In this document: one piece after another, positions 1 to 64,000 of the stretch
Layout: each line of letters opens with the position of its first letter
Numbering within the stretch: the first letter of the stretch is position 1
DNA from: Candidatus Nitrososphaera evergladensis SR1
GTDB lineage: Archaea; Thermoproteota; Nitrososphaeria; Nitrososphaerales; Nitrososphaeraceae
Length of the DNA stretch: 64,000 bases
Assembly (NCBI RefSeq): GCF_000730285.1
Contig: NZ_CP007174.1
Location: 1,674,001-1,738,000, forward strand
Reading direction: 5' to 3'
Translations under genes and position numbers: made by a program
The notes under the pieces: generated by a model
Database searches by the model: none
The model's input: only the letters and a program-made list of their open reading frames with translations
Told to the model about the DNA's origin: nothing

Positions 1-339
1 GTAACTAACATGGTCAATGCAAAAAAGTTCTATGTAGATGCACTCGGACTTAAAATGATAAATGATTTCCGACAAGACGACAGCCACTGGTGGGTATCGC
101 TTATTCTTCCTGAAGGGGGAGTTACTATTACCCTCGCTACGCATCACGAAAACATGAAGCCTGGCACGATGAAGGTGTACTTTGCGACTTCAGATGTTGC
201 CGCAGCCCACAAAGAACTGAGCAACAAGGGCGTCAAAGTTGGCGAAGTTAAAGATGACCTGTTTGGCCCAGGCTCAGGCGTAAAGTGGTTTAACCTTGAG
301 GATCCGGATGGTAATCAGGTACTCCTGGTACAGGCATAA
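1..339 (+). CDS. VOC-family protein (glyoxalase/bleomycin-resistance fold), 5' end outside window
   Basis: The reading frame is open from base 1 and reads V-T-N before the first ATG at 10, so the gene begins left of the window. VOC proteins normally have a beta strand before the segment KKFYVDALGLKM seen here, which supports truncation by the window edge. The C-terminal part has the family pattern: a WWVSLILPEGG strand, a KVYFATSDV strand and the FNLEDPDGNQVLLVQ ending, whose Glu/Asp region usually contributes to the metal site. The substrate cannot be told; such single-domain members are metal-dependent lyases, dioxygenases or binding proteins that work as dimers. Confidence 0.85.
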   Translation, partial: VTNMVNAKKFYVDALGLKMINDFRQDDSHWWVSLILPEGGVTITLATHHENMKPGTMKVYFATSDVAAAHKELSNKGVKVGEVKDDLFGPGSGVKWFNLEDPDGNQVLLVQA

Positions 340-432
340 TCGAGGCAATGGTGGAATAGTGAAAGCGACGGGCCAAAAGGTTCTTCATAAACTCGTCGCA
401 CTTGAATTCAAAGGAAAGAGGAGGAACGATGA

Positions 433-537
433 ATGAGAAATTATAGCGCAAAAGACATTGATTCTTACAATGCCAGTTCAGGCATAGAAGCCTTTCCGAA
501 ACTCAAAGAAATGATAAAATTCAAAGTCCAAATTTAG
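433..537 (+). pseudogene. 34-codon fragment resembling the start of a DUF1801-type protein
   Basis: An ATG after a purine-rich GGAGGAACG stretch opens a frame of only 34 codons (MRNYSAKDIDSYNAS...). The spacing of Asp-Ile-Asp-Ser-Tyr, Phe-Pro-Lys-Leu and Met-Ile-Lys resembles the N-terminal helix of DUF1801 (YdhG-like) proteins, which are usually well over 100 residues. A TAG ends it, and it overlaps the end of the convergent DUF4256 remnant by 4 nt. It is probably debris of a decayed gene, but the match is short and judged by eye. Confidence 0.3.
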
Positions 538-1108
538 ACCCTTAGCGAGCCACGGAACGCCCTAACGCCATAGTAAGATTGTGCACCGTTGTGATACACG
601 AAGACATGGCCGTAGCGAAAATCAGCAAAGAGGGCGCCGCCGAGTTTTCTAATATCAGAAGGTGTTCTCACCCAGCTCGATGTCTTCGTATCGAAATTTC
701 CAAGTTTCTGCAACTCTCGATATTGTTCTTCCGTTAAAAGCTCAATGCCCATGGCAGCAGAGCCATATCAATAGCGTTATTTTCTGATTTATGCTCCTTC
801 CTTGACTCCTGCCCTTCACGGTCGTAACAAACACTTCTGCGGCCTTTAGGACTTTCCGCTGAACAATCATAAAAAATGTATTCGCCCGTCTTTTTATCAT
901 GACCAACAACATCCGGTTCACCACCAGTTCTTTCCATTTCATTGAGTGACCATAGTTTTTCAGTATTAGCTTCCAGCTTTGCTTGTACTTTAGCCCATTC
1001 AAGACCTTTATGGCGGTTCATGTTTTTCTCAAAACGGGCTTTCAATGCTCTGAGTAGTTCTTCATGTTGTTCTGGTGACAACTCTTTTTGAAGCTTGGGC
1101 ATAATCAT
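534..1108 (-). pseudogene. DUF4256 protein broken by a frameshift
   Basis: Two overlapping minus-strand frames join into one DUF4256 protein. Residues from 1108 down to about 760 give the N-terminal two thirds (RFEKNMNRHKGLEW, EMERTGGEPDVVG, IFYDCSAESPKGRRS). The other frame supplies the rest (GIELLTEEQYRELQ, RKLGGALFADFRYG, VYHNGAQSYY). The switch lies near 755-765, where the minus strand reads GCTCTGCTGCC; removing two bases restores Ala-Ala-Ala-Met-Gly-Ile-Glu. The joined length, about 188 residues, fits the family. The function of DUF4256 is unknown. A sequencing error is possible, but two other decayed genes lie beside it. Confidence 0.8.
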
Positions 1109-1207
1109 GGTATTTATCCCGAGTTCATAAGATCATCTATGCAGGGTGACGTTTACTTTAAAGCTCAGGTTTTTCATGTCCCTTAACTACCCAACATCCT
1201 TTTTGCA

Positions 1208-1693
1208 GTGTCAAAAAAAGAGGAATATCTGCAGCGCAGGACAAAAGGCTTACGCATCGTTACAGACATCCTGTTTTGGAGCGTAAGGGACGCAGGCCCT
1301 ACGCTTGTTTCATACGTCGTTGGCAAAGGCGTTGGCGTAAAGCCGCCAGAGCAGCTAGTCGCGTCCATGATTTTTCTTTATAACGCAATTCGCCCGCTCA
1401 ACCCCGGCTATGGGTTCAATCTGGATGACGCCGCGCCGTACAAACATGTAGCGGAAATATCGCCCCGGGCCGTTTTTCTGATACAGGGGAGACTAGACGA
1501 TGTCGTACTGCACAACAGCGCAAACAGGCTGTACAATGCCGCTGCAAGCCCTAAAGAGATATGGTCGGGAATGGACGTGAGACACTGCGAGGCTTCTGTA
1601 AAGCAAGGTCCAGAATTTGTTGAAAAACTTCATTCTTTGAGAAATACCTTGGTATGGCAAATTCTACAAACATTCGATAAAAAGTGCAACTAG
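1208..1693 (+). pseudogene. C-terminal fragment of an alpha/beta hydrolase
   Basis: The 161-residue frame from GTG 1208 keeps the end of an alpha/beta-hydrolase domain: a strand and loop with the acid residue (IQGRLDDVV, about residue 95) and the catalytic His region (VRHCEA, about 126), then a last helix (GPEFVEKLHS). The GxSxG nucleophile elbow and the strands before it are missing, and the first 60 residues do not resemble a normal N-terminus. It could be an internally deleted remnant. I infer that no active enzyme is made. Confidence 0.6.
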
Positions 1694-1756
1694 AGTTTTA
1701 CCACCTGTCGTCAGGATTTACATACAAATTATAACTTTTTATACTACCATTGACGA

Positions 1757-1936
1757 ATGCTATTCGTGCGTGAAGCCGAGCTCGTCAATATGCACTGGGA
1801 CATTGTCAAGCTTTTGTCGCTTGGCGTTGACGAAAAATTCCTTCAAGAATCAAACATCACTCCCGAGCAGGCAAGGGACCTTGTAAAGGGGCTCCTGTAC
1901 CTTCGCGAGCGCTATGCCGACCAGATCGGCCAGTAA
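1757..1936 (+). CDS. Small helical protein of 59 residues, unknown function
   Basis: ATG at 1757 opens a frame to TAA at 1936 with composition typical of coding sequence here. The product (MLFVREAELVNMHW...) is acidic and predicted helical; residues 33-50 (NITPEQARDLVKGLLYL) look like a short helix-turn-helix. It converges on sucD with only 16 nt between the stops. I do not recognise the family, so no role is proposed. Confidence 0.65.
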   Translation: MLFVREAELVNMHWDIVKLLSLGVDEKFLQESNITPEQARDLVKGLLYLRERYADQIGQ

Positions 1937-1952
1937 TTTTGTAAAAAAACTG

Positions 1953-2888
1953 TTACTTGCGCATCTTTTGCGCAAGCAGTTCCGGCACTTCTCCGGGGCG
2001 CTTTGCCACAGGCACGCCTGCCTTGGCATAGTTTGACACCTTCGAGTCGGCAGAGCCATAGTTGCCGTACACAATGGCGCCGGCGTGGCCCATCCTCTTT
2101 TCCTTTGGCGCGGCCCTTCCGGCGATGTACGCAACGACCGGCTTTGAAAACGACGTCTTGATGATATACTCGGCAAGCTGCTCTTCAGCGTCCCCGCCTA
2201 TCTCGCCGACTACAACTACAGAGTCGACGTCCTGCCTGTCGCGTATCAGGTCAAACGCCTCTATCAGGTTGGTGCCGTTTATCGGGTCGCCTCCGATGCC
2301 AAGCGCTAGCCTCTGCCCAAAGCCCTTGTTTGTCAGGTTGAAAGAGCACTCGTACATCAGCGTGCCGCTCCTTGAAAACACGACCGTGTTGCCGGCCTTG
2401 AACGGCTGCGCGGGCATGATGCCCACCTTCATCACCTCCGGCACGATGACGCCAGGGGTGTTTGGGCCTACCATCCTTGCGCCCTTGCTCTTGGCGTATT
2501 CAAGCACCTTTATCGAGTCGCGCACGGGGACGTGCTCGGGTATTGCAACAAGCAGTTTCACGCCTGCGTCGAGCGCCTCAGTTGCAGCGCCTAGGAAGAA
2601 CTGCGCAGGAACGAAAATGCCAGATATCTGTGCGCCGGTTGCCTTGACTGCGTCGGCCATGCTGTTGTAGATTGGTATCCCCTCAAACGTCTGGCCGCCC
2701 TTGCCCGGCGTGACGCCTGCCGCCACGTTTGTGCCGTACGCCTTCATCAGGCGCGTGTGCGTCGAGCCGTAGCTTCCGGTTATGCCCTGAATAACTACCG
2801 GCTTTTTGCCATAGTCCTTGTCGCCCTTTTGGCCGACCAGTATGTCAAAGATGTTGAATTTGCTGTTGTTATTCTCCATGACCATCAC
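1953..2888 (-). CDS. sucD: Succinyl-CoA synthetase (ADP/GDP-forming), alpha subunit
   Basis: SucD catalyses, with SucC, reversible conversion of succinyl-CoA, phosphate and NDP to succinate, CoA and NTP. The CoA-binding Rossmann domain is visible ([18 protein letters not shown], then GVTPGKGG), followed by the ligase domain ([23 protein letters not shown]) and the phosphohistidine loop RMGHAGAIV, whose His carries the phosphoryl group. At about 308-311 residues it has family length. Starts are GTG 2888, ATG 2885 or ATG 2879. It follows sucC by about 9 nt, so the two are one operon. In these archaea it links the oxidative TCA branch with succinyl-CoA from the 3-hydroxypropionate/4-hydroxybutyrate cycle. 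Confidence 0.96.
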
Positions 2889-2897
2889 ACATCTCCA

Positions 2898-4007
2898 CTA
2901 TTGTTTGCCCACCGCAGCTACTGCGGCCTGTATGGCTTCCTCGACTGTCGGGTACAATTTTGCCTTGCTCCCGTTGAGCATCTGCCTTGCCTTTTCCGAC
3001 TCGGCACCAGAGATCCTGGCAAACACCGGCACGGCAATGATGTTGTTCTTGTACGCGTCGATGATTGCCTGCGCGACAAGGTCGGTTCGGACAATTCCTC
3101 CAAAGAGATTTACAAGGATTGCCTGCACGCGCTTTATCTTGCTGATGACCGTCAGCGCCTCGTAGATTGTCTCTGTGGTTGCGCGGCCTCCAAAGTCAAG
3201 GAAGGTGCCTGCTTTTCCGCCTGCGTCGGAGACAAGGTCAAGCGTGGACATGACAAGTCCGGCGCCGTTTCCAATGATCGCAATGTTGCCGTCAAGTTCC
3301 ACAAGGGAAAAGCCGCTTTCCTCTGCCTGCTTTTCAAGCTCTGAAACGTGCTCGTATTTCTTTAGTTCAGGGTGGCGGAACATGGCGTTGTCGTCGATTA
3401 TCACCTTGGCGTCAAGCGCAAGCATCGAGCCGTCGCCAAGGATTGCCACGGGGTTTATCTCTGCAAGCTCGGCCTCCTTTTCTCCGGCCATCCTTGACAG
3501 TTTCGTTGCAAGGTCGACAAACGCGACTGCCGCGTTGCCTGTCAGGCCCAGCCTGCCGGCAGTGTCTTCTGCCACCTGCGGGCTGATGCCGCCTATCGGC
3601 ACGTCGACTACCACCTTGTTGCCGGTGCTTTCGATCTCGACTCCGCCTTCTGCGGACGCGATGAGCGAGTAGCAGCGCTTGCTCCTGTTCAGAAACAATG
3701 ACAGGTACAGTTCCTTCTTGATGTCTGCCATCTCTTCAAGCAGGATGCCGCGTGGAAGCTCGCCCTTGACCTCCTTGTGTACAAGCTCTGTGAATTTTGG
3801 CTCAAGTTCAGCTTCTGTCTTGCATTTCAGAATCGCGCCGGCCTTGCCCCTGCCTCCCACGGTAAGCTGCGACTTTAGCACAAACGGATAACCGAGTTTC
3901 TTTGCTCCCTCACGGGCTTCGCTCAGGCTGTTTGCCAGGTACGACCGGGGTATCCTTATCCCGTACTGGTCAAACAGCTCTTTGCCCTGGTATTCCAGTA
4001 ACCGCAT
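2898..4007 (-). CDS. sucC: Succinyl-CoA synthetase (ADP/GDP-forming), beta subunit
   Basis: This is the nucleotide-binding partner of SucD. The first 220 residues form an ATP-grasp domain (MRLLEYQGKELFDQYGI, FVLKSQLTVGGRGKAG, LAEINPVAIL); the C-terminal half is the flavodoxin-like ligase domain (NGAGLVMSTLDLVSDAGGKA, LDFGGRA, ILVNLFGGIVRTD). At 369 residues it is close to the usual length. The ATG at 4007 begins directly at the conserved N-terminal helix. A GGAGGT on the minus strand sits a few bases before the start and can act as a Shine-Dalgarno site. Confidence 0.96.
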   Translation of the reverse strand: MRLLEYQGKELFDQYGIRIPRSYLANSLSEAREGAKKLGYPFVLKSQLTVGGRGKAGAILKCKTEAELEPKFTELVHKEVKGELPRGILLEEMADIKKELYLSLFLNRSKRCYSLIASAEGGVEIESTGNKVVVDVPIGGISPQVAEDTAGRLGLTGNAAVAFVDLATKLSRMAGEKEAELAEINPVAILGDGSMLALDAKVIIDDNAMFRHPELKKYEHVSELEKQAEESGFSLVELDGNIAIIGNGAGLVMSTLDLVSDAGGKAGTFLDFGGRATTETIYEALTVISKIKRVQAILVNLFGGIVRTDLVAQAIIDAYKNNIIAVPVFARISGAESEKARQMLNGSKAKLYPTVEEAIQAAVAAVGKQ

Positions 4008-4107
4008 AGATAAGGAGGTCAGCGATTTCCGTTATTTATAATTCTACTTTGCAATTGGTGTTGCAGAATAAACACCAAAGGCAAGCCCTCTGTATCGTTG
4101 TAAAGCG

Positions 4108-5403
4108 TCATTTTGCAAGCTCGGCCTTGGGTCTTCTTTGCATAAACCTGACTATTGCAAGGTATGCAAGCGAAGCTGCTGCAAAGCTTGGCATGGTGGC
4201 GCCTATGGTAGGCATCGACGGCACGTACAGGGGAGAAAGGGGCGACATGACAAAGTTGAGGAGCGCCCCAATGGCCCATGCCGCGACTGCGGGCCACGCG
4301 ATGCCTTTGTTGCTGATTCCAAACATCATGCCCTCGGTGTATTTCTGGCGTTTTACAAGGTAATAGTCGGTCAGCACGACGCCAAACAGTGGCACAAATA
4401 TTGCGCCTATGAGCAAAAGGAAGGTTTCATAGTCCTGTATCGTGACTACGGTTGCAAGCACGGTGGAAAACGCGGTAAACCCGATTATCAGGTGCTTTTG
4501 CGACAGGCGCGGCAATATGTCCTGCACCGACACCGCGGCCGAGTACAGGTCGGCAAACGCGTTGTCTGCTTCGTCTACGAGCAGAAGCAGCATCAGAAAG
4601 CCAAAGAATATCGCCTGCATGGCCACGATTATCGCAAGCACGTCAAAGGTGCCAAGGAGCACGCCTCCAAAGTAGAACATCATGTTTGTGAGCGCAAAGC
4701 CAATCAGCGTTGCCCAGAACGCGGTCCTGCTCTTTTTTGCAAACCGGTTGTAGTCTGCGACAAGGGGCATCCACGATATTGGCATCGCAATGACAAGGTC
4801 AAGCGCGGTAAAGAAGGACATGCCCTTGCCTTGCGACGTGATGATGTCGTGCGCGCCCGGCGCCATCAAAAGGGTTACTATGATTATGCCAGACGTGCCG
4901 TAGGCTATCCACACCGCAAACTTGCCTAGCCACTGCCGCGCAACTGCAAGCGGGCCGGCGATCCCAAGCAGCGCAACGACGGCACCAAACGCTGCGGCAA
5001 GTGCGGGGTACGGGATTGCATTGCCAGAAAGAAGCGCGGCTGCGCGGGCCATTATCATTATCTCAAACGTGGTCCACCCCACAAGCTGCATCACGTTGAG
5101 GATGGCCGGCAGGTACGAGCCCCGTATGCCAAAGGCGGGCCGCATGCTCACAAGCGACGTCACGCCGTGGTCGCTTCCAATCTTGCCGGCAAGCGCAAGG
5201 AGCACGGACCCGCCGACAGAGCCGGCGACTATGGCAAGCGTCGCGTCGACAAAGCTTGCAGAGGACAAAAACGAGCCGGCGGAAAGCACGAGTAGGCCGA
5301 CCCCAAGGCTTGACCAGAGGATGAAATAGTCAAGGCCGCCTAGCCTGCGGCCCTTCTCTGAAATCGGGGTTATGCCCCACTCTGGCGCCCGGATTATCGC
5401 CAT
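4108..5403 (-). CDS. NCS1-family permease, probable thiamine-precursor (hydroxymethylpyrimidine) transporter
   Basis: A 431-residue protein with about twelve hydrophobic segments and NCS1 (cytosine/purine/thiamine permease) features: the N-terminal GGLDYFILWSSLGVG, SMRPAFGIRGSYLPAILN and VGWTTFEI motifs of helices 1-3, ISWMPLVADYNRFAK in the middle and GVVLTDYYLVKR near the C-terminus. It is encoded 31 nt downstream of thiC on the same strand. CytX-like NCS1 carriers commonly occur beside thiC, so I infer uptake of the pyrimidine moiety of thiamine. Cytosine or another nucleobase remains possible. Confidence 0.88.
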   Translation of the reverse strand: MAIIRAPEWGITPISEKGRRLGGLDYFILWSSLGVGLLVLSAGSFLSSASFVDATLAIVAGSVGGSVLLALAGKIGSDHGVTSLVSMRPAFGIRGSYLPAILNVMQLVGWTTFEIMIMARAAALLSGNAIPYPALAAAFGAVVALLGIAGPLAVARQWLGKFAVWIAYGTSGIIIVTLLMAPGAHDIITSQGKGMSFFTALDLVIAMPISWMPLVADYNRFAKKSRTAFWATLIGFALTNMMFYFGGVLLGTFDVLAIIVAMQAIFFGFLMLLLLVDEADNAFADLYSAAVSVQDILPRLSQKHLIIGFTAFSTVLATVVTIQDYETFLLLIGAIFVPLFGVVLTDYYLVKRQKYTEGMMFGISNKGIAWPAVAAWAIGALLNFVMSPLSPLYVPSMPTIGATMPSFAAASLAYLAIVRFMQRRPKAELAK

Positions 5404-5433
5404 GTGCAGAGAAAAAGATGCGCGTGGCCTGAA

Positions 5434-6780
5434 TTAAATGCTATTGCGCACTTGGCTTTCGGCAGCAGATGATTCTTCTTCCGCCCGGGGCTTTCTCTGC
5501 TGCGGGAGCATTATGTACACGCACGCCGAGCCGCACATCGTGCACGGCACGTTGTTTCCTTCGTGCTGCCCTCCGCGGTAGTGTATGCGCTCTGCCTCTT
5601 CAGGGTTTATCGAAAGCGCTATTTGTTTTTCCCAGTTGAGCGTGCGCCTTGCCTCTGTTATTGCTGCGTCCCATTTTATCGCCCGCTCCCTTATCTTGAC
5701 AAGGTCGCCGGCGTGCGCGGCTATCCTGTACGCTATCAGGCCCTCTTTTACCTCCTCTGCCGTCGGCAGGCCGAGGTGCTCCGCTGGCGTAAGGTAGCAC
5801 AAAAGGTCGACCCCTTCTGCCGCAGAGACTGCCGCGCCTATTGCGCTTGCGATGTGGTCATAGCCTGCAGCCACGTCAGTCACGAGCGGGCCCAGCACAT
5901 AGTACGGGATGTCGCCGATGAGCGACTTGGCAAGCCTGACGTTTGCGGCCACCTCGTTCAGGGGCACGTGGCCGGGGCCTTCAATCATGACCTGCACGTC
6001 CTTGGCGTGCGCCCTCTTGGCAAGCCTTGCGACGTTTATCATCTCTGCCACCTGCAGTTCGTCGTGCGCGTCAAGTATCGAGCCGGGCCGGAGCGCGTCG
6101 CCGAGGCTGAACGTGACGTCGTACTTTCTCGCTATCTCGCAGAGGTAGTCAAAGTGTTCAAAATAGGGGTTTTCCTTTTCGTACTTCAGCATCCACGCTG
6201 CAGTTATCGTGCCCCCTTTTGAGACGATGCCTCCGTGTCTCTGCACTTCGATAACGCGCCTGGCAAGCTCGTTTGTGATGCCCGAGTGGATGGTGGTATA
6301 GTCCACGCCGTCCTTGACGTTCTTTTCAAAGGCGTCAAGAAAGTCGTCCTCGGTTATGTTGAGCGGGTTTTTGAATTTCTCAACCCCGTGCCAGTACGCC
6401 TGGTACACGGGGACGGTGCCAAAGGTAATCGGCGCGGCTTCAAGGAGCGTCTTTCTTATCAGGTTCAGGTCGCCCCCGTCGGAAAGGTCCATTATCGTGT
6501 CTGCGCCGTGCTTGACTGCGACCTTGGCCTTGGACACCTCCTCGTCGAGGTCCTGGTGCAGGGTCGAGGTGCCGATGTTCACGTTCACCTTTGTCTTTAG
6601 GCCCCTTCCAATTCCGGTGACTTTGATCTTTTGCGGCCTTGCGTTGTTCTTTGGGATGATTATCGAGCCGCTTGCAACGCCTCTGACTATGAAATCAAGA
6701 TCCACGCCTTCGTCTTTTGCTACCTGCTTCATCTCATCGGTCGCGATGCCGCGCCGGGCACTGTTCATTTGGGTAGGCAT
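5434..6780 (-). CDS. thiC: Phosphomethylpyrimidine synthase ThiC
   Basis: ThiC is the radical-SAM enzyme that rearranges aminoimidazole ribotide into hydroxymethylpyrimidine phosphate. Visible motifs: KVNVNIGTS, GADTIMDLSDGGD, EGPGHVPLNE and the C-terminal cluster motif CTMCGSAC (C-x2-C-x4-C) that binds the iron-sulphur cluster. A longer frame reaches 6837, but its extra 19 codons overlie a TATA box (6815-6823), so the ATG at 6780 is chosen, giving 448 residues. No TPP riboswitch was seen upstream. It probably forms a unit with the downstream NCS1 permease; thiDN lies about 1.1 kb away on the opposite strand. Confidence 0.96.
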   Translation of the reverse strand: MPTQMNSARRGIATDEMKQVAKDEGVDLDFIVRGVASGSIIIPKNNARPQKIKVTGIGRGLKTKVNVNIGTSTLHQDLDEEVSKAKVAVKHGADTIMDLSDGGDLNLIRKTLLEAAPITFGTVPVYQAYWHGVEKFKNPLNITEDDFLDAFEKNVKDGVDYTTIHSGITNELARRVIEVQRHGGIVSKGGTITAAWMLKYEKENPYFEHFDYLCEIARKYDVTFSLGDALRPGSILDAHDELQVAEMINVARLAKRAHAKDVQVMIEGPGHVPLNEVAANVRLAKSLIGDIPYYVLGPLVTDVAAGYDHIASAIGAAVSAAEGVDLLCYLTPAEHLGLPTAEEVKEGLIAYRIAAHAGDLVKIRERAIKWDAAITEARRTLNWEKQIALSINPEEAERIHYRGGQHEGNNVPCTMCGSACVYIMLPQQRKPRAEEESSAAESQVRNSI

Positions 6781-6814
6781 ATTGTTAGAATCAGAAAAAA
6801 TACACGCATTGACA

Positions 6815-6823
6815 GGATATAAA
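6815..6823 (-). promoter_or_regulatory. TATA box of thiC
   Basis: The minus strand reads TTTATATCC here, about 38 nt before the ATG at 6780. Archaeal transcription starts about 25 nt after the box centre, which predicts a leader of roughly 10-15 nt and supports the shorter ThiC start. Confidence 0.55.
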
Positions 6824-6859
6824 GAATATTCCACCACTAATACTTTTAAAAAAAAGGGT

Positions 6860-7063
6860 CTAGCTACTATCCAGCGTGTCTATTACGTCAAGCACCCATC
6901 GCAAAGTGTTTATCCTTATCAAATCGTTTCTGTCCGCCGTACGGGAGAATGCGCCGCCCAGCTCGTCAAAATCCTGCCGCTGGTTGTCTTCTATGGCTCT
7001 TCTTATGTCGCTTATCTCTTGCCGCAGTATCTGTTTCAATCGCTCCAAGTCCTCGCTAGGCAA
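6860..7063 (-). CDS. Small helical protein of 67 residues, unknown function
   Basis: MPSEDLERLKQILRQEIS... is charged and almost wholly helical with heptad-like leucine/isoleucine spacing over residues 5-45 and a C-terminal segment IRINTLRWVLDVIDTL. No Cys, no membrane segment. It stands alone upstream of thiC on the same strand. No family is recognised; a small dimeric coiled-coil protein is the most that can be said. Confidence 0.6.
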   Translation of the reverse strand: MPSEDLERLKQILRQEISDIRRAIEDNQRQDFDELGGAFSRTADRNDLIRINTLRWVLDVIDTLDSS

Positions 7064-7289
7064 GTTCTATCATCATCAACAATTGTCTATACTCATAAAC
7101 GCCCTCAAAATATTTTTGAAACGGCAGCTTGTACGGCAAGAAAAATCTTTCTTGAATGAATCTCATAGGGCTGAAGGCTCGAAAAATGCAAGAGAGCTTT
7201 TGGCTGTCGCTTTAACCGTACGCTTTTAGCTCTTTTGTCTAAACTAGCTTGCTACGCGGATTAACCGAATCAATGAAAAGTAAGGGCAC

Positions 7290-7433
7290 ATGCAGACAGC
7301 AGCAGTAGAGGAGCAGCAGCAAGAGCGAACGGTGTTTTGCGAAACCCACAGCAAGAAATGCAGGTTCGTGTCGCAGGGAGCAAAGTGCGCCTGCTGCGGA
7401 AAACGCGTCTGCCTGTGCAATTATGTTCTGTGA
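7290..7433 (+). CDS. Cys-rich mini-protein of 47 residues (probable zinc site)
   Basis: An ATG at 7290 opens 47 codons ending at TGA 7433. The first 14 residues are Gln/Glu-rich; the rest contains seven Cys (VFCETHSKKCRF, AKCACCGKRVCLC) plus His, a spacing suited to one or two zinc ions, perhaps as a rubredoxin-like knuckle or AN1-like finger. Frameshifted readings of this stretch have no such pattern. No partner gene is evident. Confidence 0.55.
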   Translation: MQTAAVEEQQQERTVFCETHSKKCRFVSQGAKCACCGKRVCLCNYVL

Positions 7434-7532
7434 GCCGACAGGCTGGGCAAGCATATCTTTGATGTCACGATTGCTTTTGCTTTAGCAGGACCCAGTCATA
7501 GTCAGTGGCAGGTGGCGGTTTTTTGCGGCTGG

Positions 7533-7733
7533 TCAGAAATTTATGCACCGGGGCAATACCGGACATTTATGCGGCGGCGATGATGATGATGACGACGCCC
7601 ATGCCTGGCCGCCGTCAAGACTTGCTACAATTGCCCCCAAAACAAGTGCTGCGCCTACTGAAACTGCCATCATTGTTATCTGCGGATGTTTTGCCACAAG
7701 GCTTGCGGTTTTTTGTGCAATCCTATGGAACAT
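7533..7733 (-). CDS. Small exported or membrane protein of 66 residues
   Basis: The product has an N-terminal basic segment (HRIAQKTASLVAKHP), a 20-residue hydrophobic stretch (about residues 20-40) ending in GQAWA, which resembles a signal-peptidase site, then a Ser-rich tail with two Cys. The opposite strand is also open here, so coding status is uncertain; the signal-like topology is the main argument for this strand. Confidence 0.4.
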   Translation of the reverse strand: MFHRIAQKTASLVAKHPQITMMAVSVGAALVLGAIVASLDGGQAWASSSSSSPPHKCPVLPRCINF

Positions 7734-7923
7734 ATTTGTGGCTTTGGCAATTGCCTGCTATTTAAGCAGGCAAGTAGTTTTCGACGAGTAGATTATTACA
7801 TTATTCAAATGCAGCTTCACGCAAAATCAAGAGGCTGAAAAGGCGTAGCGCCAAAAAAAAGTAATGAGCCGAAAAATACGCCGATAGACTGAATAAGTCT
7901 CTTCTCTGCTATTCTGCCATAAG

Positions 7924-9276
7924 TTGACAACAACGAAGGTAGCGCTTTCCATCGCAGGAAGCGACTCGGGCGCAGGCGCCGGCATCCAGGCCGACCTAAA
8001 GACGTTTTCGGCCCTTGGCGTCTATGGCTGCACCGCCATAACCGCGCTGACCGCGCAGAACACGGAAAAGGTGGCCAAGATACACGAAGTTCCTGCAGAC
8101 ATTGTCGAGGCACAAGTAACGTCAATCATGGCAGACATGCCGCCAGCAGTAATCAAGGTGGGCATGGTCTACAGCCGTCAGGTAATAGACGCCGTTGCAA
8201 AGCCGCTAAGGAAAGCAAAAGCGCCAATCGTGCTTGACCCGATACTTGCGGCAGGGACGGGTGCAAAACTGCTAAAGGACGACGCGCTGGACTCGTTTGT
8301 TTCAAGGTTGATTCCGCTTGCAACCCTCGTCACGCCAAACAGGATGGAGGCTGAAAAGCTGTCCGGCGTAACGATAAGGAACGAAGGCGGTGATGGCATA
8401 GAGGCTGCAAAAAAGCTAAAGGCGCTTGGGGCAAGAAACGTCATCGTAAAGGGCGGCCATTTCGGGAAAAAGACGGTGACTGACATACTGCTGCTTGACG
8501 ACAACAAGGTAGTAGAGATCACAAACCCCCGCGTCGACATCAAGGAGAGCCACGGCTCGGGCTGCAACTTTTCAGCGGCAGTCACCGCATACCTCGCGCG
8601 GGGCATGGCGCTTGAAGAAGCGTGCAGGATGGCAAACGAGTACGTGCACGACGCCATAAAAAATGCGGTAGCAGTGGGAAGGGGTCTGCCGGTCACAAAC
8701 CCGCTCTCGTCTATCTACAAAGACGCGATGCGCCACAGGGTGCTTGCAGAACTGCAGGCGGCAGTTGACAGGCTTGTTTCGCTTGACGGCTTGTACCGGC
8801 TGATACCGGAAACGCAGACGAATTTTGCCTATGCGCTGCCCGACGCCGCGAACCATTCGGAGGTTGCGGCAGTCCGCGGCAGGATGGCAAGGGCAGGAAA
8901 CGCGGTCGTACAGGTGTCAAGGGTAGAGTTTGGCGCTTCAAGGCACATGGCGTCTGCCGTTCTGGCGTACATGAGCATCAGGCCGGCGACAAGGGCGGTT
9001 GCCAACATCAGGTTTGGCCAGGAGGTCCTTGCCGCGTGCAAGACATTGTTCAAGGAGCAAGTGTCAAGCTATGACAGGAGCAAAGAGCCTGCCGACGTCA
9101 AGAAAAAGGAAGGCTCTACAATATCGTGGGGCACAAGGGCCGCGCTTGCAAAAAACCCAAAAGCAGAAGTGATATACCATAAAGGCGACGTTGGCAAGGA
9201 GCCCATGATAACCGTCTTTGGCAGGAGCCCTGCAGAGGTAGTTTACAAGATCGAGCAGATATTGAAGATTTGTTGA
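7924..9276 (+). CDS. thiDN: Bifunctional ThiD-ThiN: HMP(-P) kinase fused to thiamine-phosphate synthase
   Basis: Residues 1-265 are a ThiD ribokinase-fold kinase: ALSIAGSDSGAGAGIQADLKTF at the N-terminus, VLDPILAAGTG, VTPNRMEAEKLSG, and the anion-hole motif SHGSGCNFSAAVTAYLARG with its catalytic region. Residues 275-450 are ThiN, the archaeal replacement for ThiE, with GASRHMASAVLAYM and IRPATRAVANIRF carrying the Arg/His residues of the active site. Together they phosphorylate hydroxymethylpyrimidine and join it to the thiazole phosphate. The frame starts with TTG at 7924, directly before the conserved strand, and no upstream ATG fits. Function pairs with thiC and the NCS1 permease nearby. 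Confidence 0.95.
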   Translation: MTTTKVALSIAGSDSGAGAGIQADLKTFSALGVYGCTAITALTAQNTEKVAKIHEVPADIVEAQVTSIMADMPPAVIKVGMVYSRQVIDAVAKPLRKAKAPIVLDPILAAGTGAKLLKDDALDSFVSRLIPLATLVTPNRMEAEKLSGVTIRNEGGDGIEAAKKLKALGARNVIVKGGHFGKKTVTDILLLDDNKVVEITNPRVDIKESHGSGCNFSAAVTAYLARGMALEEACRMANEYVHDAIKNAVAVGRGLPVTNPLSSIYKDAMRHRVLAELQAAVDRLVSLDGLYRLIPETQTNFAYALPDAANHSEVAAVRGRMARAGNAVVQVSRVEFGASRHMASAVLAYMSIRPATRAVANIRFGQEVLAACKTLFKEQVSSYDRSKEPADVKKKEGSTISWGTRAALAKNPKAEVIYHKGDVGKEPMITVFGRSPAEVVYKIEQILKIC

Positions 9277-9306
9277 GGCTCCTCCTGTAGAAAACGCGGT
9301 CTTACC

Positions 9307-9314
9307 TTATATAG
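9307..9314 (+). promoter_or_regulatory. TATA box of the sugar nucleotidyltransferase operon
   Basis: TTATATAG lies 30 nt (centre to A of ATG) before 9341 and only 12 nt before the GTG at 9323. This spacing favours a nearly leaderless message starting at ATG 9341 and argues against the GTG. Confidence 0.6.
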
Positions 9315-9340
9315 TACGGAATGTGACAGAAACGCCGGCT

Positions 9341-10048
9341 ATGAAAGCAGTCATTCTTGCAGGCGGCCTTGGAACGAGGCTCCAGCCGTACACGTTCTTT
9401 ATACCCAAGCCGATGCTCCCACTTGGCAACAAGCCGCTCCTCGAATACACCATAGAGTGGCTAAGAAACGCCGGCGGCATCAAAGAGATCGTGATCTGCG
9501 TCAGCTACCTCCATCGGACAATCGAGGATTACTTTGAGGACGGGAGCAGGTTCAACGTCAACATAGACTATGCCCGCGCAGAGAGACCCCTTGCAACAGC
9601 GGGGCAGCTGAAAACCGCGGAAAAGATGCTTGCCGACGACACGTTTGTCTGCGTCTATGGCGACTCGGTATACGAGTTCAACCTGCGCAAGATGCTTAAA
9701 ATGCACAAGGAAAGCAACGCGTTTATTTCGATGGCGCTCATGCACTACTCGACAAAGCTAAAGTACGGCTTTATCGACGTCGAGGGAAACGACATAACCG
9801 GCTGGCGCGAAAAGCCCGAGATAAGCGGCCTCATCAACATAGGATGCTACGTCATGGAACCGAGCTTTCTAAAGGCGATACCAAAGGCGGGCGCGTTTGG
9901 CATGGACGACGCTGTCAGAAACGCCCTTGCGCAGAAAAAGAAGGTCAAGGCTTTTGAGGTAGACGGCTCGGGGTTCATTGACATTGGCGACAAGAAATCG
10001 TACCTTGACGCGTACAAGCAGTTTGCAAGCAGGCTGGGCAAGATATAA
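9341..10048 (+). CDS. Sugar-phosphate nucleotidyltransferase (NTP_transferase family)
   Basis: MKAVILAGGLGTRLQPYT is the nucleotide-binding signature of enzymes that make NDP-sugars from sugar 1-phosphates; KPMLPLGNKPLLEY follows, then YGDSVYEFNL with the metal-binding Asp, GWREKPE and INIGCYVMEP. At 235 residues it has only the catalytic domain, with no C-terminal beta-helix. Glucose-1-P thymidylyl/uridylyl and mannose-1-P guanylyltransferase are both possible. A GTG at 9323 is in frame, but the TATA spacing favours 9341. The next gene, 3 nt downstream, encodes a beta-helix acyltransferase-like protein, so the two may act in one pathway. Confidence 0.9.
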   Translation: MKAVILAGGLGTRLQPYTFFIPKPMLPLGNKPLLEYTIEWLRNAGGIKEIVICVSYLHRTIEDYFEDGSRFNVNIDYARAERPLATAGQLKTAEKMLADDTFVCVYGDSVYEFNLRKMLKMHKESNAFISMALMHYSTKLKYGFIDVEGNDITGWREKPEISGLINIGCYVMEPSFLKAIPKAGAFGMDDAVRNALAQKKKVKAFEVDGSGFIDIGDKKSYLDAYKQFASRLGKI

Positions 10049-10051
10049 GAC

Positions 10052-11311
10052 ATGCCATCGATTGCGCTCTTTGAAGACCACCATTGGCGCAACTTTTCGC
10101 CGCTTACGCTCACGAAGGCGACCTTTGACCTCAAGGTGGGCGCCAGGACGTTTTTTGAAGAGTGCACCTATGCAGGCAACGCGCCTGACGCGCTGCTCGT
10201 GCGCAGGCACCTTGAAAAAGTCACGGCCGAACGACACGACGGCTGCAAGGTCAATGACCCTGGCGCCTTTGATGCCGACACCATCTTTGTAAACGGGCTT
10301 CTCCACCCGGCAACACTTGACCTGCCACGTCTGTCAAGGGTAAGCCACACTTTTGCCATAACTTCTGCAAACAGGCTTTTGGTGGCGCGCCTGTCAAAAA
10401 AATCTGCAGAGTACCTGCAAAAATGCGTCGAGGCCGGCAAGCCCGCCAGCATCAAGGCACTTGCGGTTGAAAAATCCACGGACACGCAGAGCGCAGAAGG
10501 GTTGCTGTCAGAGCCGTGGGACCTGACAAGGTTGCTTGAAAACGCGCTTGCCATGCAAACGGTGGCAGCAGAGCAACAGCAGTCAAGCGAAACAATGCAG
10601 GGCATAAAAGTACTCGGGCAAAACGCGGTGGTGACAGAAGGTGCCGCAATAGAAGAAGGCACGGTTCTTGACGCAAGGAACGGCGGCATCTACATCGGCC
10701 CGGGCGCGTACATTTCCCAGAGCAGAATAGTGGGCCCGGCGTACATCGGCTCGCAGACGCAGGTAAAGCAGTTTTCAATAATAGAGAAAAGCTACGTCGG
10801 GAGGAACTGCCGCGTCGCCGGCGAGATAGAGCATTCCATAGTTTCCGATTATACTAACAAGGCCCACGACGGGTTTTTGGGCCATTCGTACGTCGGCGAA
10901 TGGGTCAACCTCGGCGCCATGACTACCACGTCAGACCTAAAGATGACGTATGGCAACATACGGATTGAAGGTCGCAATACTGGCCTTGACAAGCTGGGCT
11001 CGTTCTTTGCGGACATGAGCAAGACGTCCATCGGCACCCTCATTTACAGTGGCCGCAGGATCGGAGTGTCATCGCACCTGCATGGCCTTGTTTCAGGCGA
11101 CGTGCCGTCGTTTACGATATATGGCAAGGGCATCGGCGCAAAAAACGTCGAGCTTGAACTTGCGTCGGCGATAGAAACACAGAGGAAGGTGATGCCAAGG
11201 CGCGGCCAGCAGATGAGCAAGGCGTACGAGCAGATGATAAAAGACGTGTTCCTTTCTACCGCGCAGGAAAGGAAGAAGGCAGGTGTGCGCAGGGCCAAGT
11301 TTGCAATTTAA
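10052..11311 (+). CDS. GlmU-like protein with left-handed beta-helix (putative sugar-nucleotide acetyl-/nucleotidyltransferase)
   Basis: The first 130 residues (MPSIALFEDHHWRNFSPLTL..., RTFFEEC) match the unusual N-terminal domain of the GlmU-like family otherwise common in Bacteroidetes. Residues 190-350 are hexapeptide repeats of a left-handed beta-helix (NAVVTEGAAIEEGTVLDA, IYIGPGAYI, GPAYIGSQTQV), then GHSYVGEWVNLGAMTTTSDLK, typical of the acetyltransferase half. It starts 3 nt after the nucleotidyltransferase and is cotranscribed. I infer a role in making an N-acetylated or activated amino sugar for the cell surface; the exact reaction is not provable from sequence. Confidence 0.85.
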   Translation: MPSIALFEDHHWRNFSPLTLTKATFDLKVGARTFFEECTYAGNAPDALLVRRHLEKVTAERHDGCKVNDPGAFDADTIFVNGLLHPATLDLPRLSRVSHTFAITSANRLLVARLSKKSAEYLQKCVEAGKPASIKALAVEKSTDTQSAEGLLSEPWDLTRLLENALAMQTVAAEQQQSSETMQGIKVLGQNAVVTEGAAIEEGTVLDARNGGIYIGPGAYISQSRIVGPAYIGSQTQVKQFSIIEKSYVGRNCRVAGEIEHSIVSDYTNKAHDGFLGHSYVGEWVNLGAMTTTSDLKMTYGNIRIEGRNTGLDKLGSFFADMSKTSIGTLIYSGRRIGVSSHLHGLVSGDVPSFTIYGKGIGAKNVELELASAIETQRKVMPRRGQQMSKAYEQMIKDVFLSTAQERKKAGVRRAKFAI

Positions 11312-11433
11312 TCTATCGGATCAGTGTTAAATGACTGGAGACGTGTTTTCATTTTCTATGTCTGACCATAATACCGCCATTAAAAACTAGAGCTAGAAGG
11401 ACTATATGTGAGAAACACCATATGAAATATCAC

Positions 11434-11826
11434 ATGAGCAACCAGGAATCAATTCGAACTAGACGGATCGTGGCTGGGGCTCTAATAGGATTGACGGCTA
11501 TTGTAGTAGCAGTATCGATAGCGGCTCCTTTCTTTGCTGCCCGGCAGTCGGGCGCTTTCTATTCCTATTATTATTATCCTTATCATCATCCATTCTTCTT
11601 CCCGTTCCATTTCGGTTGGTTTGGCGGAATAGGCATCCTGCTTCCGATTCTTGTGATCCTTCTGATCGCAGGGTGGCTGCTCTGGCCTTCGAGAAGGTAC
11701 CAGTCAGAAGATCTACGTCAACACAGTGACAATGCCGCATCTATCCTCAGAGAAAGATACGCCAAGGGCGAGATCACAAGAGAGCAGTTCGAAAGCATGA
11801 TGCGGGATCTGAAGCAGGCAAGCTGA
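11434..11826 (+). CDS. Membrane protein with C-terminal SHOCT domain
   Basis: About 130 residues: a first membrane helix (IVAGALIGLTAIVVAVSIAA), an external aromatic/His-rich loop (YSYYYYPYHHPFFFPFHFGWF), a second helix (GILLPILVILLIAGWLLW) and a cytosolic SHOCT motif at the end (ILRERYAKGEITREQFESM). SHOCT is a short two-helix oligomerisation motif of unknown role. A TATA-like ACTATATG at 11401 lies 30 nt before ATG 11434 and only 17 nt before the upstream ATG 11422, so the later start is preferred. The His/Tyr-rich loop might bind metal; that is a guess. Confidence 0.8.
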   Translation: MSNQESIRTRRIVAGALIGLTAIVVAVSIAAPFFAARQSGAFYSYYYYPYHHPFFFPFHFGWFGGIGILLPILVILLIAGWLLWPSRRYQSEDLRQHSDNAASILRERYAKGEITREQFESMMRDLKQAS

Positions 11827-11971
11827 TATTATCTTTGCAAGCAGCAGGGCGACGTTGTCGTCCACACGCGCTGTTACTATTGGGTTGAACATCAGCAAGA
11901 ACATAACACACTTCCAGAACTTGATTAACATTGGTAAGTGAAGATTAAATTCTCAGAATGCAGAGGTTTCC

Positions 11972-12685
11972 ATGTCAGGGCGAGACGCAGTGAACGGGAA
12001 GAACTTCCGGACTGGCATTGTCCGTCTGGCATACGGCAGCATGGTAATCGTCCTTTTTTTTGCAATGGCCATTGCCCCGCCACAGGCTTCTGCCATCAAA
12101 CTCCATTCCATAGTAACAATCAAGCCTACGTTTACCATTGCGGCATACCAGCCACGAGGATTTTATGACTATTACCGCAATACGTGCAGCACACGATGCC
12201 TGACAGTGCGATTAAGACCTGCGCAATACACCAGCGATATGGACTATGCAGGAAGCAGTAATGCCCTCAAGAAAATAGAGTCGCTGGGAATAAGCGACGT
12301 TGTTACTGACGAGCAGGTAACCAAAAACCCCTCCATCCTGGCAAGCTACGAGAAGGTGATAGTGCTTCACAATGAATACGTCACCCAGGCAGAGTTTGAT
12401 GCCATAACCCGCCATCCAGACGTCCTTTACCTGTACCCAAACGCGCTATATGCGCTTGTTTCGTACAATCCTGTCTCCAACACGATAACTCTGCAAAAGG
12501 GTCATGGCTACAAGGGCGTCAACGATGCTTTCAACTGGCCACCCTCGAGGAGCACCAAAGACGAGTACAACACCAGCTGCAAGAACTGGCAGTTTGAAAA
12601 GGCAAGCAATGGCTCAGTCCTGGATTGCTATCCCGAGTTTGATATACTGCACGATGCGAAATTGATGTCGTTAGTTGCGGGTTGA
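11972..12685 (+). CDS. Exported protein of 237 residues, unknown function
   Basis: Residues 13-42 form a signal peptide (hydrophobic MVIVLFFAMAIA, then PPQASA before the mature part). The mature region has a Cys pair (RNTCSTRCLTVRL), another Cys pair near the end (TSCKNWQFE...LDCYPEF) and a conserved-looking core (SYEKVIVLHNEYVTQAEFDAI, HPDVLYLYPNALYA). It stands alone between convergent and divergent neighbours. I recall similar proteins in ammonia-oxidising archaea but know of no function; a surface protein stabilised by disulfides is a fair reading. Confidence 0.8.
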   Translation: MSGRDAVNGKNFRTGIVRLAYGSMVIVLFFAMAIAPPQASAIKLHSIVTIKPTFTIAAYQPRGFYDYYRNTCSTRCLTVRLRPAQYTSDMDYAGSSNALKKIESLGISDVVTDEQVTKNPSILASYEKVIVLHNEYVTQAEFDAITRHPDVLYLYPNALYALVSYNPVSNTITLQKGHGYKGVNDAFNWPPSRSTKDEYNTSCKNWQFEKASNGSVLDCYPEFDILHDAKLMSLVAG

Positions 12686-12776
12686 GACCACCAGTTTATC
12701 AGCCTAATTCTTTAAAGCAAGCAGATGCTCCACTGGAAGCACGCCCCCTCCTCCCTATGCGCGCTGGCAAATAGTA

Positions 12777-14246
12777 TCACATATAGCTGATGCTCTGCTT
12801 TTCCTTCCACAGCCCAAGGCGCTGGTGGAGCCACGGGTAAAAGTTGGCGTCGCCATTTTCAAACTCTTTTTTGATTATCCGGATTATCTTTTTTGACACC
12901 TGCCCCGGCCTGCCGTAGATCTGTTTTTTCTTTCCAAGCCGCATGCCAAGGCCCTCGCCCTTTTCATGAGCCTCCTTTGCCATCAGCGACAGCCACGCAC
13001 GGTTGAGCGGAGGCACCAAGATGTTGCTCTTGGCGTCAAAAACAGTCTCCGGCCTGTCCGTGTTCAGCCTGACGGTAAGCGACGTCACCTTTGGGAAATA
13101 AAGCAGTTCTTCCTGCATCGAGCCCGAGTCTGTCATCTCAGCCCAGCAGCGGCCGCTGTCAAGGAATTCTATTACGTGCGCGTACTCTTTCCACAAGGGT
13201 GTCATCAGGAACCTGTCCTTGTGATCCTCTGCAAGGTCCTGCAGTTTCTTTTCAAGGCCGTACTGCTTTAGCGCAGAAACCGTCGCGTTCAGCATCACCA
13301 AGACTATTTTGTTGTCCGTGCGCTCGATAATGTCTACAAGCCCGCCGATTATTGATGTAAAGCGTCGCTCTGTCAGGTTCTCCCGCCTGTGTATGTCCAT
13401 CCTTATCCACTCGCCCTTTTCCAGCTGCGGGTACGCGTCAAAGATGCTCTGGCTTGGGCGTTCCCTGCGCTTTTGGTGTATCGCATCAACCACAGAGTTT
13501 CCCACCACGTGCACAAACTCTTCCGGGTATCCTTCCCTGACTAGGTGGTCCTTGTTGAGCTGCGTTGGCGCAAAAAAGAACTGCGTGCCGGCGGAGCATA
13601 TCCACGTGTCTATCTGCTCTGGAAAAGGCTCTTCCCTTGCAAGGAACCACCTTCTGCCATCAAACTGGCTGTGGACAAGGTCGCGCACCGTCTTTTTTGT
13701 CGGCTCTTTTGCCGGCGAGAGGTGCTTCATCATCTCCGGCCCCATGGAGCGCAGGCCGGCCTCGTTCTGACCCACCTTCTGGCCCATGCCAAACACCCAC
13801 GCAAGCGGCGCGATGCCTGCAACGAGCGTGTCGCCGTGCACTATTGGAAGCATCGACTCGTTGTGGCGAAAGTTCTTGCGGCAGTACCGGCCAAAGTAGC
13901 CAAATTTCAGTATCAGTTCGCTTGCCTTTTCCATCAGGTCGCCCCGTATCTGCAGATTGCACCCTACAAAGTCGTTAAGGCTAAACTCGTGCATCCCAAA
14001 GCCGAGCACGTCGTCAAAGTGCTGGCCCGTGTTTATCACAAAGGACGGCACGTTTTCCTTCGCCGCCTCCACCATCAGGGGAGCCTGCTTGTAAAAGTCT
14101 GGCTTTGTCCCAGTCACGACGGCAAGTATCGGGCTCCTCTGCTTTTTTGCGTGCTCAAACACTGATGACAAACTTCCAGAGATTTTTATCGGGAGCATGT
14201 CCCGCGATACGTCAAGCTCTGTGTCTTCTTTTGTCTTGTTGTTCAA
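12777..14246 (-). CDS. UDP-N-acetylglucosamine 2-epimerase family protein (WecB-like)
   Basis: A 489-residue GT-B-fold protein. Family signatures: VVTGTKPDFYKQAPLM (normally GTRPE), NTGQHFDD, HGDTLV, GQNEAGLRS, VVGNSVVDAI, RMDIHRREN and MTDSGSMQEE, the last binding the UDP moiety. WecB converts UDP-GlcNAc to UDP-ManNAc for surface glycans. The protein is about 100 residues longer than bacterial WecB and has Lys-Pro in place of Arg-Pro in the first motif, so the substrate may differ. Its start overlaps the end of the upstream membrane-protein gene by 4 nt, meaning they are translated together. Confidence 0.88.
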   Translation of the reverse strand: MNNKTKEDTELDVSRDMLPIKISGSLSSVFEHAKKQRSPILAVVTGTKPDFYKQAPLMVEAAKENVPSFVINTGQHFDDVLGFGMHEFSLNDFVGCNLQIRGDLMEKASELILKFGYFGRYCRKNFRHNESMLPIVHGDTLVAGIAPLAWVFGMGQKVGQNEAGLRSMGPEMMKHLSPAKEPTKKTVRDLVHSQFDGRRWFLAREEPFPEQIDTWICSAGTQFFFAPTQLNKDHLVREGYPEEFVHVVGNSVVDAIHQKRRERPSQSIFDAYPQLEKGEWIRMDIHRRENLTERRFTSIIGGLVDIIERTDNKIVLVMLNATVSALKQYGLEKKLQDLAEDHKDRFLMTPLWKEYAHVIEFLDSGRCWAEMTDSGSMQEELLYFPKVTSLTVRLNTDRPETVFDAKSNILVPPLNRAWLSLMAKEAHEKGEGLGMRLGKKKQIYGRPGQVSKKIIRIIKKEFENGDANFYPWLHQRLGLWKEKQSISYM

Positions 14247-14689
14247 CGGAGATCATCCAGGTTGCCGGCGTACCTGCTCCTCTTTGACGTGACTGCCAGA
14301 TAACCTCCCAGTCCGGCCACGCCTGCGCCGGCGGCCGCAAACACGTACGGCACAATGCCGACTCCGCCCTGCACGTACTGCGGATGGATCTGCGGGAGCA
14401 TTCCCAGCGCGGCGACCATGCCGGCCGTCATTATTGCGCCAGAGGCTACCAGCAGCAGGCCCGCAGGCTTGTTGCCTGTCGTCCGGGACATCACAAACAC
14501 GACGCCGGCAAGAACAATCCCGGGCGCGGCCGATATGGCGACCTCCTGTACGAGCAACCCCGCAGGGTCTATGATGCGGCTTGGGTTTTCCCCCTGGCTG
14601 ATAAGAAAGTTGTAAAACGAGAGGATAAGCGCCACAAACATTGCTGACAGCGCGATGGAGCCGACGGAAATCCAAGTCTCCAGCTTCAT
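14243..14689 (-). CDS. Four-helix membrane protein of 148 residues
   Basis: Hydrophobic segments lie at about residues 8-30, 48-67, 75-97 and 109-130, with short loops and a basic C-terminal tail (SKRSRYAGNLDDLR). There are no catalytic-looking residues. The gene overlaps the WecB-like epimerase start by 4 nt (ATG inside the stop region), a strong sign of coupling and a shared role at the membrane, possibly anchoring a glycan-synthesis step. The family is not recognised. Confidence 0.78.
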   Translation of the reverse strand: MKLETWISVGSIALSAMFVALILSFYNFLISQGENPSRIIDPAGLLVQEVAISAAPGIVLAGVVFVMSRTTGNKPAGLLLVASGAIMTAGMVAALGMLPQIHPQYVQGGVGIVPYVFAAAGAGVAGLGGYLAVTSKRSRYAGNLDDLR

Positions 14690-14748
14690 ATACGGCGGTT
14701 TATTTTCAGAGGTTGGTAATTAAATGATTGGTTTTTTATTTCGCCAAA

Positions 14749-15810
14749 CTAGGTGATGCCGACGAGGCCGGCAAGCTCTTTTCGGCACGCAGAGCCGAGG
14801 ATCTCGGCTGCTTTTTCCGGCTTGACGTTGTTGACATAGACGCCAAAGCCCCGCTCAAGACCCGACCACGTCGTTAGCTGCGGGTAGACTTCAATGTGCC
14901 AGTGGATCTGGCGGCTGTTCTTTTTCTCTGGCGACAGGTGGAAGACCATGTTAAACGGCGCGTCCTTTAGCGCCTTTGACATGCCGCCGAGGGTTGCGCG
15001 CATCATCAGCGCAAGGTCGTTTATCTCCTTCTGCGTTATCTTTGAAAATGACGTGATGTGCCTCTTTGGGTATATCCAGAACTCGTACGGGTACGTCGGC
15101 GCCCAGGGGCAGAAGGCAAGAAAGCTGTCCGTGGCAAGCACCTGGCGGGGCCCGCTGGACTCGACGGATATCATGTTGCACGCAGGGCAGCTGCCATTTT
15201 CGTTCATGAACCTGTGCGAGCCTTCGGCTTCAAGCTCTATTGCAGGTGGAATAGAGGAAAAGGTGACGATGTTCAGGTGGGGGTGAGGCGACTGCGCGCC
15301 AGCGCCGGCCCCGCTGTTGACGTATATCGAGACGTACGTCACGCTTTTTTGCGTGTACAGCCACCTGACGCGGTCCTGGATGACGACAAGGACGTTGCCC
15401 CACTGCTCGACTGACATCTGGGGCAGGCTCTGCTTGTGGTCAGGCGTCGCGACTACGACCTGGTGGTAGCCGTAGGCCGGCTCGCTGTACAGGGGCTTGT
15501 CGCTATAGCTGGCGGCCGCTGTCGTCGTGACGACAGGGTTCTTGCTTTCAAACACCCTGACCGACCAGTCGTCGATTATGCTGTCCTCGCTGTCTGACAG
15601 GCGCTGCAGCATGCCATCCTTTACGACAAGCGCAAGGAGCGCCGGCGAGGTCATTGACTCGTTGCCGGGGCAATAGGGGCACTTGTCGTCGTCATCAACA
15701 CCATCACGCTTTTCATCTCCTCCCCGTTCTGCGGCAGAAGTAGAAGAAGAAGTGTTATTAGGAACAAGGACAAACCTGTCCAGAACATAGTCTTTGCGCA
15801 GCTCCCTCAT
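14749..15810 (-). CDS. galT: Galactose-1-phosphate uridylyltransferase (GalT family)
   Basis: GalT exchanges UMP between UDP-glucose and galactose 1-phosphate. The HIT-like fold is seen: CPYCPGNE zinc site near residue 45, then the active-site SPHPHLNIVTF motif, a second zinc-type pair CPACN, FCPWAPTYPYEFWIYPKRH and the C-terminal IHWHIEVYPQ. The ATG at 15810 (MRELRKDYVLDRFVLV) matches known N-termini better than the ATG at 15834. A minus-strand TTTAATTAAAAG at about 15837-15848 is a suitable TATA region for near-leaderless transcription. A Ser/Asp-rich insert at residues 20-45 is unusual. Nearby sugar-nucleotide genes suggest a glycan-precursor role. Confidence 0.9.
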   Translation of the reverse strand: MRELRKDYVLDRFVLVPNNTSSSTSAAERGGDEKRDGVDDDDKCPYCPGNESMTSPALLALVVKDGMLQRLSDSEDSIIDDWSVRVFESKNPVVTTTAAASYSDKPLYSEPAYGYHQVVVATPDHKQSLPQMSVEQWGNVLVVIQDRVRWLYTQKSVTYVSIYVNSGAGAGAQSPHPHLNIVTFSSIPPAIELEAEGSHRFMNENGSCPACNMISVESSGPRQVLATDSFLAFCPWAPTYPYEFWIYPKRHITSFSKITQKEINDLALMMRATLGGMSKALKDAPFNMVFHLSPEKKNSRQIHWHIEVYPQLTTWSGLERGFGVYVNNVKPEKAAEILGSACRKELAGLVGIT

Positions 15811-15857
15811 ATGCCCGGAAAATGCTCCCCACACTTTTAATTAAAGGTTCTGCACCG

Positions 15858-16016
15858 CTAATCTCCCAGCGCGAATTCAAGCGCCTTGGCGCAGCGTGCG
15901 CAGATGTACGTTCCGCGCTGTACTAGCCCGAAATCCTCTGTCCTGTTGCCCGCTTCGTCCACGACTATTTTGCCGCAGAACCGGCATGAAAGCTCCAACA
16001 AGGGATGTGTGCGCAA
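15858..16016 (-). CDS. Zinc-ribbon mini-protein of about 52 residues
   Basis: A minus-strand frame from TTG 16016 to TAG 15858 encodes two CxxC knuckles (SCRFCGKIV and ICARCAKAL) about 28 residues apart, the layout of a zinc ribbon. A stop lies just upstream of the TTG, so the protein cannot be much longer. It is divergent from the gene at 16069. Zinc ribbons of this size are abundant in these archaea and may bind nucleic acid or protein. Confidence 0.6.
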   Translation of the reverse strand: MRTHPLLELSCRFCGKIVVDEAGNRTEDFGLVQRGTYICARCAKALEFALGD

Positions 16017-16068
16017 AACTTGCTAATAACAGCAACGCTTTTTTTCTGCAGTCGCCCGGCAAAAGGCC

Positions 16069-16386
16069 ATGCCACTTGACGCCGACATCAAGAGCATGGT
16101 ACAGGCAGTCATAAAAAGCGACCTGCAGGCGCCCAAGGTCCCAAAGGGCAGGGTGCCAAAACTGAAAAAGGTGTGGAAGTGCGTCAGCGCTTACGATTTT
16201 CTCTACGGCCAGAGGGTGGGCTATTACACCGGCCTTGCCGAGGGCATCATGCTTGAAAGGCACAGGCGCCAGCTGACGCAAGAAGAGCAGGACGAGATAT
16301 TTGCGGCAATCGAGCCGTACACGAAGGATCTGCGCAAGTACTTTGCCTACTACAGACCCGCAAAAAGAGAGAAGAAGAAAAAATAA
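16069..16386 (+). CDS. Conserved small basic protein of 105 residues
   Basis: MPLDADIKSMVQAVIKSD... is Lys/Arg-rich, helical, with a central segment FLYGQRVGYYTGLAEGIML and a C-terminal REKKKK tail. It lies 25 nt upstream of apgM on the same strand and is probably cotranscribed. No known domain is evident; it may be restricted to ammonia-oxidising archaea, which is an impression from memory. Confidence 0.72.
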   Translation: MPLDADIKSMVQAVIKSDLQAPKVPKGRVPKLKKVWKCVSAYDFLYGQRVGYYTGLAEGIMLERHRRQLTQEEQDEIFAAIEPYTKDLRKYFAYYRPAKREKKKK

Positions 16387-16411
16387 ATTGACGCGCCATA
16401 CACCTGACATC

Positions 16412-17704
16412 ATGAGAAAAGACGGTGTTAAAATTGTCTACGTTCTCCTTGATGGCATCGGCGACCTGCCGCACCCGGCGTTAAACGACCTCACGCCGCT
16501 TGAAGCCGCCTACACGCCAAACCTTGACGCCCTTGCAAGGAACGGCGCGATGGGCCGCGTGATAACCGTCGGAAAGGGCATCGCGCCGCAGTCCGACATT
16601 GCCGTCTTTAACATGCTCGGCTACAGTTTCCGCGACGGAGGCTACGTCGGCCGCGGAGTTATCGAGTCGATAGGCTGCAACATTGACTTTCAAGACGGCG
16701 ACCTTGCCCTGCGAGGCAACTTTGCAACCGTCGACGACAAGAACAACAAGATAACCGACAGGCGCGCTGGCAGGGTAATTTCCAAAGAAGAGGCAACGGC
16801 CGTCTGCAAGACCCTTGAAAACAGCATCAAGTTCAGCGACAAGGACGCCTCAATCGCGCTTGTCCCGACCGTCGCCCACCGCGTGGTGATCAGGATACAC
16901 CACAGCAAGATGAAACTATCAGACAAGATAACAAACACGGACCCGGCCTACGACAAGGTCGAGGGCATGGGAGTCGCCAAGGCAACATCCGACGACATTT
17001 ACGTCCAAGAGGCCAAGGCGCAGGACGACAGCAAGGAGGCCAGGATGGCTGCGATGCTTGTAAACGAGTTTACAGAGCAGACAATCAAGATACTGCGCGA
17101 CCACCCTGTCAACGTTGCAAGAAAGGCGGCAGGCAGAAACCCGATGAACTGCATACTTGCCCGCGATTCGGGCAACAGGTTCCCACAAGTCCAGCCCATC
17201 AACAAGAAATACGGCATATCGATTGGCTGCATCGTAGAGATGCCGGTTGAAGTCGGCATCTCCAAGGTACTTGGCATGAAGATGTACGAGGCCGGTTCAC
17301 TTGACGATTACGAGTTAAAGGCAAGAGTAGCAGCAAAGAGCCTGAAGACGGTTGACGCCGTATACGTCCATTTGAAGGGCCCCGACGAGTTTGGCCACGA
17401 CGGCGACGCCAAGGGCAAAAAACGCAACCTCGAAGAAATCGACAAGCGCTTCTTTGGCGTCCTTGCCAAGGAGCTGGCAGGCGTGAAAAACCCTGTAATA
17501 GTGGTGTCCGGCGACCACTCTACTCCCTGCATCAAAAAAGCGCACAGCGATGACCCGGTCCCGCTGCTCGTGTCTGGAAACGGCGTCAGGCAGGATGGTA
17601 GCGCCCGCTTTACAGAAGGCTATGGCAGAAAGGGAAGCCTCGGCCTCCTGATGGGCGCAGATGTCGTCTCGACAGCGCTAAAACTGGCTACTGACAGACA
17701 ATAA
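16412..17704 (+). CDS. apgM: 2,3-bisphosphoglycerate-independent phosphoglycerate mutase, archaeal type
   Basis: ApgM interconverts 3- and 2-phosphoglycerate in glycolysis/gluconeogenesis; it belongs to the alkaline-phosphatase superfamily and needs two metal ions. Signatures: VYVLLDGIGDLPHP with the first metal-binding Asp, PQSDIAVFNMLGY with the catalytic Ser, HLKGPDEFGHDGD and VVSGDHSTPC with metal-binding Asp/His, and the AHSDDPVP ending. At 430 residues it is slightly longer than the usual 400-410. The frame extends back to 16301 but overlaps the previous gene; ATG 16412 or the in-frame TTG 16388 are the sensible starts. Confidence 0.94.
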   Translation: MRKDGVKIVYVLLDGIGDLPHPALNDLTPLEAAYTPNLDALARNGAMGRVITVGKGIAPQSDIAVFNMLGYSFRDGGYVGRGVIESIGCNIDFQDGDLALRGNFATVDDKNNKITDRRAGRVISKEEATAVCKTLENSIKFSDKDASIALVPTVAHRVVIRIHHSKMKLSDKITNTDPAYDKVEGMGVAKATSDDIYVQEAKAQDDSKEARMAAMLVNEFTEQTIKILRDHPVNVARKAAGRNPMNCILARDSGNRFPQVQPINKKYGISIGCIVEMPVEVGISKVLGMKMYEAGSLDDYELKARVAAKSLKTVDAVYVHLKGPDEFGHDGDAKGKKRNLEEIDKRFFGVLAKELAGVKNPVIVVSGDHSTPCIKKAHSDDPVPLLVSGNGVRQDGSARFTEGYGRKGSLGLLMGADVVSTALKLATDRQ

Positions 17705-17754
17705 AATACGCAAATGAATAAAAGGCCAAGGCGGCCAGTCATTTATTGTCACAC

Positions 17755-17934
17755 ATGTTTGGAGAAGGAGGGCTTGCAGCTGCTGCAGCGCTTGCAGTAC
17801 TACCTGCAGGAAGCGTCAAAGACGAGACCACGTTTTTCATACTCATCGGCCTGCTTGCAGCCCTCATTGGAGTCGCACTGTACATGCGCCACAAGAGAAA
17901 CAGCGAGCCCGATTACGATCCTGCTACAGAGTAA
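17755..17934 (+). CDS. Small single-span membrane protein of 59 residues
   Basis: ATG 17755 gives MFGEGGLAAAAALAVL..., an Ala-rich N-terminus, a short polar stretch (GSVKDETT) and a strong membrane helix (FFILIGLLAALIGVALYM) followed by a basic stop-transfer segment (RHKRNSEP) and an acidic end. It follows apgM by 50 nt. Its tail overlaps the convergent zinc-ribbon gene by 11 nt. The function is unknown. Confidence 0.6.
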   Translation: MFGEGGLAAAAALAVLPAGSVKDETTFFILIGLLAALIGVALYMRHKRNSEPDYDPATE

Positions 17935-18148
17935 GGGCAACGCTCATGCCCGATACCATGGTAAGTATCGCACCCACAACGGAGGCGGCCCTCGTAGAGG
18001 GAGGGGCTTCGCTTTCCACGGGATGAGATGTGTGTATTGACTTGTCATTTTCTCGATCGCAGGATGAGCACTTCCACAGCACTGCCTCGTTGCATTCGGG
18101 GCAGAACTCGGCTGCATTCATCTCGCTACCGCAAGCTCGACATAACAT
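17924..18148 (-). CDS. Zinc-ribbon protein with C-terminal membrane anchor, 74 residues
   Basis: Three CxxC knuckles occur at the start: MLCRACGSE, EFCPECNEA and WKCSSCDRE, enough for at least one four-Cys zinc site. A polar linker (residues 35-52) precedes a hydrophobic segment (ASVVGAILTMVSGMSVALTL) ending the protein, so it looks like a tail-anchored zinc ribbon with the metal domain in the cytosol. Its promoter region is separate from tfb upstream. Confidence 0.65.
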   Translation of the reverse strand: MLCRACGSEMNAAEFCPECNEAVLWKCSSCDRENDKSIHTSHPVESEAPPSTRAASVVGAILTMVSGMSVALTL

Positions 18149-18295
18149 GTTTGCCCTTTTATGGAACTCCTTTCTAATAAAGGATGTTCCAATAGGTTTA
18201 TCTCATGACCGCATCAGTGCGAATTTTAACTGGCAGGTATTGGTGGTAAAACCCTTATTTTTCCAAAAGCTTGAACAACAAAGGCAAAAAAAGGG

Positions 18296-19321
18296 TCAGG
18301 CCAGGCCAGGCCTTGTCTGCGGCTTGACTGTGATTGTCAGCTTGAACCCTGTCAGCATGTCCTTGCAGCGGTTGCGTATCGTCACCTCTGTCACGCCAGA
18401 AAGGCTAGACACGTCGCGCTGGAGTATGTTTATGCCAAGCAGTATCGACGAGACATATATGTATGCCGCCGCAAGCCCGTTTGGAGCCTTGCCGTCTGCA
18501 AGCATGTGGTCATCGGTCTTGTGCGCAATGTCTATTGCGAGGCGTTCCACCTTGGTGTCTATCTTGGCCATGTTGGAGAGTTTTGAGATATAGTGGTCGA
18601 TGGCCATGGTGACTGGCACCTGTTGCTGCTGTTGTGGCATTTCCGGCGTCGCCTGTGGTGATGATGATGCCTCCTCTGCAAACGCGCTCATCTCCATCAC
18701 CATCATGCGATAGTATTTTGACGCAAGTTTCACGCTTGACCGGTCCTGCTCTGTAACGCCCGTTGCCGCCACTATCTCGTCAAGTGAGCGCACCACGCGG
18801 CATTTCTTGCACGCAAGGTATATTGTTGCAGCCGCCATGCACGCGATTGATTTCCCTTTTGCCTCCTGCATACTCTCATAGTTGCGGTACAGCATTGCCG
18901 CAGTTTCAACCAGCAGTTTTGGCAATGACATTGCCGCGCACGTCTCGTTAATCTTTGTCAGGACGTTTGACAGCCGGCGCTCCTGCGGAGACACTATCCT
19001 GCTGCGTATGTGCCACTTGCGGATGTTGTTCATCTGCTCGGCCATCTGGTAGTCGATGGACTTGCCTGCATAGTCCTTTGAGCCCGAGGCAATCTCTGTC
19101 CTCAGGCCGTAATCGTGGAGAGCAAAACTCGTCGAGCCTGAAGCCCGGGTGTTCTTGGATTTTTCCTCAAAGTCAGTCGCGTTTGACTCGCGGCCAAAGT
19201 CATAGACGCTGTCCATCGCGACGTACCCGCAGCGCTCGCAAATGAACTCGCCCTTGGAATAGTCTTGTATGAGGTTTGCGCTGCATTCTGGGCACTGAGT
19301 GCAATATTCACTCGTGGTCAA
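18296..19321 (-). CDS. tfb: Transcription initiation factor B (TFB)
   Basis: TFB bridges TATA-bound TBP and RNA polymerase. The N-terminal zinc ribbon has CPECSANLI...FICERCGYV; the B-reader/linker follows; two cyclin folds occupy about residues 115-215 and 240-335 (LPKLLVETAAMLYRNYESM, AATIYLACKKC; then GLAAAYIYVSSILLG, LSGVTEVTIRNRCKDM with the BRE-contacting helix). A Gln/Pro-rich linker (PEMPQQQQQVP) between the folds is unusual. The ATG overlaps the gar1 stop by 4 nt, so the two are translated together. These archaea often carry several TFBs; which paralogue this is cannot be said. Confidence 0.96.
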   Translation of the reverse strand: MTTSEYCTQCPECSANLIQDYSKGEFICERCGYVAMDSVYDFGRESNATDFEEKSKNTRASGSTSFALHDYGLRTEIASGSKDYAGKSIDYQMAEQMNNIRKWHIRSRIVSPQERRLSNVLTKINETCAAMSLPKLLVETAAMLYRNYESMQEAKGKSIACMAAATIYLACKKCRVVRSLDEIVAATGVTEQDRSSVKLASKYYRMMVMEMSAFAEEASSSPQATPEMPQQQQQVPVTMAIDHYISKLSNMAKIDTKVERLAIDIAHKTDDHMLADGKAPNGLAAAYIYVSSILLGINILQRDVSSLSGVTEVTIRNRCKDMLTGFKLTITVKPQTRPGLA

Positions 19322-19680
19322 TTCCGGCGACCCCTCCTCCTTTCCTTGTCGTGCTGCTTATGTCCATGCGACGACGGTCTAGTCTTCGTCTGCTGTTGCG
19401 GCCGTCCGCCGGCAAACACCTTTGCGCCAGTCAGCCTCGCTGTTCTGTCAGTCATGGGAATGACGGAAGCGTACGGCGCGTTCACCGGCCCTATCAGTTC
19501 AGATATCCTTCCTACTCGCCTTCCGGCAGAGTCGATGAGCACCTCACCCGGTCTGATGCCTGTCGCTCCGGCTGCGTTCAGTTTTACGATTAACCTTCCG
19601 CTCTTTGCTAGATGCATAACTTCCCCGATCTCCCCCATTTGCACAATCAGCTTTTCCTTGCTATCATAAGCTTCGGTCAA
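19318..19680 (-). CDS. gar1: H/ACA ribonucleoprotein subunit Gar1
   Basis: Gar1 binds Cbf5 in the RNA-guided pseudouridylation complex. The six-stranded barrel is visible (GEIGEVMHLAKSGRLIVKL, PGEVLIDSAGRRVGRISELIGPVNAPYASVIP), then a disordered basic tail rich in Gln, His and Arg (KQHDKERRRGRRN), like the RGG tails of eukaryotic Gar1. At 120 residues it is slightly long because of that tail. It lies between srp19 and tfb, an order also seen in other archaea. Confidence 0.92.
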   Translation of the reverse strand: MTEAYDSKEKLIVQMGEIGEVMHLAKSGRLIVKLNAAGATGIRPGEVLIDSAGRRVGRISELIGPVNAPYASVIPMTDRTARLTGAKVFAGGRPQQQTKTRPSSHGHKQHDKERRRGRRN

Positions 19681-19737
19681 AATTGTTATGTTTGTTGATG
19701 AACAATATTATTGCGGCCGCTGTTAAATTTTAGCCTG

Positions 19738-20073
19738 CTACTTTTTTCCGGATTTTTGCCTCGCGTGCTTTTGCAACAGCTTTTCCGCGACGCTTGCAAT
19801 GACCTTTGATTTTTTCACACCTTCTTTTTTGGCAAGCATGACATAGCCGGACTTGACAAACGATCTTCTTGGAAACCTTGCGGCGTCGTTTACCGCGTCG
19901 TCTTCAACCTGGTAGCCGGCCGTCTTGGCCGCCTCGACAAGTTCCTGCACTGTTGGGTCAAAGACGGCGTGGTCGCGCTTGACCTTCCTTCCCTGGCGGC
20001 GCTTTAGGTTCTTGTTAAAGTAGTCCAGCCAGAGTATGACGTGGTCATAGTCCTTCAAGGCTCTATCTCGCAT
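19738..20073 (-). CDS. srp19: Signal recognition particle 19 kDa protein
   Basis: SRP19 binds helices 6 and 8 of 7S RNA and readies it for SRP54. Seen here: the first strand with DYDHVILWLDYFNKNLKRRQGRKV, whose basic segment contacts the RNA, VFDPTVQELVEAAKTAGY, and RFPRRSFVKSGYVMLAKKEG followed by a Lys-rich tail. The length of 111 residues is normal. It heads the srp19-gar1-tfb unit with a 57-nt gap to gar1. Confidence 0.93.
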   Translation of the reverse strand: MRDRALKDYDHVILWLDYFNKNLKRRQGRKVKRDHAVFDPTVQELVEAAKTAGYQVEDDAVNDAARFPRRSFVKSGYVMLAKKEGVKKSKVIASVAEKLLQKHARQKSGKK

Positions 20074-20219
20074 TTAACGGAGGGCGCTTTTTAAAACTAT
20101 TGCGTAGGATGGGAAGACTCGAACATTTGCGCATTTCGTCATTTGTCTTTTATAGGTAAAAAATATGCAAACTCTTCTACTATGGACGAATTTTATTATA
20201 GTATCTCTTTTAGGAATTT

Positions 20220-20227
20220 TTTTATAG
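20220..20227 (+). promoter_or_regulatory. TATA box of the secreted vWA protein gene
   Basis: TTTTATAG is centred 29 nt before the ATG at 20253, giving a message with almost no leader. Further TATA-like stretches lie at about 20147-20155 and 20190-20200. Confidence 0.5.
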
Positions 20228-20252
20228 ACTCATCTTCTACGGGCAAGGTGCC

Positions 20253-21983
20253 ATGAGAGCATCTCAACAACTCTTGGCCGTAGCCGTAATAGGCGTACTA
20301 GTTTTTGCAGCCACGGGCGCAGTACGACCAGCAGCGGCAGCATCGGACAACCAGGTACTGGTGAGCAAGACGGCGTCTCCCGCGGACATATTCGTCCAAG
20401 GTGCAGGATCGCCTGATTCCACCCAGGTAACATTGACAGTGCAAGGGTTTGGAGGCACCCTTACAGAGACGGTGCCGATTGACGTGGTGTTTGCCATCGA
20501 CAGTTCTGGCAGCATGACCATCAACGATCCGTCCAACCTCCGCATCGCGGCAGCAAAATCATTTGTCGACAAGCTCAATTCCACGAGGGACCAGGGAGGA
20601 GTGGTCAGCTGGGATGACAATGTCGACTTTGCATTTGGCCTCACGCAGGACTTTGGCGCGCTCAAGACCAACATAAACAGCGTCGACGCGTCAGGCGGCA
20701 CGAACCTCAACGCGGGCCTCAACGGGGCGATATCCATGCTTGACGGCAACACAAGGTCGGGCAGTTCCACAGAGGTCATCATATTCCTGACAGACGGCGT
20801 CGGGACGTACACGCCGGCAGGCTCTGGCGGGCCGGCGGCCAATGCGGCAGGCAAGGGCTACAAGATCTACTCTATTGCACTCGGCGGCGCATCGACGGGC
20901 CCGCTGACAGACATGGCGTCTGCCACAGGCGGCCAGTTCTTCAACGCGCCCTCTGCTGCAAACCTCGACGCGATATTCAACGCAATCCTCCAACAAATAG
21001 TCATCAACACTGCGCCGTTTAACGTCAACCTTGTCGAAACCACGCAGGACTATATTGTTGACGAAAGCAGCTTCAGCATCGCGCCGGACAGCATAGTCAC
21101 GCTGCCAGGCGGCCAGACCCAGATCACGTGGAACAACGTTGCACAGCACGTCGGCGACGGCGACAACAAGCTGCTGGCCACAGAGACGTTTGCAGTCACA
21201 TTCGACGCAAGCTCGACGCTTGCAGGCAACAACCTGCCAGTAGACGACCTCGCAGAGTCGCACGTACAGTACACAAACCCAGACGGAACGCCAGGTACTG
21301 CAGACATACCACAGGCATTCATAAACGTCCAGGGGCCGCCGGTGGCAGTTGACGACTCGGCAAATACCCTTGAGGACACGCCTGTCACGATAGGCGTCCT
21401 TGCAAACGACTCTGACCCTAACGGCGATGCGCTGACGGTCATTTCGGTCTCGCCACCTGCGCAGGGCACAGCAGTCATCAACGGCGACGGCACCATAACC
21501 TATACCCCAGACCCATCTATCTTTGGCGCAAGCGACACCTTTACCTACACCATTGATGACGGCCACGGCCTGACAGACACCGCGACTGTCACGGTGAACG
21601 TCCAGGGCCTGACAAGCACTCCGGGCAAGGTCACAGGAGGGCAGGCAAACCTCGACAACAACACCAACGCAGGCTTTAACGTACAGTCAGGCGACGGCAC
21701 CACTTTCAAGGGCCAGCTCCAGTTCAACGACAAGCTTGAGGATATCAAGCTCCACAGCCAGTCGATGACGGCCCTTGCAATAGACCCTACCGGCACGACG
21801 GCGACGTTCAAGGGCACAGCAGAAGTCAACGGCGTCTCGGGCTACACCTTCAAGGCAATAGTCAAGGACAACGGCGAGCCGGGAACAAACGATTCGTTCC
21901 TGATTGTCATCAAGGACCTGTCCAACACGACCATCTACATGAGAGGCGGAACCCTTAGTGGCGGAAACATACAGATCCACTGA
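20253..21983 (+). CDS. Secreted von Willebrand factor A protein with cadherin-like repeat
   Basis: Order of parts: signal peptide (1-30, ending RPAAAA); a vWA domain from about residue 75 with an intact MIDAS motif DSSGSM (83-88), a conserved Thr loop and FLTDG; a linker beta domain; a cadherin/Ig-like 'tandem-95' repeat at about 362-450 (DDSANTLEDTPVTIGVLAND, DTFTYTIDDGHG) of a calcium-binding type; and a C-terminal beta domain (about 455-576, KGQLQFNDK, GYTFKAIVKDNGEPG, GGNIQIH) resembling 'post-COAP' domains of surface proteins. No C-terminal anchor is seen, so it is probably released or bound to the S-layer. A role in adhesion is inferred from architecture. Confidence 0.9.
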   Translation: MRASQQLLAVAVIGVLVFAATGAVRPAAAASDNQVLVSKTASPADIFVQGAGSPDSTQVTLTVQGFGGTLTETVPIDVVFAIDSSGSMTINDPSNLRIAAAKSFVDKLNSTRDQGGVVSWDDNVDFAFGLTQDFGALKTNINSVDASGGTNLNAGLNGAISMLDGNTRSGSSTEVIIFLTDGVGTYTPAGSGGPAANAAGKGYKIYSIALGGASTGPLTDMASATGGQFFNAPSAANLDAIFNAILQQIVINTAPFNVNLVETTQDYIVDESSFSIAPDSIVTLPGGQTQITWNNVAQHVGDGDNKLLATETFAVTFDASSTLAGNNLPVDDLAESHVQYTNPDGTPGTADIPQAFINVQGPPVAVDDSANTLEDTPVTIGVLANDSDPNGDALTVISVSPPAQGTAVINGDGTITYTPDPSIFGASDTFTYTIDDGHGLTDTATVTVNVQGLTSTPGKVTGGQANLDNNTNAGFNVQSGDGTTFKGQLQFNDKLEDIKLHSQSMTALAIDPTGTTATFKGTAEVNGVSGYTFKAIVKDNGEPGTNDSFLIVIKDLSNTTIYMRGGTLSGGNIQIH

Positions 21984-21999
21984 GCGAGGGAGTGAAAAT

Positions 22000-22030
22000 G
22001 GCAGGCAAGTCTGTCTGCCCCTCTTTTTTA
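22000..22030 (+). terminator. Hairpin and T-run after the vWA gene
   Basis: GGCAG (22000-22004) pairs with CTGCC (22015-22019) and is followed by a run of Ts from 22023. It lies 17 nt after the vWA stop, between convergent genes, where a terminator is expected. The downstream AT-rich tract can end transcription of rps8e from the other side. Confidence 0.5.
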
Positions 22031-22065
22031 TTTTAAAATTTTAAAAAATTTCTTGAATGAAAAAA

Positions 22066-22458
22066 TTACTGCTTGGCCTTTATCAGTACGGCGTTTACCA
22101 CGCCATTCTGGCCCGGCCTTGAGGTAACAAGCGCAGAGCCTGCCTCTGTCTCGATGACTGCGCCCTTGCTCACCACGCCTCTTCTTTCATAGTCGCGGTT
22201 TGCGGGGTTCTTTGTCACAGTCAATATCTTGGACTTGGTCGCTTTCTTGGATTCAGGGTCCATGACGTTTGCAAACTCGGCGGTCTTGAAGGCTGCCTTG
22301 ACGTTTGCGCCCCTTACCCTTCTCGTGACAATGTCGGTCGTGCCGACGGTAGCTTCATTTGGATACCTGTCGATCTCGGATTTCCTCCGGATCCTGTTGG
22401 CGAGCTTGCGTCCGCCAGTCAGCTTGCGGCCCGCAAGGTTCTCTATCGACTTGCGCAT
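22066..22458 (-). CDS. rps8e: Ribosomal protein S8e
   Basis: This archaeal/eukaryotic small-subunit protein is recognised by GRKLTGGRKLANRIRRKSE near the N-terminus, RVRGANVKAAFKTAEFANV in the core, NPANRDYERRGVVSKGAVIETEAG and the closing GQNGVVNAVLI. At 130 residues it has the normal archaeal length. It is a single-gene unit; stop and T-rich terminator region face the vWA gene. Confidence 0.95.
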   Translation of the reverse strand: MRKSIENLAGRKLTGGRKLANRIRRKSEIDRYPNEATVGTTDIVTRRVRGANVKAAFKTAEFANVMDPESKKATKSKILTVTKNPANRDYERRGVVSKGAVIETEAGSALVTSRPGQNGVVNAVLIKAKQ

Positions 22459-22719
22459 ATTGTGTTTTCTAGTGTATTAAATACTCTAATAAAAAGCGTA
22501 CGATGCCAAGTACATAGACGACGCAATCGAGCTTTCTAATGAGCTATGCAAGCCTGCTGAGAGCATCGATATCATTGAGCTTGGGGCTGGCAGTATAATA
22601 ACACAGATCAAAAGAATCCGATCTATCTCATCCTTCAGTCTTCTGACGAGCAAGCAAAACCAAAGCCGATGAAGTAAAGAACGACGAAGGTAGTTAGTAA
22701 CTATCCCAAGTTGCGGAAA

Positions 22720-23196
22720 ATGATTACCCAGTTGATTATGTTAGTAATCCTAGTTAGTACTCAACCTCTTAACGTCGCTGGCGCAGCTTCAGGAGCACCA
22801 GCCTGCGATCAATCGCTGTGGAACCATGTGTATCGCCCGGAAAGACTGAAGGTGGTTAACCCCTGCGTCTCTGTCACGGGTGTGATAAAGGGCATAGCGT
22901 CTGAACTAGACGGAGACCTCCATATCCTTGTGAAACTTGATCCCCGATATTCCAATCTGACTAAAAATAACATAGCAAATACGATCTTTCAACAGGGAAA
23001 TCTGGTAGTCGAGGCTATATGTCGGCATGAAACATTTCTAAGCGGCCCTAAAGCCGCATGCGCTAACTTCCACCAAGATCTTGCCATTCCTCCTGTCAGC
23101 ACGCATGTGGAGGTCGTAGGTTCGTATGTTTTGGATCAAGGCCATTTCAATTGGGCAGAAATCCACCCAGTCACATCAGTAACCGCTACGAACTGA
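22720..23196 (+). CDS. Exported small protein with OB-fold-like core
   Basis: A signal peptide (ITQLIMLVILVSTQPLNVAGA) leads into a mature domain with three or four Cys (APACDQSLW, VNPCVSV, EAICRHE, KAACANF). Recognisable stretches are SLWNHVYRPERLKVVNPC, VTGVIKGIASELDGDLHILVKLDP and the ending GSYVLDQGHFNWAEIHPVTS. From memory, similar proteins occur in bacteria and archaea and resemble OB-folds next to secreted nucleases; that is not verified. TTG 22711 is an alternative start. Upstream (22459-22719) only a stop-interrupted coding-like fragment is seen. Confidence 0.75.
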   Translation: MITQLIMLVILVSTQPLNVAGAASGAPACDQSLWNHVYRPERLKVVNPCVSVTGVIKGIASELDGDLHILVKLDPRYSNLTKNNIANTIFQQGNLVVEAICRHETFLSGPKAACANFHQDLAIPPVSTHVEVVGSYVLDQGHFNWAEIHPVTSVTATN

Positions 23197-23275
23197 CTGT
23201 ACCGCCTTATGGCGCACTGTCATTTTTTTCAGAGAAGATTTTTGTACGAGCATCATCTTTAGACCGCGCAGAAAA

Positions 23276-23533
23276 ATGAGGGAATCTCCGGAAAGTCTCA
23301 TAATACCGTTAGAGACGGAAGAGCTCTACCCGACCATCATCCTAGAACTTTGCGACAATTGCAAGTGGTCTTGTTCCTGTCTCAGTACAACAGACACTAT
23401 CGAATCATGTCCAGTGTGCAAGGCAGCTATCAGGTCATACGTTCCAATGACATCAGAAGAGGTCAGCCGTATCGAGATTGACGACGAGCGTGGGATGATT
23501 CTTCAGTTCAGCAGGCGAATGCTAGTACAATGA
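23276..23533 (+). CDS. Small zinc-ribbon protein, 85 residues (paralogue of the one at 37925)
   Basis: Two Cys pairs, LCDNCKWSCSC and ESCPVCKAA, are spaced like a zinc ribbon. The ending (EEVSRIEIDDERGMILQFSRR) matches the end of the protein at 37925..38182 (ESYRYALSETQGLNLQFSTR) with the same length and Cys layout, so the two are paralogues. Small ribbons like this may modulate transcription or bind protein partners; no role is proven. Confidence 0.75.
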   Translation: MRESPESLIIPLETEELYPTIILELCDNCKWSCSCLSTTDTIESCPVCKAAIRSYVPMTSEEVSRIEIDDERGMILQFSRRMLVQ

Positions 23534-23873
23534 TTTTCTGGTCTCCCTCGCCGGATCCAACATAAATTCCCATATCTTTCCGGATGTACGGTTTTATCTT
23601 TTCCTTTGGCGACATAGACTATTAGGATCGGCTCATCACCTGGTCCTATCCATCCAAATTCTGGAATTATCTCTGGATGACGGTGTGACTATTCATTTTG
23701 CCTCTGACAGATTTGTTGGCAGCAGCTTCCCCTGCGCCTCTGTCCCAAAATCCTCTTGGCGGTCGTTGATTTTACTTGAGTTTATGCGAACTAAAGCTGC
23801 AGTCATTTATTTATTTCATCACAGATAATTTCAAATTCAATCACATCAAGACAAGACATAATATGTGACAGAA
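23534..23873. other. Gene-free stretch with a possible gene remnant
   Basis: No intact gene is seen. The minus strand at about 23560-23690 can be read as IIPEFGWIGPGDEPILIVYV with a few more codons, which looks protein-like, but stops and frame changes surround it. It may be the relic of a small gene. The TATA-like TAATATGTGAC region near 23860 belongs to no clear start. Confidence 0.3.
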
Positions 23874-24461
23874 CTAACTAGGAAGGTCAGCTTTCGAACT
23901 CGCAGTAGTAGTAGTCGCTGGCGGCTGTTGCCTGGGGTTTTCCTTGTTGGTCTCTGCCACCAGCTTGCTCTTCATCGAGTTAAGGTCGGTTATGCCGAAA
24001 TACTCTTGGAACTTTTTCGTCGTCCGGTACACCTTGAGTCTGCCCAAACTCTCGTGCTCGACAAACTCCATCTGCTCTAGCTCCTTTATGTGTTGGTACA
24101 CCTGGCTCCCGCGTATCTGCACCAGGCGCTTTGAGGTGACAGGCTGCTCGTACGCGATATAGGTGAGGGTCTTGAGCGCGGCCGCCGGGACGAGTGGATG
24201 CTGGGCAAACCGGCGAATCAGGGGAGTGTAGGCAGGCTTTAGCTGAAACACATACGAGCCGTCTTCAAGCTGGACCACCTCAATTGCCTTGAACACAGTC
24301 TTGGTCTTTTTGACAAGGTCGTTTACGACGCGCATGGTCTTTTCCTTCGAGTTTGTCCCGGACGCGCGTACCAGCTCGTCGACCGTGAGGGGCCTGCCTG
24401 CGGAATAAAGGGCCGCCTCTATCCTTGCAGCAACTTCGTCTTCTGGAAGCGACTCGCGCAT
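23874..24461 (-). CDS. scpB: Segregation and condensation protein B (ScpB)
   Basis: ScpB is the tandem winged-helix partner of ScpA in the SMC-ScpAB loop-extruding complex. The first winged helix (ARIEAALYSAGRPLTVDELVRASG...) and second (RFAQHPLVPAAALKTLTYIAYEQPVTSKRLVQIRG, YQHIKELEQMEFVEHE) are clear; a flexible Gln/Pro/Thr tail follows. It is the second gene of an scpA-scpB operon (30-nt gap). No SMC gene is in the window. Confidence 0.9.
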   Translation of the reverse strand: MRESLPEDEVAARIEAALYSAGRPLTVDELVRASGTNSKEKTMRVVNDLVKKTKTVFKAIEVVQLEDGSYVFQLKPAYTPLIRRFAQHPLVPAAALKTLTYIAYEQPVTSKRLVQIRGSQVYQHIKELEQMEFVEHESLGRLKVYRTTKKFQEYFGITDLNSMKSKLVAETNKENPRQQPPATTTTASSKADLPS

Positions 24462-24491
24462 CTTGTCTTTTGGAAGAACCGTGGAATTACT

Positions 24492-25223
24492 TTACTGTTG
24501 CTGTTGCGCCTGCGCTGGCTCTGGCTGCCTCAGGGTTATCCTGACATCGTCAGAATCGTCTGGCTGCTCAAGGTCCACCTTGCCCTTCATTGCAAGGTAC
24601 AGCATGGCGATGAAACAGCGCGCCGTCTCGACCGGCTCCATCTTGGCCACAAGCGTCTTGAACATGGTCGGCCCGTCGGCGCTTACGATGTCAAATATCA
24701 TGTCCTCGTAGCCCTGGATTATCTGCTCAAATTTCACGAGGTACTGGTCAAAGTTGAACGTCTGGACCGGCTCAAGCTCGACCTGTTTTTTGCGCGGCCG
24801 GGGATTTGCCAGTTCCATTATCATGTTCTCAAGCACCTTGAGCAAGTCTTCTACAGACACCGGGTACGTGGACTCGACCCTGAAGGGAAGGTCAAGCGTG
24901 TTCAGTTGCGGGATTGGAAGCTGCTGTTGCGGGTCGTCAACGCCTTTTTTCTGCATCGCAATTTTCTCGAGCAGAAAAATGCTTTCCACCTTGAGCCGGT
25001 ATATCATCGACGACGACACAGCTGCGATGCCGCATATGCGCAGGTCTTTGTTGCCAGTCGCGTTTATCAGCTGCAAAAACAGCTCCAGAAGGCGCACAAT
25101 GTCGACGTTCCACACGTCCTTGCGTATAACGGCAGAAGGGTTGAACAGTATGTTGAGCGGCGGCTGCGCTATGGTCTTTTTAGTGTCCGGGACCTCTGAC
25201 GGCGCTTCTCCCGCTTCGGACAA
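24492..25223 (-). CDS. scpA: Segregation and condensation protein A (ScpA, kleisin)
   Basis: ScpA is the kleisin that closes the SMC ring. Recognisable parts: an N-terminal region PPLNILFNPSAVIRKDVWNVDIVRLLELFLQLI that binds the SMC neck, a middle linker (VELEPVQTFNFDQY), and the C-terminal winged helix (MFKTLVAKMEPVETARCFIAMLYLAMKGKVDLEQ) that binds the SMC cap. Length 243 is typical. It ends in a Gln-rich tail. Encoded just upstream of scpB. Confidence 0.88.
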   Translation of the reverse strand: MSEAGEAPSEVPDTKKTIAQPPLNILFNPSAVIRKDVWNVDIVRLLELFLQLINATGNKDLRICGIAAVSSSMIYRLKVESIFLLEKIAMQKKGVDDPQQQLPIPQLNTLDLPFRVESTYPVSVEDLLKVLENMIMELANPRPRKKQVELEPVQTFNFDQYLVKFEQIIQGYEDMIFDIVSADGPTMFKTLVAKMEPVETARCFIAMLYLAMKGKVDLEQPDDSDDVRITLRQPEPAQAQQQQ

Positions 25224-25504
25224 TTCTCTCTTCCCCCTCCCTCAAGGTTGAGGGCAAAAAGTTCCTATAATACGTATGGGTGAAGAAACATTTCATCCCG
25301 CGTCATCATAGTTATGCGTCGTCACTCAAGCCCAGGGTCTGCCCTGGCTTTTTCCAGATCGTCTTCACACACCCATATAGCCTGTAAGGAGGCTGGAAGA
25401 AATCGCAAGACCATCCTGATTGGCCGCTCGACTGCCGGCGCAAGACAGCCGGCGACGCTTAGTTTATCTTCTACTTTGCAGTCTATGCTCTTGCACACAC
25501 AGGA

Positions 25505-25984
25505 ATGGTCAAGAAAAAGCAGGCGTCGAGGGCTGTCGTGATTGCAGGCTTTGCGGCAATCGCAGTCCTTATCGGCGTCATGGTCATGCTGCAGGTATCA
25601 AGCGCCCAGAACGACGAGTTCAAGCAAAAGTGGGATGGTATTGCGGTCGACACTATTGCCCTTACAAGAGAGTACCAGGCAGAGGAGGGCAAGTGGAAGG
25701 CAGGCCAGTACGACAACGCCACGATGGCAGCAATCATCGACAAGTACATGCCAAGGTACCAGTCGCTCATCGACAGGGCAAACGCGCTTGAAACACCCGA
25801 GCGCTACACCGACGCCCGCAGCCTGCTGGTAAAGGCAATACAGGCAGAAAAGGACAGCAACGAGCATTTCAAGGCGTATCTGCTGACAGGCAACAGGGCC
25901 GAGTACGAGAAGACGCTGGACCTGTTCTCGCTTTCGCTAAAGTACAGCGCAGAGGCCGATGCAGCCATGAAGGCGGCCGGCTAA
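25505..25984 (+). CDS. Membrane-anchored helical protein, unknown function
   Basis: A basic N-terminus (MVKKKQASR) and one membrane helix (AVVIAGFAAIAVLIGVMVML) are followed by about 125 residues of extracytoplasmic alpha helices with regular charged spacing and a single N-linked sequon (NAT). The pattern resembles four-helix-bundle sensor or chaperone-like domains. It lies just before tRNA-Arg. No family is recognised. Confidence 0.75.
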   Translation: MVKKKQASRAVVIAGFAAIAVLIGVMVMLQVSSAQNDEFKQKWDGIAVDTIALTREYQAEEGKWKAGQYDNATMAAIIDKYMPRYQSLIDRANALETPERYTDARSLLVKAIQAEKDSNEHFKAYLLTGNRAEYEKTLDLFSLSLKYSAEADAAMKAAG

Positions 25985-26026
25985 TGCCTACGTTTTAATT
26001 AAGGTGATCAAGACTTTTCTTACGCT

Positions 26027-26101
26027 GGGCCCATAGTTCAGCTTGGACAGAATGGCTGCCTGCGGAGCAGTTGGTCGAGGGTTCGAGTCCCTCTGGGCCC
26101 G
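26027..26101 (+). tRNA. tRNA-Arg (anticodon GCG)
   Basis: The acceptor stem GGGCCCA pairs with TGGGCCC (26094-26100), with discriminator G. The anticodon stem GCTGC/GCAGT encloses the loop CTGCGGA with anticodon GCG, reading CGC. The T-arm is GAGGG-TTCGAGT-CCCTC. CCA is not encoded. Its last 21 bases recur at 28727-28747, marking it as an integration target. Confidence 0.95.
26081..26101 (+). repeat. attL-like copy: 3' end of tRNA-Arg
   Basis: This 21-bp stretch of the T-arm and acceptor 3' strand matches 28727-28747 at 20 of 21 positions (CCCG here, CTCG there). Both copies are in the same orientation and bracket 2.6 kb, the classic footprint of a tyrosine recombinase acting at a tRNA gene. 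Confidence 0.75.
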
Positions 26102-26173
26102 CTCATTTCACATGTTCAGGGGCCCCTCCCAATTTTATAGCGGAGGAATTCCCTGATGCCCGAAAGGCTGTAG

Positions 26174-26263
26174 ACAGTCATTGCAAAGATAATAGATAAA
26201 CTGCCAAACCCCGTCAACGTCGCGCTAGTAAAGGAATTTCACGACTTCATGAAGAGAAACTAG
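26174..26263 (+). pseudogene. Fragment of a tyrosine recombinase (N-terminal region)
   Basis: Between two in-frame stops, 29 codons read TVIAKIIDKLPNPVNVALV followed by KEFHDFMKRN and TAG. The pattern Leu-Pro-Asn, Asn, Val-Lys-Glu-Phe...Phe-Met resembles the start of the SAM-like core-binding domain of archaeal XerC/D-type integrases. Lying 73 nt after the tRNA-Arg 3' end, it is where an integrase would sit in an integrated element. No catalytic domain remains. Confidence 0.55.
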
Positions 26264-26416
26264 ACAGCTAGGCGCCATCCAAAGAACTCGTTTAGGGCAG
26301 CGCGATTGCTTTTGGCCGCCACTTTATTGGCCCACCCACAACTTTGGTCGACCAAATGGAGCTGATCCTTGATTTTCTGGCAACAATAACAATAATAGCA
26401 ACTATATCGTCTTTTG

Positions 26417-28521
26417 CTATAGCCCTCCAAACAGATCCAGGTAAACCGTATGGTACCCGGAGGCAACTACAGAGACCATGGGAGCAATAACTTCCGTAAT
26501 CTTTTGCTTGGTTTCAGGATCAAACTCTGTTTGTGTTTTGGTTGCGAACTTGTATTCAATAAGCTTGCCAGTTGTGCCGATTAATTTGCCATCACTTAAT
26601 ACGTTTGCCACCACCGCGGACCCGTTATATGATGCAGTTACAGTAAACTTGACCGGCTTGTTGACCGCTACTTTTTGCGGGTTAACAGACACGTTCATTG
26701 TTTTTAGTGGTACAAAGGGGTTCTGGGCATCCCAAAGTGCGACTATAGGTTTCCACGGATGCTGCTCCCAGCCAAGCCACCACTGTTCGTAACCTTCAGG
26801 CACCTTGCCCCCCGACGCGATTCTCTGATCAACAAGTTCCTTTAATTCTCGTTTCCAATGGCGTACGCTTGCCAGGGCTTCTGATCTCTTTTTTCCGCTG
26901 TCGGGTCCTGTGAGAGGAGACGGCGTTTCAGGATGTTTTCCTTGGTCCGAGCTGTAAGTGAACCCATTTGCAGCATATTCTAGTTGCCAGATCTTGCGCC
27001 TCAGGCGAACTATTAGTGTAGTATTTCTCTCGCTGGAATTCTTTGTGGTTTGTTCTCCATAGGTGGCCGGATCTTTATCCCAGGCGGTTATCACATCATC
27101 TGCACGCATGAACCCATGGGCTACACGTATGCGAATTAGTCCCGGATCAATCGTCATTCCATCGTGGATATCGTGTTCTGGACGGATCACCACTACCGGC
27201 TTGCCCCAGCTGTTAGGCGGAAATAGAGATGATTCTGATATTTCCGAGGGCATAATATCTGCAGATGCACGCATACCAATGTCAAGTATGTTTGCGGGCG
27301 GATCGTAGGAATGAAGTGGCCCTCCACCGCCCAGAATAGGCTTTTGCGGATCAATCTCTGTAGACGAGGCAACTACTGCATAGATAAAATCGGCGCCTGC
27401 ATCAATGGCCGATTCTATTGGTGTGGTTGCCCTTACGCCCCCATCGATATACCAGTACGAGCCGACCTTGACTGGAGGGAAAACAAATGGTATGGATGAT
27501 GAAGCAAGAGCACCGCTTACAAGGCTGGTCATAACTGGGAACTGCTTCTTCGGACAATTCTCAAGCTGTTTTCGAAGCTGGGCTTGTTTATTGCGCAGCG
27601 CTGCGACACCAGCGAGGGCCCCTTTTTGCGGATCTTTATCATCGAAGGCGGAATCTTGCGCATCCTTTATTTGCGATTCGAGCTCGGCTATCTTTTTGAG
27701 GATTGGCCCGGAGCAAGCAGGATCATATTGCGTAACCAATGTCGGCGACCCATCGCGCTCAATTACTGCGCCAGTTTCAGTAACGTAGCGCAGTTTCCCA
27801 TCTTCAAGGGCCACCATGGCAAGCCGCAACTTGATACCGGATTTCGCAACCAGTTCGGGATGAAAGCTTGCTCTCTTGAGCATGGTGTCATGGATTGGGT
27901 CAAGATTGTACAGCGAGCGCGTTGCTAACAAAGACTGGATATCCTTTTTGACCTTGTCCAAGGCGCTGTCTCCTCCCGAGAACAGCCAAGCTATCAATCC
28001 AATAGGACCCAAAAGTACAGAGGAGCTGCAGTGGCGGTTACATCCTCCAGCAATTCTTTTGCATCTTTTTCAAATTTGGACGTATCTATTGCGTCTTTGT
28101 ACATATTGCCATTCTTCTTAAGAAGCAGCCAGATCTCTTCCAGTCCTGCGAGTCCCTGCAAGTGTCCATCGCTATCGCGGTTTGCCATTTTTTCTTTGGG
28201 CTCGCCTTCTGCCAGTTTGAGCGCGTTAATCGCACCTACGGACGTACCGCAAATAATCTTGGGAGCTATTTTGCGTAGCCGATAAAGGTAATTGACCACA
28301 CCAACTTCAAAATCACCGTGAGCTCCACCTCCACTAAGTACAAGTGCAACCTGAGGGACCATCCTTCCCGGATCTATCCTGACGTTTGTAGCTGTTGCTG
28401 CCGCTGTTGTCCCTAACGTAGATGCAGAAATGGTACTGCTACGCGGATCTAACCTTAGCTGCCGAACTTCCACGCTTGTCTCGTCTTCTACCGGTAAAGC
28501 CTTACTGGTTGCTTGGCTCAT
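26417..28521 (-). pseudogene. Patatin-like phospholipase, split by a one-base frameshift
   Basis: Two overlapping minus-strand frames make one patatin of about 700 residues. The first (28521-27994) carries the oxyanion loop LVLSGGGAHGDFEVGVV and the nucleophile elbow GTSVGAINA; the second (28012-26417) carries the catalytic Asp in WYIDGGVRATTP, plus a long C-terminal part ending in an Ig-like domain (VSVNPQKVAVNKPVKFTV). At about 28010-28015 the minus strand reads TACTTTTGGG; one extra T joins the frames as Leu-Tyr-Phe-Leu-Gly-Pro. Patatins hydrolyse membrane lipids. The usual GGGxRG is GGGAHG here. It fills the cassette between the two tRNA-Arg repeats, so it was probably acquired. The frameshift could be a homopolymer sequencing error. 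Confidence 0.8.
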
Positions 28522-28970
28522 GACTACCGTGGATTTGGATATAAGAGAACTATATATCCTTTTTATACCAAAATAGTTTTGTTATCGCCTAAATTGGACC
28601 TCCACAAGCATCTTCGCGCCCGCCCAAGCACGCTGTCTCCTGCATCATTCAGCCTTCAATGATTACCATAGACAAAAGCTGCAGTTATCGAAATTCTCTC
28701 TTGTATCTGAACCCTGTTTTCGTAATGTTCGAGTCCCTCTGGGCTCGTACTTTTTCGGTTGGAAATCTTTGTCCATTATCCTTATTATTGGATGAAATAT
28801 GTCGCTGATTGTCTAATATGAGTATGCATGGCCTTTTTCTAAAGTCTTCCATAACTAGTGGCAGCCAATTCTAGATGCTTTAGAATCAGAACAAATCTCA
28901 CCAAAACTGAAACCGTGCCCAAGAAATTACATCACAACATCAATGGTGGGCACAATCGAGAATATGCGAC
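28522..28970. other. Gene-free stretch around the attR-like repeat
   Basis: No frame here has coding character. The stretch contains the promoter region of the patatin gene and the attR-like 21-mer at 28727-28747, after which host sequence resumes. Nothing else is recognised. Confidence 0.5.
28727..28747 (+). repeat. attR-like copy of the tRNA-Arg 3' end
   Basis: GTTCGAGTCCCTCTGGG and CTCG repeats the end of tRNA-Arg with one mismatch, without the rest of a tRNA upstream (the preceding bases CGTAAT do not form a T-stem). It is the distal border of the 2.6-kb patatin cassette. Confidence 0.75.
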
Positions 28971-29126
28971 CTACTGGACGCCGGAGGGCACCATGTGTTT
29001 TTTGTGCTCGATAATAATAATATGACTTTCTAAATATGTCTTGTTTGCAAAACGCAAATGACATACCTCGCATTCAAAACCTTCAAGCTTTTCTTTCCTT
29101 GATTTTTCCATTACCGAGTACGTCAT
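28971..29126 (-). CDS. Single C2H2 zinc-finger mini-protein, 51 residues
   Basis: ATG 29126 to TAG 28971 encodes a protein with a textbook finger: FECEVCHLRFANKTYLESH and a second His (C-x2-C-x12-H-x5-H), with Phe and Leu at the expected core positions. Basic residues flank it. Single C2H2 fingers are frequent in ammonia-oxidising archaea; a similar finger is encoded at 48280. DNA, RNA or protein binding is possible. Confidence 0.65.
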   Translation of the reverse strand: MTYSVMEKSRKEKLEGFECEVCHLRFANKTYLESHIIIIEHKKHMVPSGVQ

Positions 29127-29257
29127 ATCCCTTTCCGAGCCTTGAGTTTAACTTAACTATGTTAGCCCGTTCTGCAACGAACGTGTGCTGTATAGGCATC
29201 GTGCTTTAATGTGGTACCTACTACATACGAGGGCAAAGAATACATCACAAGATGCCG

Positions 29258-29743
29258 CTAATCATGCTCGGCTAAAACCGTAACCGTGCCTTTCATCCAA
29301 GGATGCGGTATGCAGTGATAATGATAGACTCCAGCCTCTGTAAAAGTAAAATTGTATGTTTGTCCAGACGGCATCAGTCCGATGGTGGCTGTAGAATCGA
29401 ATTTTCCGCTTATCTTGTCTACATAGTCATTGTCACTGGTTACGCTGTGATACGTGTTGTCGTTGTTTTTCCATATGACTTTGTTGTTAGCGCCTAGACT
29501 AACACGAACATCGCTTGGAAAGAAGTTTTGCGCTTGAGACTCTAGCGAAGAACCCGGCAAAATCCCAACATTAGTAATGCTTGGAGGATTCAAAATGTCT
29601 TGAGGGACTCGAGGCTTCCTGTTTATCGTGGGTACGTAGTAGAATTGATAGTACACCAAGCTGATGGCTACTGCTACCAAAAATGTCATGACGGATATGC
29701 CTGCCGCCGTCTTTTGGTTTTTCTTCAACAGGACCATAGGCAA
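29258..29743 (-). CDS. Membrane-anchored plastocyanin-like blue copper protein
   Basis: One N-terminal membrane helix (AAGISVMTFLVAVAISLVYY) anchors a cupredoxin domain outside the cell. The type-1 copper ligands are present: His in NTYHSVTSD, then Cys, His and Met in YHYHCIPHPWMKG. Such proteins are thought to carry electrons in the copper-based respiratory chains of ammonia-oxidising archaea. ATG 29737 is an alternative start. It is monocistronic. Confidence 0.93.
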   Translation of the reverse strand: MPMVLLKKNQKTAAGISVMTFLVAVAISLVYYQFYYVPTINRKPRVPQDILNPPSITNVGILPGSSLESQAQNFFPSDVRVSLGANNKVIWKNNDNTYHSVTSDNDYVDKISGKFDSTATIGLMPSGQTYNFTFTEAGVYHYHCIPHPWMKGTVTVLAEHD

Positions 29744-30373
29744 TCACCAGAATCGGCAATAATGCAGGTTAGCCAGTTTCCTTCACAATTTCTCGCAGAT
29801 GGTCGTAGTAATTGTTGTGGATTTGGTTGAAACGAAAGACATTCTTTTTTCTGTCCTTCACCTTTCCAATATGATGATGATAAGGATGAGAAGTGGTAGA
29901 AGAAGGGCATCGATACCATATTCTTCTTACTGAAAGAATGCTAGGCTTCTAAGTGAAAGTGTCGAAGAGAAGAAGCCATCAATTTGATATCAGCTCGTCA
30001 TGTACTATAAAGATCGATTTCATTGCAAATAAGACTTGCTTAACAAGAGATCGGTGCATTACTTTATCTTAAGATGAAAAAGAAAGTCAATTACCGTCTT
30101 TGAGAGGTACATAAAATTTCCTGTAATGTGTCTTTAGAACTTTCTCCAGCAAGACACAGGAACCAGTTTAAGGCTATCTGGCCTGTAACAAGAACCATGC
30201 ACCCACTAATGCCCTATCCAACCCGTGACGGTTTCTGCCTTTTTGTAGAAAAGGTGCCAGGATCCACTGAGGGACCTGAAACTTCTGGGCCCGTCTTCTC
30301 TCGTACGACAATATAACTCGCCGTGCGGAGACTCCAAAGACTCGTTTTCGAGCGCTAATCACTGTTACATCCT
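29744..30373. other. 630-base gene-free stretch
   Basis: Frames on both strands are short and lack coding character. The stretch holds the upstream region of the plastocyanin gene (AT-rich, with TAATAATG-like boxes around 29757) and the 3' flank of the winged-helix gene at 30374. No RNA gene or repeat was recognised. Confidence 0.4.
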
Positions 30374-30694
30374 CTACGCCATTGCCTGCAATTTAGTAGT
30401 TAGTCTGGTCGCAAAAATCGAGTCAGTCGCTTCGATTGTGCTGGCCAATGCTTGCAACACCTTGCGGCCTTTCTCTGTGGTATTTGCGTACTGTTTGTGC
30501 CGCAAGTCAGATACGCCCTCGCGCCTGCCATTTTCCAGCAGCCCGTTTTCAATCAAGACAGCCAGGTAGTAATTTGTCTGTTCGTAACTCAGGTTTGCCC
30601 TGCTCATGATATGGGTCTTTTTCTGCGGCACCAAACACAAATCCAGAATATCGCGTATGATTTCGAATCGGGTGCGGTTATTCGTTCTCTTCAT
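30374..30694 (-). CDS. Winged-helix DNA-binding protein
   Basis: A 106-residue single-domain regulator: FEIIRDILDLC (helix 1), KKTHIMSRANLSYEQTNYYLAVLIENGLLE (helix-turn-helix), a wing (LRHKQYANTTEKGRKVL) and a dimerisation helix. It is a paralogue of the proteins at 32395 (HIMYKANLTYEQLNDYVSPLL) and, more distantly, 33640. These small archaeal winged helices are DNA-binding dimers; the targets are unknown. Confidence 0.85.
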   Translation of the reverse strand: MKRTNNRTRFEIIRDILDLCLVPQKKTHIMSRANLSYEQTNYYLAVLIENGLLENGRREGVSDLRHKQYANTTEKGRKVLQALASTIEATDSIFATRLTTKLQAMA

Positions 30695-30947
30695 CGTACC
30701 CTGCCTCTCTTTATTGCCAGAGCGAACAATAATTCGATCATGTCGCTCTTAATAACGTCATACTAATAATCAAGAGTCGCGGCCTTTTCTCATCTGCTGC
30801 CAAACACGACCCCGACCTGAATGTGCACTTTGCTGTCATGGCGCGCCAACCGTCTGACGACGTTACTGAATGACACAAGAAAAGCAATATCTACAGAAAT
30901 GAGCAAGGGCGGCCTCTACTATTCGTCGACCGTTATTCGTTAAATCA

Positions 30948-30984
30948 CCCCTACCAGTCAGACACAGCACTGCCCTGATAGGGG
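30948..30984. repeat. GC-rich hairpin, copy 1
   Basis: CCCCTACCAGTCAG at the left pairs with CTGATAGGGG at the right (CCCCTA/TAGGGG and CAG/CTG with a bulge), 37 bases in all. A second hairpin, TCAGGC...GCCTGA, follows at 31023-31057. Confidence 0.55.
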
Positions 30985-31268
30985 TCTCGGTGCATATTGG
31001 GTTATGCTAGGTTGTTTCTTGCTCAGGCGCACGCTATATGCCGATAAACGGGCCTGACAGCATATTATGTTTTCACGATCTTACAGTTATGACTTGCTGA
31101 TCTTTGTTTGAAATGTCGTTATACGGTTTGGTGCGAGCAAAACCTTCTTGCACAATTCTCCAGGCGGCTTTTTGAGCGAGCCCACAAATGCATGTTTTGA
31201 TGACGAATATTGTTGGCTCTGATGGTTGTGTTACATGACTTGCCCGGGCACGGCGCCGGCTCGCATTA

Positions 31269-31296
31269 TTTTTAATGCAAAATTTTTAATGCAAAA
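31269..31296 (+). repeat. Tandem 14-mer, two copies
   Basis: TTTTTAATGCAAAA occurs twice without a spacer, 27 bases before hairpin copy 2. It may be a duplicated TATA/operator element for a transcript containing that hairpin. Confidence 0.5.
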
Positions 31297-31322
31297 TCAG
31301 GTCGTATGGATTATGTTAGTCA

Positions 31323-31359
31323 GCCCCTACCCTCGAGATTAGACGGCGCGGGCAGGGGC
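31323..31359. repeat. GC-rich hairpin, copy 2
   Basis: GCCCCTACCC pairs with GGGCAGGGGC (one mismatch), 37 bases long like copy 1. It is again followed after about 40 bases by TTGCTCAGGC and a GCCTGA partner (31401-31428), so the two-hairpin arrangement is repeated. Confidence 0.6.
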
Positions 31360-32291
31360 ATGGCTTTTCAGTAGTTTTTTGGGTACTGTCTTAGACTTGC
31401 TCAGGCACGAATGAGAGAACATGCCTGATAGTAGACAATCAACGTAGCGATGTGTTTAAGGCTTGCTTACCAACCAAAAAGTAATCTTGTTACCTAAGTT
31501 GACTTTACTTACTTGCGAATAAGTATACGATATAATCGAAAACTATCATTATTCGCTGATAATTGGCATTATTATTATTATATAAATTCAAAATACACTA
31601 TCAACGCTATTTTTTGCACCAAACACAAAACTTGTTTATGGTTTGGCGCTATAAGGTATTTTTGGCTTGTCTTTTGCTGTCAAGGGGTTCTGTTCGATAA
31701 AGAGACAGGGTCAGGCCTTCCCGTGCGGACAAATCACAAATGGTCCTCACGCGGATTTGCTACACTCAAATGACTGCAAAACTCGGCTTGTTTTTCTATT
31801 TTTTTTATAATATCTAAAAATAGCAGATTCGCTTATCGACGTCCATAAATCAAGCTGAAACAAGCCAGCGACCCATCAGCCCAATCGTTCTAGCCATTCT
31901 GACTTTTATTGCAAGCAGGTTTGGCGGTTCGCCAGGGTCTTACGCATCTATCGCGACTAGTCCGGTCGGTTTTTATTTGCTGGTTAGAAAAGATGTAAAA
32001 CGTTATTTGTTGCACTAGTGGGCAGTGTGACAATGCTTTTCAAGATATTGCAAAATCCGCAGGAATGCGAGCAAACAGCTGCATGCCCTTGCATACTAGG
32101 TCACATGTTCGGTAAAACATAAACTGCATAATGCGGCAAATTTACCTCTCAGTCTTAGATAACAAAAAATACTATTTCGCCAATAAGCAAGTCTTAAAAG
32201 TGATATTACTTTGATCGATACTATCAGACATGATAGCAACCATGTCTGAGCCAACGGTGTTGCCAAAAAAAAGACTGCAATCTGCAACCAA

Positions 32292-32332
32292 GCCCCTACC
32301 TACCGCTAGGTGTGTCTGTTCTCGGTAGGGGC
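32292..32332. repeat. GC-rich hairpin, copy 3
   Basis: GCCCCTACC and GGTAGGGGC form a perfect 9-bp stem with a 23-base loop. It lies 62 bases past the stop of the winged-helix gene at 32395 and lacks the second hairpin found with copies 1 and 2, so it might also act as a terminator. Confidence 0.6.
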
Positions 32333-32394
32333 AATTAATCTAATAAAGCAAAAATTTCCTCTTGCTTTTGAAGCATACGTCGTTGTCGTCATCA

Positions 32395-32697
32395 TCAGTT
32401 TGCTTGCGGCTTGTTGAAGAGCGAGTTTACGTGCCGTACGGCTTTTGCCAAGTCTTGCAATACCTGTCTGCCCATCTCGGTCGTAATATAGTAGGCGTGT
32501 CCACCTACTTTATCACAGTCTGTTGGCTCCCGATGTCCGTGCCGCTTTGCCAGGAGACCCCTTGACAGCAGCGGCGACACATAGTCGTTTAGCTGTTCGT
32601 ACGTCAAGTTTGCCTTGTACATGATGTGCGTGCGCTTTTTCGGCTCGTTGGCGCAGAGCTGTAGAATGTCGTGTGTTATCTCTACCTTGCCGCGCAT
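32395..32697 (-). CDS. Winged-helix DNA-binding protein
   Basis: Starting at ATG 32697, the 100-residue product MRGKVEITHDILQLC... has the same helix-turn-helix as the gene at 30374 (KKRTHIMYKANLTYEQLNDYV), a wing (HAYYITTEMGRQVLQ) and a C-terminal helix. The frame is open to 32808, but the added 37 residues are basic, unlike paralogues, and contain a TATA-like TTATAA at about 32791-32796. The shorter form is therefore preferred. Confidence 0.8.
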   Translation of the reverse strand: MRGKVEITHDILQLCANEPKKRTHIMYKANLTYEQLNDYVSPLLSRGLLAKRHGHREPTDCDKVGGHAYYITTEMGRQVLQDLAKAVRHVNSLFNKPQAN

Positions 32698-33047
32698 TGT
32701 TCGGCTTGCCTTACTCGCGCTTTTGCGTGTGTGAGGCTTGTTCGTACTATTTACCAACAAAACCACGGTTTGTCGATTGCGTTGCAACGACTTATAACAC
32801 TTGTTCATTTTTCTGCAAGAATTTTGTTTGCCAGCGAGGGTCGTTTTACCTAATTATGAGAGTATCAGACATGTTTGGCAAAACACAGAGTTTTTTGTTT
32901 CGACAAATCAGAGATATCACACAGAATATAGAGTATGATACAGTAGCAACCATTTTTGATAATTGCAGGCACCCGGGATGCGGATCAGAAACGTGTGCAA
33001 TGAATTGGATTGTAAGGGTGCCCTTGAATATTGCTATCCATACTATA

Positions 33048-33650
33048 CTATTCTACATCTTCAAGCAGCATGGTTTCAAATGCTACGGCCTTGTCAGGCT
33101 CTGACGCATAAATCACGTGGTGGTGGTTTTTCAAAAGTCCCCTGATCCATTCATCCCTGCGGGATTGCTCTATCCCGGAAATGTCATAATAGCACATCTG
33201 CGAGCAATCAAATTCCTCAAAATGCTCGTGGCCTGATTTTTCAACGGCCAGTCCCAGCGTCATCCCTTCTTTTGTTTCCGTGTCCGTTATCGTCCTGCCG
33301 ACAAACCTGTAGGGCGGCCTCATGCCTTTGGTGGATTCTTCTCTTATGCGTCTGAGAGTGCTGAGCATGTCAAGCTTGCCGGCATCAGACCTTTCAGTGC
33401 GATAAATGCGCAAAGAGTTTGCCTGCTTGTACGAATCGACATCAATGCCCTTGGCAGACAGCCGCTCTTCAATCGTCTTGGGCTCGTCGGGGCTAAAGAA
33501 AATGCACGACTCGCCTTTCTGCAGCCCATTCAAAAGATACCGGGCTATGACTACATCTGCATACTTTGGATTGTCGTACAGCAGGACGATGTGGTTGTTT
33601 CCCTCCATCCGGTCAAGGAACTTTATCGGCCGGTAATTTTTAGCGCTCAT
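33048..33650 (-). CDS. MEDS-domain (DcmR-type) sensory protein
   Basis: The product has a RecA-like MEDS domain known from methanogens and methylotrophs: HIVLLYDNPKYADVVIARYLLNGL, GESCIFFSPDEPKTIEERL, a central LRIYRTE, then FDCSQMCYYDISGIEQ and HHVIYASEP. Such domains bind hydrocarbon-derived or nucleotide ligands; which one is unknown. ATG 33650 overlaps the upstream winged-helix gene by 11 nt (TTATGAGCGCTAA), so sensor and DNA-binding protein are made together and probably work as a two-part regulator. The frame extends to 33680, but only within the upstream gene. Confidence 0.82.
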   Translation of the reverse strand: MSAKNYRPIKFLDRMEGNNHIVLLYDNPKYADVVIARYLLNGLQKGESCIFFSPDEPKTIEERLSAKGIDVDSYKQANSLRIYRTERSDAGKLDMLSTLRRIREESTKGMRPPYRFVGRTITDTETKEGMTLGLAVEKSGHEHFEEFDCSQMCYYDISGIEQSRRDEWIRGLLKNHHHVIYASEPDKAVAFETMLLEDVE

Positions 33651-33960
33651 AAACCCCCATCTCTCCCCCAGAAGGAACATCCAGATACTTTACCCCCATT
33701 GCAATGACAAAGTCCTTTATACGATCATAATCTTGCAAAAAGTCCCGGCCCTTCTCGGTTATACCAAGCGGATCTTGTATTATCATCTTTTTGCTTTCCA
33801 GTTCATCTAGGTACCTTGCAAGCTTGTCGTAAGCAAGGTTGCTAAGGGTCTGCACCCGGGTAGGTTTTGCCTCGCCGTTTGTCAATTCCTGCGCGATTGC
33901 ACTGAGGATGTCGTTATATATCTCCATCTTGTTTCGCTTCGGCTTTGGCAAAACTATCAT
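33640..33960 (-). CDS. Winged-helix DNA-binding protein coupled to MEDS sensor
   Basis: A 106-residue regulator: KMEIYNDILSAIAQELTNG, PTRVQTLSNLAYDKLARYLDEL (helix-turn-helix), then a short wing (DPLGITEKGRDFLQDYDRI). It is the third member of the winged-helix set in 3.6 kb and the only one with a downstream overlapping gene. It likely binds the promoter of its own operon or of the divergent DUF1428-type gene at 34034. Confidence 0.82.
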   Translation of the reverse strand: MIVLPKPKRNKMEIYNDILSAIAQELTNGEAKPTRVQTLSNLAYDKLARYLDELESKKMIIQDPLGITEKGRDFLQDYDRIKDFVIAMGVKYLDVPSGGEMGVYER

Positions 33961-34033
33961 GGTTGACCCTTCCTAATTAATAAGCCTCCCCTTGGGGCGG
34001 AATCCATTATATGTTATCTGAAAACATACACCT

Positions 34034-34453
34034 ATGAACAACAACAATAAAACCGAGTCCGCCGCGCAAAAAACGACGGCAACAACTTCATCATCAAGTC
34101 ACCTGGAGGCATTCCTTTACAGGGTGCCAAAAAAGAACCACGACGCCGTCGCGCAGAACCTGAAGCAATTCGTGCCGTGGTTTGAGAAACAGGGAGTAAG
34201 AATCGAGTACTACCAACTTGGCAACTACAAGATCATGGAGGGCATAGACGGCATTGCCAAGACCCTTTCCGCCGGCGAAGATGAAGACATCTGGATGGAG
34301 CTGCAATACTTTAGGGACTACAAGCACTGCGAAGACGCCTATGCAAAGATGATGCAGGACAAAAGCATCGAACAACTTGGAAAAGAGTTCTTTGGCCTTA
34401 TCACCCAGGGGACAAGCCTTGTCAACGGCAGGTTCAACAGGCTGCGTGTGTAA
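34034..34453 (+). CDS. DUF1428-like protein (dimeric alpha/beta barrel type)
   Basis: After a low-complexity Asn/Thr/Ser leader (residues 1-24), the core reads FLYRVPKKNHDAVAQNLKQFVPWFEKQG, DIWMELQYFRDYKHCEDAYAKMMQDKSI and ends near VNGRFNRLRV. The VPKKN motif and strand pattern fit DUF1428/YbaA-type proteins, whose role is unknown. It is divergent from the winged-helix/MEDS pair and followed by a broken AHSA1 gene. Confidence 0.7.
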   Translation: MNNNNKTESAAQKTTATTSSSSHLEAFLYRVPKKNHDAVAQNLKQFVPWFEKQGVRIEYYQLGNYKIMEGIDGIAKTLSAGEDEDIWMELQYFRDYKHCEDAYAKMMQDKSIEQLGKEFFGLITQGTSLVNGRFNRLRV

Positions 34454-34495
34454 AAAGGCCACGAGCCAATAAGTGAGAAGAGTGAAACGATATAC

Positions 34496-35018
34496 ATGGC
34501 GGCAAAGGATAACGATACAAAAATTACTTCAGAGCCGGAAAAGCAGGAACTAGTGATAACGCGGAGTTTGACGCGCCGCGCGAGCTTGTGTTCAACGCAT
34601 ACGCCAATCCAGAACTTTATGTACAATGGCTTGGACCGCGAAGGCTGAAAATGACGCTTGAAAGGTTCGAGCCAACAAGCGGCGGTTCATGGCGATACAT
34701 CCACCAAGATGAAAAAGATGGAAGCAAGTATATGCATTTCATGGAGTAAATCATGAAGTTGCACGGCCAGAGAGGATCATCAGCACGTTTGAATTTGAGG
34801 GCCTGCCAGAACCGGGACACGTGGCCCTTGAAACGGCCACGTTTAAAGAGCTGCAGGGTGGCAGGACAACAAGGGTAACGGCCAAGACGATTTTCCAGTC
34901 AGTCGCGGATCGTGATGCCGCGCTCCACAGCGGCATGGAAAAAGGAGTCGCAGAGTCGCACGAACGGCTCGACGAGCTTTTGGCAAAAGTGCGAAAAAAT
35001 GACACAGTTCGTTTGTAG
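34496..35018 (+). pseudogene. AHSA1/SRPBCC-domain protein with two frameshifts
   Basis: Three frames in succession give one START-like protein: MAAKDNDTKIT...VITR, then FDAPRELVFNAYANPELYVQW and [19 protein letters not shown], then [21 protein letters not shown] to the end ([13 protein letters not shown]). The first break (about 34563) is a lost G in CGGAG; the second (about 34741) makes a premature TAA. AHSA1-like proteins bind hydrophobic ligands or act as stress proteins. Two separate lesions make a sequencing error less likely than real decay. Confidence 0.75.
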
Positions 35019-35147
35019 CTCATGAACATGTTGCTGACATAGATTTTTTTCTCCGGATCCGTCAGTCACACACACATGCCACAAAAAAGCCGGACAAAGC
35101 TACTAGAACCTGGCAAAGCGCTCTTTAAATAACATGTCCAGCCTAAC

Positions 35148-35936
35148 ATGGGCATTGTTGTAAGATTCAGGCCTCTGGCAGGAAAGGTGCTGAGATCAAT
35201 AAAAGGGCCAAAATTCAAGCCTCCGGCCAGAGACGGCGACAAATACGACATCCAAGGAAGCTGGATGTACGTCGACGACAAGGATTCGATGCAGCTGACG
35301 CAGCATGGCATCTACGGCCCGGAGCAGACCAGCCTTATCAAGAGGCTGGTAAAGGGCGACTACACGTGTCTGGACATTGGCGCAAACATTGGCTATTTCA
35401 CCCTCATAATGGCCAGGCAGGCCAGGCAGGTATACGCATTTGAGCCGGAGCCCAGAAACTTTGAGATTTTGCAAAAGAACGTGGCGCTGAACAACATGCA
35501 GGACATCGTCAAACTCTATGATTTTGCAGTGGCAGAGACAAGCGACAGGGCAACCCTGCATTTATGCGAGATGAACAGGGGGATGCACCGGCTTTACCAG
35601 TCGCACTGGTGCAACGACGGCACTGTCGAGGTCAGGACGGCCAGAATAGACGACCTTGTCTCGCAGGCAGACTTTGTCAAGATGGACATTGAAGGCGCCG
35701 AGCTTGGAGCGTTAAAGGGGATGAAAAAACTGCTGGAAAGAGGCACGGTTCTTTGGATGGAGTTCCATCCACCCAGCATCGTAGAATACGGGGCAAGTCC
35801 CCGCGATGTTTACGACTATATGGAATCGCTCGGCTATTCGGTAGAGATACCGGGGCTGGGCAAAGTGTCGTTTGATGAGCTAGAGAAAATATCCAACGAG
35901 AAAGCCGGCACAAATGTCCTGTGCAGACGAGGATAA
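35148..35936 (+). CDS. FkbM-family methyltransferase
   Basis: A SAM-dependent O-methyltransferase: TCLDIGANIGYFTLIMARQ is the SAM-binding loop, YAFEPEPRNFEILQKNVALNN the acidic loop, and VKMDIEGAELGALKGM the FkbM signature. These enzymes commonly methylate sugars of glycolipids or glycoproteins. At 262 residues it is of normal length. It is monocistronic, so the substrate cannot be inferred. Confidence 0.9.
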   Translation: MGIVVRFRPLAGKVLRSIKGPKFKPPARDGDKYDIQGSWMYVDDKDSMQLTQHGIYGPEQTSLIKRLVKGDYTCLDIGANIGYFTLIMARQARQVYAFEPEPRNFEILQKNVALNNMQDIVKLYDFAVAETSDRATLHLCEMNRGMHRLYQSHWCNDGTVEVRTARIDDLVSQADFVKMDIEGAELGALKGMKKLLERGTVLWMEFHPPSIVEYGASPRDVYDYMESLGYSVEIPGLGKVSFDELEKISNEKAGTNVLCRRG

Positions 35937-36007
35937 CGTCGCGTGCCATCAGAGAGAGTATTATTGGAAAGACGCTTTCAGATCTTTTGTTGGCACCGTC
36001 ATTGCCG

Positions 36008-36781
36008 TCAGCTGACTTCAAGCTTTTGTCCAAGCAGCATGCCGGAATACGCAAATTCATTGTTCATCAGGGCATCCACGTATCGCGTAAATGAACCCTG
36101 GTCGATGCACGAGCCGTGCATTGGAAAAGTCATTTTAGGACCCATCTTCAATAAGCGCTGGGCGGTCTGCCTGACGGGAATTTCGCTTGCAAAGATGCCC
36201 GCTCCCCTGTAGAGCTGGATCATTTCTTTTGAAAGATCATCAGAGATAACAGGCTTGTTGTCGCCCGGCTGGATAAAGAGGTCCGAAGGGAAAAGCGACT
36301 TTGTCGTGTCTTCAAATATCATCATGCTGTCCCAGTGGTGGACGTGTGGCGTCATGAGGAATCGCAGGCTGCGCCTCCCCGTCTTTAGGACTTCACTATC
36401 CCAAAACGAGATGTGATGCACCGGCACTCCATCCCAGCCCATAAGGTTCAGCCTTGAACTCAGATCGCTGCACAGCAATTTTACGTCGGGGGATTTCAAG
36501 AATTCCATTCCGCCCCACTCGTCGCTTTCAAAATGCAGGAATGCGACGTAGGCCAGCTTTTCAAGCGGGATAACCTCTTTTACCTTCTCTGCAACCCCCT
36601 CGTACATCCCAACAGGGCCGGTGTGGATCAAGGTGGGTTTTTCGTCATTTATCAAAAACTGGTTGAAAGTGATTCCATATTCGTTTACGAACCCGGATAT
36701 CCGGTAGATGCCATCCGTTATTTCAGAGATGCTTGCAGTGGTGTCTTTGGCAACGCGAAACGTCTTGCTGACTTCGGGCAC
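36008..36781 (-). CDS. Metallo-beta-lactamase-fold diiron protein (ODP type)
   Basis: The 257-residue protein has the oxygen-binding-diiron fold without a flavodoxin domain. FLHFESDEWGGMEF corresponds to the HxExDH metal motif with Glu in place of the last His, TPHVHHWDSMMIFE supplies further ligands and FPMHGSCID the last His. Related proteins reduce oxygen or nitric oxide (flavodiiron proteins) or sense oxygen. The frame starts with GTG 36781. The His-to-Glu change might alter the metal site. Confidence 0.82.
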   Translation of the reverse strand: MPEVSKTFRVAKDTTASISEITDGIYRISGFVNEYGITFNQFLINDEKPTLIHTGPVGMYEGVAEKVKEVIPLEKLAYVAFLHFESDEWGGMEFLKSPDVKLLCSDLSSRLNLMGWDGVPVHHISFWDSEVLKTGRRSLRFLMTPHVHHWDSMMIFEDTTKSLFPSDLFIQPGDNKPVISDDLSKEMIQLYRGAGIFASEIPVRQTAQRLLKMGPKMTFPMHGSCIDQGSFTRYVDALMNNEFAYSGMLLGQKLEVS

Positions 36782-36936
36782 GCATCAAGTATGGGTGCAG
36801 ATAATTAATAACCTTGATCTTGCAAGAATATAGAACTTTAAAATTATCTTGCATGACCTACTGACGTTAGAGAAGAATATACGCGCTCTACTTTTTAAAT
36901 GGGTTCTTGGCATCTTTTTATTACTATCATTATAGG

Positions 36937-37716
36937 CTATAGCTTGTCAAGGATAAATTCAAAGCACTGGTTATTCTTGCCAAGCGTGTCAATCACCTCG
37001 ACCCAGAACAAGTTTCTGACGCCCGTTATTGCCCTGACGCGCTCTATTATATTCAAGAGATCTTCATTTTCATAAAATATGACTTCTGCTGCAATGTCTG
37101 TCGTCTCTAATCCTGTTGCCCTGCTAACGCGGATAACTGCTTTCTTCCACGACAAGAGCTCTTTTCCAACCTCGATTGCAGTCCCGCCTTGCGTGCTGAC
37201 GAAAACCATTGCAACGCGCCATCCAAGGCTTTTCACTCTTGGAAGGTAGGATGTCTCTAAAAAGTTGGCTTCAAGCCTCTTGCGCCTTCTTTGCACGGTG
37301 CTGAGGGGTGCGCCTGTCTCTTTTGAGAGCGTTATGGAGGATACCTTGCCCTTGGAAGATAGCAATCCCCGCAGGATCTTCTTGTCCAGAGATGAAAGAG
37401 CCAGATTCTTGCGGCCGCCGCTGTGACTCGAGATTTGCCTTTTTTTGCCCGGTCCATTGGCGATGATAATGCGTGTTATGGCCCTAAGCATGTCTCCAAG
37501 CTGGTCGATAGACAATTCGCCAAACAAAGATGCATTGATGCCGCGTCTTTCAAGTTCTACAACAATCTCCTGCCGCGATATAGAAGAAGAACTGGCTTCC
37601 AGCTTATTTGCAGGATCCCCTATCATGTTTAGCCTGTTACCTTTATTCATCAACATGCTTGATATATTTGCAGATGCCTCAGAGGATGAGGAAGAGGGCA
37701 TGTTGTTTGCTAGCAT
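36937..37716 (-). CDS. Lrp/AsnC-like transcription regulator, last gene of a four-gene overlap operon
   Basis: Residues 1-100 are a Ser/Asn-rich, poorly conserved region; 105-165 form a winged helix (SLDKKILRGLLSSKGKVSSITLSKETGAPLSTVQRRRKRLE); the rest is a RAM-like ligand domain (VKSLGWRVAMVFVSTQGG, GVRNLFWVEVIDTLG). Lrp proteins assemble as dimers to octamers and sense amino acids or redox state. The ATG at 37716 overlaps the previous gene's end by 7 nt, so it is translated with three small Cys-rich proteins. Confidence 0.85.
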   Translation of the reverse strand: MLANNMPSSSSSEASANISSMLMNKGNRLNMIGDPANKLEASSSSISRQEIVVELERRGINASLFGELSIDQLGDMLRAITRIIIANGPGKKRQISSHSGGRKNLALSSLDKKILRGLLSSKGKVSSITLSKETGAPLSTVQRRRKRLEANFLETSYLPRVKSLGWRVAMVFVSTQGGTAIEVGKELLSWKKAVIRVSRATGLETTDIAAEVIFYENEDLLNIIERVRAITGVRNLFWVEVIDTLGKNNQCFEFILDKL

Positions 37717-37928
37717 TGCGTAGCGGCGCTACTACTACTATCAACATGCAAAGAAGTCTGCCTGAAGCGGGGTGTAGCAATCATCTTGACAAAATTCTCG
37801 ACGCTTCCACGCCAGCTTTCATATTGCAGGTCATGTGTTTTGCAGAGGATAACTTCGCCTTCTTTTTTGCTCCAATTCAGCACACAGCCGCACGGAAGCA
37901 CCAGCCTATTGTTGCTGCTGTCGTTCAA
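37710..37928 (-). CDS. Small Cys/His protein of about 72 residues, third gene of the operon
   Basis: The frame starts with TTG 37928, overlapping the stop of the preceding gene (TTGA), and ends at 37710, 7 nt inside the next gene. The product contains VLPCGCVLNW and VILCKTHDLQYESW, i.e. C-x-C and C-x2-H, a plausible zinc site. The overlaps at both ends are the main evidence that it is real. No family is known to me. Confidence 0.6.
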   Translation of the reverse strand: MNDSSNNRLVLPCGCVLNWSKKEGEVILCKTHDLQYESWRGSVENFVKMIATPRFRQTSLHVDSSSSAATQC

Positions 37929-38182
37929 GCGGTAGTCGCACTCCCCGGGCGGGTTGAAAACTGGAGGTTCAGACCCTGCGTTTCTGACAGCGCATACCTG
38001 TAGGACTCGTCGCCACAGAGAGGGATAAACGCGACGCGGTCGTTGCGGCATGACGGACAGGTGCAAAGGCAGCACTTGGACCCAAGCACAGAAGCGGCCC
38101 AGTAACAGGATTCGCAGAGCGCAAAATAGAGATTATCACCTTCTTCTTTTTCTCTACTAAAAGTTGCTGTTGTCTCTTGCAT
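37925..38182 (-). CDS. Small zinc-ribbon protein, 85 residues, second gene of the operon
   Basis: Cys residues lie at FALCESCYW and SKCCLCTCPSCRN, and the C-terminal YRYALSETQGLNLQFS matches the zinc-ribbon protein at 23276. It starts 5 nt after the upstream gene and overlaps the next start by 4 nt. It may pass regulatory information to the Lrp-like protein of the same operon; this is inferred only from gene order. Confidence 0.78.
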   Translation of the reverse strand: MQETTATFSREKEEGDNLYFALCESCYWAASVLGSKCCLCTCPSCRNDRVAFIPLCGDESYRYALSETQGLNLQFSTRPGSATTA

Positions 38183-38187
38183 CGGGG

Positions 38188-38562
38188 CTAACCTGCCTTT
38201 GTTGCTGTTGTCATTGCGGCCATGACAAGCGAAGAGACACCGTTGTCGTCGTCGGGTTTATCGTCTCTTTCATCTCCCGGATAGACCGTGTTTGTTATTA
38301 TTTCATCCCAACATTTTCTGCAAAAGTCCTTGTCATTGACGAGACGTTGCTCAAAGCTCAAAGACGCAGGGCTGATGGCGTCGTGGCACATCACGCAGAC
38401 CCGGTGTCCCGTTTTCGTCTTTGTACTGTTGGAGTTACCAAGATGGCGGTTTGTTTCATTGATAGTGACGTATTTTGGGGGCAGAGAGAAATGAGATAGC
38501 ATCGAGTATAAAGAAAATTCTAGGTGAGCCATAAGCGCTGTGTGTACACTGCACCCAAGCAT
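38188..38562 (-). CDS. Cys-rich (LIM/treble-clef-like) protein, first gene of the operon
   Basis: The C-terminal half has RVCVMCHDAI and DFCRKCWDEII, two CxxC pairs 28 residues apart with aromatic residues typical of a treble clef or LIM-type zinc site, then an acidic linker and a hydrophobic end. The N-terminal 50 residues are less certain; ATG 38502 is an alternative start. A TATA-like GATATAATG on the minus strand at about 38604-38612 fits ATG 38562. It ends 5 nt before the next gene. Confidence 0.6.
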   Translation of the reverse strand: MLGCSVHTALMAHLEFSLYSMLSHFSLPPKYVTINETNRHLGNSNSTKTKTGHRVCVMCHDAISPASLSFEQRLVNDKDFCRKCWDEIITNTVYPGDERDDKPDDDNGVSSLVMAAMTTATKAG

Positions 38563-38726
38563 GTACTACCATTCATACCAGTAGTTAGCATCTACTATAC
38601 GGTCATTATATCCAAATCCTAGAAGGTACAGCTATATTCTTGCCGTCACTAAATCTGGGCAAACGACTGTTTGATACACTTGTACGGGCTCTGATCCTTT
38701 AAGTCAATCTTCCACGGTTAGTACTC

Positions 38727-39257
38727 ATGGCAGATTCCGGGAGCATGAGTATCACGTTCAGGTTCCCAAAGTCGATACTGCAAGAGCTCAAGGAGGATGC
38801 CGAGCACAAAAATATCAGCATCAACGCACTGTTAAATCAGATCGTGGCTTCGTACGTCGAATGGCACGCACGTGCGACCAAGGCAGGATTCATAACCGTC
38901 AGCCGCGTCATGATAAAGACGATGTTTGACAGCCTGACCGAGGAAGAAATAGACAGGCTGGCAAAATCCTCGGCAGAAGAAATGAAAGACATGTGTTTGT
39001 TGATGGTAAGGAAGCACACGCAAAGATCAATACTAGAGTTCATGGAAAGATGGGTCAGGATGTCAGACTTTGGTTACCGCCACATGATAGACGAGAGCAG
39101 CAGCCTTCATACCTACATAATCCAGCACGATATGGGATACAAATGGTCGCACTACTTGAGCAAGTTGTTCAGCTACACGGCCGAGGAAGTTGTCTTATTC
39201 AAGCCGGAAATCAGCATTGGCAAGGACATGGTCGTCTTGAAAATCAGAGAAAAATAG
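38727..39257 (+). CDS. Ribbon-helix-helix protein with helical C-terminal domain
   Basis: SMSITFRFPKSILQELKEDAEHKNISINALLNQIVASYVEW is a ribbon-helix-helix DNA-binding domain. About 110 residues follow with a predicted four-helix domain and a Trp/Tyr-rich segment (HDMGYKWSHYLSKLF) that may sense a ligand. It stands alone, divergent from the Cys-rich operon start. I believe such proteins are paralogous in ammonia-oxidising archaea, but no target is known. Confidence 0.8.
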   Translation: MADSGSMSITFRFPKSILQELKEDAEHKNISINALLNQIVASYVEWHARATKAGFITVSRVMIKTMFDSLTEEEIDRLAKSSAEEMKDMCLLMVRKHTQRSILEFMERWVRMSDFGYRHMIDESSSLHTYIIQHDMGYKWSHYLSKLFSYTAEEVVLFKPEISIGKDMVVLKIREK

Positions 39258-39300
39258 AAACACCGTACGCTATGCGCTTGTTCCCTCTCACCCTCTCTCG

Positions 39301-40128
39301 CTAGTCTGAGGTTCCGCGGAACCACTTGTCGTTGATGGCCTGCAGGGTGCCGTCATCGCGCATACTGTCAAGCCCAGTGTCAAACGCTTTTGTCAGCTCT
39401 GAGCCTCTTGGGAAGATGAATCCAAGTTCTTCTTTGGGAGTCAGCGGCTTGCCTGCCACCATTACCTTCTCGGCATCTTTTCCTACATAGCCCTGTCCTG
39501 CCACGTCATCTATTACCACAGCGTCTACGTCTCCTGCGACGAGTGCTTGCACGGTTTCAGGAAATGTCCTGTACGTAACGAGCCGGCCGCCATTATCGCC
39601 GCTATTACTGCCACCTTTTACAAGGCCGGCCGCAACGTCATAGTTGGTCGTTTCTGCCTGCACGCCCACCTTCAGGCCGGCGCCAGAGGCTAGCTCTTTT
39701 GCGTTGTGGAAGCGGTCTTCTCCGGCCCGGACCAGAAGCACCTGCTGCAAGGTAAGGTAGCCCTGTGAAAAGTCCACCAGCTGGGCGCGGTCGGGCTTGA
39801 TGGTGATGCCATCGGCGGCCACATCGTACTCGCCTCTTGCGACCGCGGTTATCATGCTGTCCCAGCCAGCCTGCACGAATTCCGGCTTGCAATTGAGCCT
39901 CTTGCAGATTTCGCCCACGGTGTCATAGTCCCACCCTGCTGCCTGGCCGGTCTTGTTGTCTACAAAGTTAAACGGCACGTAGGCGTTTTCAACTGCCACT
40001 CTGATCGTTTGGCCGCCAAGATCGGGCAGGCGCTCTTGCGTGGATATACCTCCTGGCAGAATGGCAAGCAACGCTGCGGACAAGAGCCCCAATCCCATAA
40101 AGATCCAGAGTTTTGTATCACTCTTCAT
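39301..40128 (-). CDS. Amino-acid-type ABC transporter substrate-binding protein (orphan)
   Basis: An N-terminal membrane anchor ([20 protein letters not shown]) precedes a type-2 periplasmic-binding domain (SBP_bac_3): [71 protein letters not shown]. These bind polar amino acids outside the cell. No permease or ATPase gene is next to it, so it works with a distant transporter or as a sensor. Confidence 0.9.
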
Positions 40129-40437
40129 ACAGACACGCCACCGTCTTAATTCAAGACGACTGCGTCATCGCCTATATACATTTTTACTCTAGAATTTATG
40201 TACGTGTGTTTTTTTTGTCATCATGTGCATCCTATTATATTATTTGCAGAAAAGCAATTGCTGGCAAGAAATGCATTAGTGTAAAAAAACCAGACACGTG
40301 TATGCATACATTTGAGGAATATTTGTTTTAGAAAAAGAAAGAAGAGGTGGCGAGTTGTATCCCGCCATTCTTCCAGAGTATGTTGTTTTTTGTATTTTTT
40401 ATACGCGCTGTGTCAGCTACTACTACTTGTCAGCGGA
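40129..40437. other. 309-base gene-free stretch
   Basis: AT-rich sequence between the substrate-binding protein and the Asp-rich gene, with long T-runs near 40210 and 40384 that could serve as terminators for the minus-strand Asp-rich gene. No coding or RNA feature is recognised. Confidence 0.4.
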
Positions 40438-41073
40438 TTAGGATAGCGACAAGCGAACTCCGGGCAACTTGATAGAGAGCGCTGCAGAGTCCTTGAATCC
40501 TGACCAGTAGTGGTCGTGGCCATTGTCATCACCGTTGTCATCGTCATCGCAGTTGTCATCGCCGTTGTCGTCCTTGCTGTTGTACGACGTGTATTTGTAA
40601 TAGTCGTGGCCATTGTCATCACCGTTGTCATCGTCATTGTTGCACGTGCAGTCATTCTTGTCGTCGTCATCTTCATCGCTGTTGTTGTAGCTTGACCAGT
40701 AGTGGCCGTTGTCGTTATCATCATCGTCATTGTTGTCGTCGTTGCAATAGCAACTGTTGTTGCCGTTGTCGTCCTCATCATCATTCTTGTCGTCGTCCTT
40801 GCCATAGCTTGACCACTTGTAGTCCTTGTCGTCATCTTCGTCATCGTCGCACTTGCAGTTGTTGTTCTTATCGTCGTCTTTACTGTAGCTTGACCACTTG
40901 TAGTCGTGGCCGTTGTCGTCATCGCACTTGTCGTCACCATTCTTGTCGTCGTCATAGCCAGAGCTTGCAAACGCGGCAGTCGGCATTGTTACTGCCGATG
41001 ACGCGACTGCAAATCCTACGGCCAACAGGGCAAGAATGAAGAACATCTTACCGTTTCCTGTTGCATTTGACAT
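40438..41073 (-). CDS. Secreted Asp-rich repeat protein 1 (211 residues)
   Basis: A signal peptide (FFILALLAVGFAVASSAVTM, cleavage near AAFAS) leads to a mature protein made of alternating acidic blocks (Asp/Asn/Lys with scattered Cys, such as NCKCDDDEDDD) and aromatic motifs (YKWSSY twice, YWSSY, YKYTSY, HYWSGF). A non-repetitive tail (ALSIKLPGVRLSLS) ends it. The acidic blocks would bind divalent cations in the manner of calcium-binding matrix proteins; the Cys could bind copper or form disulfides. The gene is a tandem paralogue of 41341..41778. Confidence 0.85.
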   Translation of the reverse strand: MSNATGNGKMFFILALLAVGFAVASSAVTMPTAAFASSGYDDDKNGDDKCDDDNGHDYKWSSYSKDDDKNNNCKCDDDEDDDKDYKWSSYGKDDDKNDDEDDNGNNSCYCNDDNNDDDDNDNGHYWSSYNNSDEDDDDKNDCTCNNDDDNGDDNGHDYYKYTSYNSKDDNGDDNCDDDDNGDDNGHDHYWSGFKDSAALSIKLPGVRLSLS

Positions 41074-41275
41074 TAAACCGGTCGCACAGTCATGCTTTTA
41101 AAAGGTTGAGCAGAATCTGTTCATAACAATATAATCTTGGAAATTTAAGGTACGACCGACGCATTCCTCCATAATTAGAAGTCAATCTATAAAATTCTAC
41201 ATTCGATCAAAAAACCTTGCTTGCAGCAGGGTCACAGATTCCAGAATTCAAGTATGCAAGAAAAAAGAAGAAAGT

Positions 41276-41296
41276 AGGCTGTCATTGTGACAGCCT
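41276..41296 (-). terminator. Perfect hairpin after the second Asp-rich gene
   Basis: AGGCTGTC and GACAGCCT form an 8-bp stem with loop ATTGT. On the minus strand it follows the stop at 41341 by 45 nt and is followed by a T/C-rich run, as in an intrinsic terminator. Confidence 0.6.
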
Positions 41297-41340
41297 GATT
41301 TTCTCACATTGTTCGACTACTTGCAGTAGTCTTGGTTGGT

Positions 41341-41778
41341 TTAGTCCTTCTTCCAGTAGTGGTCGTGGCCGTTGTCGTCGTCGTCGTCATCGTCGTCATC
41401 GCAGTTGTCGTCATCATCATCGTCGTCGTTGTAGGATATGTTCTTGTAGTCGGCCCAGTTGCCATTGCTGTTGGAGCTTGACCAGTAGTCCTTGCCGTTG
41501 TCGTCATCGTCATCATCATCATCGTCGTCATCGCATCCACAGTTGTCATCGTCGTCGTCATTGTTGTAGCTTGACCAGTGATAGTCGTTCTTGTCGTCAT
41601 CGTCGTCATCGCAGTTGTCGTCATCGTCGTCATCGTAGCTTGTCCACTTGTAGCTGTTGTTGTAGCCACTTGCAAACGCGGCAGTCGGCATTGTTACTGC
41701 CGATGACGCGACTGCAAATCCTACGGCCAGCAACGCAAGAAGGAACGCGGTTTTTTTTGCTGTTAGACTTGACATCAA
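41341..41778 (-). CDS. Secreted Asp-rich repeat protein 2 (145 residues)
   Basis: The signal peptide is nearly identical to that of protein 1 (LLALLAVGFAVASSAVTM), also at DNA level, which shows a recent tandem duplication. The mature part has Asp runs of up to eleven residues with Asn-Cys pairs between them, and the aromatic motifs YKWTSY, YHWSSY and YWSS. It ends HDHYWKKD. Runs of GAC/GAT codons make the gene prone to slippage, so repeat number may vary between strains. Confidence 0.85.
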   Translation of the reverse strand: MMSSLTAKKTAFLLALLAVGFAVASSAVTMPTAAFASGYNNSYKWTSYDDDDDDNCDDDDDDKNDYHWSSYNNDDDDDNCGCDDDDDDDDDDDNGKDYWSSSNSNGNWADYKNISYNDDDDDDDNCDDDDDDDDDNGHDHYWKKD

Positions 41779-42029
41779 TAGAGTCTCGTAGTCGGGGTTT
41801 TAAAGTCTTGAGCAAAAATGATAGATAATGTGTTTATCTTGAAAATCGAAGCTGGACTATATATGTTATTTGACAATTCTATATCGCCAAAGTACATAAT
41901 TTCTGTATCTGTATACGATGCTAGTCGCCAGCCTGAATCTTGGCAAGAACCATTTTTACACAACATTGCGGTTGCAATTGCAACTTTTAAAGATATTCTT
42001 ATGAACAAGTGTAAATATATCCATCATTA

Positions 42030-42422
42030 ATGGCGGACGCAAAACAATTTTGCGCTGATGTCCTTGCCCTTGATGCTTCCATAAGGTTTGCAGGCGTGGC
42101 CGATTCTATGGGCATGTCTGTACACTATGTGTATAGAAAGGATCTCGTGCCCCTGCTTTCCCAAGAAGAGACCATCAAGTCAATGCTCCAGGCGGTCCTC
42201 AGAAGCGGCACGCGGCTCACGCTTGAGAGCAAGCTTGGCGAATGCGTCTACACCCTGTCGCTGTACAAAAAGGTCAAGCGGATAACAATCCCGCTCAGGC
42301 CGCCCACCACAAACGGGCAAAACGCCATTCTAATGGTTTCACTTGACGCAAGTGTGGACCATGACGCGGTAATCGACGGCAAAATCATGCCATTTTTGCG
42401 GCAAGCAAGGCTAGAGTTCTGA
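42030..42422 (+). CDS. DUF6659-like small protein, 130 residues
   Basis: The protein has an alpha/beta pattern with FCADVLALDASIRFAGVADSMG, ESKLGECVYTLSLYKKVKRITIPL and a closing ILMVSLDASVDHDAVIDGKIMPFL, reminiscent of a profilin/roadblock-like sensor fold. I place it with a family found in ammonia-oxidising archaea (DUF6659 from memory). It heads a possible three-gene run (42030, 42435, 42732). Confidence 0.7.
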   Translation: MADAKQFCADVLALDASIRFAGVADSMGMSVHYVYRKDLVPLLSQEETIKSMLQAVLRSGTRLTLESKLGECVYTLSLYKKVKRITIPLRPPTTNGQNAILMVSLDASVDHDAVIDGKIMPFLRQARLEF

Positions 42423-42434
42423 GAGCACGATGAT

Positions 42435-42656
42435 ATGAGTTCCGATTCTGAAACCATGACGCGCATCCTAAAGGAATCCATGAACATACTTGGCGAGAAC
42501 ACGTACGAGGCGCTCAAGTTTCACATGAAGGAAAAGTACGGAATCGACCTTGCGCACAATCCCCGGCTTGAAAACGTAGAGTCCGCGTTGCGCGACCTGT
42601 TTGGCCCCGGCGCCGAGATAATCATGATCCAGATAAGGCGTCGCCTTGCCGCCTGA
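42435..42656 (+). CDS. NitrOD5-like output-domain protein, 73 residues
   Basis: The sequence MTRILKESMNILGENTYEALKFHMKEKYGIDL..., ENVESALRDLFGPGAEIIM resembles the 'Nitrosopumilus output domain 5' described as a signal-transduction output module in these archaea; here it is a stand-alone domain. It starts 12 nt after the preceding gene, so they are cotranscribed. Confidence 0.65.
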   Translation: MSSDSETMTRILKESMNILGENTYEALKFHMKEKYGIDLAHNPRLENVESALRDLFGPGAEIIMIQIRRRLAA

Positions 42657-42731
42657 AATCGACGCTTGTTATCAATTTTGACAAACTTCAATGACACTGC
42701 ATAATATGGATGCAAGACGCCCGGTACGCCA

Positions 42732-43055
42732 ATGGTTTTAAACGACTATTTGCTGCCGTCTGAAAACATCCGGCTGGCCAGCGACGATGAGGTCGAGTAT
42801 GGCGACAAAAAATACCGGATCGTTATCACCGACAAGAGGTTCATACTTTATGCAAGGAGGGGCACCGTTTTCAAGTCTGACGACGTCGTAAGCGAAAGGC
42901 TGCAGGCAATACACGGGTTCAAGTACAGCGAAAAGGGCACCCTTTTCCGCACTGCGACCATTTCCATAATAACAAACGCCAAGATGGAAATACGCGGCTC
43001 GCCGGACCGCATGAAACCTCTTTTCCACACCCTGCAGTCGACTATCGGCGCGTGA
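42732..43055 (+). CDS. Small PH-like (bPH) domain protein, 107 residues
   Basis: Strand-rich sequence (YRIVITDKRFILYARRG, RLQAIHGFKYSEKGTLFRTATISIIT) ends in a helix (DRMKPLFHTLQSTIG), the layout of a bacterial/archaeal pleckstrin-like domain. Such domains assemble in rings or bind membranes. It is the third gene of the short unit. Confidence 0.65.
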   Translation: MVLNDYLLPSENIRLASDDEVEYGDKKYRIVITDKRFILYARRGTVFKSDDVVSERLQAIHGFKYSEKGTLFRTATISIITNAKMEIRGSPDRMKPLFHTLQSTIGA

Positions 43056-43177
43056 CGGCGATTTTTTTCTAAAATACTGGGATTCGGTCTGGATACCGCG
43101 CGCCGGAGGTGCTGGAAACATCTATCCGCAGAGTCCCTTAACTTGGCTGCATGTGTAAAAACCGCTCGAACATACAT

Positions 43178-44197
43178 ATGTTCGGCGAAAAAAAATACAC
43201 AATACTGGCCACCATAGTCGGCCTCGCAATATTAAGCGCGGTTGTGGTGCCAGCGTTGATAGCAAGCGGCAATACAGCGACAGCTCAAGTCACTACTACC
43301 ACCACCCAGCCAGAACAACAAGGTACTGACCAAGCACAGACAACAATCGATCAACAGCAGACGCAGAACCAGACTTTGACAAATGAAACATCGACAGGCG
43401 GCAACAACAGCTTTACATCTTCCGTGAACATATCACCGACGGCAGACTCTAACGCCAAAGTCACCATAGAAGGCACAGGGCTGACTGCCAAGGAGATGAA
43501 CGTCAACCAGGAGAGACAGGACGACGGCACGGTCAAGATCACGATAGAGGGAGTGTTTGCGGTCAAAGAAGGCGGAGTCACGCCAGAGCAGACAGGCGGC
43601 AACGAGACAACGCCGGCAGCTCCTTCTTCAGAAAATGAGACATCGTCGTCAACAACAACCATCACGCCGTCCGGAAACGAGACGTCTACCAATAATACCG
43701 CCGCCGGAGCAGGATCTATTAATTTGACGCCGACCTCTGGCAGTGCAGGAAGCAACATCGACATCAATGGGACAGGATTCTCGCCCAATCAGACATTCTC
43801 ATTCACGTTTGACGGACAGCAACTTTTCACAAATGACATGACCCAGTTTGCAACAGGTGACTTTTCCACGGCAGCAACCGTACCTGCCAACGCGACAAGC
43901 GGAGAGCACGAGATCGTTGCAACAGGCGATTCTGGAGAAAGCGCAAGGGCAACATTCACCGTCATGGGAGAAGAATCAGGTAATGCGACATCACAGTCAA
44001 GTGGCAATGTGACATCTCCAACAACGCCGCCGTCCGGAAATGAGACTTCTTTAACGCCTCCACCAGGCAACACAACGTCACCAACAATTCCCTCTGGAAA
44101 CGAAACAACAACATCATCACCGCCGCCGGCGACTCCAATGCCTTCAGGTAACGAGACGTCTGGCAACATGACGGCAAGCGGTGCGGCAAGTCCGTAA
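43178..44197 (+). CDS. Exported Thr/Ser/Asn-rich protein with IPT/TIG-like domain
   Basis: The ATG at 43178 (MFGEKKYTILATIVGLAILS) gives a proper signal peptide; the upstream start at 43151 would add nine polar residues. Then come a Gln/Thr-rich linker, a beta domain (FTSSVNISPTADSNAKVTIEGTG), and an IPT/TIG-like Ig fold (INLTPTSGSAGSNIDINGTGF...HEIVATGDSGESARATFTV). The C-terminal 80 residues repeat Pro-Ser-Gly-Asn-Glu-Thr, each with an N-glycosylation sequon. I infer a heavily glycosylated surface protein. Confidence 0.82.
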   Translation: MFGEKKYTILATIVGLAILSAVVVPALIASGNTATAQVTTTTTQPEQQGTDQAQTTIDQQQTQNQTLTNETSTGGNNSFTSSVNISPTADSNAKVTIEGTGLTAKEMNVNQERQDDGTVKITIEGVFAVKEGGVTPEQTGGNETTPAAPSSENETSSSTTTITPSGNETSTNNTAAGAGSINLTPTSGSAGSNIDINGTGFSPNQTFSFTFDGQQLFTNDMTQFATGDFSTAATVPANATSGEHEIVATGDSGESARATFTVMGEESGNATSQSSGNVTSPTTPPSGNETSLTPPPGNTTSPTIPSGNETTTSSPPPATPMPSGNETSGNMTASGAASP

Positions 44198-44209
44198 AAG
44201 GAGCAACCT

Positions 44210-44242
44210 GCCCCCTAAGGAGGGGCGCAACCAACTTTTTTT
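44210..44242 (+). terminator. Hairpin and T7 run between convergent genes
   Basis: GCCCC (44210-44214) pairs with GGGGC (44222-44226) and a run of seven Ts starts at 44236. It follows the stop at 44197 by 12 nt. Confidence 0.55.
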
Positions 44243-44258
44243 CAGCCTGACATGATGA

Positions 44259-45854
44259 TTATCTTGGCCGGCACCGGATCAGGTTCTGGTTGCCAAACTT
44301 GATTATTTCTATCAGCTCCTCGCGCTCTAGTCGCTTGACAAGCCGCCACGCAGAGCTCTTTGGAAGCAGAAACCTGTTTCGTATGTCAGCAAGGAGCACC
44401 TCGCCGTGGTTCTGCTCCATCACGTACTTCAGCACGTCCCTGTCGCTGCTTCGGATGTGCGGCTTTTGCGCAAACACGCGGTCAAGGTCCATGACAGTAA
44501 TGGCAGTGGTGGCGATCTGAGGGGCAAGCTGTTGCTGCATCTCAACAGGCGCAGAGCCGCCTTTTACATCGATGGAGACAGGCCCTGTCTCTTCGTTGGC
44601 TGCTTTTGCCCTTGCAATGCCCTTGTGCCTCAGGCGCATGTACACGACCACCCACCCGGCAGAGACGCTGGCTATGCCGGCTGCCATGTAAAACTGGTTG
44701 GCAGGGTCGGCCGCTGCCATCTTTGCCTGCACGGCCATCGAAAGGGCGTCGTCATAGCCTCCGTGCAGGTACATCTCTTTTGTGCGCTGGAGCATCTCCT
44801 CTGCTTCCGGGACAGGGATGCCAAGGGCCTTTGTATTCTTTATCGACACTTCTGCGACATTCGTGGCCTGCTTGGCAGCCTGCGCAGTCCTGTTTATGCT
44901 TGAGGCAAGGTCCGTTGCCTCGTCTGCAAGCGATTTGGCAAAGCGATACTTGCCACCGGCAAAGGCATCGTGTGCGTTTAAGAGCATACCTTCCGCATCT
45001 GATACCACCACCCCGTTGCCCCGGAATTCCGCGATGGCCTTTTCGGCGCGCTCTAGCGCGGCCTGGGCTTCGCTGTAGCCAAGCATGTCCACGGACATCT
45101 GCCGGCCCACGATGGTCACGCTTTTTGTGCCTTCTGCAACAGGCACGACAAGCGTCCTTTGAGCCGGCGTTGCCGGCAGAATTTCCTTATAGTTTGCAGG
45201 CTTGTCGTCATCGCTGTTGCTGTTGCCAGCCACAAGCACTTCAAAGGGCGTATCTGCGCCCATAGCCTGCGAGTCCAAAAGCCTCCGGTCAACAGTCACC
45301 TTTAGCATACCCGGTCCGGGTGCATCGCCTATCCAGATCGTCATCCTGTGAAGTTGCGGAATGGCAGTGGCGGCAGTCACGTTGCCCTGAGCCATCTCGA
45401 TCTTTAGCCCTGAACTTGGGTCTGCAAAGTCAATGCTAACCTGTTTGACGGGATCTTCAAGAGCGCGGGGCGCAACTACGATCTCGCCGGCCACGTTATT
45501 GCGGCTCTGGTCAAGGTACGTGAATTTTCCGTCCAGCCCTCCGTTGAATACAAACGCATAGTCCCTCCCGCTTGACAGGAGCGAGGAGTTGAAAAGCGCA
45601 GGGTTTTCCGCCGGGCCTCCGGCTATCATGTGTGCGCTGGAATCAACGTTTTTCCATATGACGGTGCTTCCGTCGCGCACGACCAGCCTTGATGGCGAAA
45701 ACCCGTCGCCAGTAATCTTGATGTAGCAAATATCGGCATTGCACATTTCCGCTTTTGGAGTCTCTTGGGCAAAAACCAGAGAACTGCCAGCCAAAAAGAA
45801 GAGCACGGCAAGCGGCGGCAGCCAATATTCCCGGCGCAGGAATTTTGTCTGCAT
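44259..45854 (-). CDS. Membrane-spanning transcription regulator: extracytoplasmic cupredoxin-like domain, coiled coil, TM, cytosolic winged helix
   Basis: Parts in order: signal peptide (PLAVLFFLAGSSLVFA); a cupredoxin-like domain to about residue 130 (ITGDGFSPSRLVVRDGSTVIWKNVDSSAHMI), which keeps one His but lacks the Cys-His-Met ligand loop; a second beta domain (about 135-260); a long helical region (about 265-390); one membrane helix (MAAGIASVSAGWVVVYMRL, about 395); and a cytosolic winged helix (DRDVLKYVMEQNHGEVLLADIRNRFLLPKSSAWRLVKRLEREELI). It therefore looks like a one-component regulator passing an outside signal directly to DNA. Copper or redox sensing is suggested by the fold, but the missing ligands argue against normal copper binding. 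Confidence 0.85.
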   Translation of the reverse strand: MQTKFLRREYWLPPLAVLFFLAGSSLVFAQETPKAEMCNADICYIKITGDGFSPSRLVVRDGSTVIWKNVDSSAHMIAGGPAENPALFNSSLLSSGRDYAFVFNGGLDGKFTYLDQSRNNVAGEIVVAPRALEDPVKQVSIDFADPSSGLKIEMAQGNVTAATAIPQLHRMTIWIGDAPGPGMLKVTVDRRLLDSQAMGADTPFEVLVAGNSNSDDDKPANYKEILPATPAQRTLVVPVAEGTKSVTIVGRQMSVDMLGYSEAQAALERAEKAIAEFRGNGVVVSDAEGMLLNAHDAFAGGKYRFAKSLADEATDLASSINRTAQAAKQATNVAEVSIKNTKALGIPVPEAEEMLQRTKEMYLHGGYDDALSMAVQAKMAAADPANQFYMAAGIASVSAGWVVVYMRLRHKGIARAKAANEETGPVSIDVKGGSAPVEMQQQLAPQIATTAITVMDLDRVFAQKPHIRSSDRDVLKYVMEQNHGEVLLADIRNRFLLPKSSAWRLVKRLEREELIEIIKFGNQNLIRCRPR

Positions 45855-46012
45855 GGTTACAGAGGTTTTATGATGATATATATCCGATCTGAAAAAGGAT
45901 TCTGTAAGGTTTCCAAGCGCGACAATGCAAGTATAATTTGCATATGCAACTTTTCAATAGCTTTTAGCTGCGATGTCTGCAGCAAAAGAAGAGGGCGGAG
46001 AGAGTTTTTGGC

Positions 46013-46300
46013 TTACTCTGTAAACGCAATGCTCCTTTCGCTTTGGAACCTGAGCCAGCCGCTCATGGTGAGCCCGTCAAACACGTCGAGGTATCGCTCG
46101 TCCTGTATGTTTTCTTCAAGGTCAAAGTCAAAGCCACCACTCTTTTTGTGTCTCACGTAGTTAAAGTGGGCGTCAAGGTTTCTGCTCTGGAGGCTTGCAT
46201 TGAGATAGTCGCAAAAAGCGGCTTCGTCGGGCGTCATTATGCCGTGGCTTTGCACGTGTTCCAGTGTTGCGGTCATGGCAACTTCCGTCAAACTTGTCAT
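46013..46300 (-). CDS. Hypothetical protein of about 95 residues
   Basis: Acidic protein with MTPDEAAFCDYLNASLQSRNLDAHFNYVRHKKSGGFDFDLE and a closing FDGLTMSGWLRFQSERSIAF. ATG 46276 (MTATLEHVQSHG) is an alternative start. No domain is recognised; codon use fits the neighbourhood. Confidence 0.6.
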   Translation of the reverse strand: MTSLTEVAMTATLEHVQSHGIMTPDEAAFCDYLNASLQSRNLDAHFNYVRHKKSGGFDFDLEENIQDERYLDVFDGLTMSGWLRFQSERSIAFTE

Positions 46301-46396
46301 TTAGTAAGGCGTGTCAAGAAATCTTTACAGGCAACAGCAGCAAAGTAGCATTTTGCTTGCCGCTGTCGTCATCGTCGTTGTTGTTGCTATTGACGC

Positions 46397-46543
46397 CTAG
46401 TGTGCCATGGCAGTTATTGCGCGCTTTTTCTCTGCGGCGATAGCCTTGCCTGCAGGTGCAAAGAGGTCAAGCTCTTGCAGGATGCTGTACGTGTCTCTGC
46501 ATTCGTCGCAGTTGCATCTGCGAGGCGATCCGTTTACACTCAT
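46397..46543 (-). CDS. Cys-containing mini-protein of 48 residues
   Basis: From ATG 46543 the product reads MSVNGSPRRCNCDECRDTYS, then a helical tail with KAIAAEKKRAITAMAH. The C-x-C-x2-C cluster suggests a metal or RNA-binding element. The longer frame from 46582 adds 13 unlikely residues. Evidence is limited to composition. Confidence 0.4.
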   Translation of the reverse strand: MSVNGSPRRCNCDECRDTYSILQELDLFAPAGKAIAAEKKRAITAMAH

Positions 46544-46951
46544 GCGCAAGATATGGATCGATTGCGATAAAAGGCAGCCCAATATAGATCCACATCGAGA
46601 GCTAGCTGAATATGAGATAAATGATCCGCAGCGATCACATAGATCACGTTTGCCTGTGGCTCCTCATTACTTCAGGGCTGTCTCACAGGCCATTTATGCA
46701 GCTTGCCGCACGGAAAATTTTAGGCATGTATTTTTGCAATGATGTTATAGTAAAAATCAGGCCCTACTTATCCATCGACTTTCGGGCCCGAATGCACGTG
46801 ACGTACAGTAGGGGTTGGCTGTGCCTTATATCCCGAATACTTATTATAAAAAGTTTCTTGTTATGGACATTGGATAGACAATTATCCATTTATAGTTATA
46901 GTAAAAATGTCTGCAAGCAACATATAGCCGTCGAATAAACCTTCATGCGCC
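46544..46951. other. 408-base gene-free stretch with promoter
   Basis: No coding frame is convincing. ATATAG at 46922-46927 is centred about 28 nt before the TTG at 46952 and is a likely TATA box for the NnrS-like gene. The A/T-rich tract 46840-46900 may hold a second promoter. Confidence 0.4.
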
Positions 46952-48235
46952 TTGGCTGGCCTTGAACTCGGGGCAAACAACAACAGCACAGTCAGCAGGC
47001 CGTTCGTGGTCTCGGCAGTAGTGCTTGCGTTTGCCGGCTCGCTTGTGGGCTCTGTCTGGACGATGTCGCTCTTTGGGATGCAGGCAGAAAGTGGCACATA
47101 TTATCACCAGGTGTTTCCGCTGCACAGGGCGCTGCAGATAGACGGCTTTCTTACGGTGCTCATCATGGGCATCGGCTACATGATAGTCCCGCGCTTTAGA
47201 AATTCCACGCTGCCGTCCACAAAGCTTGCATACGTTTCGCTCGCCCTTGCGCTTGCATCAATCGCCCTGTCCACCGCGTCCATGGCGTCGCCAGAAAAAG
47301 GCGGTATGCAGCAGCTGCTTTCAAGCGCCGCAAGGCTTGCAGGGATTGCCGTCTTTGCAGGCATGATGTTCTGGATGCTGCGCATCCGGCCCCGTCTGCT
47401 GGGCCTTGCAGACTATTTCATTGGCCTCTCGGTGGCGATGCTTGTTGCGCTCGGCGTCATCAGGCTGCTGGGAATAGGACCGGCAAGCGCGCTGTCAGAA
47501 GTCGAAGTGCTTTTGCTCTTTCCACTCTTGATGATCTTTGGAGTCGAGTACAAGACCATGCCTTCTTTTCTTGGATTCATCAGGCCCCGGAAAAGTGCGG
47601 CCACCGCGTCGCTTGCCCTTGCGATTGTGTCTGTGACACTTGGCGTATCCTCCGCGCTTTTGGATTCTATCCTCCTTTCGATAGCGTTTAACGTAACGTT
47701 GCTTGGCTGCGCTACGGCTTTTGCCCATTCGCTTTACCTCTTTGGCGGGTTTGACAACAGCCAGATCCTGAAACTGATAAGCGGCGAGAAAAAAGCGCGC
47801 TACTTGTACACTATGGCGTACTCTAGGCTGTCGTTTCTGTTCCTGTATGCAGGCATTGCCTTTGCGATGCTTTTCAGCGCGTTGTCATCGTCGTCAGACC
47901 TTTCCTACCTTTCGTACGACCTTGCAATCCACCTGACCGCAATAGGCTTTATCGGGACCACTATTGCGCTCTACCTTCCTCTGATGCTCCCGGCAATAAC
48001 TGGCAAGCAGGTCTATTTTGCAAGATTCAATCATGCGCCGGTTCTCTTGCTTGTAGCTGCCCTTGCAGTCCGGGCGGCAGGCGATGTTGTGCTCACCTAC
48101 GGCTTGCTGCAACCGCCGCTTTCGTACCTGCTGATGGCATCTGGCTGGATGGTGGTGCTTGCGCTTGCAGCATTTGTAGTCATGGTGCACAGGTCGATGA
48201 AGGGTACAACCAACACTGGCACAAATATCATGTAA
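46952..48235 (+). CDS. NnrS-like polytopic membrane protein
   Basis: A 427-residue protein with about twelve membrane helices. HQVFPLHRALQIDGFLTVLIMGIGYMIVPRF matches the NnrS/heme-copper-oxidase-I-like pattern, in which His residues bind haem; further His occur in HLTAIGFIGTTIALYLPLMLPAITG and RFNHAPVLLLV. NnrS proteins are tied to nitric-oxide and copper metabolism in denitrifiers; in an ammonia oxidiser a role in nitric oxide tolerance is plausible. The TTG start is placed 28 nt after a TATA box. Confidence 0.82.
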   Translation: MAGLELGANNNSTVSRPFVVSAVVLAFAGSLVGSVWTMSLFGMQAESGTYYHQVFPLHRALQIDGFLTVLIMGIGYMIVPRFRNSTLPSTKLAYVSLALALASIALSTASMASPEKGGMQQLLSSAARLAGIAVFAGMMFWMLRIRPRLLGLADYFIGLSVAMLVALGVIRLLGIGPASALSEVEVLLLFPLLMIFGVEYKTMPSFLGFIRPRKSAATASLALAIVSVTLGVSSALLDSILLSIAFNVTLLGCATAFAHSLYLFGGFDNSQILKLISGEKKARYLYTMAYSRLSFLFLYAGIAFAMLFSALSSSSDLSYLSYDLAIHLTAIGFIGTTIALYLPLMLPAITGKQVYFARFNHAPVLLLVAALAVRAAGDVVLTYGLLQPPLSYLLMASGWMVVLALAAFVVMVHRSMKGTTNTGTNIM

Positions 48236-48279
48236 AAAAATAGAGGTCTTTTCTGTACGATGTCATCTTCCTAGTTTTT

Positions 48280-48507
48280 ATGTCACGGAGAAAAAAGAAG
48301 ACGCGTCGTATGAGTAGCATCAAGTACAAAGTTAACCATAACCCAATAACATACGACCACCGGACAAAGATGTACCAGGTGGGCAACAGAGTTTTTGAAA
48401 CCTACCAAGACGCAAGGGCCAATCAATGGCAATGCGACAAGTGCAGCGACGCATTCTTTTCTTTCAAAGAACTTCGTTTACACAAGAACAAGGCCCACGC
48501 CTACTAG
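48280..48507 (+). CDS. C2H2 zinc-finger protein, 75 residues
   Basis: After a basic N-terminus (SRRKKKTRR) and a YKVNHNPITYDHRTKMYQVG stretch comes a finger QCDKCSDAFFSFKELRLH with its final His (C-x2-C-x12-H-x4-H). It resembles the finger at 28971 and probably binds nucleic acid. ATG 48310 is an alternative start. It is the last host gene before the mobile element. Confidence 0.8.
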   Translation: MSRRKKKTRRMSSIKYKVNHNPITYDHRTKMYQVGNRVFETYQDARANQWQCDKCSDAFFSFKELRLHKNKAHAY

Positions 48508-48591
48508 CCTTTTTTAGATGTTTGTTGAAAACTATGTGTGTGCGACTCGTCCATAATTTATAATACGGAAGCCGGCCACTGAATCTGAATT

Positions 48592-48897
48592 TCAGGGGCC
48601 GTTGTCTAGCTTGGCAGGATGCCAGCCTCGGGCGCTGGAGGTCGCTGGTTCGAATCCGGCCGGCCCCACCACTTTTACACTCATCTCAGGCGGTGACGCA
48701 AGACCGCTACTTACCAGCAGGTTAACCTTTTGTTCAAGCGCGGTTAACCTTTGCGGCAGTTCACTTTCGCCTATGCTGATTTTCTTTCTTGCAAGGTCGC
48801 GCAAAAACTCGCCGAGCGTAACGTAACCGTTCTGCTCAAGCAGGCGATTCAAAGCTACTAGGTCGTCTTCGGTCAATTTAGCACCGATTGTTGGCAT
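48592..48897 (-). CDS. Element-encoded ribbon-helix-helix protein running antisense into tRNA-Pro
   Basis: The N-terminal half (GAKLTEDDLVALNRLLEQNGYVTLGEFLRDLARKK) is a CopG-like ribbon-helix-helix, followed by a coiled coil (LPQRLTALEQKVNLLVSSG). The last 26 codons, from about 48670 to the stop at 48592, are the antisense of the tRNA gene, giving the tail AGFEPATSSARGWHPAKLDNG. This tail is created by integration; in the excised circle the frame would end elsewhere. It is probably an element regulator. Confidence 0.7.
   Translation of the reverse strand: MPTIGAKLTEDDLVALNRLLEQNGYVTLGEFLRDLARKKISIGESELPQRLTALEQKVNLLVSSGLASPPEMSVKVVGPAGFEPATSSARGWHPAKLDNGP
48595..48671 (+). tRNA. tRNA-Pro (anticodon CGG)
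   Basis: Acceptor GGGGCCG pairs with CGGCCCC (48661-48667), discriminator A, CCA encoded (48669-48671). The anticodon stem CCAGC/GCTGG holds the loop CTCGGGC with anticodon CGG, reading CCG. The T-arm is GCTGG-TTCGAAT-CCGGC. It marks the left border of the mobile element. Confidence 0.95.
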
Positions 48898-48906
48898 TCA
48901 TGTCAC

Positions 48907-49161
48907 CTATTTCGTCATGTTAACGTAGTTATCGGTAAGCCCTTCTGCATCAAGGTTGATCTGTTGATCATCTAAGAAGTCTTTAATGGCCTGCCAATCG
49001 TCTTTTTTGAGATAACGAGAACCAAGTATGCCACCAAGCAAGACCATGTTCACTACGGTAGTGAAACTAATGTCTTGCTTGCGACCTTTGATCAAGTCGC
49101 CTTGTATGCCGCGCAATTTTTCTTCTAAGAAGTCATTCAAGGTTATGCTTAGCCTATTCAT
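48907..49161 (-). CDS. Ribbon-helix-helix protein, 84 residues
   Basis: RLSITLNDFLEEKLRGIQGDLIKGRKQDISFTTVVNMVLL is an Arc/CopG-like strand-helix-helix with a longer loop than usual; an acidic tail follows. It lies 9 nt upstream of the other ribbon-helix-helix gene on the same strand, so both form a small regulatory operon at the element's left end. Confidence 0.7.
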   Translation of the reverse strand: MNRLSITLNDFLEEKLRGIQGDLIKGRKQDISFTTVVNMVLLGGILGSRYLKKDDWQAIKDFLDDQQINLDAEGLTDNYVNMTK

Positions 49162-49264
49162 CTATACATCACTGGTGCACAGGTGTACTGGTGTATTTAA
49201 AGTTTGTTGAAATCTCAAGCCGGCCACAATCTTTTCAAGTAAGTGATTTTGCAATAACTAGCCG

Positions 49265-50206
49265 TTGCCAGAAACCGAATATGAAGAAGGCTTGCGTAAC
49301 AGCATGCCTGCTATTGCAGAAGTAATGTCAAAGCTTTCTGGTCGACGCATAAGTAAACGTCAGCAGCAAGAATTACTGACAGTTCTTTTAGAAATAACAA
49401 AACGTATTATGTCAATGCCTCAAATTGACTATTCGACGGCATCTATTCAAGAGAGAAAACGCAGGGCGAATGAACTTCTAAGCAACCTCTTTCAGATACT
49501 CGAACCTAAACAAAAAATCGATAACCCTTTAGATTTTCTGGCGAATGAACTTTGCAAGAAGATATTTGACCCCGGCGAAGAATCTTATTTGAAGAACACA
49601 AAGTTTGCCGATTATAGAGACGCACTTCTTGAAATTGTAAAGATAACCTACCGCGAGAATAGGCAAAAAGCCCTTACAGAGAGCTTAGCTGATATGCCAG
49701 AAGACGACATTTTTGCGATTTTTCAGAACATGCAGAAGTTAAATCAAAGACTAACATATCTTGATAAGAACCATAAGACGATTAACAAGAAGGTTATCGA
49801 TAGCTATTTTTCACTATACCCTGAGATTTCAAACTTCTTTGAGAGAGTGACCCTTCAATTGTTCGGCCTAAAGAGAATACTCGATGGCGAAAGCATCACC
49901 TATTCACAGCTAAAATTAAGCAAGCTAAGCGATTACGTCAACTCATTGAAAACTCGACCATTTTTTTCAGAACTTGTACAGCCGATGAACATAACCGTTA
50001 GAAACGCGATAGTACACGGCGGCAACGCAGTCAACCCAATTACAAGAACGATCAAATTTACCGACAAGCGAGCGTCGGTAACGATGAGTTATGAAGATTT
50101 TATACAAGCCACTCGAGAATTGGCTTCAGCCACCTACGTCATATCACATCTAGATAGCGCTATAAAGTGCATATTCATCAATTTCATTAGAAGTCTGCCA
50201 AATTGA
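49265..50206 (+). CDS. HEPN-like protein 1 (313 residues)
   Basis: An all-helical protein. Near the C-terminus VRNAIVHGGN (R246, N247, H251) matches the RNxxxH form of the R-x4-6-H active site of HEPN ribonucleases, and the following beta/helix pattern (FTDKRASVTMSYEDFIQATRELA) is usual after it. The first 200 residues are charged helices that could recognise a partner or RNA. HEPN proteins act in toxin-antitoxin and abortive-infection systems. The frame starts with TTG 49265. It converges on a membrane-protein gene with 4 nt between stops. Confidence 0.7.
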   Translation: MPETEYEEGLRNSMPAIAEVMSKLSGRRISKRQQQELLTVLLEITKRIMSMPQIDYSTASIQERKRRANELLSNLFQILEPKQKIDNPLDFLANELCKKIFDPGEESYLKNTKFADYRDALLEIVKITYRENRQKALTESLADMPEDDIFAIFQNMQKLNQRLTYLDKNHKTINKKVIDSYFSLYPEISNFFERVTLQLFGLKRILDGESITYSQLKLSKLSDYVNSLKTRPFFSELVQPMNITVRNAIVHGGNAVNPITRTIKFTDKRASVTMSYEDFIQATRELASATYVISHLDSAIKCIFINFIRSLPN

Positions 50207-50210
50207 AATA

Positions 50211-51119
50211 TCACTTTATCTTACTAGCGACTTTGTCGATCGCACTGTTAATGTTGTAAAGTTTGTCGCTAACGCCTTTGATAGCATCATAAAGGGTTAG
50301 AAAATAGTTATTTTGATAGGCTATTGTAATGCCCGAACCTTGAATCTTATTGAAATCGAGCAACACCTCTGCCGTATAGTCTTGGCCGCTAGAATCTTTA
50401 CACTCAAGCATGATCTTCAATATTTCACCGTTTAATTTGATCTGGTCAATCGGCACATCTAGCCCTGCATAACCACCCTTTGCCAAAGAAAGAATGTATG
50501 TCGATTTAGAATTAGTGAGTGTGTACAAGTCTTTACCCCAATTACATCTAGCCATGATACCGCTTGCACCTTGACCATTGTTCACGAGATTCAAGCGAAG
50601 CATACGGTCGCCGAACTGTTGCGCGGGCTCGACTGCAAAATTTGGTAGCTGGGCCTCAATACGTAGTTTTTTTGATTCGCGCAAAGAGAAGAATGCGACG
50701 ATCGCAAGCACAAAAGTGCCAACTGCGAGACCAACAGTAGCCCATGTCAGAGGGTCTATTGCAATTTGTGGCTGACCCGAATCTACAATTGAAGTCATAT
50801 TAGAATCGACCTTTACCGGGGCGGTTACACCTCTTACATCATCGAAAAGTACAAGAAATGCCAGCGCAGCAAGACCGATTATTAATACCCCAAAGCCACC
50901 CTGTGTCAGTTTTTTGGCTGCATCTAGCTCTTTTTCGTCGAATGCCCTAATCGAAGAACCCGCAAATGGTATGATTATCGCCAGAGCGGTTAATGTGACA
51001 GCATACCTATTGAAAGCACTGTGCGTTATGTCAATCGCGGCATTGATGGTAAGCAATACAATCGCACCAGCGATAATAGTCGCGTTAATTTGAATTAGCG
51101 TCGATTGATCAATAGCCAC
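50211..51119 (-). CDS. Membrane protein with soluble C-terminal domain (302 residues)
   Basis: Three or four hydrophobic segments occupy residues 8-30, 38-57, 74-93 and 126-148 (TWATVGLAVGTFVLAIVAFF), followed by a basic stop-transfer motif (RESKKLR) and a beta-rich soluble domain of about 120 residues (RLNLVNNGQGASGIMARCNWG, VLLDFNKIQGSG), then a C-terminal helix. No catalytic motif is seen. Convergent with HEPN-like gene 1. Confidence 0.7.
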   Translation of the reverse strand: MAIDQSTLIQINATIIAGAIVLLTINAAIDITHSAFNRYAVTLTALAIIIPFAGSSIRAFDEKELDAAKKLTQGGFGVLIIGLAALAFLVLFDDVRGVTAPVKVDSNMTSIVDSGQPQIAIDPLTWATVGLAVGTFVLAIVAFFSLRESKKLRIEAQLPNFAVEPAQQFGDRMLRLNLVNNGQGASGIMARCNWGKDLYTLTNSKSTYILSLAKGGYAGLDVPIDQIKLNGEILKIMLECKDSSGQDYTAEVLLDFNKIQGSGITIAYQNNYFLTLYDAIKGVSDKLYNINSAIDKVASKIK

Positions 51120-51375
51120 GTGCAGGCATAGATAAGACTATACTATTATCTTTTTGTACGATTCTTTTACTGCGACGCTACCTAGAAGCCCCTGAGTTGC
51201 ATCTTTGCCTCATCTCAACGGTAACTTTCTGAACATGAAAATTGCATGTTATTTTGGGCCAGCACGCTAATTTTGACTTGACGTTTTCAAGGGTAGAGGG
51301 GTCATGCCTGCGGCATATTTTCGGTATATTCACAGTACTCTTAGAGTATACTTTAATTACGTGCTTTTACCACGT

Positions 51376-51400
51376 GTTACCTGTCACTATTACAGGTAAC
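51376..51400. repeat. Perfect 9-bp inverted repeat
   Basis: GTTACCTGT and ACAGGTAAC flank the 7-base loop CACTATT. It is preceded by the palindrome CACGTG (51371-51376) and lies 16 bases before a larger structured segment; no gene overlaps. Confidence 0.65.
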
Positions 51401-51416
51401 CACGACTTGTAGTAAA

Positions 51417-51489
51417 ATGGCAAGGCGGGTTGTTGGTCAGTCACCCTGACTGAACGGGGTTACCCAACTGTGCACCCCCGCCCTGCCAT
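51417..51489. ncRNA. Candidate structured RNA or replication/recombination structure
   Basis: ATGGCAAGGCGGG (51417-51429) pairs with CCCGCCCTGCCAT (51477-51489) with one mismatch in 13. Inside, GTTGG (51432-51436) pairs with CCAAC (51464-51468), enclosing a perfect hairpin TCAGTCA-CCC-TGACTGA (51437-51453) and a short GGGGTTACCC. A GC-rich multibranched fold of 73 bases in AT-rich, gene-free DNA (51120-51636) is unlikely by chance. It could be a small RNA or an origin/nicking structure; strand unknown. Confidence 0.5.
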
Positions 51490-51636
51490 CTATTCAGGCA
51501 GCCCATACCGATTTTAAACATTGCTCTTTTTTTACGCGCAATATCGATCATTAAACATGATATTACCTGCTTTAAAGAAGGTAATTTTTGTTCTGGCCTC
51601 GAAAGCGCAAATGTAGGTGCGGCGGGCGAAAAGCTG

Positions 51637-52338
51637 CTAGGGTTTGTAATCTTGAATCTCTTTGTCGAGTTGGTCTATTTTGTCAATCGTTTCTTTAGCA
51701 AATCTAAGCCACTGCATAACTGTGCCTTGCGATTCTACTGCAAAGGGGCGGCCGTCATTGCTTTCGTCTCCACTAGCGAGACCTGTGTACCTTATGTGTT
51801 TTGTAACTGATTCTATTTTATTCGCAAACTCGCCTCGAATATAGGGTCGTAGAATAGCCAATTGCTGCAAAGTACTATCAACCGGCGGTTTTAGCGAATG
51901 ATAGATTACCAAGAGATGATCTAGATACTCTGCCGTAGCAATCAAGTCATTAGTATTAGATTGCTTTTTTACAACTTCTTTCATGATATGCTCAATTGTC
52001 GTGCCCGTGTATGCTAAACTCACTTTGATGCCATTGAGCGAGTTAAGCCTGATAGAGTCTTGAATCTGTCGTTGCTGCTCAATATGCTCTCGAATTTCGT
52101 TGGCAACTTTTTGCAACTTATCACCGTCTTGCTTTTGAAGATACCAAAAATAGAAACCGAGTGATACCGCGACGAGTATGTTAAAGTCGAACGCATAGAC
52201 ATCAAACCCACTTGCTGATTTGATGTCGCCAAAGTACGTGTATGTTAGACCCACTAACGCGGCGGTAAGCAAGATTGCTATAATGCCAAAATTCTTGTGT
52301 TTTGAGACGGCCATCTCTGCTTGTTTGTCAGTAATCAT
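51637..52338 (-). CDS. Two-helix membrane protein with long helical domain (233 residues)
   Basis: Two membrane helices (FGIIAILLTAALVGLTYTYF and NILVAVSLGFYFWYL) lie near the N-terminus; about 165 mostly helical residues follow, with a coiled coil (DKLQKVANEIREHIEQQRQIQDS) and an acidic end. This 'TM-TM-helical effector' layout resembles membrane partners in some defence systems, but no known domain is recognised. Repeat copy A lies 60 nt upstream of its start. Confidence 0.7.
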   Translation of the reverse strand: MITDKQAEMAVSKHKNFGIIAILLTAALVGLTYTYFGDIKSASGFDVYAFDFNILVAVSLGFYFWYLQKQDGDKLQKVANEIREHIEQQRQIQDSIRLNSLNGIKVSLAYTGTTIEHIMKEVVKKQSNTNDLIATAEYLDHLLVIYHSLKPPVDSTLQQLAILRPYIRGEFANKIESVTKHIRYTGLASGDESNDGRPFAVESQGTVMQWLRFAKETIDKIDQLDKEIQDYKP

Positions 52339-52398
52339 GTAATAACAAAAGTAACTCGATTATGTAAAACTTCTCAGGTATTGCTGGGTCAAGACACG

Positions 52399-52474
52399 AA
52401 TTTGTCGTTTTGTCATCGTAGGTGCGCTTTACGTCAGACGTTTTGTGCGTACCGTATGACGAAATGACAAAATC
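52399..52474. repeat. Element palindromic repeat, copy A
   Basis: Begins with TTTGTCGTTTTGTCATCG and ends with TGACGAAATGACAAAAT; the ends contain the inverted pair TTTTGTCAT/ATGACAAAA. The centre holds CGTCAGACG. Copies B (56583) and, inverted, C (61811) share the ends almost exactly while the middle differs. Confidence 0.85.
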
Positions 52475-52508
52475 ATCTCAACCTTAACTTAATGGCATTG
52501 GCATTGCT

Positions 52509-52528
52509 GAGGTCGTGGGTTCGACCTC
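52509..52528. repeat. Hairpin resembling a tRNA T-arm
   Basis: GAGGTCG and CGACCTC form a 7-bp stem around TGGGTT. The sequence GTGGGTTCGACC looks like a T-loop, but no tRNA body is present. Possible terminator or relic. Confidence 0.4.
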
Positions 52529-52592
52529 GTGCAGTCATTTCTTATGATATAGAGATTCTACGCTTGATTGCCGGCTTGAGTACCGATGAAAT

Positions 52593-53027
52593 TTATAGGC
52601 TTGGCAGTATGTTATATTGTAGCTCAAGAACAGAGAATGCGAGTAAAAAGTAAACGATCGGGGCTAGTGCCATGCAGCCCATTACAAAGACATACTTAAA
52701 CCACATTCGCCACATTCTTGGCCTTATGGTTCTTAGGTCTTCTTTGAAGTGCCGCCAGTAATAAACACCGAATAACGCCAATGGGCCGAGCATGAATATC
52801 GTAGGCGCGCCTGACTGATGTATGATACTTGATACTTCTGCGATGCTATACGCGACTGTCATAAAGGTTGCAAGAAAATTAACAAACTTGGGCACGCTCT
52901 TGTATTTGCCTTTCATGCGCTTTGATAGCTTCTTGGCGAGGTGACTTACACCCCACGCACCGGCAACAGACATGCCGCCATATAGAAGCACGCCATAGTC
53001 AATCAACGAATAGCAATGAACGACCAT
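52593..53027 (-). CDS. Four-helix membrane protein (144 residues)
   Basis: Hydrophobic stretches at residues 9-30, 48-68, 72-90 and 108-132 are linked by basic loops (KKLSKRMKGKYKS, RTIRPRMWRMW). No soluble domain or catalytic motif is visible. It is divergent from HEPN-like gene 2, sharing its upstream region. Confidence 0.7.
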   Translation of the reverse strand: MVVHCYSLIDYGVLLYGGMSVAGAWGVSHLAKKLSKRMKGKYKSVPKFVNFLATFMTVAYSIAEVSSIIHQSGAPTIFMLGPLALFGVYYWRHFKEDLRTIRPRMWRMWFKYVFVMGCMALAPIVYFLLAFSVLELQYNILPSL

Positions 53028-53170
53028 ATCTTTATGATTTACTGTGTCTCACCGCTCACAGCGTGTTTGGTTTTTTGGTGTTTCTGTTGGTTTGAAACAG
53101 CCAACGAGCGATAACTTGCTCGAAATAAGCTACTTTAAGAGGGCGCATAACTTGAGCTAATTGGCCGAAT

Positions 53171-53860
53171 TTGACCCTAACCGACGACCTTGCAGAGAAG
53201 CATGAGAAAGACATTGAACTAATGCAAAGAATGTATCTTGAGGCCGAAAGGCAGTTTGTAGAATTCAACTTTATTGTACCTTATGTTGATAACGACGATC
53301 AGGTGTATTCGCCAAGGCTTGTAAGTCTCCTACAGGTCATAGGTTCGCAGATTGATGGTATTTTGAAGATTCTCGCTGGCTTGCTATCGATTGACGTAAA
53401 GCGCGTGACCAAGAAGAAGCAACCTGCATTCACCGATTACACGCAAGTAATAGATAGGCACGGCCTGCTGTCGGTACAACAGATACGATTTAAAGAAAAT
53501 GGCAAAGTACTAACACCTTTCAAGTTTGATTCAAGTCATACAACAGACTGGCGAAAGGCTCTCAATGATACGAAACATGAGTTGCCAAAAGGTGCATACT
53601 CTGGGCAATATGGGCATGTGGTAAATTCGATAGCTGCATTGGCAATTCTGCACGAATTAGTTAATACTGCAACGCATGATGATTTCAGACCATATATCTT
53701 GAACTCTAAGAATTGGTTCGATAATGGCGTATCTATGCGATCATTGGGTTTGCAAAAGAGTCATGATTTTTGTCGTAAGAAGTCGCAAGTGTTTGAGTAT
53801 GCCATGTGGTTCACATTGTCAGAACTAACGCCGACTCTGCCAGAACCATCAGGTCATTAG
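53171..53860 (+). CDS. HEPN-like protein 2, N..KH type (229 residues)
   Basis: The segment DWRKALNDTKHELPKGAYSG (W127, R128, N132, K135, H136) followed by a helix (NSIAALAILHELVN) resembles a branch of HEPN-like proteins with a W..aYN..KH motif in place of R-x4-H. The first 125 residues are helical with a beta hairpin (QQIRFKENGKVLTPFKFD). The frame begins with TTG 53171. A hairpin ACTCGA...TCGAGT (53863-53885) follows the stop. Assignment is by motif only. Confidence 0.55.
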   Translation: MTLTDDLAEKHEKDIELMQRMYLEAERQFVEFNFIVPYVDNDDQVYSPRLVSLLQVIGSQIDGILKILAGLLSIDVKRVTKKKQPAFTDYTQVIDRHGLLSVQQIRFKENGKVLTPFKFDSSHTTDWRKALNDTKHELPKGAYSGQYGHVVNSIAALAILHELVNTATHDDFRPYILNSKNWFDNGVSMRSLGLQKSHDFCRKKSQVFEYAMWFTLSELTPTLPEPSGH

Positions 53861-53953
53861 AAACTCGATTTTGTCAAAGTCGAGTAAATTTGAATTGCGA
53901 CTATATTCTCGCTCGAAATAACGGTTATGGCTATGCCGTGATCGGTTCAACGG

Positions 53954-54346
53954 TCAATTTTGCTCGATGTAGTGGTCTCTTATTGGCTGAGGTATCGCCT
54001 TAACTTCTGACGAACTTAGTATCTTTTCTAATACTTCGAAAGTGGCTGCTAAAGCAACGATGATGTGCGACCAGCTAGCCGATTGCACCTTTTGCCCGTT
54101 TCTAAAATCAAACTCGCAGCCATTTATTGAAATCGACATAGTTGCATTGTTGTGCACGCCGTTCGAATGAAGGCTATTTCTTATGTGTTGTAAGACCTTG
54201 AGAATGTTCAAACATTCGGTTTTGTCTTGTACCGTAATCAGGCTCAACAAGGTTTCTGCATTCTTGAGATATGATCTGGTGACCTTCTTGCCATCTAGGC
54301 AATCTAGAATGTTCACGATTAGGTTTTCGATGCGAAATTGAATCAT
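53954..54346 (-). CDS. HEPN-like protein 3, C-terminal part of a split gene (130 residues)
   Basis: LQHIRNSLHSNGVHN (R56, N57, H60, H65) is the RNx(2)HxnG variant of the HEPN active site, followed by a beta hairpin (MSISINGCEFDFRNGQKV) and a long helix (SHIIVALAATFEVLEKIL). The N-terminus starts abruptly inside what should be a helix (IQFRIENLIVNIL). Its ATG overlaps the stop of the upstream frame by 4 nt, directly after a (TC)12 tract, so this is probably the second half of one HEPN gene. Confidence 0.65.
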   Translation of the reverse strand: MIQFRIENLIVNILDCLDGKKVTRSYLKNAETLLSLITVQDKTECLNILKVLQHIRNSLHSNGVHNNATMSISINGCEFDFRNGQKVQSASWSHIIVALAATFEVLEKILSSSEVKAIPQPIRDHYIEQN

Positions 54347-54696
54347 AGTAACGAGAGAGAGAGAGAGAGAGAGAGACGAAGGTATTGTGAAAGGTTGCGT
54401 TCTAGAAATTCTAACTGAATTGTATCGTCAGCCAGACCGATTAAAGCGCGCCAAGTTTTTTCATGTATTTTGCCTTCTTTTACACTCGCCAAAAGGTTTA
54501 GAATCATAATATTATTAATTATGTCTGCCTTGCAAGTCATTAGCGTAGCCGCACGTACATCTTCGATCTTTACATTGCCCTTAGATTCTTCGTAAAGCTC
54601 AATGCCTTGATTGTCATAGATTCTTTGTAATTGGTTTTGCAATGGGTCTAGTCTTGTTGAAACTTCACGAGCCGAGACAATAGGCGTAAATTGCAT
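54343..54696 (-). CDS. N-terminal part of split HEPN-like gene 3 (117 residues)
   Basis: The product is helical (LDPLQNQLQRIYDNQGIELYEE, AATLMTCKADIINNIMILNLL, KTWRALIGLADDTIQLEFLERNLSQYL) and ends in RLSLSLSLSLL, coded by the dinucleotide tract at 54353-54376. Deleting one TC unit would carry the frame into ATG-ATT-CAA of the downstream gene and yield one protein of about 245 residues, a usual HEPN length. Confidence 0.65.
   Translation of the reverse strand: MQFTPIVSAREVSTRLDPLQNQLQRIYDNQGIELYEESKGNVKIEDVRAATLMTCKADIINNIMILNLLASVKEGKIHEKTWRALIGLADDTIQLEFLERNLSQYLRLSLSLSLSLL
54353..54376. repeat. (GA)12 dinucleotide repeat inside coding sequence
   Basis: Twelve GA units (TC on the coding strand) end 7 nt before the start/stop overlap of the two halves of HEPN-like gene 3. 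Tracts of this length slip during replication, and each one-unit change shifts the frame. Confidence 0.9.
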
Positions 54697-54906
54697 ATAG
54701 TGCAGTTAGATTATCATATTAAAAAGCTCTTGAGATTTTTCAAAGTAATATGGTCGTAGTAATCTCAATAAGAAAATGAGAGCTAGAACGGCTTGTTATC
54801 TAATTCTTATTCATCATTGATTCTAGCAAGGTTATGGTCTTTGTCGAGTTCGCCGAAATGACCTGACCATCAACGCAGCCATTTCGCCTTATTGCAGAGA
54901 TAATTA

Positions 54907-55785
54907 TTAAATCGGGTTTTTTTCGAGGTGGCCTATGAGTCTATAAATGCACTTGCAATAAGGCACAAATACACTCAAGTTCACCAGCACGTCTTCACGC
55001 CTAACTTTCTTGCCGGTGGGGTGGCCCGCATCGTTGCGCGTGATTCGTATCAAATTAAACACGCCGTCTAAGTTAGATTCTAAGTTTTCGTCTATTTCAT
55101 TGCGCCTCTGAACCGGCAGTTGCATAACGACTTTCTTTACTTCATCGAATTTGTATTTAGTTCTCGTATCGTTCTTTAGCTTTTCAAATTTTTCTGGCTG
55201 GCCGTTGCCGGTTACAGCGTTTGAAACTGCGTCTAATAATAATTCAAAAGCACGTTCTGACGCAACGCCGGTCATTACGGCGGCAGAGAATAGATTATTT
55301 CGTCTTAGAGTCTGCAGCGCCTCTGTGATGTAGATCATAATCGTTTCGTCTATACCAGGTATCTCTGTTTTTAGATTGGCGAGATAGCCGTCGGGGTCAT
55401 AGGGCTGCGGCTTCTGACTAAGAACGACAGCACGCCCATATTCGCTAATGTGCATAAACGGCGGTTCTGGGTTATCATAGTTCAAACCCCAGCCAATCAG
55501 ACCCTCTGTCATGAACTCACTGATAAGGTATAACACCTTGTCTTTGTCTTGCCTTTGAAATGCATAACCCTTCTTAACAGCAAGCTCTTCGACATCATGA
55601 ATAATTGATCGAGTTTGCAGACCTGCTCTGTATCTATCGGCTTCTTGTCTAATGTGAAGACTCAAGAGTTCTAGCATCAACGGTCGTAATTCTTCATAGT
55701 TCAAGGGGTGGGCAGTTTCGGTTATTTGGGCTTGCAAATAAGCACTTCGGGTTACGATCAACAACTGACCGTTGACAAAACACAA
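54907..55785 (-). CDS. HEPN-like protein 4 with N-terminal winged-helix-like region (292 residues)
   Basis: Residues 30-120 look like a winged helix (KVLYLISEFMTEGLIGWGLN, MHISEYGRAVVLS); 150-285 form a helical domain with SAAVMTGVASERAFELLLDAV and the motif ITRNDAGHPTGK (R250, N251, H255), typical of DUF4145-like HEPN domains. A final helix (VFVPYCKCIYRLIGHL) closes it. The start is uncertain: TTG 55785, or TTG at about 55704 (LNYEELRPLM). Confidence 0.75.
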   Translation of the reverse strand: MCFVNGQLLIVTRSAYLQAQITETAHPLNYEELRPLMLELLSLHIRQEADRYRAGLQTRSIIHDVEELAVKKGYAFQRQDKDKVLYLISEFMTEGLIGWGLNYDNPEPPFMHISEYGRAVVLSQKPQPYDPDGYLANLKTEIPGIDETIMIYITEALQTLRRNNLFSAAVMTGVASERAFELLLDAVSNAVTGNGQPEKFEKLKNDTRTKYKFDEVKKVVMQLPVQRRNEIDENLESNLDGVFNLIRITRNDAGHPTGKKVRREDVLVNLSVFVPYCKCIYRLIGHLEKNPI

Positions 55786-55886
55786 AAAATTTACTCTATT
55801 TTGTCAAAAATGGCCTACTTGAACAAAGCAAACAACCGAATTTGCTAGATTGTTGATCATCATACCATTTTAGGTAAGCTATATCT

Positions 55887-56567
55887 ATGCGTTTAGAAAA
55901 CAAGCCGATTGTGAGCCTAGGGGCGGCAGACAAACGAGAAATAGCGCACTGCAATCGGGTAATAATTCGTACCTTCGTTGAACTGAAAGCCAAAGGCAAG
56001 ATCAACCCAACTTACGCAGAAGAGCTAGGTCGAATTGAAATATTTTTGCGATATGCAAAAGTCTGTGCTATTGGCATGAACGCAATAGACCGCGTTATCG
56101 ACCCAGATAATGTGCAGAGGTTTCAAGAGTTTAAAAATGACATCTCGCAGTATGGCATCACTGCAGAAAATTTCATGAATGTTCATACCAGCCTACTTCT
56201 TTACAATTTCTTGCAATTCTACTCGCAGGCAGAAAACATCATGATCGCATTACTAAAAGGTGCGACTTATGGCAAAAATAACAATCAGACAGTTACTGGT
56301 AAAGAAGAACTAGGCCGGTTAATCAATGACGTAATAGGTTCAGTATACAAAAATAATGGGCTGAGCGAATTTGTAGATACCAAGTTTAGAAATGCTTTGG
56401 CCCATGGTTGGTGTTTTGTAAACGACGATCGGCTGCACTACTATACCGACGGCACGCTAAAGAATTTGCAAAGTTTGAGCATTTATGAATTACTGTTGAA
56501 GTTTCGTAAGATGAATCTCTTTACCTTAGCGCTAATGCAAACGGTAACGCATACGAGCTGGGTTTAG
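55887..56567 (+). CDS. HEPN-like protein 5 (226 residues)
   Basis: An all-helical protein whose motif TKFRNALAHGWCF (R168, N169, H173) is a good R-x4-H HEPN signature, followed by RLHYYTDGTLKNLQSLSIYELLLKF. The preceding helix (LYNFLQFYSQAENIMIALL) is comparable to the split region of HEPN-like protein 3. It is the last gene of the HEPN/membrane island; repeat copy B follows its stop by 15 nt. Confidence 0.75.
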   Translation: MRLENKPIVSLGAADKREIAHCNRVIIRTFVELKAKGKINPTYAEELGRIEIFLRYAKVCAIGMNAIDRVIDPDNVQRFQEFKNDISQYGITAENFMNVHTSLLLYNFLQFYSQAENIMIALLKGATYGKNNNQTVTGKEELGRLINDVIGSVYKNNGLSEFVDTKFRNALAHGWCFVNDDRLHYYTDGTLKNLQSLSIYELLLKFRKMNLFTLALMQTVTHTSWV

Positions 56568-56582
56568 CATGAGTGGCAGACT

Positions 56583-56657
56583 ATTTGTCGTTTTGTCATC
56601 GAGAGTGCGGTATACTTCAGACGCTTTAGGCACTCGCCCTGACGAAATGACAAAATC
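56583..56657. repeat. Element palindromic repeat, copy B
   Basis: Same ends as copy A (TTTGTCGTTTTGTCATCG and TGACGAAATGACAAAAT), same orientation, similar length, centre TTCAGACG. The inner arms GAGTGC and GCACTC pair although their sequence differs from copy A, so base pairing appears preserved. Confidence 0.85.
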
Positions 56658-56765
56658 AAGGGCGAGTAGTTTCTCTCTAGAATAATCTTCTATCTAGACA
56701 TGATCTAGGCATATAATTCGACACCAGCAAGGTAAAAACGGCCCTCGATTTTCTAGGTAGGGGGG

Positions 56766-56948
56766 TATATAAAGCGCTGGCATGCGGTGCGCAGTATTTA
56801 AAGCGAGCCTGCACTTTTGTTCGACAGTTGCCTAGCAGTGCAATAACGCCGTATTTCGCAATAAGGTTACACCATGTCTAGCCTTATTGTTGCGCTTTTC
56901 GTCGTTGCACTATATAAGCAGGCTCTAGGGCCAAGTTACTATATAAAG
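56766..56948 (+). promoter_or_regulatory. Cluster of four TATA-like boxes
   Basis: TATATAAA (56766), TATTTAAA (56795), TATATAAG (56911) and TATATAAAG (56940) lie in gene-free sequence upstream of the tape-measure operon. At least two are near-perfect archaeal TATA boxes on the plus strand, with no start codon at leaderless distance, so they may drive untranslated RNAs or an operon with a long leader. The repeat AATAAGGTTACA occurs at 56860 and again at 57147, after GCCTAG in both cases. Confidence 0.5.
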
Positions 56949-57042
56949 CCCTGATTACTAAAATGTTAGTTAGTAAGTAAAACTTACCATGAGAACATAG
57001 GCGCAGGCGAAGGTCGGCGGCTCACTTCGCTTCGCTTCGTTC

Positions 57043-57111
57043 GCCGTGCTTTGCTCTAGTCGTGTCGTGGCTGATTGACAACGTAAGCTAGTCTTACGTG
57101 CAAAGCACGGC
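57043..57111. ncRNA. Candidate structured RNA in the 704-base gene-free stretch
   Basis: GCCGTGCTTTGC (57043-57054) pairs perfectly with GCAAAGCACGGC (57100-57111). Inside, ACGTAAG-CTAGT-CTTACGT (57081-57099) forms a second perfect hairpin that stacks directly on the outer stem. The 5' flank holds the purine/pyrimidine repeat CTTCGCTTCGCTTCGTTCG. It lies 103 bases past the last TATA box of the cluster; a small RNA, long leader or origin are all possible. Confidence 0.5.
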
Positions 57112-57271
57112 TCTATGTCATAGTGCACGCCTAGTTCGTGGTTTGAAATAAGGTTACATATTGTATTGCTTTTCTACAAAAGAGGGTTATTTATTATTAA
57201 ACTTGTGGTCAAAGTACTATAGAGTTGTAGGTCTTAGCATTTATTAAGTAGAAATTGTATTTCAGTAACAG

Positions 57272-57430
57272 ATGGCAAGCACTGATACAGAATCGCTTGA
57301 AGTCGCAGTTGTCGGCAAGCTCGTGCCTAACGAGGGTCGATACCTCATAAGCATTAGCAAAGACTACGCCGAGGCATTAGCCCGCATTACTACAAAGCGC
57401 GTTCTGATCAGAGTTACGCCATTGGTATAG
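57272..57430 (+). CDS. Small AbrB-like protein, 52 residues
   Basis: ATG 57272 to TAG 57430 codes for MASTDTESLEVAVVGKLVPN, then RYLISISKDYAEALAR and RVLIRVTPLV. The alternating strand pattern is like a swapped-hairpin AbrB/SpoVT domain, but this is only by shape. It is the first gene after the structured region and lies 9 nt before the next gene. Confidence 0.55.
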   Translation: MASTDTESLEVAVVGKLVPNEGRYLISISKDYAEALARITTKRVLIRVTPLV

Positions 57431-57439
57431 TGAAGAAAC

Positions 57440-57715
57440 ATGAAGACACAGCAATTTACACAAATTGCGCATTATGTAACAAAGGGCGTTAATCTCGCCC
57501 ACACGAAACGACAGAGTTTGAATCTCAGAGTGCCGAGGCTCGTACCTAGGCGGCTGCTTTTGGCTTTCATGTCAAAGAGCAGAAATGTCAAGGTTAGCGG
57601 TGAAAAACTACGCTGCGAATCGTGCGGCATGGTTTGGCACCCGACTGATCGGCGGGGTCAGGTACAAGCGCGCTATATGGCGTGCCCGAAAGGCTGCGAG
57701 GTGCTAAAAGCATGA
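57440..57715 (+). CDS. Zinc-ribbon protein, 91 residues
   Basis: A basic N-terminal half (KRQSLNLRVPRLVPRRLLLAF) precedes a ribbon with LRCESCGMVW and MACPKGCEV. ATG 57572 (MSKSRNVKV) would give only the ribbon half. Its stop overlaps the next start by 4 nt. It may be a nucleic-acid-binding protein of the element. Confidence 0.65.
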   Translation: MKTQQFTQIAHYVTKGVNLAHTKRQSLNLRVPRLVPRRLLLAFMSKSRNVKVSGEKLRCESCGMVWHPTDRRGQVQARYMACPKGCEVLKA

Positions 57716-58029
57716 CGCCAGAACAAGAAGGCGAGATGCTTCAACTTTTGCGGGGCATCTCGACCAAGCTGTCGATATTGACAGACACATCGCCTTTTGC
57801 CCGAATGTCAAAGGCTGAGATCGAAAGAGCAGTTGACCTCAAGCTTGAAACCGTGAGTCTAGGTGAGGTGTGCGAGGTAACAGGCAAACAGGCTGACTCA
57901 GGCACAAACATAGGCGAGGTCGCGCGGGCAATAGAAGACAAAAAACGCGATGACTTTGAGCGCAACTACGAGGCGCGTGCAGAGGCGATTGCAAAGGCAG
58001 CGAAAGAAATAGGTGTCATAATTCGATGA
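57712..58029 (+). CDS. Helical protein of 105 residues
   Basis: ATG 57712, overlapping the preceding stop (ATGA), gives MTPEQEGEMLQLLRGISTKL..., with charged helices throughout (ARAIEDKKRDDFERNYEARAEAIAKAAKEIG). No domain is recognised. It overlaps the next start by 4 nt. Confidence 0.65.
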   Translation: MTPEQEGEMLQLLRGISTKLSILTDTSPFARMSKAEIERAVDLKLETVSLGEVCEVTGKQADSGTNIGEVARAIEDKKRDDFERNYEARAEAIAKAAKEIGVIIR

Positions 58030-58223
58030 GCGACAAATTCGAATTAGTAAACGTCAAGATCAATGATAAGCCTGCGCAGGTCGTGCGCAGACGACCCGGG
58101 CTTGTCGATCTCGAAGACGATGTGCTTGACCTAGCGAAGATTAGTCTTGCCATAAATACAAAAGGCGCATCGCTAGACAAAAACGGCGAAATCGTGGTCG
58201 CGCTAAGGTTTAGGCCCGAATAG
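58026..58223 (+). CDS. Small beta-rich protein, 65 residues
   Basis: MSDKFELVNVKINDKPAQVV, then GLVDLEDDVLDLAKISLAIN and GEIVVALRFRPE. Strand-helix-strand in outline, no Cys. Coupled to the preceding gene by a 4-nt overlap. Function unknown. Confidence 0.6.
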   Translation: MSDKFELVNVKINDKPAQVVRRRPGLVDLEDDVLDLAKISLAINTKGASLDKNGEIVVALRFRPE

Positions 58224-58253
58224 GCGGGCCGAAGCCTACTTTTTTTAGTGCAG

Positions 58254-58736
58254 ATGATGAGAATGAACAACGAAAGAGAGCAGCACTTTTGCGCTTTGTC
58301 TAGGCCCAAGACTGCAAAATGGCTAAAATTCGAACCAGCGACAGGCAAGCCCGTAGCGTCTAAGTTTGCTGGTGGCAGCTACGACGCTTTGCAACATAGG
58401 CCCGTTTCAATAAAGCGGCCAGACTCTAACTACAGGCGCATCTTGGCAGTACTCGCCGAGATTAGAGCTAGCGGTAGAGCGTGGCTAAGTGGTGCAGAGA
58501 TAACCACACTGTACAATCAGAAATACGGCACAACCAAAAAGACCGCAGACATTGAAAAACCACTTTCGCGCTTTTACGTTTGGCAATGGGTCGATTATCG
58601 CGAAACAAAAAGCAGATACGCGCTTGGCTTGTGGTCACTCAAACCAGACGTAAACGTGCAAGATATAGACGATCTCTTTGCTAGAGCCGAATCGCATGAG
58701 CAGATTTTCAACGGCAAAAAAGGTTATGAGAAATGA
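58254..58736 (+). CDS. Winged-helix-like protein, about 160 residues
   Basis: The middle (SNYRRILAVLAEIRASGRAWLSGAEITTLYNQKYGTTKKTADIEKPLSRFYVWQWVDY) looks like a winged helix with a basic recognition helix; an acidic C-terminal helix follows. GTG 58248 and ATG 58254 are both possible starts. It overlaps the next gene by 4 nt. An element transcription regulator is likely. Confidence 0.65.
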   Translation: MMRMNNEREQHFCALSRPKTAKWLKFEPATGKPVASKFAGGSYDALQHRPVSIKRPDSNYRRILAVLAEIRASGRAWLSGAEITTLYNQKYGTTKKTADIEKPLSRFYVWQWVDYRETKSRYALGLWSLKPDVNVQDIDDLFARAESHEQIFNGKKGYEK

Positions 58737-58948
58737 TCAACAAAAAAGGCGACATAAAATTTAGCAAAATCGACGACTATACTGTAGAAGGCTTGCTAAG
58801 CACACTGACAAGAGAGTTTGGGCTATTCTCATGCAAGAAATGCGGCGCTATGGTCATACTGCCAGACACCGAGAACAAAGGCGACACTAGAAGCCTACAA
58901 GCGCATTCGGCGTGGCATGATATGCAGACTAAGGTGAAACGAGAATGA
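58733..58948 (+). CDS. C2H2-type zinc-binding protein, 71 residues
   Basis: FSCKKCGAMVILPD and LQAHSAWHDMQ provide C-x2-C and H-x3-H with a 20-residue spacing, a long finger. The gene overlaps both neighbours by 4 nt, so it is made together with the tape-measure-like protein. Confidence 0.65.
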   Translation: MINKKGDIKFSKIDDYTVEGLLSTLTREFGLFSCKKCGAMVILPDTENKGDTRSLQAHSAWHDMQTKVKRE

Positions 58949-61155
58949 GTTCAAACCCGGCTATAGTAATCGGCGTATCGGCTGTCAATACAGCCGACGC
59001 AGAGCTAAAAAAATTAGACGATAAGGTACGCGAAACCACCGGCATAGTCGAAACTGAAGGCAACAAAATGGCAAGTGTTACGTCTTCGACTACTGAAAAG
59101 GTAAAGAAAAACTATCTCAATATTGCAGGCAGCGTCGCTAGTCTAGGCGCCGGTCTCGTAGGCTTTGCAACTTCATTTAGCACACTCGAAAGAGCGCAGA
59201 CGCGCAGCGACCAAGCGACCCTGACTTATCAGCGCAGCTTGTCGAGGCTTAACGACATGATCGCCGAAGGTGGTCATAGTGCAGATGAGCTAGCGCAACA
59301 GCAAGAAAAAGTACGCATTAATGCAGACAAGGCAAAGCAGTCTCAAGACAATCTCAACGACACTTATACGAATTTTCTGGCGAACATACCTAGCCAGTTT
59401 ATCAACTTCGGCTATTCAGCCAGTAATATCTACGATATGGTAAAGAAGAATCAGCAAGAAAGCGGCGAAACTGTCAAAGAATCGTCAAAGGTATATTCGG
59501 GCGCACTGACGTTAATGAAAGAAGCCAATATCAAGACCGCAGCATCGACCTCATTTCTTGATAGTACGGTGAAAAAGGTGTTTTTGTCAAACCCTTACAT
59601 ACTGCCAATTATCGCTACGTCGGCCGTAGTCACGGCACTCGCATTCAACGTCGGCGGCCTGCGAGATCGTACAAATGAGTTTGGCAAGGCCATAGGCGAC
59701 GCAATACCTGCACTGCGACCATTACTCGACGCAATAGGCTCGCTGCAAAACGTGTTCGGCGGTGCAACTGAGAAGAGCAAAGACCTTACAGACACGACCT
59801 ACGATCTCGGCGATGCTGCCGACGCTACGAAAAAGCACATTCAAACATACAGCGAATACCTCGCAGACGTTGCCGACAAGACCGGCGATGCATCGAGGCA
59901 AAACTTGTATTTCTTGCAGGCTAGCGGTCAGCTTGCAAGCGGCCTAACGCTGACGAACGACCAGCTTGCACTAGCTGCGACTTATCTCAAAGACCATGCA
60001 GATGACACTAACAAGACAACGCAGGCTAACTTTGACCTAGTAGCGTCTGTCTATGGGCTAAACACTGCATTACAACTAAACAACGGCGAGCTAGGCAACC
60101 TTGCCGACGCGCTGACAAAGGCAAAGAAAGCGCAAGACGCAGCCAAGAACGCAGCCGACGACGAGAAAGAAGCACAGCGCAAGGCTACCGAGGCAATACA
60201 AGAACGAGTAAAAGCAAACGTAGAGCTAGCGAGGTCTATGGGCGTGCAGATTAATTTGCACACTACGACCGTAGACCAAACAGACCGCATAAGCGAGCAC
60301 TTGCAAAGTCTGCAAAGTGACTACGAGACAGCACGCAAGAACGCAGAAGACTTTGCCATTGCAAACGGCGTTAATGTTGTCACGGCTGTAAAGGCTACAG
60401 ACGGCCAGCTTGTCAACATTATCGGCACACTTGCACAAACCAAAGCAGGCAGCGCCGATACAGCGCGATCGGTAGTACAAGACTTTCTAATGAGCAAAAA
60501 GGCTGTCGATCAATACAGCAAGTCGGCGGGCGACAGTGGCCTAGCCATAACAGCACTCGGCAATACCTCTCATGATACTTCGGCACAAATCAAAGACGCG
60601 ACTGCATTTATCGACGAGCAATCAAGCAAGACGTTTAACAATTTTGTAATTGGCGCGCAGGCTAGTTTGCTAGCAATCGCTGCACTGCAAGATCGTGCGC
60701 TAGTGTCGCAGTTTGGTCAAGTAGGGGGCATTGCAGGCACAGTAAGCACAGACGCACTAACGGCCGCAGGCTTTGGCAATAACGCGAGCCTTATGCAAAG
60801 TGCTGCAAGCGGTAGACTTGGCGGTGTCTTTACGCCGGGTGGAAGAGTGCTCGACACAGGCGGCACACTGTACGAAGACGTTATTGGCATAGGCAAAGAC
60901 ACAGGCACGCCGCATTATTTGCACAAAAACGAGCTAGTAATACCACCTAGCAAGTTGGGCCGTTTGAGTGCTGTACGCAATGACGTAGCGGGGCATAGTA
61001 AACCAAAACGCGGGGTAATCTTTAGTTTCAAGATCGGCGACGATGTGATTGCTACAGCTAAGATACCAGACATGTACGCTGTGTTAGAAGGCGAATACGG
61101 TAACGATATCGTAATAAATGCCGGCGACAAAGGCTGGCGACGCCGCTATTTCTAA
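58945..61155 (+). CDS. Tape-measure-like large protein with membrane segments (736 residues)
   Basis: Long coiled coils (residues 20-50, 90-140 and 390-480, Ala/Lys/Gln-rich) alternate with hydrophobic segments (NIAGSVASLGAGLVGFATSF near 73; YILPIIATSAVVTALAFNVGG near 220). Towards the end, GRLGGVFTPGGRVLDTGG and GTPHYLHKNELVIPPSK resemble the C-terminal part of phage tail tape-measure proteins, where Gly-rich sequence precedes a GPELVVP-like motif. It is by far the longest gene of the element and is coupled to upstream genes. A virion structural or DNA-delivery protein is inferred; a conjugation-type membrane protein is the alternative. Confidence 0.6.
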   Translation: MSSNPAIVIGVSAVNTADAELKKLDDKVRETTGIVETEGNKMASVTSSTTEKVKKNYLNIAGSVASLGAGLVGFATSFSTLERAQTRSDQATLTYQRSLSRLNDMIAEGGHSADELAQQQEKVRINADKAKQSQDNLNDTYTNFLANIPSQFINFGYSASNIYDMVKKNQQESGETVKESSKVYSGALTLMKEANIKTAASTSFLDSTVKKVFLSNPYILPIIATSAVVTALAFNVGGLRDRTNEFGKAIGDAIPALRPLLDAIGSLQNVFGGATEKSKDLTDTTYDLGDAADATKKHIQTYSEYLADVADKTGDASRQNLYFLQASGQLASGLTLTNDQLALAATYLKDHADDTNKTTQANFDLVASVYGLNTALQLNNGELGNLADALTKAKKAQDAAKNAADDEKEAQRKATEAIQERVKANVELARSMGVQINLHTTTVDQTDRISEHLQSLQSDYETARKNAEDFAIANGVNVVTAVKATDGQLVNIIGTLAQTKAGSADTARSVVQDFLMSKKAVDQYSKSAGDSGLAITALGNTSHDTSAQIKDATAFIDEQSSKTFNNFVIGAQASLLAIAALQDRALVSQFGQVGGIAGTVSTDALTAAGFGNNASLMQSAASGRLGGVFTPGGRVLDTGGTLYEDVIGIGKDTGTPHYLHKNELVIPPSKLGRLSAVRNDVAGHSKPKRGVIFSFKIGDDVIATAKIPDMYAVLEGEYGNDIVINAGDKGWRRRYF

Positions 61156-61172
61156 AGACGAGGCTATCAAAA

Positions 61173-61577
61173 ATGACCAAATATTGCGCACAAATGTTAC
61201 GTAAGACTATTCAGCTCGTTTTGCCTATACAAATACAGGTTAGCATGACTACTGAAGATGAACGCAGAGAGATTTACTATCTCAGACTATTGGTAATAGT
61301 GAAAGAAGGTGCTAAAGGCAAGTATTTCGAAGTTCGCGGTGAGAAAAAATGGTCATACTCGGCAGATATTGCTAGTCAATTCGAGAAGAAATACAACGAA
61401 TACACAAGCGCAAGAACGGTAGCAATGAACATGCGGTACCTTCAGAGCAAGGGGCTTGTCGTGAGCACGAAGAGCAGAGACGGCAAACGCACGCTTTGGG
61501 CGATAGAACAAAAGGCAGATTTTGAGTTGAATCATTCGGGTAATCTAGATGACCATAGAGAGAGTATCGAGTGCTAG
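61173..61577 (+). CDS. Winged-helix protein, 134 residues (or 110 from the inner start)
   Basis: Residues 30-115 form a winged helix: YYLRLLVIVKEGAKGKYFEV, SYSADIASQFEKKYNEYTSARTVAMNMRYLQSKGLV, then a wing (STKSRDGKRTLWAIE). ATG 61245 (MTTEDERREIYY) would remove a hydrophobic leader of 24 residues; the 17-nt distance to the previous stop favours 61173. It overlaps the next gene by 29 nt. Confidence 0.7.
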   Translation: MTKYCAQMLRKTIQLVLPIQIQVSMTTEDERREIYYLRLLVIVKEGAKGKYFEVRGEKKWSYSADIASQFEKKYNEYTSARTVAMNMRYLQSKGLVVSTKSRDGKRTLWAIEQKADFELNHSGNLDDHRESIEC

Positions 61578-61770
61578 AGGCAGAAATGACAAGCCAGACT
61601 TTAGGGTAAAAGTATCGTACCGAAAGGGCAAGACTCGCGGTACAATCGCTTGGCCGGCGACAATTCTAGATGCATGGGGCTACCCTGAATACCTAGTATT
61701 CGCGGGCAACGGCGACGGTTCTGCGATTGTTCGGCCAGTAGCGAAAGAGAAGGTTGGCGTTACCGAGTGA
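61549..61770 (+). CDS. Small beta-rich DNA-binding-like protein, 73 residues
   Basis: MTIERVSSARGRNDKPDFRV, then KVSYRKGKTRGTIAWPATI and YLVFAGNGDGSAIVRPV. The strand pattern and basic residues recall AbrB-like or Cren7/Sso7-type small beta barrels. It is the last gene of the plus-strand operon; repeat copy C follows. Confidence 0.6.
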   Translation: MTIERVSSARGRNDKPDFRVKVSYRKGKTRGTIAWPATILDAWGYPEYLVFAGNGDGSAIVRPVAKEKVGVTE

Positions 61771-61810
61771 CGAAGTAACAGCCAAGAGAGGCAGAATCGT
61801 GCTCAAATCG

Positions 61811-61909
61811 TATTTTGTCATTTCGTCACGGCACATGCGCAAAACGTCAGACGCTGTTACAAGCTGCGTCAGACGAAATAGGCTCTCTCGATGACAAAAC
61901 GACAAATTC
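61811..61909. repeat. Element palindromic repeat, copy C (inverted)
   Basis: The reverse complement begins TTTGTCGTTTTGTCATCG and ends TGACGAAATGACAAAAT as in copies A and B, but has about 23 extra bases in the middle, with CGTCTGACG twice in either sense. It lies in the gap between the plus-strand operon and the minus-strand integrase module. Confidence 0.85.
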
Positions 61910-62007
61910 GAGAATGAGCACGAAATACGTTACTTGACGAAGGTATTTTGTCTTTGAATAGGTGATGAATAAGAAGAATCTTCACAATTTCTCTTTCATA
62001 AACTATT

Positions 62008-62175
62008 TTACAAATTATGCGGCAGATTTTTTTTGAGCAAGTCTTGAGCATATTCGACCACGTGTGTAACAAGACGCGATTTCTTGAATAACCGCGATTG
62101 CAGAAACATGATCACAAGCGACACAATGATACCACTTGCGATCTGAACAAGCAATTCAGTAACGGCATCGCCCAA
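62008..62175 (-). CDS. Small single-span membrane protein, about 55 residues
   Basis: A minus-strand frame from TTG 62175 to TAA 62008 reads LGDAVTELLVQIASGIIVSLVIMFL, then a basic stop-transfer (QSRLFKKSR) and an amphipathic helix (HVVEYAQDLLKK). It follows the stop at 62219 by 43 nt. The membrane topology is the only evidence; the start codon is uncertain. Confidence 0.4.
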   Translation of the reverse strand: MGDAVTELLVQIASGIIVSLVIMFLQSRLFKKSRLVTHVVEYAQDLLKKNLPHNL

Positions 62176-62218
62176 TATTCTAGAGATATCGAACGGCGGT
62201 CTTAAACATTTTCTTTGA

Positions 62219-62545
62219 CTATGATCTTGCGCCTACTCTATTTTTTCGACTGCTCTTTGGCTTGGGCTTTGGTTTGGCAATTATGCGATCAATCTCTCTA
62301 AAACGTTTTACAGCAACTTCTAAGACTTCGATTGATTCATCTTGAGTTAGGCCCGCAGGCCTACTTTTTGCAGCTTCAAACAGAAGCAATGTCAAAAAGC
62401 CGCCGATTACGAAATCGCGCTCGTTTGAAATCTTAAAGCCTTCTTTGGCGATTTGACTATCTGCAAACTCTACAAAATCTGGCACAAATTTGCTCTGTAA
62501 TAGATCAGCCGTTTTCTCTAATCTGCCACGCAACTCGTAGTTCAT
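62219..62545 (-). CDS. Helical protein of about 108 residues
   Basis: ATG 62545 lies 7 nt after GAGGTG, the best Shine-Dalgarno spacing among the three in-frame ATGs (62572, 62551, 62545). The product has charged helices (NYELRGRLEKTADLLQSKF), a hydrophobic stretch (VIGGFLTLLLFEAA) and a basic tail (KPKPKPKSSRKNR) that could bind nucleic acid. No family is recognised. Confidence 0.6.
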   Translation of the reverse strand: MNYELRGRLEKTADLLQSKFVPDFVEFADSQIAKEGFKISNERDFVIGGFLTLLLFEAAKSRPAGLTQDESIEVLEVAVKRFREIDRIIAKPKPKPKSSRKNRVGARS

Positions 62546-62690
62546 ACTCATGCACCTCTTTGTGAAATGCATTCACTTAAGCAACATTGCTGTTCTCGTC
62601 AAGCGACTTGGCTATTTTGCCTTCTACTGCCACTTGGTAAGCTTGGGCAGTTTGAAATTTGTTCATAAAAGAAAGAAAAGATGACCCGCG

Positions 62691-63278
62691 CTAGCAGGTC
62701 TTACTTTTACGCGCAGTGTTAGTTCGACCACATTTCGTGTTTCGAAGGTGGTTTTGCAAGCGTTGAGGGCTACGGTGCTGTATGCCGCAGACTTTGCACT
62801 TACTGCGCCGGCCTTGCGGTGTCATCGCCTTCAATTTTCGGTAAAGTAGAATGACGGGCCTGATGTGTTTTCGAATGTGTCGGCGCGAGCCATAGACGCA
62901 ATTTCGCACGTTGCCCATCAGGGTCTTTTTCTCGGCTTCTATTAATCGCACGCTGACTTTGCGGTATTCGTAGTGCTTGCCAAGCCACAGCGATTCGCCC
63001 GAGCCATGAAAACGCGCCGTGCCTTTATCATAGGTCGCCACAGGCACTTTTTTGATTAGACATTCTCGAATAAACTTACGGTCAATCGTAACGATTGTAC
63101 GATTCGTCTTGATCGCGTATGCGAGAATATCGTCATCACTTGCAGCCATGCCTAAACCCGCAACGTCTAGGCTATGTTCTATGTCGATGTTCGCACTTTT
63201 AGGCAGCCTCAAAACTAGCCTGCGAGTTACACACTCGTCGAGCAATAGCCTTTTACATGGTGTTTCTACCTTGATCAT
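62691..63278 (-). CDS. PIN-like (DUF5615/Mut7-C type) protein with C-terminal zinc finger
   Basis: LLLDECVTRRLVLRLPKS, GLGMAASDDDILAYAIKTNRTIVTIDRKF contain the Asp/Glu pattern of PIN-like nucleases (D in LLLDE, DDD, and TIDRKF). After a basic middle region, CKVCGIQHRSPQRLQNHLRNTKC forms a C-x2-C-x12-H-x5-C finger. ATG 63278 overlaps the upstream stop (ATGA). I infer an RNase-type effector or an RNA-guided partner; combining a PIN-like domain with a finger is unusual to my knowledge. Confidence 0.72.
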   Translation of the reverse strand: MIKVETPCKRLLLDECVTRRLVLRLPKSANIDIEHSLDVAGLGMAASDDDILAYAIKTNRTIVTIDRKFIRECLIKKVPVATYDKGTARFHGSGESLWLGKHYEYRKVSVRLIEAEKKTLMGNVRNCVYGSRRHIRKHIRPVILLYRKLKAMTPQGRRSKCKVCGIQHRSPQRLQNHLRNTKCGRTNTARKSKTC

Positions 63279-63544
63279 TGCTCGCACACCTGACCCTCGA
63301 TGACTTCGAATTGCTCGGCGCAGTCTTTGCAAAGTCTGCGAATCGTCGTATCGCTCTTGTCACCTTTCGTCTTGTGAGTCTGAAAGTCTTTAATGCCGCA
63401 CACGGTCTCGGTTTTGCCTGTCGAGTCTTCGCGCTGTGCGTAATGTACGACGCCGCCATAGACCACCCACACGCAAGTGCAAAAGCTAAGCCCTTCGTTC
63501 AAGTCGAACTCGATCGTAATGTCGTCGTCTTTATTTTCGCGCAT
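63275..63544 (-). CDS. Small Cys-rich protein, 89 residues, between integrase and PIN gene
   Basis: The product (MRENKDDDITIEFDLNEGLSFC...) has Cys at SFCTCVW, ETVCGI and RRLCKDCAEQ, and a His (VHYAQRE), so it may bind zinc. It shares one base with the integrase stop (TAATG) and four with the PIN-like start, making a three-gene coupled unit. An antitoxin-like partner of the PIN protein or an integrase accessory (excisionase-like) factor are both possible. Confidence 0.6.
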   Translation of the reverse strand: MRENKDDDITIEFDLNEGLSFCTCVWVVYGGVVHYAQREDSTGKTETVCGIKDFQTHKTKGDKSDTTIRRLCKDCAEQFEVIEGQVCEQ

Positions 63545-64000
63545 TATGCAGCACCTACCTTTTCTTGTAGCTCATCAACCAGCTTGCGCACCTTCGCTGC
63601 ATTTACGGCAAAGTCTGGCCGGTAGTAGTGCCTTGCAAACACGCTCTTTGGCGTTCGCCCTTGTAGCAAGTCTACAAACTCGCTCTCAATGCCATTTTGC
63701 CTAAGCCAAGTGCCGAAAATCTTGCGGCCATAGTTTAATTGCATAGGGTGGTCTCGGCGCTTTAGATATGATCTAATTGCTTGGTAGCTGTCGCACGACT
63801 GCCTTGCAAGCTCTAGCATTTCAGTGTCTACGAGCGAGATGTACGCCTTTTTTGTTCGCCTGATAAACAGTTCTTTGAATTTGTAGTGCTCTAGAATGCC
63901 TTTGTCTTCGTCGTAATAGTCTTGCGCGCCTTGCTTTAGCAAGCCTGCAGCCTTGCAAACCTCATCGGCCCGCAAGCCAAGTACGGTCGCAAGAATGAAC
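63544..64000 (-). CDS. SSV-type tyrosine integrase, C-terminal catalytic domain (5' end outside window)
   Basis: The frame is open to base 64000. LATVLGLRADEVCKAAG carries the first catalytic Arg; FIRRTKKAYISL the beta-hairpin Lys; QLNYGRKIFGTWLRQNG the second Arg; and LLQGRTPKSVFARHYYRP the nucleophile Tyr, with flanking residues typical of SSV/pNOB8-type archaeal integrases. The enzyme recombines the element at the tRNA-Pro 3' end. It heads the minus-strand module 64.0-62.0 kb. Its intactness cannot be judged beyond the edge. Confidence 0.9.
   Translation of the reverse strand, partial: FILATVLGLRADEVCKAAGLLKQGAQDYYDEDKGILEHYKFKELFIRRTKKAYISLVDTEMLELARQSCDSYQAIRSYLKRRDHPMQLNYGRKIFGTWLRQNGIESEFVDLLQGRTPKSVFARHYYRPDFAVNAAKVRKLVDELQEKVGAA

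Follow-up and report, generated by a model that had tools for sequence, protein, structure and literature searches.

What function is served by three palindromic units that share their arms and lie dispersed over one integrated element of Candidatus Nitrososphaera evergladensis SR1? The units, here designated A, B and C, are located in a 64,000-nucleotide stretch of the genome (the window), and all three belong to an element of 15.8 kb that has tRNA-Pro(CGG) as its integration site. We tentatively propose that they could well be composite sites, dispersed along the element and recognised by a DNA-binding protein from its own cargo.

Unit A (52400-52473, plus strand) consists of an arm at 52400-52415, a 16-bp spacer, the core CGTCAGACG at 52432-52440, a further 16-bp spacer and an arm at 52457-52473. 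Unit B (56583-56656, plus strand) has the same layout around the core CTTCAGACG, and unit C (61812-61907, minus strand) is inverted and includes two CGTCTGACG cores separated by 13 bp, with the 16-bp spacers retained. The unit lengths are 74, 74 and 96 nt, respectively. The left end TTTGTCGTTTTGTCATCG matches exactly three times in the window (52401 and 56584 on the plus strand, 61889 on the minus strand) vs 0.04 expected from shuffles, and the right end TGACGAAATGACAAAAT likewise three times (52457 and 56640, plus; 61812, minus) vs 0.17 expected. No fourth match to the left end is present in the window at up to 3 mismatches, and the 2,954,373-base (2.95-Mb) genome has exact arms nowhere but in these units. 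The three-copy repeat with common ends reported in the initial annotation is hence borne out, exact ends occurring only at A, B and C, far above shuffle expectation; so is the intergenic position of the copies, as judged from the ORF map. The CGTC-type centres are confirmed too, with CTTCAGACG in B and CGTCWGACG in A and C, the latter motif being found four times in the window vs 0.3 expected, three of the four inside these two units.

Aligned in one orientation, A and B both have the layout ARM16 - 16 bp - core 9 - 16 bp - ARM17, a single dyad relating arms and core, with the core exactly centred (16-9-16), and C reads ARM16 - 16 - core 9 - 13 - core 9 - 16 - ARM17. The spacers measure 16 bp in A, B and C, a length that is unchanged despite sequence divergence. 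The arms are each built from an 8-bp box repeated in tandem (TTTTGTCR, TTTYGTCA), and they pair over 15 bp, of which two positions are G-T/G-U wobbles that fall on one strand in all three units. The ends, earlier described as partial inverted repeats, do pair in this manner, and the anatomy is tighter than that description, featuring a shared dyad and fixed spacers. We note that no copy has lost the two asymmetric positions of the arms, which are needless for a plain homodimer and in this respect at odds with an operator. The unit borders are sharp and the sequences flanking A, B and C are unrelated; those of C (61797-61923) hold an additional inverted pair, TCGTGCTC/GAGCACGA.

All 35 end bases common to the three copies are identical. 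The interiors of A and B match at 25 of 41 positions vs 10.4 expected at random, with homology throughout, which shows that A and B share ancestry and that all three copies descend from one unit. At the A/B interior rate, 35 unchanged end bases would be obtained with P ~3e-8. The combination of identical arms and diverged interiors indicates that the arms are constrained, or homogenised by gene conversion. In addition, inner arms had been reported to pair in A and B; this pairing exceeds chance by little in A (P 0.04) and B (P 0.01) and is absent in C, and as the complementarity is marginal it carries no weight here.

The host element is delimited by a 52-bp direct repeat, the left att at 48624-48675 (plus strand) representing the 3' end of tRNA-Pro(CGG) and the right att lying just outside the window at 64368-64419 (L033:18368-18419). 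A tyrosine integrase of the archaeal Phage_integr_3 family is encoded on the minus strand at the right end of the element (63544-64000, full gene to 64416; L033:17544-18416), and two ribbon-helix-helix-like genes (48592-48897 and 48907-49161, minus strand; a label that derives from a sequence pattern, with no Pfam match) belong to a backbone common to small sister elements. One sister, of ~4.4 kb, resides in the same genome in tRNA-Pro(TGG) (814.5-818.9 kb); its integrase is 62% identical, and it has a gene homologous to that at 48592; the other, of ~3.5 kb, occupies tRNA-Arg in another genus of the family and holds both ribbon-helix-helix-like genes at ~72% DNA identity. The palindromes fall within the 12-13 kb of cargo that is additional to these small elements, neither of which contains the palindrome or even a single TTTTGTCA box. 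The sisters share the backbone, without this cargo and without sites. With its integration in a tRNA gene, a tyrosine integrase and the usual size, the host element falls in the class of cryptic thaumarchaeal elements described in a survey (PMC6563490).

Between B and C lies a cargo operon (57274-61770, plus strand) of co-oriented genes that include small putative DNA-binding proteins. It encodes a tape-measure-like protein of 736 aa (58945-61155), a winged-helix-like protein (61173-61577) and an AbrB-like protein (61549-61770), all on the plus strand. The fold labels are weak, those of the candidate binders included, a point that counts against the operator reading, and structure models of the two cargo proteins adjoining C are too weak for fold assignment. 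Homologues of the 61173 and 61549 proteins were not found in 400 genomes of the class, just as the sites have no counterpart there, so that sites and these cargo proteins are private together; searches of viral, phage and plasmid collections with the tape-measure, integrase and cargo proteins returned nothing usable, and defence-system models gave no match to the cargo. The three units occupy three of the four largest intergenic gaps of the element. A alone is positioned directly upstream of an ORF start; B begins 16 bp past the stop of ORF 55887-56567 and opens a 706-bp gene-free gap, and B and C both follow gene ends, a location that is unusual for operators. The GC content rises across B from ~0.41-0.43 to 0.47-0.51 in the 57274-61770 operon and drops again past C. 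Placement at module boundaries, as initially annotated, is accordingly supported by composition at B and C, with no composition step at A.

How would the units operate? Dyad symmetry, fixed box spacing and conservation above the surroundings, as required of operator-type sites, are all found, and symmetry, fixed spacing, conserved boxes, diverged spacers and confinement to one element together form the pattern expected from a multimeric DNA-binding protein. Operators of an element-wide regulator represent the best supported of the four options originally listed, on the grounds of the shared dyad, the fixed spacing and the constrained arms. The ribbon-helix-helix proteins suggested at that point are less likely binders, as the sister elements retain such genes without sites, making a binder in the private cargo more likely. 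The most likely candidate is to be sought among the small putative DNA-binding proteins encoded between B and C, such as those of the AbrB-like and winged-helix-like ORFs near C. It would act as a symmetric multimer on the paired TTTTGTCR/TTTYGTCA arm boxes, 8 bp apart, and the same multimer would also contact the CGTCWGACG core, held 16 bp from each arm. Occupancy of three sites 4-5 kb apart may then provide operator/insulator function or looping, delimiting gene blocks. An everted perfect pair, TTGACAAAA-N18-TTTTGTCAA, at 55772-55807 contains the same 8-bp box TTTTGTCA as the arms and sits between A and B, at the divergent gap 55786-55886 (P ~0.02 for any such 9-bp pair there), an arrangement that would fit the use of TTTTGTCA as a protein-binding box. 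Single TTTTGTCA boxes elsewhere in the element display no clear excess over the nearby chromosome.

Related architectures are known. MetJ-type operators are composed of tandem 8-bp boxes bound by ribbon-helix-helix proteins, and the arms described here similarly form two tandem 8-bp boxes inverted about a dyad in an element with ribbon-helix-helix-like genes; unlike in the MetJ case, the homologous proteins occur in sister elements that have no boxes. Temperate elements offer another parallel in the centromeres of phage N15 and the omega-repressor repeat sites of pSM19035, palindromic or multi-box sites that occur in several copies along one element close to the limits of genes. A, B and C are distributed in the same way, but differ in the arms-plus-core layout with 16-bp spacers and in the lack of ParA/ParB-like genes among those detected in the element (no accepted match; HTH_ParB for 54343-54696 at E 0.055 is below the cut-off), which disfavours a partition role. 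The replication iterons put forward in the initial annotation are unsupported: membership requires clustered direct repeats by an initiator gene, and neither is found, Pfam detecting no replication initiator in the element and the sites being dispersed 4-5 kb apart, one of them inverted.

The strongest rival is site-specific recombination at module borders, with a recombinase that targets either the core or the strand in its folded form, since the units have a direction and lie on either side of gene blocks; we consider it possible, if on the whole unlikely. Recombination of A with B would delete 4.2 kb of cargo and that of B with C would invert the 5.2-kb operon, allowing module exchange. The sharp unit ends with unrelated flanks, the position of all three units in large gaps, the compositionally distinct operon between B and C and a conserved arm asymmetry that makes each site directional are compatible with such a role. 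However, the tRNA-type integrase is the sole recombinase found in the element, Phage_integr_3 alone being recovered, the sisters with a homologous integrase have no sites, and neither an alternative arrangement nor a module homologue was seen. The suggested use in module swapping therefore retains the composition shifts at B and C in its favour and lacks a second arrangement or further recombinase. Integron attC sites are imperfect palindromes with conserved ends, a variable centre and strand polarity. The present units share these traits, with conserved arms, a variable tip and lengths of 74, 74 and 96 nt, within the 57-141 nt folded-strand range; membership is rejected, as RYYYAAC/GTTRRRY core sites are absent (the unit ends read ATTTGTC and GACAAAAT), as is an integron integrase, and as there are three sites only, in mixed orientation and around multi-gene blocks. 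attC sites are known also from Archaea (PMC9668308). That the units are directional sites of an integron-like cassette system of archaeal mobile elements, with a recombinase among the private cargo genes and arm asymmetry setting strand choice, would be a distinctly improbable extension of the recombination reading.

Transposition within the element of a small non-autonomous mobile or REP/MITE-like unit would explain homologous 74-96-bp intergenic units with inverted ends, sharp borders and unrelated flanks, and terminal inverted repeats are indeed present as 15-bp arms with two wobbles. We regard this origin, also raised in the initial annotation, as rather improbable: target-site duplications are missing (chance matches of at most 3 bp in A and C, none in B), the genome holds neither a fourth copy nor a larger element with the same ends, and dead copies need neither fixed spacing nor fully conserved arms. 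MITE membership is likewise rejected on the lack of a target-site duplication and of further copies or an autonomous partner in the own genome, the 400 class genomes, IMG/VR and GTDB; ends scattered elsewhere, the outcome held to favour a MITE, were not observed, the genome-wide search finding no copies outside the element and the arms being absent from IMG/VR and GTDB. REP elements are 20-40 bp long, occur in high copy and carry a GTAG or CGTC tag at one end (PMC3733652). A, B and C share with them the form of short intergenic palindromes in several copies and the CGTC motif, and are set apart by 74-96-bp units, three copies, a central CGTC and the absence of target-site duplications. Folded as RNA, A reaches -35.4 kcal/mol, with z -5.7 on its own strand and -2.8 on the opposite one, and z for A, B and C is -5.7, -4.2 and -5.3 on the wobble-favoured strand vs -2.8, -2.6 and -4.7 on the other. 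That strand folds better because the outer-stem wobbles all lie on it, a same-strand placement expected by chance about half the time for the two outer wobbles; a third wobble in the interior of A is on the same strand. RNA hairpins, either short transcripts or mRNA 3' structures, would agree with this strand bias and the 15-bp stem, and are nevertheless quite improbable. The unit strand is sense after the B gene, and at A and C it runs antisense to the closest gene upstream, an inconsistency that argues against an mRNA role; as free folds the interiors of B and C are ordinary, no better than chance, and that of A is marginal; and Rfam yields no match for the units, returning two tRNAs alone from the window at gathering thresholds. 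Finally, chance or relic sequence without present function would suit a family confined to one genome, yet has a very slim prospect in view of the few chance matches expected (~0.04 and 0.17) and of arm conservation vs interior divergence, the P ~3e-8 holding unless gene conversion equalises the arms.

The composite site is private to the element: exact and relaxed patterns, a covariance model and BLAST, applied to as many as 400 genomes of the class and to IMG/VR and GTDB, revealed no true second family. The exact two-arm pattern recovers the own copies only in these collections, and an arm-plus-core half-site pattern gives no match. A covariance model run against 70 genomes of the family returns two weak matches, both without arms; BLAST of C against plasmids and phages returns a single short chance match; and dispersed palindrome families at integrase-related loci are limited to the own element, apart from one chance pair in L122. 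A relaxed inward pattern detects sites in Nocardioides, Cellvibrionaceae, Phycisphaerae and two viral contigs (GTDB, IMG/VR), rejected as unrelated for their other arms and lack of common context. An everted pattern detects four IMG/VR contigs with three distinct sites, of which the one examined closely, on contig L163 with its bacteriophage-type terminase- and portal-like proteins, is judged convergent. Palindromes of this kind are not mentioned in the main-text passages of the survey of thaumarchaeal integrated elements (PMC6563490).

Small thaumarchaeal integrated elements are mostly cryptic, and their control and gene turnover are poorly understood. A site of fixed geometry that the gene blocks of one element have in common, and that its stripped-down sisters lack, points to a control or rearrangement system that arrives with the cargo, and it can be synthesised as a short DNA bait with which to fish for the protein. 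Were the integron-like reading true, thaumarchaeal elements could delete, invert and swap gene blocks.

In a genome of the same genus, a palindrome of 105 bp whose arms, TGACAAAATGACA/TTTTGTCATTTTGTCA, are everted lies beside an RNase P RNA gene (G121:C21:39857-39961). This palindrome and the left side of C both carry TCGTGCT-N9-TTTTGTCATTTYGTCACGGCA, and ~80 bp from it is a stretch resembling 57015-57046 of the window. The two matches are individually weak (E 0.012 and 7e-4); that they lie so close together renders descent plausible, though not proven, as similar TGACAAAATGACA palindromes are found also in an unrelated bacteriophage-like contig. Going by these shared motifs, the palindrome may be a distant relative of the units.

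The 15.8-kb host element is an enlarged relative of a thaumarchaeal family of integrative elements of 3.5-4.4 kb, which occupy tRNA-Pro and tRNA-Arg (L109:14495-18887, in the same genome, and L113:about 4050-7535, in another genus) and carry an integrase, ribbon-helix-helix-like genes and a PDDEXK-like protein with the motif GIKGE...DFILYPSG..VEVKT. Within the cargo of the larger element, several ORFs (window 49265-50206, 53954-54346, 54907-55785 and 55887-56567) contain Rx4H-type motifs (RNAIVH, RNSLH, RNDAGH, RNALAH) that are reminiscent of HEPN ribonucleases; these ORFs have neither an accepted Pfam match nor a PADLOC match. A 736-aa tape-measure-like protein (58945-61155) has distant relatives in two compared genomes, G132 and G137, and no capsid or portal genes are recognisable near its gene.

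Downstream of palindrome B, 0.6 kb (56660-57273) is devoid of genes and possibly represents an origin or small RNA genes. Within it, TATATAAAGCsCTG boxes recur at an interval of 174 bp and two AATAAGGTTACA repeats are spaced by 287 bp; a perfect 12-bp hairpin lies at 57043-57111. Another perfect hairpin, ACTCGA-TTTTGTCAAAG-TCGAGT (53863-53885), lies between convergent ORFs; its loop contains the TTTTGTCA box, and an inverted copy of the sequence flanking the hairpin on the right, GAGTAAATTT, lies near 55787-55796.

Outside the element, a 105-bp composite palindrome adjoining the RNase P RNA gene of a same-genus genome (L069:14858-14962, G121:C21) may be a distant relative of copy C. Dispersed 63-bp palindromes in Nocardioides genomes (L166, L167, L169, L171-L173), at least four in one genome, combine conserved arms TGTCGTTTGGTCACCAAC with variable centres; they resemble the host-element palindromes in shape but differ in sequence. 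Also beyond the element, two tandem ORFs (40438-41815) encode very Asp/Asn-rich proteins, in which Ser/Tyr/Trp motifs (KWSSY repeats) follow a signal-like N-terminus.
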